Below, piece by piece: positions 1-34,526 of a stretch of 34,526 nucleotides of DNA. Below the pieces are notes generated by a model. That model had not been told where the DNA came from, ran no database searches, and saw only the letters and a list, made by a program, of their open reading frames with translations. Source of the DNA: Candidatus Thorarchaeota archaeon (lineage in GTDB: Archaea; Asgardarchaeota; Thorarchaeia; Thorarchaeales; Thorarchaeaceae). Each line of letters starts with the position of its first letter. The stretch's first letter is position 1. Location: NCBI GenBank assembly GCA_016839605.1, contig JAEOTX010000248.1, positions 1 through 34,526 on the forward strand, given 5' to 3'. Both the position numbers and the translations under genes were made by a program.

Positions 1-258
1 AGAAAGGACGTTGGCACATGGACACCAACTGAGATGATGGCTATTGCCTACAGGACATTCTGCCAAGGAACAAAGGTCTGTGCAGAGATAGCTATGATGG
101 CTGCTGATGCGGGCCTGGTGAAGGTTGATGAGGATATTGTCTGTATCGCAGGCACGGGATTTGGAGCTGACACTGCATGGCTTGTCACTCCAGCAAACAC
201 CAACAGATTCCCAGAATTAAAGATGAAAGCATGTATCTGTAAACCGCTCAAGTTCTAG
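1..258 (+). CDS. Pyruvate kinase alpha/beta (C-terminal) domain protein, 3' part only
   Basis: Reading frame 1 is open from the first base to a TAG at 256-258, so the gene begins upstream of the window; the track's ATG at 34 is internal. The visible 85 residues resemble the end of stand-alone proteins carrying the pyruvate kinase C-terminal alpha/beta domain (PF02887-type), which many archaea and bacteria encode without the catalytic barrel. The recognisable stretch is '[14 protein letters not shown]' followed by '[14 protein letters not shown]' and '[13 protein letters not shown]', typical of this group. In true pyruvate kinases this domain binds allosteric effectors; the role of the free-standing version is not established. 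The stop overlaps the dnaJ stop on the other strand by 4 bases (CTAG). Family assignment is from motif memory and fairly secure; function is unknown. Confidence 0.7.
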
Positions 259-1292
259 TCGAAAACGTCCTCAAACCGCTTGAGGTACTCCTTCTGTTCT
301 TTCGAGAGCTTCTTTGGAATCCCAATCGAAACTCTCACTAACTGATCGCCTAGGCGGCCCTCCTCAGTCTGGACACCCTTTCCTTTCATTCTGAGTACAC
401 TGCCGCCTTTAGTGCCCTTTTTGATCTTCATCTTGCTAGAGCCACGCATTGTTGGGACATCCATTTCTCCGCCTAAAACGGCAAGCGAGAAGGGAATCTC
501 CATTTCCATGTAGACATGTAATCCCCTTCTGACGAATACATCGTGAGGTTCGACAGCAAACATCAGAATGAGGTCCCCATGAGGACCACCTCTTCGTCCA
601 GCACTACCTCCGCCCTGGATTCTTATACCCTGGCCATCTTCGACGCCAGGAGGGACAGGAATTTTGATCTCTCGCCGGTCTTTTTGAAGTCCAGAGCCGC
701 GACATTCAGAGCATGGAGCATCGATAACCTCTCCTTGACCACCGCAAGAAGGACAAGTTTGAGAAACAGTCATGAATCCGCCCATAGAACGCATAACCTG
801 TCCTTGGCCTCTACATGTAGGACACGATCTAGGAGTAGATCCTGGTTTCGCTCCGCTGCCCTTACAAGTTTCACAGTGCATTTTTCTGTTGAATGCAATT
901 TCCTTCTCAACCCCGAAGAATGCCTCCTCGAATGTGAGTGGGATCGTCATCCTAAGAGTTTGTCCCGCAGGAGGACCTGCTCTGCCGCGTCTGCCCATCC
1001 CACCGCCAAAGCCAAAACCTCTGAAAAGGTCACCAAAGATATCGCCGAAGCCACCCATGTCGATTCCTTGAAAATCAGCAGTTCCATACCTGTCGTAGTT
1101 TGCTCTCTTTTCTTGATCGCTTAGGACTTCATAGGCTTCGTTGATACCTTTCAGGATATTCTCTGCTTCATCGTTTCCAGGATTACGATCAGGATGATAC
1201 TTTTTGGCTAATCTACGATATGCTTTCTTGATTTCCTCTTGAGTTGCGCTTCTGCCCACACCAAGGCGTTCGTAGAAGTCATCTGAGGCCAA
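255..1292 (-). CDS. dnaJ: Chaperone protein DnaJ (type I Hsp40)
   Basis: Cytosolic co-chaperone that stimulates DnaK ATPase and delivers unfolded substrates. The 345 residues show an N-terminal J domain with the HPD motif at residues 33-35, a Gly/Phe-rich linker ('[19 protein letters not shown]', about 79-98), four CxxCxGxG zinc motifs ([32 protein letters not shown], about 140-205) and the C-terminal substrate-binding beta domains. This makes it a type I DnaJ, a little shorter than the E. coli protein (376). The start is TTG: no ATG or GTG lies in frame after the dnaK stop, and a GGTGGT Shine-Dalgarno sits five bases before the TTG. It begins 18 bases after dnaK and is the last gene of the grpE-dnaK-dnaJ operon. 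Its stop overlaps the upstream convergent gene through CTAG. Confidence 0.97.
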
Positions 1293-1310
1293 GCAATACC
1301 ACCCATTGAT

Positions 1311-3167
1311 TTAATCGAGATCTTCGAAGTCCACATCGACGACGTCTTCATCATCATTGCTGGAATCAGAAGGCTCACCCTCTGGCTGCTGACTAAAAGC
1401 AGCTCCCATCTGGCTCGGATCAAATCCAGCACCTGGTCCTTGCTGCCCATAGACCTTCTCGGAAATCTTATGCACTGTCTGTTGCACATCCTCTGTACCA
1501 GACTTCATCTTATCATAATCCTCTGCTTCGATAGCTTTCTTGAGTTCAGCTGATTTAGATTCGAGTTCCTTCTTTAGATCATCCGGAACCTTATCTCCAA
1601 GGTCCTTCACCAGCTTCTCTCCCTGCCAGATAATCTGATCCGCTGCATTCAGTGTGTCCGCCTGAGACTTTCGTTTTGCATCCTCTTCAGCATATTCCTC
1701 AGCCTCCTTTACCATGCGGTCGACATCATTATCAGACAGATTTGTCGTAGCAGTAATTTCTATTGACTGCTCGTTGCCAGTTGCCAAGTCCTTTGCTGTG
1801 ACCTGTGCAATTCCATCGGCGTTGATATCAAAGGTCACCTCAATCTGGGGAACACCGCGTGGCGCTGGCGGAATGCCCACAAGCTGGAATCGACCAAGTG
1901 TCATGTTATCCTTCGACATAGGACGCTCACCTTGTGTGACATGAATATCAACTGCAGGCTGATTGTCTGCAGCAGTCGTAAACTTCTTGCTCTTTCGTGT
2001 AGGAATCGTAGTGTTCCGCTCTATGAGAGGAGTTGCGACTCCCGGGTATGTCTCAATACTCAGGGTGAGCGGAGTGACATCTAGCAAGAGAATGTCAGTC
2101 TCACCAGCGATGACTCCTGCTTGAGCTCCAGCTCCTAAAGCAACTACTTCGTCTGGATTGATGCTCTTGTCGCCCTCCTTTCCGAACATTGCTCGTACGG
2201 TCTCCTGAATCATAGGCATTCTCGTAGCTCCGCCTACAAGCAGAATCTTATTGATTTGCTCAGCTTCCATCTTTGAGTCTGTCAATGCCTGGCGAAGAGG
2301 GCCTAATGTGGCTTGGACGAGGTCATCGGTCATTTTCTCAAATTGAGACCTAGTTATCTCAATGTCAATGTGCTTTGGTCCAGTCTGATCAGCTGTGACA
2401 TATGGTAAGTTGATTGTCGTCTTCGTGACTGTGGAGAGCTCTATCTTTGCTTGCTCTGCGGCGTCTCTGATTCTCTGCATGGCTGACAAATCTTTTGTGA
2501 TATCCATTCCTGTGGACTTGTTGAAATCCTCTACGACCCAATCGATCACTCTCTTGTCCCAGTCATCCCCACCCAGCTGAGTGTTGCCACTCGTAGAGAG
2601 AACTTTGTAGACATCCTCTCCAATGTCCAGAATAGACACATCAAAAGTACCTCCTCCGAGATCGTAGACAAGTATCTTGAGCTCCTGTCCCTTATCCAGA
2701 TTATAGGCAAGTGCTGATGCAGTTGGCTCATTCACGATACGAAGAACTTCTAGGCCCGCAATCCTCCCTGCATCCTTAGTGGCTTGTCTCTGGCTGTCGT
2801 TGAAATAAGCTGGAACTGTAATCACAGCTTGCTGAATGGATTGACCGAGAAATGCCTCTGCGTCCTTCTTCATTTTTGTGAGAATCATGGCTGATATTTC
2901 TTGAGGAGAATAATCCTTGTCATCAATCGTGACCTTGTAGTCCTGTCCCATTTTCCGCTTGATTGACCTCACTGTACGTTCCGGCATTGATACTGCCTGA
3001 CGTTTGGCCAACTCGCCTACCACAATCTCACCCTTGGGTGTGATTCCCACAACAGAGGGAGTCAATCGGCCCCCTTCTGCATTTGGAATGATTGTGGGCT
3101 TTCCTCCTTCCATGTACGCAATTCCACTATTAGTAGTTCCAAGATCAATTCCAACGACTTTCGCCAT
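1311..3167 (-). CDS. dnaK: Molecular chaperone DnaK (Hsp70)
   Basis: ATP-dependent Hsp70 chaperone of the cytosol. The 618 residues begin with the actin-fold ATPase signature '[19 protein letters not shown]' and contain the phosphate-2 loop '[17 protein letters not shown]' and the adenosine-binding '[14 protein letters not shown]'. The substrate-binding domain follows from about residue 360 ('[14 protein letters not shown]'), then a helical lid and a disordered acidic tail ending 'VDVDFEDLD'. Length is normal for bacterial/archaeal DnaK. The ATG overlaps the grpE stop (TAATG), indicating translational coupling. Hsp70 is patchily distributed in archaea and generally thought to have come from bacteria; this complete grpE-dnaK-dnaJ order fits that, although base composition does not stand out from the neighbours. 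Confidence 0.98.
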
Positions 3168-3790
3168 TATTCATCACCGTTAACTTTTGATTTCTCATCA
3201 ACTGCATCATCTTGACCCTCCAAATCTGGAGGAAGTTCATGCCGGTTCACAACCACCAGTGCTGGCCGCAATACCTTCTCTTTTAGCATGTATCCTTTTT
3301 GGAATACATCTACAACGATACCATCAGGTTTGTCTATGTCGTTCTCAGTCCCTACCGCATGTTGGTAGTAGGGATCAAAGGGTATTCCCAAGGAATCTTT
3401 GGGTTGGACACCCTCTCGTTCAAGTAGATTCTTGACTTGCTTTTCTATTGCACCCACACCTTTTTTCGCAGCTCCCGGATCCTTCGAGAAATCTACCTCG
3501 AGTGCTCGTTCAAGGTTATCATAGACTTCTAAGACTTTCAGGAGTATTCCTTCAGATGCAAATCGTGCAGCATCTGTGAAACGGCTCTCCATTCGCTTGC
3601 GATAATTATCAAATTCAGCCTGCAATCGCTGGAATCGGTCGAAGAGCTCTTTTGATTTTAGCTCCGCTACCTCAATATCATTTTCTTCAGACCAGGGGAC
3701 GAGTTCGAAGTCATCTTCCTCATCCTCAGTGGTCAAATCGACCTCAATTGATTCATCTTCTCGCTTGTCCTGCATTCTTCGCAGTTCCAC
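3167..3790 (-). CDS. grpE: Nucleotide exchange factor GrpE
   Basis: Nucleotide exchange factor that releases ADP from DnaK. The 207-residue product has an acidic, probably disordered N-terminus (about 1-35), a long dimerising helix with the typical '[16 protein letters not shown]', '[12 protein letters not shown]', and a C-terminal beta wing ('[17 protein letters not shown]'), followed by a polar tail. The start is uncertain: the track uses GTG at 3790, but an in-frame ATG (residue 6, 'MQDKREDES') is equally possible because neither has a clear Shine-Dalgarno. The gene is first in the grpE-dnaK-dnaJ operon and overlaps dnaK by one base. A TATA-like box (3890-3898) and a palindrome (3844-3874) lie upstream, which suggests this is where heat-shock control acts. 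Confidence 0.95.
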
Positions 3791-3843
3791 CTATCAATTG
3801 CTAGTTCTTCAAGGCAAACAGATGCTTGTGGGGTTAGAAACCT

Positions 3844-3898
3844 TGAGGGAATAGCAAGAAATGTATATCCCTCACCCCGGCTGACGGCGATTTTTAAG
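3844..3898 (-). promoter_or_regulatory. Candidate promoter and operator of the grpE-dnaK-dnaJ operon
   Basis: Read on the minus strand, CTTAAAAAT at 3898-3890 matches an archaeal TATA box. About 25 bases downstream, near where transcription would start, lies a perfect inverted repeat TGAGGGA-N17-TCCCTCA (3844-3850 / 3868-3874). A repressor site overlapping the start site is a usual archaeal arrangement. The arms do not match the Phr heat-shock operator as I know it. The same 175-base gap must also hold the promoter of the divergent sirtuin gene. The assignment is inference. Confidence 0.35.
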
Positions 3899-3965
3899 CT
3901 TATGAAGAAAAACCTTTCGAACTGACCGAAAACGCCTTTTAGGCCAAGCGTTTGATGAAACTACT

Positions 3966-4712
3966 ATGGTAAGCCAAGAGGACCTCGCGCTAGCGGTGGA
4001 TATCATCAGGAAATCTAAACGTATTGTAGCACTCACTGGAGCAGGAATCAGTGTTGACTCAGGCATCCCCGATTTTCGGTCAGAAGGGGGACTTTGGGAA
4101 AGATATGATCCTCACGAATATGCAACCTATGATTCTTTCCTAATTAATCCAGAAAAGTTCTGGCAGATGGGGCAAGAACTTGCGGAGGTCATTCTAGAAG
4201 CTGAGCCTAATCCAGCCCATAAGGGGCTTGCGAAACTCGAAGAATCTGGCAAGCTTATTGGTATCATTACACAGAACATCGACAACTTGCACCAGTCAGC
4301 AGGAAGCAAGAAAGTCATAGAGATGCATGGCAATTATCTTAGAGCCTATTGCATGAACTGTGCAATGCAATACATTGGAGAGGACATTCATCGACGTGTA
4401 GTGGAGGGTGAGATTCCGCCAATATGTGACCAATGTGGTGGAGTCTTGAAGTCTGAAGCTATTCTATTTGGAGAGCCCCTTCCTGAGAAGCCTATGGAGG
4501 AGGCAGTAGAGATGTGCCGGTCTGCCGACCTGCTGCTAATCATTGGCTCGAGTTTGACTATATATCCGGTTGCATTCCTTCCGCAACTAGCCAAGGATGC
4601 AGGTGCAAAGATCATAATCGTCAATCTAACAGGAACAAATAGAAACAACATTGCCGATTTAGTCCTTCAAGGTAGGTCCTCTGATATTATTCCGAAGATT
4701 ACTAATCTCTAG
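3966..4712 (+). CDS. NAD-dependent protein deacylase, Sir2 family (sirtuin)
   Basis: Removes acyl (probably acetyl) groups from lysines using NAD+, giving nicotinamide and O-acetyl-ADP-ribose. The 248 residues carry all core motifs: the NAD loop 'GAGISVDSGIPDFRS' (25-39), 'TQNIDNLHQSAG' (102-113), catalytic His121 in 'EMHGN', zinc ligands C129/C132 and C154/C157, and 'GSSLTIYP' (194-201). The region after the first loop ('GGLWERYDPHEYATYDSFL') lacks the Ala-Tyr-Arg acyl pocket of class III sirtuins, so a deacetylase resembling the Thermotoga class-U enzyme is more likely than a desuccinylase. A partner such as Alba or acetyl-CoA synthetase is possible but not shown. It is divergent from grpE; its TAG overlaps the convergent membrane-protein stop via CTAG. 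No strong Shine-Dalgarno is seen. Confidence 0.95.
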   Translation: MVSQEDLALAVDIIRKSKRIVALTGAGISVDSGIPDFRSEGGLWERYDPHEYATYDSFLINPEKFWQMGQELAEVILEAEPNPAHKGLAKLEESGKLIGIITQNIDNLHQSAGSKKVIEMHGNYLRAYCMNCAMQYIGEDIHRRVVEGEIPPICDQCGGVLKSEAILFGEPLPEKPMEEAVEMCRSADLLLIIGSSLTIYPVAFLPQLAKDAGAKIIIVNLTGTNRNNIADLVLQGRSSDIIPKITNL

Positions 4713-5047
4713 ACTGGTGGAAAAGCCAGATAGGAGTAGGCGCCAAGCAAGCCCGGCAGAATGATCACTGAGAGGAATATCACTATCATACCTAGAATGT
4801 GTTGGTTGCGATCCATTAGCCAGAGGCCAAGATACGAGTAACCATAGGCGATAACACATGCAGAAAAGCCTAACACGATTGTGGAGAGTAGTGGAATAGC
4901 TATAGCCAAAAAGCCACCCACGGTGGTCCAGAGGATACCAATATTGAGTATCACGAAAAATCCTCTGACTGCTAGATAGACGATTATTGCGACAAACAGA
5001 CCGATCTGTGAGAACGTCAGACGAGCAGAAAGGATAGGCGCATTCAT
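4709..5047 (-). CDS. Small multi-pass membrane protein, unknown function
   Basis: The 112 residues are mostly hydrophobic, with probable membrane helices at about 13-35, 40-60, 62-80 and 85-108. The C-terminus 'AYSYLAFPPV' follows the last helix directly. A single charged loop ('LMDRNQHIL') separates the last two segments. I see no catalytic motif or recognisable family. The ATG at 5047 is the first in frame. The gene is convergent with the sirtuin gene, sharing CTAG at the stops, and divergent from the CitG-like gene 75 bases away. The hydrophobic pattern and tight packing between real genes make it likely to be expressed; nothing indicates its role. Confidence 0.7.
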   Translation of the reverse strand: MNAPILSARLTFSQIGLFVAIIVYLAVRGFFVILNIGILWTTVGGFLAIAIPLLSTIVLGFSACVIAYGYSYLGLWLMDRNQHILGMIVIFLSVIILPGLLGAYSYLAFPPV

Positions 5048-5122
5048 TGTGATTCAGATTTCTAGCAAATTGACTGGCAAATAGCCTTTTCTCCTAGATG
5101 CGAATTCCTTAAACGAGGGTGC

Positions 5123-6115
5123 ATGTCCAGACAGCTCACTTTGAAAACGAACATTCCTTGGAAGATTGCGAGTTTAGGACAGTTGTCTATTCTATTGGAG
5201 GTCAGTTCTCCTAAGCCAGGAAATGTGAGTAGACTCCGAAGATTCTCAGACACGGGATATAGGCATTTTCTGGCCAGCGCTTCACTTGCATCAAGAGGCT
5301 TGCACATAGCAGCTTCAAGAGGGCAGGAGCTTGCGGAGGGACATATCAGTCCGGAGGATGTTAAGATCGGGAGTATTATTTACGAGTGTTCGAGGGATGT
5401 CTTTTCGGGCCTAAATCAGAGGAATACGATTTTCGGGACCGTTCTTCTCTATGTGCCACTCGTCATAGCAGCTGGTGCAAATATCGTTGGCTCGAAGAGG
5501 TTCGTGCCTAGTGATATGAGCCACTGGATCAAAAGAATCTTGGACAACACGACGAGCGAAGATACCGTAGACCTATACCGAGCTTTCCATCTGATACATC
5601 CCGGGGGACAATTGAATAAAGCAGATGCCACATGGACTGAGCTCCATGATAGGTTTGACATCGAAAATCCACGTGTGTTTGACAACATCAGAGAGGACAA
5701 CATGACGCTACACGAGCTATTCAAGATGTCAGCAGAGGTGGATCCAATTTCCCGAGAATGGTCCGAGTACTATCAAGATATTCTCGGCATGGTATTCCCA
5801 TATCTAGATGAAGTCGCAAAGAGTCTTGAAGACCTCGAAGAAGGCATTGTTAGGACATTCATTTGGCAGCTATCGCGATATCATGATGGCCTTATTCTGA
5901 AGAAAGCAGGTATGAAGCGAGCTGAAGAGGTTCGAACTCTCGCTGAAAAAATCGTTAGTAACGGAATGAATGGTAGAGAAACAGATGACCTGATGGATCA
6001 CCTTGACGATGAGCTGAGAAGAGAAGGGAATCTCCTAAATCCTGGTACAACAGCTGATTTCGTTTCAGCAGCAATTTTCTGCAAGCTTATTGCAATGGAA
6101 TATGGAACAACCTAG
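5123..6115 (+). CDS. Triphosphoribosyl-dephospho-CoA synthase (CitG/MdcB) family protein
   Basis: The 330-residue protein shows hallmarks of the CitG family: 'LLEVSSPKPGNVSR' near residue 25-38, 'NTIFGTVLLYVPL' around 100, and the C-terminal 'LLNPGTTADFVSAAIFC'. CitG and MdcB make 2'-(5''-triphosphoribosyl)-3'-dephospho-CoA, the precursor of the citrate lyase / malonate decarboxylase prosthetic group. No lyase or decarboxylase gene is in the window, and archaeal family members often occur without those enzymes, so the true substrate here is open; a role in another cofactor pathway is possible. The ATG is supported by GAGGGTGC just upstream. The gene is convergent with a small membrane-protein gene, the stops sharing CTAG. 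Confidence 0.8.
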   Translation: MSRQLTLKTNIPWKIASLGQLSILLEVSSPKPGNVSRLRRFSDTGYRHFLASASLASRGLHIAASRGQELAEGHISPEDVKIGSIIYECSRDVFSGLNQRNTIFGTVLLYVPLVIAAGANIVGSKRFVPSDMSHWIKRILDNTTSEDTVDLYRAFHLIHPGGQLNKADATWTELHDRFDIENPRVFDNIREDNMTLHELFKMSAEVDPISREWSEYYQDILGMVFPYLDEVAKSLEDLEEGIVRTFIWQLSRYHDGLILKKAGMKRAEEVRTLAEKIVSNGMNGRETDDLMDHLDDELRREGNLLNPGTTADFVSAAIFCKLIAMEYGTT

Positions 6116-6297
6116 CCAAGAATTCCACTAAAGAGAATGGCAGCAAGAATAAACAGCAAAACCGCAGATGGCAGGGTCATTGCCTTGGCCTCTAGTCGTT
6201 TGACCTCACGCACCTCTTTGTTTGGGCCGAGCTGGTAGGAAATGATAAGGATAAGCCCCAAGATGACCAGCAAGGCTACAATTCCTTCGTGGGCCAT
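6112..6297 (-). CDS. Small two-helix membrane protein, unknown function
   Basis: A 61-residue protein with two predicted membrane helices (about 5-23 and 42-59) joined by a charged loop ('GPNKEVREVKRLEAKAM'). The size and layout resemble small subunits of membrane complexes or preprotein-translocase accessory proteins, but no family is recognised. It starts at ATG 6297 and ends in a CTAG shared with the convergent CitG-like gene. GTTAATAG about 36 bases upstream could be its TATA box. It is judged real because of its clean hydrophobic pattern and its position filling the gap between two genes. Confidence 0.6.
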   Translation of the reverse strand: MAHEGIVALLVILGLILIISYQLGPNKEVREVKRLEAKAMTLPSAVLLFILAAILFSGILG

Positions 6298-6406
6298 GTC
6301 AATCCATCCAAGTGGAAAATTCAGCGCCCACTATTAACTCTAATTGATGGTTCCTAATGACAGAGTATCTCGTCCTCATCAAATAGAGAGAAAGGGGGAC
6401 AGGGTC

Positions 6407-6673
6407 CTACATGAGAACCTGACGGAACACATGCTCGAATTTCATTCGGAGCTCTTTGGCTTTTTCCGCATTAGCCAGGTAGAGAGGCTGTCTCATATCC
6501 TGCAGATTCGGGATCTTTCTGCAGAGTTTTTGCCCCATCAGCTTACGCAGAGCAAAAGATACTGTCCTCGGCGCAAGATCGACTCGGGTGGAAATATCTT
6601 TAGGGGTCATTGGACCATCGTGAGTTAGTTTGTCTAAAACTATGATTGCACTTCTTGGTAACTCTAAGGACAT
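6407..6673 (-). CDS. Winged helix-turn-helix transcriptional regulator (MarR-like)
   Basis: An 88-residue DNA-binding protein built almost entirely of a winged helix: helix 1 'PRSAIIVLDKLTHDGP', helix-turn-helix 'MTPKDISTRVDLAPRTVSFALRKLMGQ' (about 22-48), then a wing ('CRKIPNLQDMRQPLYLANA') and a C-terminal dimerisation helix. This is the pattern of short archaeal MarR/TrmB-like regulators; no ligand domain is present. The ATG at 6673 has a strong Shine-Dalgarno (GGTGGTGA). The promoter carries an inverted repeat flanking the TATA box, suggesting autoregulation. The divergently transcribed dehydrogenase/nitroreductase pair 233 bases away is the obvious other target candidate, by inference. 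Confidence 0.8.
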   Translation of the reverse strand: MSLELPRSAIIVLDKLTHDGPMTPKDISTRVDLAPRTVSFALRKLMGQKLCRKIPNLQDMRQPLYLANAEKAKELRMKFEHVFRQVLM

Positions 6674-6718
6674 TGTTCACCACCAACCCTTTTGCGGGCT
6701 ATAGCCTTCCAAGACAAT

Positions 6719-6746
6719 TATTCTCCGGCCGCAATATAAGAGAATA
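6719..6746 (-). promoter_or_regulatory. TATA box flanked by inverted repeat (probable autoregulatory operator)
   Basis: On the minus strand CTTATATTGC (6740-6731) is a good archaeal TATA box for the winged-helix gene, giving a leader of roughly 35-40 bases. It is bracketed by a perfect 7-base inverted repeat TATTCTC (6719-6725) ... GAGAATA (6740-6746) with a 14-base spacer. The arms are seen directly; that the regulator at 6407-6673 binds them is inferred. Confidence 0.4.
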
Positions 6747-6873
6747 GGTCACAGCAGAGCGTTCCATTTTTGAGTAACTACTCCGCGACACTTCTAATCA
6801 GTTCTCACGAGATGACACTCATACTCATTGTGGTGGGAAAGTAGTATTCAAGTGGAGGATGCTCATAGCTGGA

Positions 6874-6893
6874 GTATCGCAGCAGCACGATAC
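6874..6893 (+). promoter_or_regulatory. Inverted repeat just 5' of the dehydrogenase ribosome-binding site
   Basis: GTATCG-N8-CGATAC is a perfect 6-base inverted repeat (6874-6879 / 6888-6893) directly followed by the GGAG Shine-Dalgarno (6894-6897) of the TTG-started dehydrogenase gene. In RNA it would form a hairpin abutting the ribosome-binding site; in DNA it could be an operator. Confidence 0.35.
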
Positions 6894-6906
6894 GGAGTAG
6901 CTCAAG

Positions 6907-7890
6907 TTGAAAGAGCGTGTATTCGTCACAAGAATGATACCAGATGAGGGCCTAAATCGGATAAGAGCAGAATTTGATGCAATTGTCTGGAATAAAGATG
7001 AACCACCATCAAAGGAAAAAATCATCAAGGGTGCTCAGGGCTGCGCAGGACTTGTTACACTCCTGTCAGATCCAATAGATGCCGAGCTTATGGACGCGCT
7101 GCCAGCTCTGAAGATTATCGCGCAATACGCCGTAGGTTATGACAACATCGACATCAAGAGCGCAACTGATAGAAGGATAGTTGTGACAAACACTCCGGGG
7201 ATTCTGACTGAAACAACTGCGGACCTAACATGGGCGCTTATTTTGTCAGCAAGTCGTCGCATTCCTGAGGCAGATAGATATGTGAGAGGGGGAGATTGGA
7301 AAGTGGCATGGGGACCAAAGACGCTACTGGGTAGAGATGCGTTTGGCTCAACTCTCGGAATCATAGGAATGGGTAGGATAGGCACTGCAGTTGCACACCG
7401 TGCGGTTGGTTTCTCCATGAGGATCCTCTACTATTCCAAGTCCAGAAAAGAGGAGATTGAAAAAGAGCTAAATGCAGAGAGAGCAAGCCTAGAAACGCTT
7501 CTCAGAGAGTCAGATATAGTTACCATCCATGTTCCCCTGACTGATGACACAAGGGGAATGATAGGAATTAATGAGCTAAGGATGATGAAACGCTCAGCTA
7601 TTCTGGTTAACACATCAAGAGGACCGGTCATTGATGAAGATGCTCTGATCCAGGCACTAGGGTCAGGATTAATTGCTGGAGCAGGCCTTGATGTTTTCAG
7701 AAAGGAACCAATTCCATCGGAAAGCGCATTGTTTGAACTAGAAAATGTTGTAATGTTGCCGCACATTGGGAGTGCAAGTGTGGATACACGTGCAAAGATG
7801 GCAGAGATGTGTGCCGCAAACTTGATTGCCACACTGCAAGGCAATACACCACCCAATATTGTCAATCCAGAGGTGAACGAGAATGAATGA
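6907..7890 (+). CDS. D-isomer-specific 2-hydroxyacid dehydrogenase (glyoxylate/hydroxypyruvate reductase-like)
   Basis: Reduces a 2-oxoacid such as glyoxylate or hydroxypyruvate, or oxidises the matching D-2-hydroxyacid, with a nicotinamide cofactor in the cytosol. The 327 residues show the Rossmann motif 'GIIGMGRIG' (151-159), catalytic Arg238 ('NTSRGPVIDEDAL'), Glu267 ('DVFRKEPIP') and His286 ('LPHIGSAS'). After the second Rossmann strand the sequence is 'YYSKSRK' with no acidic residue, which favours NADPH over NADH. Length matches archaeal glyoxylate reductases, which also begin like 'KERVFVTRMIPDEGL'. That homology supports the TTG start at 6907, with GGAG nine bases upstream. The gene overlaps the downstream nitroreductase gene by 8 bases, so the two are co-transcribed. 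Exact substrate is not determined by sequence alone. Confidence 0.92.
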   Translation: MKERVFVTRMIPDEGLNRIRAEFDAIVWNKDEPPSKEKIIKGAQGCAGLVTLLSDPIDAELMDALPALKIIAQYAVGYDNIDIKSATDRRIVVTNTPGILTETTADLTWALILSASRRIPEADRYVRGGDWKVAWGPKTLLGRDAFGSTLGIIGMGRIGTAVAHRAVGFSMRILYYSKSRKEEIEKELNAERASLETLLRESDIVTIHVPLTDDTRGMIGINELRMMKRSAILVNTSRGPVIDEDALIQALGSGLIAGAGLDVFRKEPIPSESALFELENVVMLPHIGSASVDTRAKMAEMCAANLIATLQGNTPPNIVNPEVNENE

Positions 7891-8413
7891 AAGTTGCTTG
7901 GATACAGTGAAGAGCAGGTGCTCGATAAGGAAGTTTGGAAATACGGATATCAGCGAGGAGAATGTTAATGCTATACTAGAGGTGGGATTCAGTGCTCCAT
8001 CCGCCGGTAACAGGCAGCCGTGGCGCGTCGTGGTAGTTAGAAACAAGAACACCAAGTCAGCTCTCGCAGAGGCTGCGCTTAACCAGAAGTTCCTTGCCCA
8101 AGCACCGGTTGTCTTGGTGGTATGTGCAGTTCCGGAGGAATCCGCACAGAGGTATGGAGAGAGAGGCAAGACACTCTACGTCCTCCAAGACACAGCAGCC
8201 TTAACACAGAACCTTCTTCTCGCTGCTCACATGAAAGGTTATGGTGCCTGTTGGATAGGAGCATTTGATGAAAGCCTTGCAGCAAAGGCAATAGATGTTC
8301 CTGAAGGTATGAGGCCTGTTGTGATTATTCCAATTGGGTTCATAGATGGACCTGTACCAGAGAGACGACACCGTAGACCATTGACAGAAGTAGTGGTTTC
8401 CGAGAGATTCTAG
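7883..8413 (+). CDS. Nitroreductase family FMN-dependent oxidoreductase
   Basis: A 176-residue member of the FMN-binding nitroreductase fold, short but complete. The N-terminal 'RCSIRKFGNTDIS' supplies the phosphate-binding Arg-Ser-x-Arg-x-Phe element, followed by 'SAPSAGNRQPWRVVVV' which contacts the isoalloxazine. The C-terminal 'GYGACWIGAFDE' and 'PIGFIDGP' complete the pocket. The family reduces nitroaromatics, quinones or flavins with NAD(P)H; the natural substrate is unknown. The ATG lies inside the end of the dehydrogenase gene (overlap 8 bases) and is preceded by a strong Shine-Dalgarno AGAGGTGA. The shared operon suggests both enzymes draw on the same NAD(P)H-linked redox need. Confidence 0.92.
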   Translation: MNESCLDTVKSRCSIRKFGNTDISEENVNAILEVGFSAPSAGNRQPWRVVVVRNKNTKSALAEAALNQKFLAQAPVVLVVCAVPEESAQRYGERGKTLYVLQDTAALTQNLLLAAHMKGYGACWIGAFDESLAAKAIDVPEGMRPVVIIPIGFIDGPVPERRHRRPLTEVVVSERF

Positions 8414-8520
8414 TTGTCGACTTATCTATCCTCTATTGGTGGTTAAGCATCATCCCGCCTAGATCAGAACGGCGAGGGCATAACGACATTGAATAGAAAA
8501 CTCTCTGGGTTGCAGATTAC

Positions 8521-8552
8521 CAAAAAAAGGGGGTGTGGGGGCATAAGCCCCC
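8521..8552 (-). terminator. Intrinsic-type terminator of the giant subtilase gene
   Basis: Read on the minus strand, GGGGGC-TTAT-GCCCCC (8552-8537) forms a perfect 6-bp GC hairpin with a 4-base loop, followed by ACACCCCC and seven T (8528-8522). It lies 26 bases after the subtilase stop and is the only convergent junction in the window with room for a terminator. The 8414-8577 gap contains nothing else that I recognise. Confidence 0.7.
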
Positions 8553-8577
8553 GTTAAGCTAAGTTGTATACCTTGGC

Positions 8578-11500
8578 TTACTTCTTCTTCACTAGGAAGA
8601 GAATCAGTATCACTACTACTCCAACGCCAATACCAGCAATCAAACCCAACAGCAGTGGGTCAATCGGCGGTGGTGGTGGTGGAGGTTCGGTTGTCGTGGT
8701 TGGCGTAGTTGGTACCGTAGTCGTTGTTGTGGTTGTTGGTGTTGGTATGGTACCACTCCCAAGAGTGAACACGTCATCGCTCGCATCAGGTATGGATGGA
8801 TCTCCTGGCCAGAGGGTTGGTAGACCAAATTGACCGGCGTATGCTGTATCGTTGTCAAAGGCTGTGACCTCGATGAGCGCCTCGTCAGTCGCCAAGATTG
8901 CAGTTGTAGTCCATGAGTAGTAGTAGTAGCTATTGACTGCATCATATGGCACTGGTCCTGTGAAGAGTGTCTGCCAGTATGTTCCTCCGTCCTTGGAGAA
9001 CCGGATCTGGTAGATCAAATCATCTCCGTTCGCATCATCTGAGGTGAAGGTGATGTTGTGAGTACCAATACTCCAGTCCTCGCCTCCCATAGGAGCTAGC
9101 AGCTCAATGGTTGGGATGAAGAAGTTCCCGAAAGTCACTGCGTTGAGGGTTTCCACCCATGCAACCTCAGTAGCTGTGTAGGCTGTCACCTGAATGTCCT
9201 TGGTGATGTTGAAGTAGAAGTCGTAGGTGTCGTATATGACAGTCCTTCCGGGTACTGCTGGTTGTGCCTCGGCTGAACGAGTATCCACAGTGTAGCTCCA
9301 TGTGCCGGGATCCTGGTCATAGTTCCAGCAAACGATAATCATGGTATCGTTAGTTGAGGTCCAAGTGAAGCTACCAACTTCAGGATGGGCCCCTGAGGCC
9401 ATGGTTCCACCTGCTGCAGTTACCAGGTCATTGCCGTATGACGCTGGCGTTTCTCCATCAACGACCCAGAAGTCACAGTCACCAATCGAGAAGTCACAAA
9501 CTATATCGACCGGATCACCAGGGGCGAGACCCTTGATTACCGCGATCGAAACTTGATCCGCTGGCAAAGGTGTATCGGGGAAGTTGAATGGGGTGTTCGC
9601 ACCCAGTGTTGGGATAACCAGAGGTATGTCATATTCCTCAAAGAACAATCCACTCAGGAACGCAAGTTCGGTTTCCACGATCTCGAAGTCTGGATTCAAC
9701 GGGAAGGTGTAGTCTGTATAGGTGAAGTTCAGCTCCACGTGATGTCCAGCTAGAGTTTCACTGCTGCCAAATGCTGTGGCTGCTCCACCACCAACCGAGT
9801 AGGTTGACTCCAAGCTCGATGAAGGTCCTTGCATGAACCACTGAACCTCGAGCGTAATCGCCTCATATGGATCAGTTCCATTCCATGCACTGACAACCAA
9901 CTGGAGATACCATTCTCCACGGTAGAGATACACACTCTCGGGACCACCATCGAAGACCATAGTGTTGTACGTTGGTCTCACTGGGGGTTCGTTGAGTGGG
10001 TAGTCATAGAGGTTGGTCTGGGCAAGAACATAATCGCTCTCATAGCTTTCAATGAGAAACATGTCCACAACAGTTCCAGGATTCTCCCAGCTCACCTTGA
10101 ATGCCAAGACTGAGCCGTTTCCTGCATTTGCAGGTAACCCAGCATCTGCAGGCTCTGGCACTTCAATGCGGAATGTTCTCTTGTCTCCAGCTCCTGCAAA
10201 GTTCTCCTCATAGAGATCAGCAGCTGCGAACACAGCACCGTTGTCGTATGGATTGAAGTCAGTTCCCGCTCCATCAACCATGGTGACTACTTCGCCCTCA
10301 GGCACATCTAGGTCTACGGCAACCATGTAGGAGAATGGAATCTGGTGAGTCCAGGTTCCACTGTCGACTTCAACAAATCCAGCATGGACACCATACTCAT
10401 CACTAGTTGGAGTGACTGTGACGTTGAAACCACCTGTGTGAGAATCTACGCCAAGTGATCCAGTCTGTACCTCCCATGTAATGAGTGATACCTTGAAGTC
10501 ACGGCCATGTGGTGCAGAATCCTCCACCTGTAGGGTTGGAGTGTTCTGGAAGATGTTGCTGATGCCGTTGACATCACCGATTCGTATTATCATGCTGTTG
10601 AACTCGTTGTAGGCTCGACCAATGTTCCGCAATGTGTCACTGGCAGAGAAGCCCTCACCCCATGGAGTGTAGACCATATTGTAGTAGTTCAACTCACCGT
10701 TTCCGGCTAGATTCCCTGGACCATCGTCAGCCCAATCGAACAGCCTGCAGATCGAGAACTCGCCGATGTAATCAGCATCGAAGTTCACCACTACGAATGC
10801 ATATGGATCAGCAAAAGCTGCATCAATCTCGGCTTGCAAGTAGCCTGCATCTAGGAATTCTTGATTCAAGTCGAAGAATCCTGGACGCTCGACTGCCGGG
10901 TCGAAGCCGCTGTCATCGTAGGTGTAAGTAGTTCCCTCAAAGCTCAACTCATCGCCCATAACATATTCCCAAGCTGTGACACCATAGTTACCACTCGCTT
11001 CGTAGTCGACGCCGTCGTAGCCAGTTGCATTGACAGTCACCGTTTTCGTTTCACCTGGAAGTACATCTCCGAAGAAGATGCTACTCGTCAGTGCCGGTGT
11101 TTCATTCAGCGGATACGGGGCAGACGGGTGTCCGGGTGGGTAAGGCATTCCTTCCCAAACATCATTTGGTATATCGAGCCAGTTATCGCCACCAGCTGCT
11201 GCAGGCCATGGGGCATGATAGTATCCAGCATATGCCCAAATCCACCAGCGCCATGAGATGTAGGCGGACTCATAGTAGTTGTCCATTGTGTCACCAGTCT
11301 GGAAGTAATATCGATCATTCATCATGCCATCAATGGCCAAGCATGCCTCATAGGCGTTGACCTGTCCATGACCCTGAATGAATGGATCCATACCCAAATC
11401 CTCTGATGATGATAGCACGACCTCCTTCAGCACGTAAGGATCGTAGGCCCATCCGTTGTCCATCATAGCCTCAAGTGCGACTGCTGCAACTGCAGCTGCC

Positions 11501-13671
11501 AACGGTGAGGATAGACTTGTGCCCTGCCACCACTTGTAGGTGACTGCAGGCGCTCCACTGACATAAAGGTAGGGTAGACCTTCATACATGATGTTCTGGA
11601 TAGGTTGTGGATTAACTCCTCGATAGCCGGGTGCAACTACGTCAGGCTTTGGATATCCTAAGAAGTTTGGACCCATCGAAGAGAATGCTGCGGGGGAATT
11701 TGCATTAATCTGACCTTCTGAGTAGAAGTTGTTCCAGTAGTGGTTCTTGGTTGTAGCACCAACACAGACAACAAGTCCTCCAGTGGCTGGCGCTCCGCTT
11801 GACATGTATCCTGGACCAGAGTTACCTGATGATGAGAACATCAAGATGCCCTCATAGGCAGGATCTGCGTACCCTGGTATCGACATAGCATCAAACGCTA
11901 AGGTCGTCCAGAACAAGTCAAACTGGGAGCCTGCACCCCAACCCCAAGACATCGTTAGGATGTCAGCCTTGTGTTCGCCGGTGTACTCCCACATACCAGA
12001 TGTGGAATTGAGATGGAATCCGCACGCCCAGAATGTTCCTCCAAAGTCGTCAAAGATACTCGCGCTGCCGAAGTTCTTGATTGACATCAGCGAAGCGCCA
12101 GGAGCAACACCAGGTAGGAAGTATTCGGTATCGTTCATTGGGTCGTTGCCTTCGTAGACTTTGTGACCAAAGACTCCACGTGAAGCAATCGAACCTGCAA
12201 TCCACTGACCGTGGTTGGTTGAAGGGGTCCCGGAGTACTCTGCATAAATCAGACCGAATCCTAGACCATCAGCTCTGAATCCACAGAAGAGTTCCTCATC
12301 GGTGGCATTCATACCTGTGCCTGCAAAGTAGGTTTCATTGAAGTAGTGTGTGTAGAAGTCGGGATGGTCATACATCCAACCCAACGACCCAAGGCCATAA
12401 TAGTTTGTGCCATCATTGTAGTGCACAACTGGTCCCTTTTCAGTTCCATCAACGGTGTAAATCCAGCCTCCATCATAGTCGTCCTTGAAGCTCCAGTCCA
12501 TCATTCCCTGCATCAAATCAATATACTCAGTTACATTCGGGTCCGCGACGGTCTCGTGCCAGTAGACATCGTTGATTAGTTTTGAAAACGTGGCCATGCC
12601 TGCCCAGTCGATTACCAATTTACTTGCATCAAGCACAAGTGCTGGTGCATAAAAGGCATCGAAATGGTCATCACGCATTTCATAGACCCACCCAACGGTG
12701 TAATTGTCAAAGCTACCTGGAGCTGGCAATTCCCAGTCCCTCCACAGATAGGGTTCAATGAACCAAGTATCTAGACCATATCCGTAAGCACCGAAGTGTT
12801 CAGATAGAAGCCTCCTGAGCCAGTGAGCTGATGCACTGAAGGGCGCTCGAGCAGTAATTGGGTCCCAATCTGTGACGTTGAGGTAGTATTTGCCGCTCGT
12901 GGCGTTGTAATAAGTCAGGGCATAGCCTGCAGCAAGCCATTCAGTGGTATTAGCAACGTTAGTGGCATTTGCGTACGTAAGGAACTGAGTTCCAGCACCT
13001 GAAGGATCGTACGATGTTGGTCTGCCCATTGAATCTACATCAGCTGCGTCGACCAAATCAGGAACACTGAAGTCTGCGCAAAAATCAGTGACAGCAACGG
13101 TCACACCGTCACCCGTGTAGCCCAGACCAGCTGCACCTGATGAACCAAGATCATCAGCGATCTCGAACATGTCAGGTTCAGGTACGTCAGTGCGCATGTC
13201 AATTTTTGGTATTGTCTTATCAGCTGAAATATACATCAAGCCATCGAGCTTTGTGAGTATTCTTGCGTCTCCGGATGTGAATACCGTACCATAGACGTAA
13301 GTCGCAAAGCCCATATCAACAGCCCAATGGACTTGGGCATTCTCCTTCACAGCATTTACATCAGAACCGGGGAATAGGACTAACAGGAAGTCTACGCCGC
13401 CATGCGACGTATCCATCTCAGTAGTAGTAGCATCGGTTTCAATATAAGATGCAAAGAGGGAGTCTACCTTTTGTTCCCTCGCCATAGGATCACTCAATCG
13501 TTCATTGATACTATCGACCATGTCGACTGCCTGATCCACCATGGTGGGGGAGGTGCTAAATGGTGATGCTTCAGATGTTCTCATCACTATGGCTGGTGCT
13601 AGAAATAGCGAAGCAGACAAAGTGACAATGAGAAGCAGTACCACTGCACGTCTCTTGTATAAGTATAACAT
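8578..13671 (-). CDS. Very large membrane-anchored subtilisin-like serine protease (S8)
   Basis: Secreted, surface-anchored protease of 1697 residues. It starts with a signal peptide (basic 'YKRRAV', hydrophobic 10-31). Catalytic residues are Asp196 in 'GVTVAVTDFCADF', His487 in 'TNHGQWIAGSI', oxyanion Asn617 in 'FSSSGNSGPG' and Ser719 in 'QGTSLSSPLAAA'. The Asp motif is unusual (DFC, not DTG/DSG). The Asp-His distance is 291 residues instead of a few tens, because of an aromatic-rich insertion (about 205-480). Residues 850-1520 are beta-rich, with many N-x-S/T sites. An Fn3-like domain (about 1520-1635), a Thr/Pro stalk, one membrane helix (about 1673-1694) and KKK follow. The ATG has GAGGAG upstream. 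A terminator hairpin follows. Substrates are unknown; exoprotein digestion or surface-protein processing are both possible. Confidence 0.9.
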   Translation of the reverse strand: MLYLYKRRAVVLLLIVTLSASLFLAPAIVMRTSEASPFSTSPTMVDQAVDMVDSINERLSDPMAREQKVDSLFASYIETDATTTEMDTSHGGVDFLLVLFPGSDVNAVKENAQVHWAVDMGFATYVYGTVFTSGDARILTKLDGLMYISADKTIPKIDMRTDVPEPDMFEIADDLGSSGAAGLGYTGDGVTVAVTDFCADFSVPDLVDAADVDSMGRPTSYDPSGAGTQFLTYANATNVANTTEWLAAGYALTYYNATSGKYYLNVTDWDPITARAPFSASAHWLRRLLSEHFGAYGYGLDTWFIEPYLWRDWELPAPGSFDNYTVGWVYEMRDDHFDAFYAPALVLDASKLVIDWAGMATFSKLINDVYWHETVADPNVTEYIDLMQGMMDWSFKDDYDGGWIYTVDGTEKGPVVHYNDGTNYYGLGSLGWMYDHPDFYTHYFNETYFAGTGMNATDEELFCGFRADGLGFGLIYAEYSGTPSTNHGQWIAGSIASRGVFGHKVYEGNDPMNDTEYFLPGVAPGASLMSIKNFGSASIFDDFGGTFWACGFHLNSTSGMWEYTGEHKADILTMSWGWGAGSQFDLFWTTLAFDAMSIPGYADPAYEGILMFSSSGNSGPGYMSSGAPATGGLVVCVGATTKNHYWNNFYSEGQINANSPAAFSSMGPNFLGYPKPDVVAPGYRGVNPQPIQNIMYEGLPYLYVSGAPAVTYKWWQGTSLSSPLAAAVAAVALEAMMDNGWAYDPYVLKEVVLSSSEDLGMDPFIQGHGQVNAYEACLAIDGMMNDRYYFQTGDTMDNYYESAYISWRWWIWAYAGYYHAPWPAAAGGDNWLDIPNDVWEGMPYPPGHPSAPYPLNETPALTSSIFFGDVLPGETKTVTVNATGYDGVDYEASGNYGVTAWEYVMGDELSFEGTTYTYDDSGFDPAVERPGFFDLNQEFLDAGYLQAEIDAAFADPYAFVVVNFDADYIGEFSICRLFDWADDGPGNLAGNGELNYYNMVYTPWGEGFSASDTLRNIGRAYNEFNSMIIRIGDVNGISNIFQNTPTLQVEDSAPHGRDFKVSLITWEVQTGSLGVDSHTGGFNVTVTPTSDEYGVHAGFVEVDSGTWTHQIPFSYMVAVDLDVPEGEVVTMVDGAGTDFNPYDNGAVFAAADLYEENFAGAGDKRTFRIEVPEPADAGLPANAGNGSVLAFKVSWENPGTVVDMFLIESYESDYVLAQTNLYDYPLNEPPVRPTYNTMVFDGGPESVYLYRGEWYLQLVVSAWNGTDPYEAITLEVQWFMQGPSSSLESTYSVGGGAATAFGSSETLAGHHVELNFTYTDYTFPLNPDFEIVETELAFLSGLFFEEYDIPLVIPTLGANTPFNFPDTPLPADQVSIAVIKGLAPGDPVDIVCDFSIGDCDFWVVDGETPASYGNDLVTAAGGTMASGAHPEVGSFTWTSTNDTMIIVCWNYDQDPGTWSYTVDTRSAEAQPAVPGRTVIYDTYDFYFNITKDIQVTAYTATEVAWVETLNAVTFGNFFIPTIELLAPMGGEDWSIGTHNITFTSDDANGDDLIYQIRFSKDGGTYWQTLFTGPVPYDAVNSYYYYSWTTTAILATDEALIEVTAFDNDTAYAGQFGLPTLWPGDPSIPDASDDVFTLGSGTIPTPTTTTTTTVPTTPTTTTEPPPPPPPIDPLLLGLIAGIGVGVVVILILFLVKKK

Positions 13672-13957
13672 TTCTGTTTTCTTCTCCTCTCATATCAATC
13701 AGCATAGAAAACGCCGCATAAGACAATAAAGCCAATTGATGGTCCTATGAATGTCTGATGCGTAAAATACCTCAAGCATTCGCCAGGCTCGAGCCTTGAC
13801 AAATACACTCCTCAATCGCGTTCTCAATAATGCCGTGATTAAAAATCGCAGATAGAAGTCATCCTATTAAGCATTACTACATGCGGATAGAATAGCTCCG
13901 ATGCTCGATTTGCATCAGGACTAGCATCTGCTTTTGAGCAATTCGTTAATACAGAGG
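13672..13957. other. 286-base intergenic region upstream of the giant subtilase
   Basis: The longest gene-free stretch. It must contain the subtilase promoter (minus strand). TTTATT and CTTATG, both in GGCTTTATTGTCTTATGCGG near 13713-13732, are possible TATA elements, and GAGAGGAGAAG near the ATG is the Shine-Dalgarno. A weak GATGC-N7-GCATC repeat near 13901-13917 follows the membrane/coiled-coil gene on the minus strand and might help termination. I find no tRNA, open reading frame or strong repeat here. Confidence 0.4.
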
Positions 13958-15040
13958 TCAAGAACCACGTGCCATCTTCTTTATTCCATCGACTATCTCA
14001 TGTGCAATCATCACTGCACCAATCAGCTCAATCTTGGGCTCTGCTTTTACGAGTCCACTAGGAGGCGCAGATACTCTGCCCATTGCTCGTCCCATAGTCT
14101 TGATGAGAGTAGTTATAGCAATTTGAGCAGATACATCTAGCGGACTGCCCTCAACCTGAGAGATTAATTCGGCAAGGTCCGAGATGACGCTGTCTGATAC
14201 TTCTGAGGCGGTCTCTGCCCTTCGGACATAGTCTTGGAGTTTTGCCATACTATCAATGTCCACAGCACCCGGTGCTGCAGCTTCAGACTCAGCCTTCACC
14301 TTCAATAACTCAATCTCAGACTGAAGATTGCTTATGGTCTGGTCCTTCTCTGATATGGTCTGCAGAAGCTCTTGCTCCTGGTCAGGGCTTGCGCCTGCAG
14401 CGCTTAGGCTAGCCTCCATTGCCGACATAGCAGCTTCTCTCTCAGAAACCTCTTCCTTAATGGCATCCAACTGACCTTGCAATGCAGTGAGGGTGTTTTC
14501 TTTCTCTGAGAGGAACTCGTTAAGCTCCTTGTTTTCTCCTTCAATTTTCTGAACATTGCCCTTCATGGACTTCATCTTATCCTGTGCTTCTTTGAGCACA
14601 TCGCGGAGAGCGACAAAATCTGGATCTGGGGGAGAGATTACTTTGCTCGCGATGCCTGCGAAAATGACAGCCATGATGACTATATACAGGGCGCCGATGA
14701 AGATTCCATAAATCTCGTTTCCAAAAATCAGATCTGTCATGATCTGAATCACACCCATGAACTCCTGATATGTTCCGAAGTCTTGGCCTTCCACCCAAGG
14801 TGTGCCACCAAAGGCCGCGTAGAGAAGCGTAATTATTCCCGCTAGGAAACTCCCACCACCAGCTGCTACCAAGAGATTCCGCCTACCACTATCCTGAGGC
14901 AAATGTCTCTGATATAGCAGTACAGCTGCTCCAATGAATAAGAGCGGTAGTACATATGGCGTGACCGCAAGAACATCCACCATGGGATAATCAATTTCTA
15001 TGGCTGCATGAAAGCCGGCGACAATGTTGGGATTGGCCAT
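13958..15040 (-). CDS. Membrane protein with three helices and a cytoplasmic coiled coil, unknown function
   Basis: A 360-residue protein. Three membrane helices are predicted at about 24-44, 57-77 and 112-136. A long coiled coil (about 145-250) follows, with heptad-like 'KELNEFLSEKENTLTALQGQLDAIKEEV' features, then an Ala-rich linker and a C-terminal helical domain (about 265-360, ending 'MIAHEIVDGIKKMARGS'). No enzymatic motif is present and I do not recognise the family. The layout suggests a membrane-tethered scaffold or a structural protein that oligomerises in the cytoplasm. The ATG has a strong Shine-Dalgarno (AGGAGGAT). The promoter contains a perfect palindrome at the expected start site. 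Confidence 0.75.
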   Translation of the reverse strand: MANPNIVAGFHAAIEIDYPMVDVLAVTPYVLPLLFIGAAVLLYQRHLPQDSGRRNLLVAAGGGSFLAGIITLLYAAFGGTPWVEGQDFGTYQEFMGVIQIMTDLIFGNEIYGIFIGALYIVIMAVIFAGIASKVISPPDPDFVALRDVLKEAQDKMKSMKGNVQKIEGENKELNEFLSEKENTLTALQGQLDAIKEEVSEREAAMSAMEASLSAAGASPDQEQELLQTISEKDQTISNLQSEIELLKVKAESEAAAPGAVDIDSMAKLQDYVRRAETASEVSDSVISDLAELISQVEGSPLDVSAQIAITTLIKTMGRAMGRVSAPPSGLVKAEPKIELIGAVMIAHEIVDGIKKMARGS

Positions 15041-15081
15041 TGCATATCCTCCTGTTACGCTGGAGAATATGATGAAAATCG

Positions 15082-15110
15082 CAGAATAAGTATATTCTGG
15101 GTATTAAAGC
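15082..15110 (-). promoter_or_regulatory. Promoter with perfect palindrome over the start site (membrane/coiled-coil gene)
   Basis: On the minus strand GCTTTAATAC (15110-15101) is a plausible TATA element. Just downstream, CAGAATA-N4-TATTCTG (15082-15088 / 15093-15099) is a perfect 7-base inverted repeat covering the expected transcription start. A repressor operator is the simplest reading. Confidence 0.4.
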
Positions 15111-15160
15111 AAAAACATAAAATCAGAGTGTTCTGCCCCACAGAGACCTGAGGGACAGAA
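15108..15160 (-). terminator. Hairpin terminator of the small unknown gene
   Basis: On the minus strand TTCTGTCCC ... GGGGCAGAA (15160-15152 / 15139-15131) can form a 9-bp stem with one U-G pair and a 12-base loop. It begins 12 bases after the stop of the gene at 15173-15463 and is followed by a T-rich stretch (GATTTTATGTTTTTG). On the plus strand the same stem has a C-A mismatch, so the minus-strand transcript is favoured. Confidence 0.5.
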
Positions 15161-15172
15161 CCATTCGAGCAT

Positions 15173-15463
15173 CTAGCGCTTCCAGAGCTCGCCTTTCATC
15201 CTTTCATGGTCCTCAACGATCGTCTCAAGAGTCTTGAACAGCCTACTGGCCTCATCAATATTGAGAAGAAAGGCGCCCTTGATGTCGCGGTCCTCACCCA
15301 GTGAAACACGGATTCTGCCATCATTCACCCAACCCTCATCAGTCTTCTGAGGGGGTTGAAGCTGAACCTCTAGCCAAGTCCTTCTCTTTGCCCCGGTCTC
15401 CCGGTCGTCAAAGAAATGCTTGATCTGGAGTCGGCGTTCGTATATCCGCGGTTTAGTACTCAT
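15173..15463 (-). CDS. Small conserved-looking protein, unknown function
   Basis: A 96-residue, charged, soluble protein. The track starts at GTG 15475, but that GTG is part of the Shine-Dalgarno (GAGGTG) placed nine bases before an in-frame ATG at 15463 ('MSTKPRIYERRLQ'), which I take as the start. Predicted layout is several beta strands ('LQIKHFFDD', 'TWLEVQLQPP', 'RIRVSLGED', 'KGAFLLNID') followed by one C-terminal helix ('EASRLFKTLETIVEDHERMKGELW'). That beta-sheet plus helix order vaguely recalls PC4-like single-strand nucleic-acid-binding folds, but this is only a resemblance. A terminator hairpin follows the stop, so it is probably a single-gene unit. Confidence 0.65.
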   Translation of the reverse strand: MSTKPRIYERRLQIKHFFDDRETGAKRRTWLEVQLQPPQKTDEGWVNDGRIRVSLGEDRDIKGAFLLNIDEASRLFKTLETIVEDHERMKGELWKR

Positions 15464-15640
15464 TTTACACAGCACCTCGATTCAGACAGGTATTCCTGAC
15501 CTATCCTCATATTATATTTGCACAAAAACGGATTTACCCTCATTTCTCGGTGCTGCCGAGCTGGAGTTGTTCGTGCAATGTCGCACTAAAGATAACCCTT
15601 ATCTGAACTCCGGAAACACTCCGCATGGACGGACACACAT

Positions 15641-18541
15641 ATGGTCAGCTACCATCGCAGCTACAGAACAAGACTCCTTGCAGGTCTTCTGATTGTGACT
15701 CTATTGATGCCAACATCGATGCTTTTTGTGGATGCCAGGAGGGATGATGTATCAGCAAATCCAATAATTGATCCCTTGCTTGCAGCAGCCATTGAGAACA
15801 CATCATCTGGTGAGAAGCTGCCCGTTGTGGTTTATTTCCCAGAGGGCACAACTCCAGAAAGCATCAGTTTGTCCATTGACGGGCTCGAACTAGGCGGCAT
15901 TGAGATGCGCCATGTGTTTCATCTAATTCCTGCAGCATCGCTCTATGCGACTGCGACTGGAATTGACGCTCTGTCAAATCTCTATCCCGTTCAAGGCATC
16001 ACTCTTGATGTTGAAAGAAATATTCTGGAAGAAGAGATTCCAGAATACTATACACTGAGTAGTCAGGATCTCGAATATGAACACTTCACTGAAACTCTTG
16101 CTGCCGAGGATATGTGGGGACAAGGCTACTTTGGTAATGGTACAACCATTGCTGTGCTTGATAGCGGCGCACAGGGAGACCATCTTGATCTTCAAGGACA
16201 ACTGATTGGTTTCAAAGATTTCATCGGCGCTGGGACTGATATGACCCCTGGCGACGGAATTAGTGCTTACGATGACAATGGACATGGCACAGCAGTTGCT
16301 TGGAACGCCGCTGGATCAGGTGTGGCAAGTGGTGGAAATCTCACAGGAACAGCTCCTGGAGCTAAGCTCTTGATAATCAAAGTGCTAGATGGCGATGGTG
16401 CAGGTGACGACTCTATTATTGCTGAAGGTATCGAGTTTGCTGTAGATCAGGGAGTTGATGTCATCAGTATCAGCCTTGGCGGCCCCTGGATGGAGAACCA
16501 GTTCATCGTAGAACCTTCTGTCTTGGCCATTACTGAAGCAGTGGATGATGGTGTTTCTGTTGTAGTAGCAGCAGGTAATTCGGGTCCAGCATCGTTCACT
16601 ATAAATTCGCCAGGCATTGTGCAAGAAGCTATAACAGTAGGCGCCTCAGCTGGTTCAGCAGGAGTCGTATCCTTTAGCAGCCGAGGTCCGGTTGAAAGAA
16701 CCATTAATGATCCTCTGGGACTTCATGCGAAACCCGATGTTATAGCACCGGGTTCAGCAGTTGTATCGGCACGATGGATAGATTCCGATACAGACGAATA
16801 CACACCCTATGAAGTAGAAGATTATGGAGCGAACTATACACAGTGGGCGGGAACCTCAGCATCAGCACCGCAAGTCGCTGGTCTAGTCGCCTTATTGAAA
16901 CAGAAGCATTCTGCTCTGACCCCTACAGAGGCGAAAATTGCACTGATGGCAGGAGCAACAGACCTGGGGGCAGATTCCATGGAACAGGGCTGGGGAGTGC
17001 CGAATGTTACACTTGCTTCAGAGATAATCACCTCTGGGTCAGGCGATCTCACCATTATGACTCCTCGTACGTATCCAACTCTACCTGGGACGTCTTCTGT
17101 ACAGATTGTGGGAGAAGACCGTCCAGACCAGAACATAACTATCATCTCGACTCACTCTTTGGGAACAGTAGATGTAGTCCTAGAAGGCAATGCTAGTCAG
17201 TTCGTTAGAGTTGGAGAGAACCAGATTTTCGTTAGCACAGGTTACAATTATCTCTCGATTGGACTAGACGTACAAAGTGATCTTCCGCTCAGCTCAATTG
17301 GATATTATTCAGGAGAGCTAACATTAACGTCTGGCGGGCAGAATTTCACAAGTATTGAAATCGAATTCTCAATCACAACCTACGGCGGTCGACTACTAGT
17401 TGATATGACTCATCACGATGAGGACCTTGACGACCCGTCTGCATACAGATACTTCCAGGATTATCTCCGAGAGCAGGGAGTTGTCTTGGATCAGTTCAGT
17501 GGGGACCCTCTTCTTGCCCCGCCGAGCATAACTCTTAGTGATCTAGCGACAACCGAGGCATTCATGATCATGGACACAGAAACGGCATATGGCTATGGCG
17601 AGATTGAAGCCTTGCATGATTTTGTAGAAGAGGGCGGGACGCTCATTGTGTTCTCAGAGTACTACAACGAGACCACAGGGCAAGCTTCGTTTGGAATTGA
17701 CGACTACAATAGGATTCTAGAACCCTATGGAATCGAGTGTCTCAGAGTTGGGATTGGTGAAGGCCCCAGCACGTTCACTGGAGCCTTCTATGGTGTAGAC
17801 AATGGAGGCGCTGTAGAAATAGACCCACTCATGGAGGGAGTTTCAAACCTCTATGTCCTATGGGGGAGTACTCTGAGTGTAGATCCTTCTGTTGCGGGTG
17901 CTAGAGGACTCTTCTGGAGAGATACTTCAAAGACACAAGCGATAGTCGCGGTCGCAGAATCAGGTGAAGGGCGAGTCATCGTAATTTCAGATGGCTCCAC
18001 CTTGTATGATGATATTCTGTATGATGCAATTCGTGGAGATGCTGACAATCTGAACCTGCTCAGAAACTTGGCAGGTGCTCTTCAAGCTGAATCCCCAAGG
18101 ATCTTTGATGTTGATCTGGAAGCAGACCGCATTGGAGACCTTGCCAACTTGACAACCTATGTCTTTGATGATGATTTAGTGAGTGTCGATATCTCAGTAA
18201 TTGGACCTAACGGTGAGGATATCACAGGTAGCATAGCTGAGTCATTGGGTTACAAATACGCAACTAACTTCATCCTTTCGAGTGGAGGCTTCTTTGAAGT
18301 CACAATAGTAGCCACCGATGCAAATGATAATGTGAAGACCTTCCACAAACTATTCCTTGTCCCACTTGATCCAGCTGATGATTTGTTCATCAATATCGTC
18401 ACCTTCAGCTTACTAGGCATTGTGGGCGTATCTTTACTATATGTGGTGATGATCAGAAGAAAACCGAAGCGGAAGAGATCGGTTGAATTTCAACCAGAGC
18501 CACAACCAGATGAGTATACTCCGCCGCCATCTATTTCATAG
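15641..18541 (+). CDS. Membrane-anchored subtilase with site-1-protease-like domain order
   Basis: Secreted S8 protease of 966 residues, anchored by one C-terminal helix. Signal peptide about 1-32; pro-region about 58-130; catalytic domain 150-460 with Asp174 ('AVLDSGAQGDH'), His215 ('DDNGHGTAVA'), Asn313 ('AAGNSGPAS') and Ser406 ('AGTSASAPQVAG'). A beta/Fn3-like region (about 470-580) follows, then a Rossmann-like domain (about 583-815) with 'FMIMDTETAYGYGEIEAL', 'GGTLIVFSEYYN' and 'GEGRVIVISDGSTLYDD'. After another beta domain comes a membrane helix (about 916-938) and a cytoplasmic tail starting 'RRKPKRKR'. This order is that of eukaryotic site-1 protease (MBTPS1/SKI-1). The IFT52/GldG-like middle domain has no expected catalytic role. 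Its TAG overlaps the convergent oxidoreductase stop by 11 bases. Protease identity is certain; relation to site-1 protease needs alignment. Confidence 0.93.
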   Translation: MVSYHRSYRTRLLAGLLIVTLLMPTSMLFVDARRDDVSANPIIDPLLAAAIENTSSGEKLPVVVYFPEGTTPESISLSIDGLELGGIEMRHVFHLIPAASLYATATGIDALSNLYPVQGITLDVERNILEEEIPEYYTLSSQDLEYEHFTETLAAEDMWGQGYFGNGTTIAVLDSGAQGDHLDLQGQLIGFKDFIGAGTDMTPGDGISAYDDNGHGTAVAWNAAGSGVASGGNLTGTAPGAKLLIIKVLDGDGAGDDSIIAEGIEFAVDQGVDVISISLGGPWMENQFIVEPSVLAITEAVDDGVSVVVAAGNSGPASFTINSPGIVQEAITVGASAGSAGVVSFSSRGPVERTINDPLGLHAKPDVIAPGSAVVSARWIDSDTDEYTPYEVEDYGANYTQWAGTSASAPQVAGLVALLKQKHSALTPTEAKIALMAGATDLGADSMEQGWGVPNVTLASEIITSGSGDLTIMTPRTYPTLPGTSSVQIVGEDRPDQNITIISTHSLGTVDVVLEGNASQFVRVGENQIFVSTGYNYLSIGLDVQSDLPLSSIGYYSGELTLTSGGQNFTSIEIEFSITTYGGRLLVDMTHHDEDLDDPSAYRYFQDYLREQGVVLDQFSGDPLLAPPSITLSDLATTEAFMIMDTETAYGYGEIEALHDFVEEGGTLIVFSEYYNETTGQASFGIDDYNRILEPYGIECLRVGIGEGPSTFTGAFYGVDNGGAVEIDPLMEGVSNLYVLWGSTLSVDPSVAGARGLFWRDTSKTQAIVAVAESGEGRVIVISDGSTLYDDILYDAIRGDADNLNLLRNLAGALQAESPRIFDVDLEADRIGDLANLTTYVFDDDLVSVDISVIGPNGEDITGSIAESLGYKYATNFILSSGGFFEVTIVATDANDNVKTFHKLFLVPLDPADDLFINIVTFSLLGIVGVSLLYVVMIRRKPKRKRSVEFQPEPQPDEYTPPPSIS

Positions 18542-19814
18542 GTCCGAAAGTTCGTTCCAGAAGAGAGAGAATCTGTTCGTGCCTCCCCTGAAGCATTGGT
18601 CGTTCCTTGAGCGTCGAACCAGCTTCTACGCGATTGAGTATCTCATATCCTACGCGAGCACCCATCCTTGCTGAGAGGACTTGCCCTCCGATTAATCGTC
18701 CTTCTTTATCTGTAACTAGAGCTACCTTCATCGCCTCATTGGGGTCCTCCAGATACTGGACTTCGGTTTCAAGACCTACATCCTTTGCACTTGTAGATGA
18801 ATGACCAATGCACACTATGTCCGTATCAAAAATACGGTCATATTGAAGCATTACAGAGGTATCTTCGTACACTTTCTCTCTCCCAACCGCCGCAACGCCA
18901 GCCTGTCTTCCTGCTCTGGCTGCAGTGCTACCTATTGGCATTAATCGTGGCTTGCCTGTAAGAGAATCAATCATCTCCACACAGTCACCAACTGCATAGA
19001 CTCCATCCTTACTTGTTTCAGTCATATTATTGATTGTAATGCCACCTAGTGTACCAACTTTGATACCAAACTGCTCCGCAAGTGAAGCATTGGGTCGCAC
19101 ACCGGTCATTAAAAGGACAATGCTTGTATCAATGGTTTTCCCGCCCACCTCTATCGCAGTCACATGTTTTGATCCAACAACAGATGTAGGAGCGGAACCA
19201 AGATGCAGCTTGATTCCACGAGGAATTCGCGACAATAGGTCTTCGCTCATTGCCTCTTCTAACTGCTTACGCATTAGTCGGGACCTGATAATCAGATGGA
19301 CTTCTTTTCCCATCTTGTGAAGGCGTTCAGCGGTTTCAAGACCACTGAAACCAGCACCAACTATCACTGTCGTATCTGCCGTGTCCAGAGCTTTTCCGAT
19401 TACTGACGTTTCAGCCATCGACTGAATTGTATAGACTCCTGGAAGATCTATTCCGGGCATTTCCGGTACAGAAGGAACGCCACCTGTAGCAATGATTAAT
19501 CGGTCATATTGATGGGTGGATGATTTCCCATCGGCTGATACAATTTCGAGACTCTTCTTATCCAAGTCCCCGCCGACTACTTTCATCCCAGACTTGACTT
19601 CAATTCCCCCTTTCTTGAGAGATTCATAAGACCAATCGCGGATTTCGAGCTCACGGGTTTCAGGGTGTTCAAGAGCCATCGTGGCACCAGGCTTCTTATG
19701 CGCTGGCAGAGTTTCCTCTGTTATTATTACAATCTCTGCACTTGAGTCAAAGGTCTTGGCAGCTGTTGCTGCTGCCACACCTCCAGGTCCATATCCAACG
19801 ATTGTAATTCTCAT
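18531..19814 (-). CDS. FAD/NAD(P)-dependent pyridine nucleotide-disulfide oxidoreductase family protein
   Basis: Flavoprotein of about 427 residues with an FAD-binding 'ITIVGYGPGGVAAATAA' at the N-terminus, 'LIIATGGVPSVPEMPG' (about 107-123), a second dinucleotide motif 'VIVGAGFSGLETAERL' (about 151-166) and the FAD-closing 'DGVYAVGDCVEM'. A C-terminal dimerisation domain like that of NADH oxidase / CoA-disulfide reductase is present. The redox cysteine those enzymes carry near residue 43 is absent: the aligned stretch reads 'PAHKKPGATM'. It therefore may act as a ferredoxin/rubredoxin-type reductase or general NAD(P)H oxidase. The start was chosen at the ATG eight bases after GGTGAT, rather than the track's GTG (19820), which overlaps the upstream stop. 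It is co-transcribed with the subtilase gene before it. Confidence 0.88.
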   Translation of the reverse strand: MRITIVGYGPGGVAAATAAKTFDSSAEIVIITEETLPAHKKPGATMALEHPETRELEIRDWSYESLKKGGIEVKSGMKVVGGDLDKKSLEIVSADGKSSTHQYDRLIIATGGVPSVPEMPGIDLPGVYTIQSMAETSVIGKALDTADTTVIVGAGFSGLETAERLHKMGKEVHLIIRSRLMRKQLEEAMSEDLLSRIPRGIKLHLGSAPTSVVGSKHVTAIEVGGKTIDTSIVLLMTGVRPNASLAEQFGIKVGTLGGITINNMTETSKDGVYAVGDCVEMIDSLTGKPRLMPIGSTAARAGRQAGVAAVGREKVYEDTSVMLQYDRIFDTDIVCIGHSSTSAKDVGLETEVQYLEDPNEAMKVALVTDKEGRLIGGQVLSARMGARVGYEILNRVEAGSTLKERPMLQGRHEQILSLLERTFGPMK

Positions 19815-19816
19815 CT

Positions 19817-22800
19817 TCACGCATCACCTTTCCTTCTAGAGAGTGCCCGAGGCAAGTAGTATACGATGACAGCAATTCCAATGACGCCCGCAGCTAGCAG
19901 AACAACCATTGAATTGTCCTCTACTATGAGCAACGTGCCGATATGTAACTCTACTGATTGCCCTGTGATACTCTCAGCTGCAGCATAGACCTCGTATTCA
20001 CCTGCAGCGAATGATGAAGGTACAACGTCAATAGGATAGATCCCTCCCGCTCCACTTAGCGTGAAATTGAGACCAGGACTTGCATTCCGCTGGAAGCTTA
20101 TCCAAACACTTTCAGCTAGAATGTAGCCTTCGATTACAATCTCCCCAGTGACACGGGCGGGTAGGAACGGACCAATAACCAACATATCTTGGTCAATTGC
20201 TGCACTCACTATACGAAGAGTTGTAATCTCTGCGGCCAGCAATACTAGAGGCAGATAGACTGTGTAAGACGAATCGCTCACATTGAAGAGTATGGAATAT
20301 GGAAAGTTGTAGTTTGGTAAATCCACTTGGACTTCAACCGTTGCATTCTCATGTCCAATCTCCGAACTCGTACTAAGAATGTCGTAATTCTCATCAAGAA
20401 CACTCCATTGAATAGAAAACGAATCAACTGGATCATCCCGATCGGACATTGTGATTGTCACATTGAACACATCGTAAACCGAATCGACATCTAGGTCTGT
20501 AACTATAGGCCTCCATTGATTCTGCATTTCAGCGAAACCAGTTTGATCTACAGGAGATATTGTGAGATTGCTAGTTGATACAAAGATTCTCCCGCGAATA
20601 TCGGGGCTGCTCTTCTCTATGCTGATGAAGGCTGTTTGTGAGTCAGCCCATCGATTCACAGACAATGCTGCAGGGGAATAAGATAACCCTGTCCATTCAT
20701 ATGCAGTAGCTACTCCACCGGTGAGATTCACCTGAACATCTGCTCCTAAGAGACCCGTAGTTATCTCCGAGTCATTGTCCCAATGCAATGTTAGGATATT
20801 GTCGCCCCCGAAGTCTGCGGTAGACCTCATTGTGGCGGCTATGACTAGACGTTCAGTGTCCTGATGCGCCTTCACGCTCAGAATGTCAAGGTCGCCAGCA
20901 ATGGAGAGGTCAGTTCCTGAGGACAAGACATCTTCATAGCCAGTCCATTCTGCTAGACTCATCCCATATGTTATTGGAGAACTAAGGACGTGTCTGACAG
21001 ACCATAGTGAATCTACCAATCCATATCCCCATGCATCATCTGCGGGGCTATAGTGGGACCCCTGTCCACCAGCACCTGCAGTGAGTGCAGTGAAGTCATT
21101 CCATGCGCTTGGTTCAGGAGATGCTTGTCTGATTAACGCCAAAATACCAGCAACATGAGGGCTCGCCATACTTGTGCCACTCCGCGATGTCCAAAGACCA
21201 GATAGAATCTGAGATGCAGCATGAATACTTGCTCCTGGTGCCGCTACGGTGATTGTCTTGGCACCGTCAATCCTCGGACCCCTACTTGACGATGAATATA
21301 TCCCATGTGACCCATCATCATAGCAGCCTACAGTAACCGCCAGGTCTGCAGTACCAGGGGAACTAATTGTTCTAGTGTTGACAACGTTGGTTGTGAATCT
21401 CAGATTCGATCCAACCCAAAAATTGTCCCATGCATAAGCATCGACAGTAATCATGGCTCCAGTTGGATTTGTCAGTCCAACCGACCACGAACCAGAGGTC
21501 CAATTATGGTCGTCCTCGGATACTTGAATCAGGAGATTGTTCATTCCGCGTAGGCTTGTTTCTGCGAAAGCGTAGGCGTGCAGTTCAGGCTGTTCAATAA
21601 CAAAGGAGTCGCCAACCAATTCTGAGAACTGTCCAGTATCAATTATCACTCCACTAGGCGTCTTGAGGAAGACATGCTCATCCCGATCGGCACTTCTCCA
21701 CAAGAAGCTAATAAACGAAGCATCAGGAGGCGTGCCAACTGTAAGACCACTACTTGCATTGCTTCCTACCGGAACCGAAAAGAGAGCATGCTTCGGTGAG
21801 TTGACTTGGTTTCCTAGGTTTCCAGCTGCGATAGCGCTAATTGTACCGTATTGGAGAAACGCCTCAGTTACTGCAAGGTCCTCTGCATCTGTACCATCTA
21901 GAAAACCAAGATAGCTAGAGAAGGACATGTTTATGATATCCGCTCCGTTCTCACATGCAAAGTGAATTGCATCCAAAATATCACTTGATTTCAATGGGCT
22001 CTTAATCGCTATCAGATCCGCACCGGGAGCAACACCGACATAGCTAGTGAATCCAGGCTGGCCTCCTAGAATTGTTGATGACACATGTGTACCATGTCCA
22101 TTGGTGTCGGTGACAGAAATGCCCATCGTAGTGAGATTTGTACCTCTTTCGTAGACACGATTGCTGGCTTGGTCGTAAAGAATGGCAATTTTGGACTCAC
22201 CAAATATGACGACATGCTCGGCAGGCAAGTCAGCGCGGCCATTGGTATTGGCATCAATTCCTCCAAGCCAACGGTCACCTTCATCATACTCGAAGACACT
22301 ATTCCCATCTGTATCGATAAACATGTACTCATTTGCCAATTCTATTGTTGAGGGATTTTGGAGGTCTATATGACTGATTGGACCCTCGTTGGGATCTGCT
22401 ACTGAATCGCTGTCGATATCAACGTAGAAGTCGTCTCCAAGTTCTTCAATGACATCATAGGGGCCTTCTGACTGCCGCCAAAAGGAGGGATGATTCATAT
22501 TGACGCCTGTATCAATTACCGCCACGGTTACTCCAGACCCATTGATGCTATTCCCGTTCTCCTTCAAGTTAGCCCAAACGTCAGGAGCTTTTGTTGCAGG
22601 AACGGATGATATCAGTGAGGGGACATACTGTTTTTCTCCTGAAGTTGCACGTAAAAGCCCAATTCTAGCAAGTGTTTGAAGAGATCCCAGACTTCTTGCA
22701 CGAGCAGAATAGATTCTGCCAACATTGACGATTGTGCCACTCCGTTTCACGAACTCAATACCCATTGATTCAGCAAATTCAAGCTGCTGTGGTGAAAGTT

Positions 22801-23008
22801 TTTGTTCAAATTGCAGTATTACGCGATGACCTTCGGTTGAGGGCATATCTTGGGTATTAGATTCTCCAGATAGCTCCATCTTGAGTTGTGTTCCAATAGA
22901 GGGCTCAACAAAATCAGCTATGAAATTGGATGAAGCACCATTCGTAGGAATTGCTGGGACTACTAAAGAAATAATGAATAATCCAAGTATTAGATATCGT
23001 TTAGGCAT
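19817..23008 (-). CDS. Membrane-anchored subtilisin-like serine protease with calcium-loop-like insert
   Basis: Secreted S8 protease. I place the start at ATG 23008 ('MPKRYLILGLFIISLVVPAI'), which gives a proper signal peptide, has GAGGG seven bases upstream and a possible TATA (GCATATCAG) further up. The track's 23053 start adds 15 residues without a Shine-Dalgarno. In this 1063-residue form the catalytic residues are Asp166 ('VAVIDTGVNMNHPSF'), His305 ('DTNGHGTHVSS'), Asn397 ('AIAAGNLGNQ') and Ser613 ('SGTSMASPHVAG'). Between Asp and His lie three acidic loops ('DIDSDSVADPNE', 'DTDGNSVFEYDE', 'DANTNGRADLP') that look calcium-binding. A beta-sandwich ('VFLKTPSGVIIDTG ... GSWSVGLTNPTG') is inserted between Asn and Ser. 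The C-terminal half is beta-rich, ending in one membrane helix and 'RALSRRKGDA'. Downstream it overlaps the oxidoreductase operon partner. Confidence 0.92.
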   Translation of the reverse strand: MPKRYLILGLFIISLVVPAIPTNGASSNFIADFVEPSIGTQLKMELSGESNTQDMPSTEGHRVILQFEQKLSPQQLEFAESMGIEFVKRSGTIVNVGRIYSARARSLGSLQTLARIGLLRATSGEKQYVPSLISSVPATKAPDVWANLKENGNSINGSGVTVAVIDTGVNMNHPSFWRQSEGPYDVIEELGDDFYVDIDSDSVADPNEGPISHIDLQNPSTIELANEYMFIDTDGNSVFEYDEGDRWLGGIDANTNGRADLPAEHVVIFGESKIAILYDQASNRVYERGTNLTTMGISVTDTNGHGTHVSSTILGGQPGFTSYVGVAPGADLIAIKSPLKSSDILDAIHFACENGADIINMSFSSYLGFLDGTDAEDLAVTEAFLQYGTISAIAAGNLGNQVNSPKHALFSVPVGSNASSGLTVGTPPDASFISFLWRSADRDEHVFLKTPSGVIIDTGQFSELVGDSFVIEQPELHAYAFAETSLRGMNNLLIQVSEDDHNWTSGSWSVGLTNPTGAMITVDAYAWDNFWVGSNLRFTTNVVNTRTISSPGTADLAVTVGCYDDGSHGIYSSSSRGPRIDGAKTITVAAPGASIHAASQILSGLWTSRSGTSMASPHVAGILALIRQASPEPSAWNDFTALTAGAGGQGSHYSPADDAWGYGLVDSLWSVRHVLSSPITYGMSLAEWTGYEDVLSSGTDLSIAGDLDILSVKAHQDTERLVIAATMRSTADFGGDNILTLHWDNDSEITTGLLGADVQVNLTGGVATAYEWTGLSYSPAALSVNRWADSQTAFISIEKSSPDIRGRIFVSTSNLTISPVDQTGFAEMQNQWRPIVTDLDVDSVYDVFNVTITMSDRDDPVDSFSIQWSVLDENYDILSTSSEIGHENATVEVQVDLPNYNFPYSILFNVSDSSYTVYLPLVLLAAEITTLRIVSAAIDQDMLVIGPFLPARVTGEIVIEGYILAESVWISFQRNASPGLNFTLSGAGGIYPIDVVPSSFAAGEYEVYAAAESITGQSVELHIGTLLIVEDNSMVVLLAAGVIGIAVIVYYLPRALSRRKGDA

Positions 23009-23134
23009 TAGTGTACCCTCTAGATGGACTCTTTGCTCGTTCATGAGATGCATCTGATATGCTTTTGCCTAATGTCGTGGATGCGAGATACGACCCAATG
23101 AGCCTATTCCAAGACACAAAGTGCTGCCACAGTT

Positions 23135-24496
23135 CTACTCCTTTGCGATTAATGACACATCCTTAAAGACGATCTCTGGTCCAATGATACTCTGCAGGTA
23201 ATGAGGTGTCTTCGCAATCTCATCTACTTGATTCAACAGGTCGTAAACATTACCTGCAACCATCAAACCATGGACTGCTCCGACCATCTTCCCATTCTCA
23301 ATGAGAATTGCAGGATTGCCGACAATGCTGAAGTCTCCGGATTCGGGATTTGAGCTATGGGCACCCTGAACTCCACGAATGTAGTATCCATGCTTCGTTC
23401 CCTTGATTATATCCTCAATTTCGCGTTCGCCCGGCTCTACAACAATGTTGCTTGGAGATATATCAACAAGACCTTGTCTCATGTTTCGTTTCGCATTTCC
23501 CGTGCTCTTAACACCCATCTTGTTGGCCCAATATGTGTCCCAAAGGAATGAACGCAATACACCTTTCTCTATGATTGGTGTTCGCCTTCTTGGAACTCCT
23601 TCATCATCAGCAGAAGAACTTGATACTCCTCGCGGGTGAAGACCATCATCTACAACCGTAATCTTTTCTGATGCTATCTTTTCTCCAAGTTTATCACCAA
23701 TCTTGGATTTGCCTCTGGCAACGTTATCGCCTCTGATAGACTGAATCAATGTGAAATTCATGACTTGACCATAGGCTAAAGGATGCATGATGATAGTGTG
23801 CTTCCCTGAATTTCCTTTAACAGAGTTCTTGCAGATTTGTATAGTAGATGCTACATCATCAACTGTCCCTTCCACATCTACATTCATATCGCGTGCAATG
23901 TCATATGCGAATACCATTGGTGTCATGCCAGTATCAGTCGGTGCTATTCCACCTAAGACAACTAGTGCAAACGTGCCCTTGTCTGAATGAGCAACACCAT
24001 TGCTGTTGGCATAGGCGGCACTAAAACCGATTGCAGCAGACCCACCAAATCCAGGAATCAGGTCAGGATCAGCTTTGACAGATAGACTAAGCGCTTTCCC
24101 AGCCAGGCCAACTACCTCGCCTGAGTCGGAATCTACTACTGAGTCCTGCCAGAGTCCTTCAATAACCGGATACTCATCGGCTGGGGATGGAAGACCAGAC
24201 CAGTCCTCATCTTCAGTAGTGGCCTTTGCGGCAGAAATCGCGAGGTCTAGAGCCTCATTTGCAGCATCCTGAGTAGGGATGTTTGTGAATGCGGATCCCA
24301 TTCTTTTTCCGATAAACAATCTAATTGCAATCTCAGACAGGTTCTTTTTGCTTACCTGGCTAATCTGTCCCATCTCGACGTCAGATTCGACTTCCGACTC
24401 TGAGGCAGCATGAACCTCGATGTGTTCTGCTCCCTTTTCTTTGCCAGCTTTGACGATGTATTCACAAAGGTCAAGAAGTGTTTTCTCTTCAATCAT
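23135..24496 (-). CDS. pmbA: TldE/PmbA family protein, metal-free partner of TldD
   Basis: Non-metallic subunit of the TldD/TldE heterodimeric peptidase, which degrades or trims unstructured peptides (in E. coli, microcin B17 maturation and CcdA degradation). The 453 residues cover the whole family: N-terminal 'AEHIEVHAASESEVESDVEMGQI', the middle 'FGGSAAIGFSAAYANSNGVAHSDK', and the C-terminal 'DFSIVGNPAILIENGKMVGAVHGLMVAGN'. The HExxxH metal site of TldD is missing, as expected for TldE. A strong Shine-Dalgarno (TAGGAGG) overlaps the stop of the tldD gene, and the gap is only 12 bases, so the two are co-expressed and presumably form the complex. Confidence 0.93.
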   Translation of the reverse strand: MIEEKTLLDLCEYIVKAGKEKGAEHIEVHAASESEVESDVEMGQISQVSKKNLSEIAIRLFIGKRMGSAFTNIPTQDAANEALDLAISAAKATTEDEDWSGLPSPADEYPVIEGLWQDSVVDSDSGEVVGLAGKALSLSVKADPDLIPGFGGSAAIGFSAAYANSNGVAHSDKGTFALVVLGGIAPTDTGMTPMVFAYDIARDMNVDVEGTVDDVASTIQICKNSVKGNSGKHTIIMHPLAYGQVMNFTLIQSIRGDNVARGKSKIGDKLGEKIASEKITVVDDGLHPRGVSSSSADDEGVPRRRTPIIEKGVLRSFLWDTYWANKMGVKSTGNAKRNMRQGLVDISPSNIVVEPGEREIEDIIKGTKHGYYIRGVQGAHSSNPESGDFSIVGNPAILIENGKMVGAVHGLMVAGNVYDLLNQVDEIAKTPHYLQSIIGPEIVFKDVSLIAKE

Positions 24497-24508
24497 GATA
24501 TTGGCCTC

Positions 24509-25936
24509 CTAACTTGAACCTCCAAAAGTAATTCCGCCCTTCAAGAAACGAATGTTTGGACCTCCAGCTGCAACAAATGCCTCCTGTCCCTTTCCACATC
24601 TTCCTAATTCAAAGGGGAAGTCCTCGTTAGCAACACCTTCTATTTTGAAGAGAGAGTCAGTTGCTATTCCTGAAATAGACAAGTCTGTCACTGGCTTACC
24701 AAGCTCTCCATTAACAATCTCGTAGGCTTCCTGAATTCCAACTTGGAAGGATGCATTCATCTGGGCTTGTCCACCTCTGAAGTCTGCACAATAGTAGCCG
24801 AACTCAATTCCCTCAAACATCTCATCAGGATTATAGTCACCTCTCTCAAAGAGAGTGTTCCTCATCCGTATGATTGGTGGATGAAGATAACTCTCAGCTC
24901 TTGCATTTCCTGTGACTCGCTGACCGATTTTCGCAGCATATTCTCTGTTCGTCATCAGTTCTGTCAACACTGAGTCTTTGATGATCTCAACTCGAGATGC
25001 CAATGAAGCCTCATCATCATACTTTGACGTGCCCAGGTTGCCTTCATCAACTCCATTGTCAGTCATACTGACTCCTTCTGCGGCCACAACCTCTCCTACC
25101 TTGCCATTAAACGAGCTTTGGACTGTCAGGTCTGCTTCAGCAAGATGGCCCAAAGCCTCATGCGCCAGAACTCCAATAACGCGAGGGCCTAGAACGCATG
25201 GGAAGGAACCACCCTTAGCTGGAATGCCTTCAAGTTGGAGCTTGACACGTTTTGCAGCTTCCAGACCTATGACTTCTGGAGTTGCAACTTTCTCCAAGTA
25301 CTCCCAGCCGCTCTTTGTGGATGCGTCTTCATAGCGAGCAGCGCTAAGGCGTGTACCATCCTTACCTGTAACCCAAGGATAACTCCACACCAAGACAACA
25401 TCCGTTTGAATTCTAGAGCCGTCGGAGGTCATCAGGTATTTCTTTCCAGAAGCAGTCCTTATCTTCACTGTGACTGCTGTGATCCGCGAGTCAAAATCAC
25501 GGATTTCTTTCGTCATATCCTGCATATACTGTAGCTTCTCTTCTATCGGAACATGACGCGGATCACGTTTCACATCGAAATCTAGTACATCCTCATGCGC
25601 TTTTGTTTCTGCGAGAACGATTGGCTCTCGTCGTGTGATGGCCGCAGCCCTAGCCATTGAGTAGGCATCTTTGACTGCATTATCAAGTCCATTCAAATCA
25701 CTCGTAGTAACGAATCCCCACGCACCATCAGCGAGAACCCTCACAGCAACTCCCTGCTCAAGCCTCTGTGTTAGCGCGCTTACTCGACCGTCATCCATCT
25801 GAATATATTCGATGAAGCCAGATTCCCCTCGGAGTTCCACATAACTTGCTCCAAGGCCGCTTCCAATTTCTAGAGCACTCTCTAATTTCTCAAACAACGT
25901 AGTATCAACCCTGCAGAGTGGCTTTGTATGCCACAT
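24509..25936 (-). CDS. tldD: Metalloprotease TldD
   Basis: Catalytic, zinc-binding subunit of the TldD/TldE peptidase, cytosolic. The 475-residue ORF has the metal motif 'LAHEALGHLAEADL' (His259, Glu260, His264) and the third ligand candidate Cys447 in 'GRCGKGQEAF'. Length fits the family. The start is uncertain. The track's ATG (25936) has no Shine-Dalgarno, and a TATA-like CTTATTA lies so close upstream (about 25947-25952) that transcription might begin downstream of it. A TTG at 25897 would give 'FEKLESALEIGSGLGASYVELR', the usual archaeal TldD N-terminus, with a weak GGTTGAT upstream. First gene of the tldD-pmbA operon; divergent from the TPR gene. Confidence 0.95.
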   Translation of the reverse strand: MWHTKPLCRVDTTLFEKLESALEIGSGLGASYVELRGESGFIEYIQMDDGRVSALTQRLEQGVAVRVLADGAWGFVTTSDLNGLDNAVKDAYSMARAAAITRREPIVLAETKAHEDVLDFDVKRDPRHVPIEEKLQYMQDMTKEIRDFDSRITAVTVKIRTASGKKYLMTSDGSRIQTDVVLVWSYPWVTGKDGTRLSAARYEDASTKSGWEYLEKVATPEVIGLEAAKRVKLQLEGIPAKGGSFPCVLGPRVIGVLAHEALGHLAEADLTVQSSFNGKVGEVVAAEGVSMTDNGVDEGNLGTSKYDDEASLASRVEIIKDSVLTELMTNREYAAKIGQRVTGNARAESYLHPPIIRMRNTLFERGDYNPDEMFEGIEFGYYCADFRGGQAQMNASFQVGIQEAYEIVNGELGKPVTDLSISGIATDSLFKIEGVANEDFPFELGRCGKGQEAFVAAGGPNIRFLKGGITFGGSS

Positions 25937-26026
25937 CTGATTTGTCTAATAAGCTTACGATATCTGCCATAGGTTAACCACAAGACCCAATACAGGAGCT
26001 GAAACGAGGTTGGATGTGATTGTGCG

Positions 26027-28051
26027 TTGAGTCGGAGTGGAATACCACTAGAGTTTGCTCATTTAATTAATGAGAAGTCCATTCCTTGGGATTCGATAAT
26101 CAAGGCTTCAAAGAAGAGAGCCAAGAAGACACCTTTTGAGGCGTTCACTGATACCGCAATTTCCTTCGCGTCTAAAGAAACAATGAAAGATGACCCCAAA
26201 CCCATGATTATCGCTCTCGGTGTTGAAGCATGTTTGGACCGAGGGCGAATGGAGGAAGCTGTGTTTCTCTCTGCTGACTCGATGGATCCAAATGTTCTAG
26301 GTTTGCGTGCAATGGCACTGTTTGCAATTTCAGACATAGAAGGTCTTAGAGAGACCCTCTCTACGATGGAATCTGAAGTCAACGAGAAATCTCCACCATC
26401 AGATCAAGTTCGTCTCAGCACAATTAAGGTCCTCCTTGCAGCGGCAGAAAGGGATACAAGTGTAATCATGTGCGTCATGGAATTTGACAATCTGCTTGAG
26501 ATGCATCCAGAGCAAGTTGAGGAACCACTTACTGAAACCATGTTCACTCTGTATGTAGTTGGGTCGCTATTGCGCGAGGTTGGCGAGGCAAAGAGGGCAG
26601 AGAGGATAGCAGATACATTAGGAGAAATGGCCAAATCGAAGGGTCATAGAATGTATCTTGCTATTGTGGAGAATCTAAGAGGAAACATCAACTTGTTCAC
26701 GGGAGACTACACTATTGCAGAGAAACACTATCAGAACTACTTGAAAATGAGTGAAGAACTCTCGAATAAACTTGGCATGGCTATGGCACTCAATAACTTA
26801 GGAACATTGAAACTCAGCTCACTAATGTTGGAAGAAGCACTAGAGCATCTTGAGAAGGCCAATGCCCTGATGGATATGGATGCTGCGAAGATATCTTCAC
26901 TCGCGAATCTAGGTCAGCTGTGTACCACCTTGGGTCAATTCGATCAGGCGGAAGACTATCTCAAGGAAGCAATCAAGCTTGAGAGAAGAATTAGCAGGGG
27001 TGTCGTAGAGGTATTTGCTTGGTATACAATCCTACTGTCCAAAATTGACAGACAATCCGAAGCTGCAGAATATTTGGAAAGAACTCGGAAAATGGTTGAA
27101 GGCTCAGAGAAGCCAATTCAAAGGGGAGTCTATCTGGTCGCACGAGCAGCCCATGAATCATCACTAAACAAGCATGAGAAAGCCGCTTCGACACTAGAAG
27201 AACTTCTCAAGCTTGCAAAGGACAACAACCTGTTCGAGATGCTCATAGAAGCGGAACTTGAACTTGCGCGGACACATCTGACAATCTACAGGACCTCCCA
27301 TAACTCCGAGGAACTCTCCAAGGCTGCGTATCATCTAGATGATCTCATTCAGATTGCAAAGGACCAGGGTTTACTCCATCTAACTGCCGAAGCACTCCTG
27401 CTGAGAAGCGATATACTCCTCATTGGCGGACAGGAATCAGAGGCTAGAAGTGACCTAGACAGAGCCAATGGTATTGCAACATCTGTTGAAGATCCACGTC
27501 TATTGGATGAAGTCAAGCACCGCAAAGCAAGAGCTGCTGAACCAGCGAATGTACCTAGAGTCCTTAACGAAGTGGCATTCGAAAAATCGATGGGGAGAGT
27601 TTCAGGATTCAAGCCTGTGAGGAATCTGCAGGAGATTCCCATGCCATCAATACATATGCTTCTTGTATTGGACCGCCGCTCTGGGCTTACTGAATATGTG
27701 CACTATTTTGACCAGAATCTCGAGATGGATAGCACAATGGTGAGTGGATTTATCTCTGCAATTTCCTCATTCACAGGAGAATTCATGGGGGGAACCGGAC
27801 TTCTTAGATCAATCAATCATGAGGGCTCAACCATAATGCTTGAACACACCAAACCCCGCATCGTAGCTATGATAGTTGAGAACGAAACTTTTGATATCAG
27901 GTATCTCCTTCATGGATTTGCAGAGAAGTTCAACGAGGTGTTTCCCACTGCTAAGGAAGGAGATGGAATTGCGCCAGATGACTACAAAGGAGCAGAGAAG
28001 ATTGTCAAAGACTTCTTCTTGGACGAACGGTTGGCATCCAACAATCCATAA
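26027..28051 (+). CDS. TPR-repeat protein with C-terminal longin-like domain
   Basis: A 674-residue soluble protein. The first 190 residues are helical; about 200-490 holds tetratricopeptide repeats (for example 'AMALNNLGTLKLSSLMLEEALEHLEKANAL', 'ASLANLGQLCTTLGQFDQAEDYL' style units), a protein-interaction scaffold. Residues about 539-655 form a distinct alpha/beta domain starting 'IHMLLVLDRRSGLTEYVHYF', then 'MVSGFISAISSFTGEFMGG' and 'RIVAMIVENETFDIRYLLHGF'. This strand-hairpin-helix-strand-helix pattern resembles longin/roadblock-type domains common in Asgard archaea. The start is TTG: no earlier start is in frame and GGATGTGAT, one base from the ideal Shine-Dalgarno, lies six bases before it. 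Probably an adaptor, possibly for a small GTPase; partners are not visible in the sequence. Confidence 0.85.
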   Translation: MSRSGIPLEFAHLINEKSIPWDSIIKASKKRAKKTPFEAFTDTAISFASKETMKDDPKPMIIALGVEACLDRGRMEEAVFLSADSMDPNVLGLRAMALFAISDIEGLRETLSTMESEVNEKSPPSDQVRLSTIKVLLAAAERDTSVIMCVMEFDNLLEMHPEQVEEPLTETMFTLYVVGSLLREVGEAKRAERIADTLGEMAKSKGHRMYLAIVENLRGNINLFTGDYTIAEKHYQNYLKMSEELSNKLGMAMALNNLGTLKLSSLMLEEALEHLEKANALMDMDAAKISSLANLGQLCTTLGQFDQAEDYLKEAIKLERRISRGVVEVFAWYTILLSKIDRQSEAAEYLERTRKMVEGSEKPIQRGVYLVARAAHESSLNKHEKAASTLEELLKLAKDNNLFEMLIEAELELARTHLTIYRTSHNSEELSKAAYHLDDLIQIAKDQGLLHLTAEALLLRSDILLIGGQESEARSDLDRANGIATSVEDPRLLDEVKHRKARAAEPANVPRVLNEVAFEKSMGRVSGFKPVRNLQEIPMPSIHMLLVLDRRSGLTEYVHYFDQNLEMDSTMVSGFISAISSFTGEFMGGTGLLRSINHEGSTIMLEHTKPRIVAMIVENETFDIRYLLHGFAEKFNEVFPTAKEGDGIAPDDYKGAEKIVKDFFLDERLASNNP

Positions 28052-28067
28052 GATGCTATTGCCAGCG

Positions 28068-28074
28068 CTTATAA
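28068..28074 (+). promoter_or_regulatory. TATA box of the GTPBP1-like gene
   Basis: CTTATAA in the 62-base gap between the TPR gene and the GTPase gene is a near-ideal archaeal TATA element. Transcription would start near 28098, leaving a short leader with CGGTGT before the ATG at 28114. The GTPase can therefore be expressed independently of the TPR gene. Confidence 0.5.
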
Positions 28075-28113
28075 CAACATCTAGCAACAGAGGGAATACT
28101 CGGTGTATCCTGT

Positions 28114-29778
28114 ATGACATCAGTTGAGGAAATTGGAGAAATACTTCGCAAGGGAGAAGCTCGCAATATGGAGTTTAAGCGGAGTCTCACGAGAATGGAC
28201 CTCAAATCTGATCGTCGCCAGAAACTAGTTACTCGAATAAGATACATGACATGTGAAACTCCTTTTGAAGGGTTGTTGCTGGTCGGGATTGAAGACCTCG
28301 CTGGGAAGAATTGGGAGGTCTATGGACTAACTGAGGCCCAGATCAGGACTGCCGAGGACGTACTCGTAGACATATGCGCTGAAGCTGAGGTCGAGATTGT
28401 CGAAGAAGAGAGAATTGAAACGGATCAAGGGCTGGTTGGCAAATACCTCCTCAAGAGGATAGCAGCCCTTGAAGTAAAGGAAACATGTTCATTCAATGTG
28501 GCAGGACGGGTGAATTCAGGTAAATCGACACTCATCGGGTCACTAGTAACAGGATCACCTGACAATGGCTCCGGAAAATCTCGTTCATTCCTTCTTACGC
28601 ACCCCCAGGAAATCACTCGTGGTCAGACCGCTGATATCCACCTCGCATTCATGGGATTCACCAAAGATGGAGAAACCATTCATCTTGATAATCCAAGGAA
28701 TAAGGAGGAGGCTGCAAGGGTGCTGGATGCATCAGCGAGGATTCTCACATTCTTTGATGCACCAGGACATCAAGAATACAGTAAGACAATGATAAGGAGC
28801 ATTCTAGGAGCTGATGCTCAATACGGGCTTGTCCTTGTTCCCGGCCCGGAAGAGGCTAGTCTGATTCAGAGTGAAGAAGGTAAGACCGGGCTCAGACGGC
28901 TGGATGACATAACCCGTGAACATCTCATTCTGATGGCAAATCAAGAAGCTCCCTTCATTGTCGTTATATCGAAGGTGGATAGAACAAATTCCAGTGATTT
29001 AGCACTCGTCAATGAAGTTGTCAGAAACACGCTCAGAGAGATTGGCAAAATCCCAGTGAGCCTGAAAGAAGTCGATGAGATAGACACATTGGTGAGCGAG
29101 ATTGAGCATAGAGTTGTGGTACCGGTGATTGAAATTGCTTCTACGGAAGAAGAGTCCCTTGCCCTTCTCACGGATCTTTTGCAGAAACTACCCTCAAACT
29201 CAAAGAAGGTAGACTTGACAAAACCTGCTCGTGCTTATGTTGACAAGGTGTATCGCGGCATTCGAGGCACAAATGCTGTAATTACTGGCACAGTAAAGGC
29301 AGGTGTATTCAAAAAAGGACAGAGTGTAATCATTGGCCCAGATGAGAATGGAAGCATGCAGGAAGGCAGGCTATTCAGCATTGAGATGTTCAAGAAGAGA
29401 ATTGGCTCGGTCCGCGCTGGAGACCTCTTTGGGTTCGATATCAAGGACGTTGACAAACATGACGTGAGAAGAGGCCAGGTAGTGGCAGACCCTGATGATT
29501 CCATCAAGAGCTGTAGATCTTTTGAGGCGAACATTGTTGTCACAAGGCACCCAACAAGAATCGCGGTAGGCTATTCACCAGTCCTTCAATGTCATACGAT
29601 TCAGCACACTGTAGTGTTGAAACGCATCTATGACGCCGAATATCTCACGGTAGGGGATTTTGCTCGTGTCAGATTAGAATTCATGTCGTACCCAGAGCCG
29701 ATTGAGTTGGGGGATAAGATTGTCCTACGAGAAGCAAACACAAGAGCGATTGGAACAGTCGTCGAGATTACTTCTTAG
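28114..29778 (+). CDS. GTPBP1-like translational GTPase with AlbA/Schlafen-like N-terminal region
   Basis: EF-Tu-superfamily GTPase of 554 residues. P-loop 'GRVNSGKST' (131-139), switch I Thr within 'EITRGQTADIH' (167-177), 'DAPGH' (215-219) and the guanine motif 'SKVD' (286-289; NKxD is commoner, TKxD occurs in GTPBP1). Two beta-barrel domains follow, with 'FKKRIGSVRAGDLFGFDIK', 'HPTRIAVGYSPVLQCHTIQ' and 'KIVLREANTRAIGTV', which line up with eukaryotic GTPBP1/2. These factors act on ribosomes and in mRNA surveillance in eukaryotes; the archaeal role is not settled. The first 115 residues ('GEARNMEFKRSLTR ... FEGLLLVGIED') resemble AlbA_2/Schlafen-type domains. It has its own TATA box and ATG at 28114; its stop overlaps the convergent gene by 11 bases. 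Confidence 0.88.
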   Translation: MTSVEEIGEILRKGEARNMEFKRSLTRMDLKSDRRQKLVTRIRYMTCETPFEGLLLVGIEDLAGKNWEVYGLTEAQIRTAEDVLVDICAEAEVEIVEEERIETDQGLVGKYLLKRIAALEVKETCSFNVAGRVNSGKSTLIGSLVTGSPDNGSGKSRSFLLTHPQEITRGQTADIHLAFMGFTKDGETIHLDNPRNKEEAARVLDASARILTFFDAPGHQEYSKTMIRSILGADAQYGLVLVPGPEEASLIQSEEGKTGLRRLDDITREHLILMANQEAPFIVVISKVDRTNSSDLALVNEVVRNTLREIGKIPVSLKEVDEIDTLVSEIEHRVVVPVIEIASTEEESLALLTDLLQKLPSNSKKVDLTKPARAYVDKVYRGIRGTNAVITGTVKAGVFKKGQSVIIGPDENGSMQEGRLFSIEMFKKRIGSVRAGDLFGFDIKDVDKHDVRRGQVVADPDDSIKSCRSFEANIVVTRHPTRIAVGYSPVLQCHTIQHTVVLKRIYDAEYLTVGDFARVRLEFMSYPEPIELGDKIVLREANTRAIGTVVEITS

Positions 29779-31462
29779 ACTTCCCCTCACTCCAAATCAG
29801 CATCTCAGAACTCTCGGGGAACTTATCCTCAGAACGTATCAGTCTTCTTGATGATTTTGCTCTGATAACAGGCCAGACAGCGACTTCATTTTCAGATGCA
29901 CTAGCCAACACCATTTGCCTCCATGATGAAGGCGAGGTCACTAGCGCGTAGCTATTTGCTCCAGCATGAAAGATTGTAGATTCAATACTGAAGGAAGCAG
30001 CTTCAACAAGCCGATCATATTCTCCTTGAAGTAGTAAGTTTGGACATAGGCCAGCGTGATTGAAATCAGGCAGGAGAGCAACACTGCCAGTCTTGACCAA
30101 TGAGTCCATTCTCTGGGGAGACCCAACAAGTGTGTCAGAGAGAATCTTAAGACTCCCGCTTATTAGCCGCTCAAGAACTGCGTTCTCGGCAGCATTAACT
30201 TGCTTATTCGAGAATTCAATACTTGCTTGAAACGTGTTTTTTCTCTTATCCTTAACACCGATCTTCTTCAGGACCCAAGAGAGAATATCGTTACCCTTAC
30301 TCAGCACGCCTCCTGATTTGGGGAAAATATCCTCAAGATTCAGCGAATACACAATACGACTTAGGGGATTCTCATTTCCCTCCGTAATTGCAAGAAGTCG
30401 TTGTTCCGCACCTTCGAGATATTCTATCAACAGCCATGGTTCATCTTTTGACCTGCCCTCGCTAATTGATAGCGTTAAGCCCAACGATGATGGATCACAT
30501 AGTGCTCTCGGTGCAAGGTGGATTGATTCTAAAATGTGACGTTTTGATGCCAGTCTTCTGGGTTTCAAGAGGCTTTTGCAGAAGCCTTGAATGGTGAGCT
30601 GCTCCTCCGTTCCGAGCGAAACTTCGATAGTATCGTGGATTTCACTCAATGCTCGTCTCCATTTATCCTCTGATAGTTCTGGAGCTCTTTCTACAAGGTC
30701 CAAAATCCTTGCAAACCCACGCCAAGAATATGAATCCGAGTGCTTGGACAAGTGGTTGACAATAGGCAGGTAGGAGGTTTCTTTGGTTCTCTTTATCCAG
30801 ATGGCTAGCCACTCAGCTCTCTTTGGTCCTTCAAGTGAAGCGAGAGCAATAGCGTTTCCTATTGAAGCGCTGAAATCCGAATTTCTTTTATCAACATCAA
30901 GAAGCTGAAGAACACTTGCTCGAGTGATAAGACCATCGCGCCATTTCGACTCAAGTATGCCCTGCTCAAACACTAAAGCGCCGTCATCCTCTGAAAATAG
31001 CCCAAATCCCTGACTGGTGCCTATGGCTGATTCTCGTGTAACAAAGATGACCGGGAATTCTGGTTCCTTCCTACCTAGAAACCTCACAATTCGTTTCAGA
31101 GTCTTGGACAGATCTTGCCTAAGCTCCTCTGTGGCCTCAATTCGGAGTTCCTCTTTGGTAAGAGGTCGTGGCTTTTCGAACTTAGCTACTAGTTTTGAAG
31201 TCTTGCGGACTTTCCCATACTGTTCGACGTCAATATTCTCCCCAATGAGCATATTACCTGCAGAATTGAAGAAGTACACCCGAACTCGGTCTCTACTAAT
31301 GACAGCAACCAGAAATGCGATTCCTTTTAGCTTTGAGAAATGCTTCCTCATCGTTGAAGCTTTCACACGAAGAACTTCAACAGCAGAAGCTCCAGTTTCA
31401 CGGAATTGCCTTTGCCCGAACAACGCTATTTCTTTTGGCACATCGCGGGCGCTACGTGACAT
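29768..31462 (-). CDS. Large soluble protein of unknown function
   Basis: A 564-residue protein without signal peptide, membrane helix or known motif. The N-terminal third is mixed alpha/beta ('IAFLVAVISRDRVRVYFFNSAGN', 'EFPVIFVTRESAIGTSQGFG'); the middle (about 175-330) is helical, with the look of solenoid repeats ('YLPIVNHLSKHSDSYSWRGFARILDLVE'). The C-terminus is mixed again ('SVALLPDFNHAGLCPNLLLQGEYD'). It does not match any family I can name and may be lineage-restricted. The ATG at 31462 has a GGTGGTC Shine-Dalgarno, and a TATA-like CTTATCAG lies about 40 bases upstream, so it is probably expressed from its own promoter. Its end overlaps the GTPase gene by 11 bases. Confidence 0.75.
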   Translation of the reverse strand: MSRSARDVPKEIALFGQRQFRETGASAVEVLRVKASTMRKHFSKLKGIAFLVAVISRDRVRVYFFNSAGNMLIGENIDVEQYGKVRKTSKLVAKFEKPRPLTKEELRIEATEELRQDLSKTLKRIVRFLGRKEPEFPVIFVTRESAIGTSQGFGLFSEDDGALVFEQGILESKWRDGLITRASVLQLLDVDKRNSDFSASIGNAIALASLEGPKRAEWLAIWIKRTKETSYLPIVNHLSKHSDSYSWRGFARILDLVERAPELSEDKWRRALSEIHDTIEVSLGTEEQLTIQGFCKSLLKPRRLASKRHILESIHLAPRALCDPSSLGLTLSISEGRSKDEPWLLIEYLEGAEQRLLAITEGNENPLSRIVYSLNLEDIFPKSGGVLSKGNDILSWVLKKIGVKDKRKNTFQASIEFSNKQVNAAENAVLERLISGSLKILSDTLVGSPQRMDSLVKTGSVALLPDFNHAGLCPNLLLQGEYDRLVEAASFSIESTIFHAGANSYALVTSPSSWRQMVLASASENEVAVWPVIRAKSSRRLIRSEDKFPESSEMLIWSEGKSKK

Positions 31463-31530
31463 AGATTGACCACCACAGCGTTTTCACACTTGCCCCGGTG
31501 CCTGATAAGATTGATTGCAGACTGAATGGA

Positions 31531-32034
31531 CTATGCTTCGACTGGTTCTATCTGCTGATCGTACATCGGCATTAGGATGTCCCTTGTAGGAGTTGTATTC
31601 ATCACAACATCCAGCACTTCGTCATTGCGCATTAGAATGCACCCTAGGAAGTTGTACATGAACTTGTCAAGTCGGATGTTCACTCCTCGCCGTGGCACTT
31701 GAGTAAGAAGCAGTACAATGCTGAAGTTGCCACGTGGAAGCTGATTCAAGATCCCGCGCTTCATGTCAGGTTCAAGCTCATCCTCGAGTTGGCGTGTCAT
31801 GACGCCTCGCTCCATGAAGTTGTAGCGAATTCTCTCAAAATCTCCGCTTGAGCTCTTTTTAGGTCGAATAAAAGATATGGAATATCCGAGTCGCTTCAAT
31901 GAGTTATAACCGATAAAAGTTCTAAAAAGTGGTGGACTTAGAGATTCAAGCTCCACTTTGCGCAATTCTACAGTTTCATCTTCTCTGCGTACTTTTAGGT
32001 TCAACCACACACACTCCGTAGAGATAGGTCCCAC
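31531..32034 (-). CDS. Protein of unknown function, probably leaderless GTG start
   Basis: A 167-residue soluble protein, rich in Arg and acidic residues, mixed alpha/beta ('GNFSIVLLLTQVPRRGVNIRLDKFMYNFLGCILM'). No family is recognised. The frame opens after a TAG at 32055, and the first start is GTG at 32034. A TATA box TTTTAAATAG (32062-32053) is centred about 24 bases from that GTG, so the transcript should begin at or next to the start codon (leaderless). There is accordingly no Shine-Dalgarno. Confidence 0.7.
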   Translation of the reverse strand: MGPISTECVWLNLKVRREDETVELRKVELESLSPPLFRTFIGYNSLKRLGYSISFIRPKKSSSGDFERIRYNFMERGVMTRQLEDELEPDMKRGILNQLPRGNFSIVLLLTQVPRRGVNIRLDKFMYNFLGCILMRNDEVLDVVMNTTPTRDILMPMYDQQIEPVEA

Positions 32035-32052
32035 ATTTAGAACTAATAGAAG

Positions 32053-32062
32053 CTATTTAAAA
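32053..32062 (-). promoter_or_regulatory. TATA box for a leaderless transcript
   Basis: TTTTAAATAG on the minus strand, about 24 bases before the GTG at 32034. This is the spacing expected when the start codon is at the 5' end of the mRNA. Confidence 0.55.
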
Positions 32063-32074
32063 CGTTATGAGAAA

Positions 32075-32620
32075 CTACTCCGCGAATGCCCCTTCGCGCC
32101 TTAGGAGTTCTATCTTCTTTTTAATGCCAAGACCATATCCACCAAGACCCTGAGATGAAATGACCCTGTGGCACGGGACAAGAGGGTATAATCTGTTCGT
32201 TGCCATCACGTTGCCGACGAAGCGTGCAGCCCCTGGAAGTCCAGCTTTTCTAGCGACTTCACCATATGTAGCGGTTTCGCCACGCGGGATTGAAAGAGTT
32301 GCCAAAACTACCTGACGTTGCTTCTCAGTCATCTCGGATAGGTCTAGATCAATCTTGTTCAAATCAGAGACCTCAATTCCCTCTGCAATGTCAAAGACAG
32401 CATCTAGAACCTTGAGGTCTTCTTTCGAATCGCTCCGTTCATATGAACTCCCCTTTACGGCCCTTATTGCTTCAATGCAGCTCTTCCTAGGTAATGTCGT
32501 GGCGAAGAGTCCCGAGGATGAAAAGACACCAGCTAAGCATTTCCCATCTCGCTGTAGTACTGCAACTCTTTTCCCTTGCATGACTGGACCTTGGCAAGTA
32601 GCTATTTGTACTTCGCGCAT
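32075..32620 (-). CDS. ogt: Methylated-DNA--[protein]-cysteine S-methyltransferase (O6-alkylguanine repair)
   Basis: Suicide DNA-repair protein that moves alkyl groups from O6-alkylguanine (or O4-alkylthymine) onto its own cysteine. The 181 residues contain the active-site 'VPCHRVI' with Cys150, the helix-turn-helix 'TATYGEVARKAGLPGAARFVGN' with the arginine finger Arg133, and 'GLGGYGLGIKKKIELLRREG' at the C-terminus. All required residues are present. The start at 32620 makes it overlap the upstream gene by 19 bases. An in-frame ATG at 32581, with AGGT seven bases upstream, is an alternative that would remove 13 residues and the overlap. Co-transcription with the upstream toroid gene is likely. 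Confidence 0.95.
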   Translation of the reverse strand: MREVQIATCQGPVMQGKRVAVLQRDGKCLAGVFSSSGLFATTLPRKSCIEAIRAVKGSSYERSDSKEDLKVLDAVFDIAEGIEVSDLNKIDLDLSEMTEKQRQVVLATLSIPRGETATYGEVARKAGLPGAARFVGNVMATNRLYPLVPCHRVISSQGLGGYGLGIKKKIELLRREGAFAE

Positions 32621-33483
32621 TTCTTCAGAACAAAGCCAAGGATTGAACTCAGTTCAGCATCACTCTTTTTCGAGCCCATAAGAGCCCAACCGCCACCCTT
32701 GTCTTGACTTTCAAGAATAAGTTCAAGCCCGCCCTTTATCACATTTTTCTCCTTATCAGTTTCGGGGGGACAAACAGCTGTAAGATCGATCATATCATCA
32801 GTGGACTTGTTCTCTAGTGCATCTTTCAGATGCTGGAAGAGCGCTGCTCTTGCATCTTTGTAGACCCTCTTCTTAGAATCAACTCCAGCAGCTCTGAGAC
32901 CTGTCAGGATGTTTCCTGTTGCCAATGGGTCTGATTGACCCATGTTCATGAAATCGGGCCAATTTCCGTCCTCATATTGAGAATAAATCAGAAAGTCTCG
33001 GGCTCGCCTCAAACGTTCCTCGTCATTATAGTTCGCTAAAGATAGCGCTTCAAGTGCCTTCCCTGTAAGCCATGTGACACTCTTTCCAACGGGATAGAAC
33101 TCATTCCCCCATTTTGACCCATATCTGTCCTCAATCAAATGCTCAAGATTCATCGCCTCTGCGAACCCTCCATCTCCCTTCTGGCGCTTAATTAGAAATC
33201 GAATCATTCTCTGAATGAGATGATCATGGGTCTTCCCAAATTTAAGAAGAAGCGGTAGCATCTCCGCGGTTTCCTTGACTGAACTAGGTTTCCCTTCCTC
33301 TAGACCGAATGGAACGCCGCCATCCCTATTTAGAATATCTTCAACTTCCTCTAAGGAAGATTGTATCACATCGTCATCTATCTTATAGCCTGCTGCAATC
33401 AGTCTCAATATGTCTGCAACATTACCTTGTTCAATGATGTATTCCTGTAAGTCATAGAAATGGTTAGCACTAGGATCGCTCAT
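32602..33483 (-). CDS. Alpha/alpha-toroid (prenyltransferase / terpene-cyclase-like) repeat protein
   Basis: A 293-residue protein with repeats of the type seen in squalene cyclases and protein prenyltransferase beta subunits: 'QKGDGGFAEA' (101-110), 'QYEDGNWPDF' (169-178) and 'QDKGGGWAL' (260-268), each following a helix pair. The catalytic DxDD of cyclases and the zinc ligands of prenyltransferases are not evident, so it may be a non-catalytic or differently used toroid, as with many archaeal 'prenyltransferase/squalene oxidase repeat' proteins. The ATG has an excellent Shine-Dalgarno (AGGAGGT). A TATA-like TTTAATTCC (about 33531-33539) lies upstream. It is the first gene of a unit with the DNA alkyltransferase. 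Confidence 0.8.
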   Translation of the reverse strand: MSDPSANHFYDLQEYIIEQGNVADILRLIAAGYKIDDDVIQSSLEEVEDILNRDGGVPFGLEEGKPSSVKETAEMLPLLLKFGKTHDHLIQRMIRFLIKRQKGDGGFAEAMNLEHLIEDRYGSKWGNEFYPVGKSVTWLTGKALEALSLANYNDEERLRRARDFLIYSQYEDGNWPDFMNMGQSDPLATGNILTGLRAAGVDSKKRVYKDARAALFQHLKDALENKSTDDMIDLTAVCPPETDKEKNVIKGGLELILESQDKGGGWALMGSKKSDAELSSILGFVLKKCAKYK

Positions 33484-33617
33484 TAGAAAACCTCCTGAAA
33501 TTCAGAAATCCAATACGAGAAGAGCACCTCCGGAATTAAACAGCAATACTTCAACAGCCCTTCTTCTTGAATACATACCTATTGAACTCTGACATATTAA
33601 ACATTGCTCGGAGTGCC

Positions 33618-33929
33618 TCAGTCCTCAGGCTCGAAATGCTCAAGTATTGCTTTACGTCGCTCACGTTTTTCGTCTTCGGACAGTTCTTCATGCCGTTGAT
33701 CATCTTCCTCAACCACTACAATCTTCTCCCGAGGACTATGTTTGATCCTGTACTCCACTTTGTACTCAGGAGGTGTCTTGACTGATTTCTCGTGACCGCA
33801 TTCCCTACATTTCAGGATAGGTTTGCCATCCTTCTTCTTAGGGAACATTAAAGCACCACACTTCTCGCAGAACTCCACAGCACTCGCCTCGACAAGGTTA
33901 TAGCTCTCGTGCTCGTAAATGGTATTCAT
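33618..33929 (-). CDS. TFS/RPB9-like protein with a single N-terminal zinc ribbon
   Basis: A 103-residue protein with a zinc ribbon C21-x2-C24 ... C41-x2-C44 in 'VEFCEKCGALMFPKKKDGK' and 'LKCRECGHEK', the N-terminal ribbon of archaeal transcription factor S and RNA polymerase subunit RPB9. The second, cleavage-stimulating ribbon with its acidic pair is absent; the C-terminal half is instead highly charged ('EEDDQRHEELSEDEKRERR'). It might bind polymerase without stimulating cleavage. The start is debatable: ATG 33929 lacks a Shine-Dalgarno but a TATA-like CAAATATC lies about 35 bases upstream. An internal GTG (residue 18), preceded by GAGGCGAG, would give the classic 'VEFCEKCG' N-terminus. 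Confidence 0.8.
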   Translation of the reverse strand: MNTIYEHESYNLVEASAVEFCEKCGALMFPKKKDGKPILKCRECGHEKSVKTPPEYKVEYRIKHSPREKIVVVEEDDQRHEELSEDEKRERRKAILEHFEPED

Positions 33930-34042
33930 TTAAGTTTGACTGTTGTACCGGAATTGATGATATTTGAGGTAGAAAGTGGTCCAAAAAGAAACACTTATGT
34001 CGAAGGTGCTGCGGCGGGCGCTTCATCCTTAGACATACGCTT

Positions 34043-34055
34043 CCTCCACGGGAGG
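34043..34055 (+). promoter_or_regulatory. Hairpin covering the Shine-Dalgarno of the DUF1015 gene
   Basis: CCTCC-ACG-GGAGG is a perfect 5-bp inverted repeat whose right arm is the Shine-Dalgarno of the TTG-started gene at 34064. In the mRNA leader it could hide the ribosome-binding site. Confidence 0.35.
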
Positions 34056-34063
34056 TAACAGTA

Positions 34064-34526
34064 TTGGTGCGGGTTATTCCATTCAAAGCATTCAGATATG
34101 ACGAAACGAAAGTTGGAGCAATTGGCAAGGTTGTCACTCCGCCCTATGATATAATCAAGGGAAAGAAAGTTGACGAGCTTCAATCGCTCTCAGAATATAG
34201 CGTTTCTTGGATCATCAAGAACAAACCGGAGGAAGGAGATACTCCTGAGAACAATCAGTATACCAGAGCAAGAGACCTACTAGAGAAGTGGGTCGAGAAT
34301 GGAGTCCTGAAGCAGGATAAAGATGATGCGTTCTATGTTTACGGGCAGAACTTCAGAGTCAATAATCAGGACATGTTCAGATTTGGATTCATTGGCCTCA
34401 TTCGTTTAGAGGACTTTGCCACAGAGGCTCCAAGCAAGGATGCATTCTCTGGGGTACTCCAGCATGAGGAAACCCTTCCAAAAGACATCAAAGACAGGCT
34501 TAGTCTCTGTAGAGCGTGCATGGCGC
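34064..34526 (+). CDS. DUF1015 family protein, 5' part (runs off the window)
   Basis: Absent from the ORF track because it starts with TTG and is cut by the window end. The open frame from 34064 translates as 'VRVIPFKAFRYDETKVG', then 'VVTPPYDIIKGKK' and 'SGVLQHEETLPKDIKDRL'. These match the DUF1015 hallmarks: an N-terminal PF-x-A, the 'PPYDVI' motif and the 'HExT..k..DR' motif. TTG is chosen because GGAGGT (34051-34056) lies seven bases before it; the GTG right after is the alternative. The family is widespread in bacteria and archaea and its function is uncertain. It is divergent from the zinc-ribbon gene. The hairpin over its Shine-Dalgarno is noted separately. Confidence 0.88.
   Translation, partial: MVRVIPFKAFRYDETKVGAIGKVVTPPYDIIKGKKVDELQSLSEYSVSWIIKNKPEEGDTPENNQYTRARDLLEKWVENGVLKQDKDDAFYVYGQNFRVNNQDMFRFGFIGLIRLEDFATEAPSKDAFSGVLQHEETLPKDIKDRLSLCRACMA

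What the first reader, a model, noticed from the sequence alone, without database searches (positions are those of the whole stretch)
15641..18541. Archaeal subtilase with the full domain order of eukaryotic site-1 protease
Beyond the S8 catalytic triad, the protein has the same series of parts as MBTPS1/SKI-1. There is a pro-region, a catalytic domain and an Fn3-like beta region, then a Rossmann-like (IFT52/GldG-type) domain, one C-terminal membrane helix and a basic cytoplasmic tail. From memory of the human protein, local similarities lie in the non-catalytic middle domain, not only in the protease: 'GGTLIVFSEYYN' here against 'GLSLVIFSDWYN' there, and 'GEGRVIVISD' against 'GGGRIVLYGD'. If this holds in an Asgard genome, it would suggest that an intramembrane-signalling protease of eukaryotes had an archaeal forerunner.
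Basis: partly seen in the sequence, partly recalled or inferred. Interest (0 to 1): 0.72.

Follow-up and report, generated by a model that had tools for sequence, protein, structure and literature searches.

The report
Archaeal surface protease resembling site-1 protease
A membrane-anchored protein-cutting enzyme in Thorarchaeota has the same order of main parts as the animal and plant enzyme that releases cholesterol- and stress-response factors, and so do many other Asgard archaea, the closest known relatives of eukaryotes; whether the eukaryotic enzyme really descends from it is not settled.

Summary
The ORF at 15641-18541 encodes a 966-aa Thorarchaeal subtilase with this layout: signal peptide, propeptide, S8 domain, beta-sandwich, GIFT-type (GldG/IFT52-like) domain, Ig-like domain, TM helix, basic tail. 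Both recalled motif pairs align with human site-1 protease (S1P). Foldseek ranks S1P first in the PDB for the whole model (E 1e-34, 760 columns) and for the non-catalytic half alone (E 9e-14). A profile of 53 Asgard homologues matches S1P in one collinear stretch (E 2.5e-19). The layout is Asgard-wide: among 396 near-complete archaeal genomes, listed full-span matches came only from Asgard; other archaea gave the GIFT domain alone. Limits: GIFT is a superfamily, and IFT52 scores higher than S1P (6.5e-24). The window protein's own subfamily profile matches the two equally. The beta-sandwich core has no significant sequence similarity to S1P. An 84-row S8 tree leaves S1P unplaced, and AU tests reject neither an Asgard nor a bacterial home. 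Bacterial chromosomes were not surveyed. So an S1P-like architecture with a homologous GIFT domain is supported; descent of S1P from Asgard archaea is plausible, not shown. The gene lies in a conserved Thorarchaeal protease island.

The parts
15641..18541 (+). Membrane-anchored S8 subtilase with S1P-like layout, 966 aa
15674..15730 (+). N-terminal hydrophobic segment, predicted signal peptide (res 12-30)
   Evidence: hydropathy; helix 8-22 in AF2 model
15764..16021 (+). Propeptide, I9-like alpha/beta fold (res ~42-127)
   Evidence: AF2; PDB profile match to ProN-Tk-SP from query position 35
16133..16996 (+). Peptidase S8 catalytic domain (res 165-452); triad D174 (16160-16162), H215 (16283-16285), S406 (16856-16858), oxyanion N313 (16577-16579)
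   Evidence: Pfam; invariance
17030..17383 (+). Beta-sandwich, placed like the P-like subdomain of S1P (res 464-581)
   Evidence: AF2; Foldseek alignment spans it; its core has no significant sequence match to S1P
17384..18085 (+). GIFT-type (GldG/IFT52/S1P GATase-like) alpha/beta domain (res 582-815)
   Evidence: Pfam MBTPS1_4th, ABC_transp_aux, DUF4350, IFT52_GIFT; PDB profile; Foldseek
18086..18364 (+). Ig/Fn3-like beta domain with no S1P counterpart (res ~816-908)
   Evidence: AF2; weak Filamin/PKD/Big_13 Pfam matches in orthologues
18380..18460 (+). C-terminal membrane helix (res 914-940)
   Evidence: AF2, hydropathy
18461..18538 (+). Cytoplasmic tail: basic near the membrane, then acidic and proline-rich, ending near PPxI[EQV] in nearly all orthologues (PPSIS here)
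   Evidence: alignment
8578..13671 (-). Second large S8-related protein (1697 aa), signal peptide and C-terminal TM, conserved neighbour
13958..15040 (-). Coiled-coil membrane protein (360 aa, about 3 TM), divergently oriented, conserved neighbour
18531..19820 (-). Pyridine nucleotide-disulphide oxidoreductase, convergent with an 11-base overlap, conserved neighbour
19817..23053 (-). Third S8 protein (1078 aa) with signal peptide and C-terminal TM, conserved neighbour
23135..25936 (-). TldD/PmbA pair, next to the island in many of the loci that reach far enough

Best explanation
It is an active, type-I membrane-anchored cell-surface subtilase, and the Thorarchaeal member of an Asgard-wide family with the layout S8, beta-sandwich, GIFT domain, TM. 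It is exported through a signal peptide, matures by loss of its propeptide, and stays attached by one C-terminal helix with the protease outside and a short tail inside. The beta-sandwich probably stabilises the protease, as the P-like subdomain does in S1P. The GIFT domain, held between protease and membrane, probably binds substrate, partner or glycan. The most likely job is limited, site-1-like cleavage of surface or membrane proteins (maturation, shedding or quality control), as part of a conserved island of three anchored S8 proteins. Shown by computation: fold, catalytic residues, topology, conservation, shared ectodomain layout with S1P and homology of the GIFT domains. Inferred: activity, substrates, the role of the GIFT domain, and any link to signalling.
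For: S8 triad and oxyanion residue invariant in orthologues 47-58% identical to it over full length. AF2 model of the non-catalytic half has mean pLDDT 87.7. Foldseek PDB: S1P 9csd is rank 1 for that half (E 9.3e-14, 429 columns; next IFT52 3.0e-9) and for the full chain (E 1e-34, 760 columns; next Tk-SP 1.6e-31, which covers the protease part). The profile of 53 Asgard middle regions hits S1P at 2.5e-19 in one stretch running from the end of S8 to the end of the GIFT core. hhalign of S1P's middle region against an Asgard ~1250-aa subset gives E 3.4e-14 over 283 columns; shuffled queries score 24.5 at most against 106. A single C-terminal TM with a mostly basic tail recurs across the family. 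Gene order is conserved in some 30 Thorarchaeal loci.
Against: No substrate, expression or activity data. The beta-sandwich core alone does not match S1P by sequence, so its kinship rests on fold and position, and beta-sandwiches after S8 domains are common. The superposition onto S1P is poor globally (TM-score about 0.33, rmsd 11.6), so the domain arrangement may differ. The S8 part of the full model is partly low-confidence.
Confidence: 0.62

Rival explanations
1. Convergent architecture: a GIFT domain, common in archaea and bacteria, was fused independently after a subtilase in Asgard archaea and in the lineage leading to eukaryotic S1P.
For: GIFT is promiscuous: Asgard and other archaeal genomes have many GIFT-only proteins; IFT52, not S1P, is the best PDB hit of the family profile; the S1P S8 domain is pairwise nearest to Streptomyces-type subtilases; the beta-sandwich core has no sequence similarity; the S8 and GIFT trees do not place S1P.
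Against: Same order of four parts including TM and basic tail; full-span architecture in Asgard and in no other archaeon sampled; S1P GIFT scores higher against Asgard protease-linked GIFT of the ~1250-aa group (92) than against GIFT-only archaeal proteins (59-60), and its highest GIFT identity is to an Asgard S8-GIFT protein (25%).
Confidence: 0.35
2. Bacterial origin: S1P came from a bacterial subtilase that already had this layout, and the Asgard family is a side branch or also acquired it.
For: Streptomyces-type S8 domains give S1P slightly higher BLASTP scores (129-136 bits) than Asgard ones (121 at most); AU does not reject S1P with them (p 0.216).
Against: None of the 17 bacterial comparators carries the GIFT domain; the six checked with Pfam carry at most PA, fn3 or Ig-like (ASH) matches instead; tblastn of Thor and Asgard middle regions against 72,556 plasmids found nothing. 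Bacterial chromosomes were not searched.
Confidence: 0.2
3. It is a nutritional extracellular protease: an anchored scavenging subtilase in a peptide-degrading lineage, with the GIFT and Ig domains as mere spacers or S-layer contacts.
For: It sits among other S8 proteins and next to a TldD/PmbA pair; Thor genomes carry several more S8 genes.
Against: A full-length orthologue in most Thor genomes with conserved gene order and invariant non-catalytic residues, including a conserved tail end, suggests a dedicated role.
Confidence: 0.3

Closest known systems
Site-1 protease (MBTPS1/SKI-1/S1P), MEROPS S8, PDB 8uwc, 8uw8, 9csd
   Same: Order signal peptide, propeptide, S8, beta-sandwich, GIFT/GATase-like, one TM, basic tail; GIFT domain homologous by profile; best PDB structure match
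   Different: Extra Ig-like domain before the TM; sequence identity in the middle region only about 20%; no SPRING1 match in this genome; the two-part A/B propeptide of S1P not examined; catalytic domain not shown to be its sister
IFT52 N-terminal GIFT domain (PDB 5fmr, 5fms)
   Same: Same alpha/beta GIFT fold; strongest PDB sequence-profile hit for the family's GIFT domain
   Different: Cytosolic intraflagellar transport protein with no protease
GldG / ABC_transp_aux (PF09822), DUF4350 (PF14258), OST48 (Wbp1)
   Same: GIFT superfamily
   Different: No S8 domain; transport-associated or glycosylation functions
Tk-SP and other archaeal subtilases (PDB 3afg)
   Same: Propeptide and S8 domain, closest single-domain PDB sequence hit
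   Different: No GIFT domain

Membership tests
Peptidase family S8 (subtilase) | Pfam PF00082 over cut-off with D-H-S triad and oxyanion Asn | tested here: met
   167.5 bits; D174, H215, S406, N313 invariant
GIFT domain superfamily | Recognisable GIFT/GATase-like alpha/beta domain | tested here: met
   Four Pfam GIFT-type models hit the same stretch though below cut-off in this protein; Foldseek IFT52 target TM 0.76; family profile hits IFT52 at 6.5e-24
Site-1 protease (MBTPS1) | Pfam MBTPS1_4th above its gathering score | tested here: inconclusive
   24.1 bits on the whole protein and 26.7 on the middle region, cut-off 27; 29.5 for the frame in the six-frame search
Site-1 protease (MBTPS1) | Ectodomain order S8, P-like sandwich, GIFT, then TM and basic tail | tested here: met
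   with an additional Ig-like domain before the TM
Site-1 protease (MBTPS1) | P-like sandwich homologous to that of S1P | tested here: inconclusive
   Foldseek alignment spans it; core not significant by sequence
Site-1 protease (MBTPS1) | Catalytic domain in one clade with S1P | tested here: inconclusive
   S1P unplaced; AU p 0.164 with Thor, 0.133 with the long Asgard group, 0.216 with Streptomyces-type
Site-1 protease (MBTPS1) | Activator SPRING present (accessory, not part of the enzyme) | tested here: not met
   No PF10218 match in the host genome, which is 80% complete
Site-1 protease (MBTPS1) | Cleavage after RX(hydrophobic)X in membrane substrates, followed by a site-2 protease | not testable with these tools
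   M50 peptidases exist in the genome, but also in all 14 control genomes

The most novel reading that the evidence does not exclude
Eukaryotic site-1 protease descends vertically from the Asgard S8-sandwich-GIFT family, of which this is the Thorarchaeal branch, so a key endomembrane signalling protease began as an archaeal cell-surface protease before the ER and Golgi existed.
Probability: 0.4. Interest if true: 0.82.

Novelty: new variant of a known kind. Interest (0 to 1): 0.62.

Why it matters
The prokaryotic source of S1P is, as far as the searched literature shows, not described. A membrane-anchored Asgard family with the same layout gives a concrete candidate and makes the question testable by phylogeny and biochemistry. 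It also puts GIFT domains, found in the eukaryotic IFT52, OST48 and S1P, on anchored surface proteases of Asgard archaea.

Tried and rejected
Thor-only middle profile against the PDB: weak, tie between IFT52 and S1P. S8 trees: in a quick tree S1P joined a long Rhizobium branch (86 SH-aLRT); after post hoc removal of long rows it joined an Asgard S8-GIFT protein (95/92); in the larger set it was unplaced. The grouping is therefore not used as evidence. GIFT-domain tree: unresolved. The f20 ~825-aa Asgard proteins, close to S1P in size and S8 score, do not match the S1P middle region significantly. Plasmid tblastn with Thor and Asgard middle regions: no match. S1P-like autoprocessing motif: R129-N-I-L in this protein is not kept in orthologues (read), so rejected as a site. 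Presence of site-2-type M50 peptidases: uninformative because universal. Literature searches for an Asgard or archaeal S1P found nothing relevant.

Full report
What is there. The ORF 15641..18541 (+) encodes 966 aa. The contig belongs to an Asgard genome: close orthologues lie in records titled Candidatus Thorarchaeota, with a few labelled Lokiarchaeota or just archaeon. Pfam gives one strong domain, Peptidase_S8 at 165-452, and four weak, overlapping GIFT-type matches near 598-700: MBTPS1_4th 2.8e-5, ABC_transp_aux 3.1e-5, DUF4350 4.8e-5, IFT52_GIFT 0.058, all under their cut-offs.

Conservation. Full-length orthologues, 47-59% identical, occur in most of the sampled genomes of the same family. 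The triad D174/H215/S406, N313 and many residues of the middle region (MDTE 644-647, GG 665-666, SE 672-673, DGS 784-786) are invariant across 20 of them. The tail ends in PPxI[EQV] in nearly all.

Structure. The non-catalytic half (464-905) is modelled with mean pLDDT 87.7 as a beta-sandwich, an alpha/beta domain and an Ig-like domain. The full-length model is weaker (76.3), with parts of S8 under 50. Foldseek against the PDB: for the half, human S1P 9csd is first (9.3e-14, 429 columns), then IFT52 (3.0e-9, one domain) and GH42-type glycosidases. For the full chain S1P is first (1.0e-34, 760 columns), then Tk-SP (1.6e-31). Global TM-scores are low (0.33), so the match is domain by domain, in order, not one rigid body.

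Sequence test. The human S1P sequence used as a yardstick was checked letter for letter against 8uwc. The Thor-only middle profile hits IFT52 (0.0027) and S1P (0.0035) alike, so this subfamily alone does not single out S1P. A profile of 53 diverse Asgard middle regions hits IFT52 at 6.5e-24 (GIFT only), S1P at 2.5e-19 in one stretch from the end of S8 to the end of the GIFT core, and OST48 at 4e-5. Split into parts, the GIFT half carries 56.6 bits, while the sandwich core carries none and 13 bits come with the end of S8 included; 300 shuffles of S1P reach 5.0 bits at most. hhalign of S1P's middle region scores 106 against the Asgard ~1250-aa subset (families f12, f16, f5, f6, f3, f24, f21), 53 against the Thor set and 59-61 against GIFT-only archaeal or Asgard proteins; shuffles reach 28 at most. 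So S1P's GIFT domain is homologous to the Asgard one, and the closest Asgard relatives are the longer proteins of other Asgard families rather than this Thor subfamily.

Distribution. With the 53-row profile over 396 near-complete archaeal genomes, the listed matches spanning the end of S8, sandwich and GIFT occur only in the window's phylum; the listed matches of other archaea, mostly one family (f34), start at about profile position 111-165, that is GIFT only. Seventeen bacterial plasmid S8 proteins have no GIFT match; the six checked with Pfam carry at most PA, fn3 or Ig-like (ASH) domains. Bacterial chromosomes could not be searched.

Catalytic-domain phylogeny. In the 84-row tree the Thor clade is firm (100/98) and the Streptomyces-type clade is firm (100/99), but S1P is a long unplaced branch inside a modestly supported cluster (85/83) dominated by Asgard proteins. 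AU tests reject none of S1P with Thor (0.164), with the 13-row long Asgard group (0.133) or with the Streptomyces-type clade (0.216). An earlier tree that joined S1P to an Asgard protein (95/92) was built after removing long rows seen in a first tree and did not survive a larger set; it is not relied on.

Neighbourhood. Around 30 Thorarchaeal loci, as far as their contigs reach, keep the same block: S8 protein (~1600-1700 aa), coiled-coil membrane protein, then divergently this gene, then convergently a pyridine nucleotide-disulphide oxidoreductase, a third S8 protein (1078 aa), and in many a TldD/PmbA pair. The two other S8 proteins also have a signal peptide and a C-terminal TM but no GIFT match.

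How it probably works. From fold and topology: exported, propeptide removed, protease domain outside, GIFT domain between protease and membrane, short tail inside. Established knowledge: in S1P the P-like subdomain is needed for folding and the enzyme ends in a TM helix and short cytoplasmic tail (PMC11231238); GIFT domains were named for GldG and IFT52, occur in Wbp1/OST48 and have been proposed to bind sugars (PMC7226087). Inference: limited cleavage of surface or membrane proteins. A signalling role is possible but without evidence here.

Verdict. It is not filed as a site-1 protease.

Noticed in passing
window 8578-25936: Three large membrane-anchored S8 proteins, a coiled-coil membrane protein, an oxidoreductase and a TldD/PmbA pair form a gene block conserved across some 30 Thorarchaeal loci.
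   Followed up: partly
window 8578-13671: The 1697-aa S8 protein aligns to the S8 profile only in its second half plus a short first stretch with D-F-C where D-S-G is usual; a His motif was not aligned, so its activity is doubtful.
   Followed up: no
L037, L041, L045, L048, L090, L094 (Asgard ~1250-1330 aa proteins): S8-GIFT proteins of several other Asgard families end in zinc-ribbon motifs after the C-terminal TM, that is on the predicted cytoplasmic side.
   Followed up: partly
L239-L245, L247, L248: A second, shorter Thor class (658-730 aa) has an N-terminal membrane segment, a weaker S8 match, sandwich and GIFT, and no C-terminal TM.
   Followed up: partly
A7 profile against PDB: The GIFT domain of Asgard subtilases matches IFT52 (6.5e-24) more strongly than S1P and reaches OST48 (4e-5), three eukaryotic membrane-traffic or ciliary proteins.
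   Followed up: partly
window:18461-18538 and orthologues: The last residues of the cytoplasmic tail (PPxI[EQV]) are conserved although the rest of the tail varies, suggesting a binding motif.
   Followed up: no
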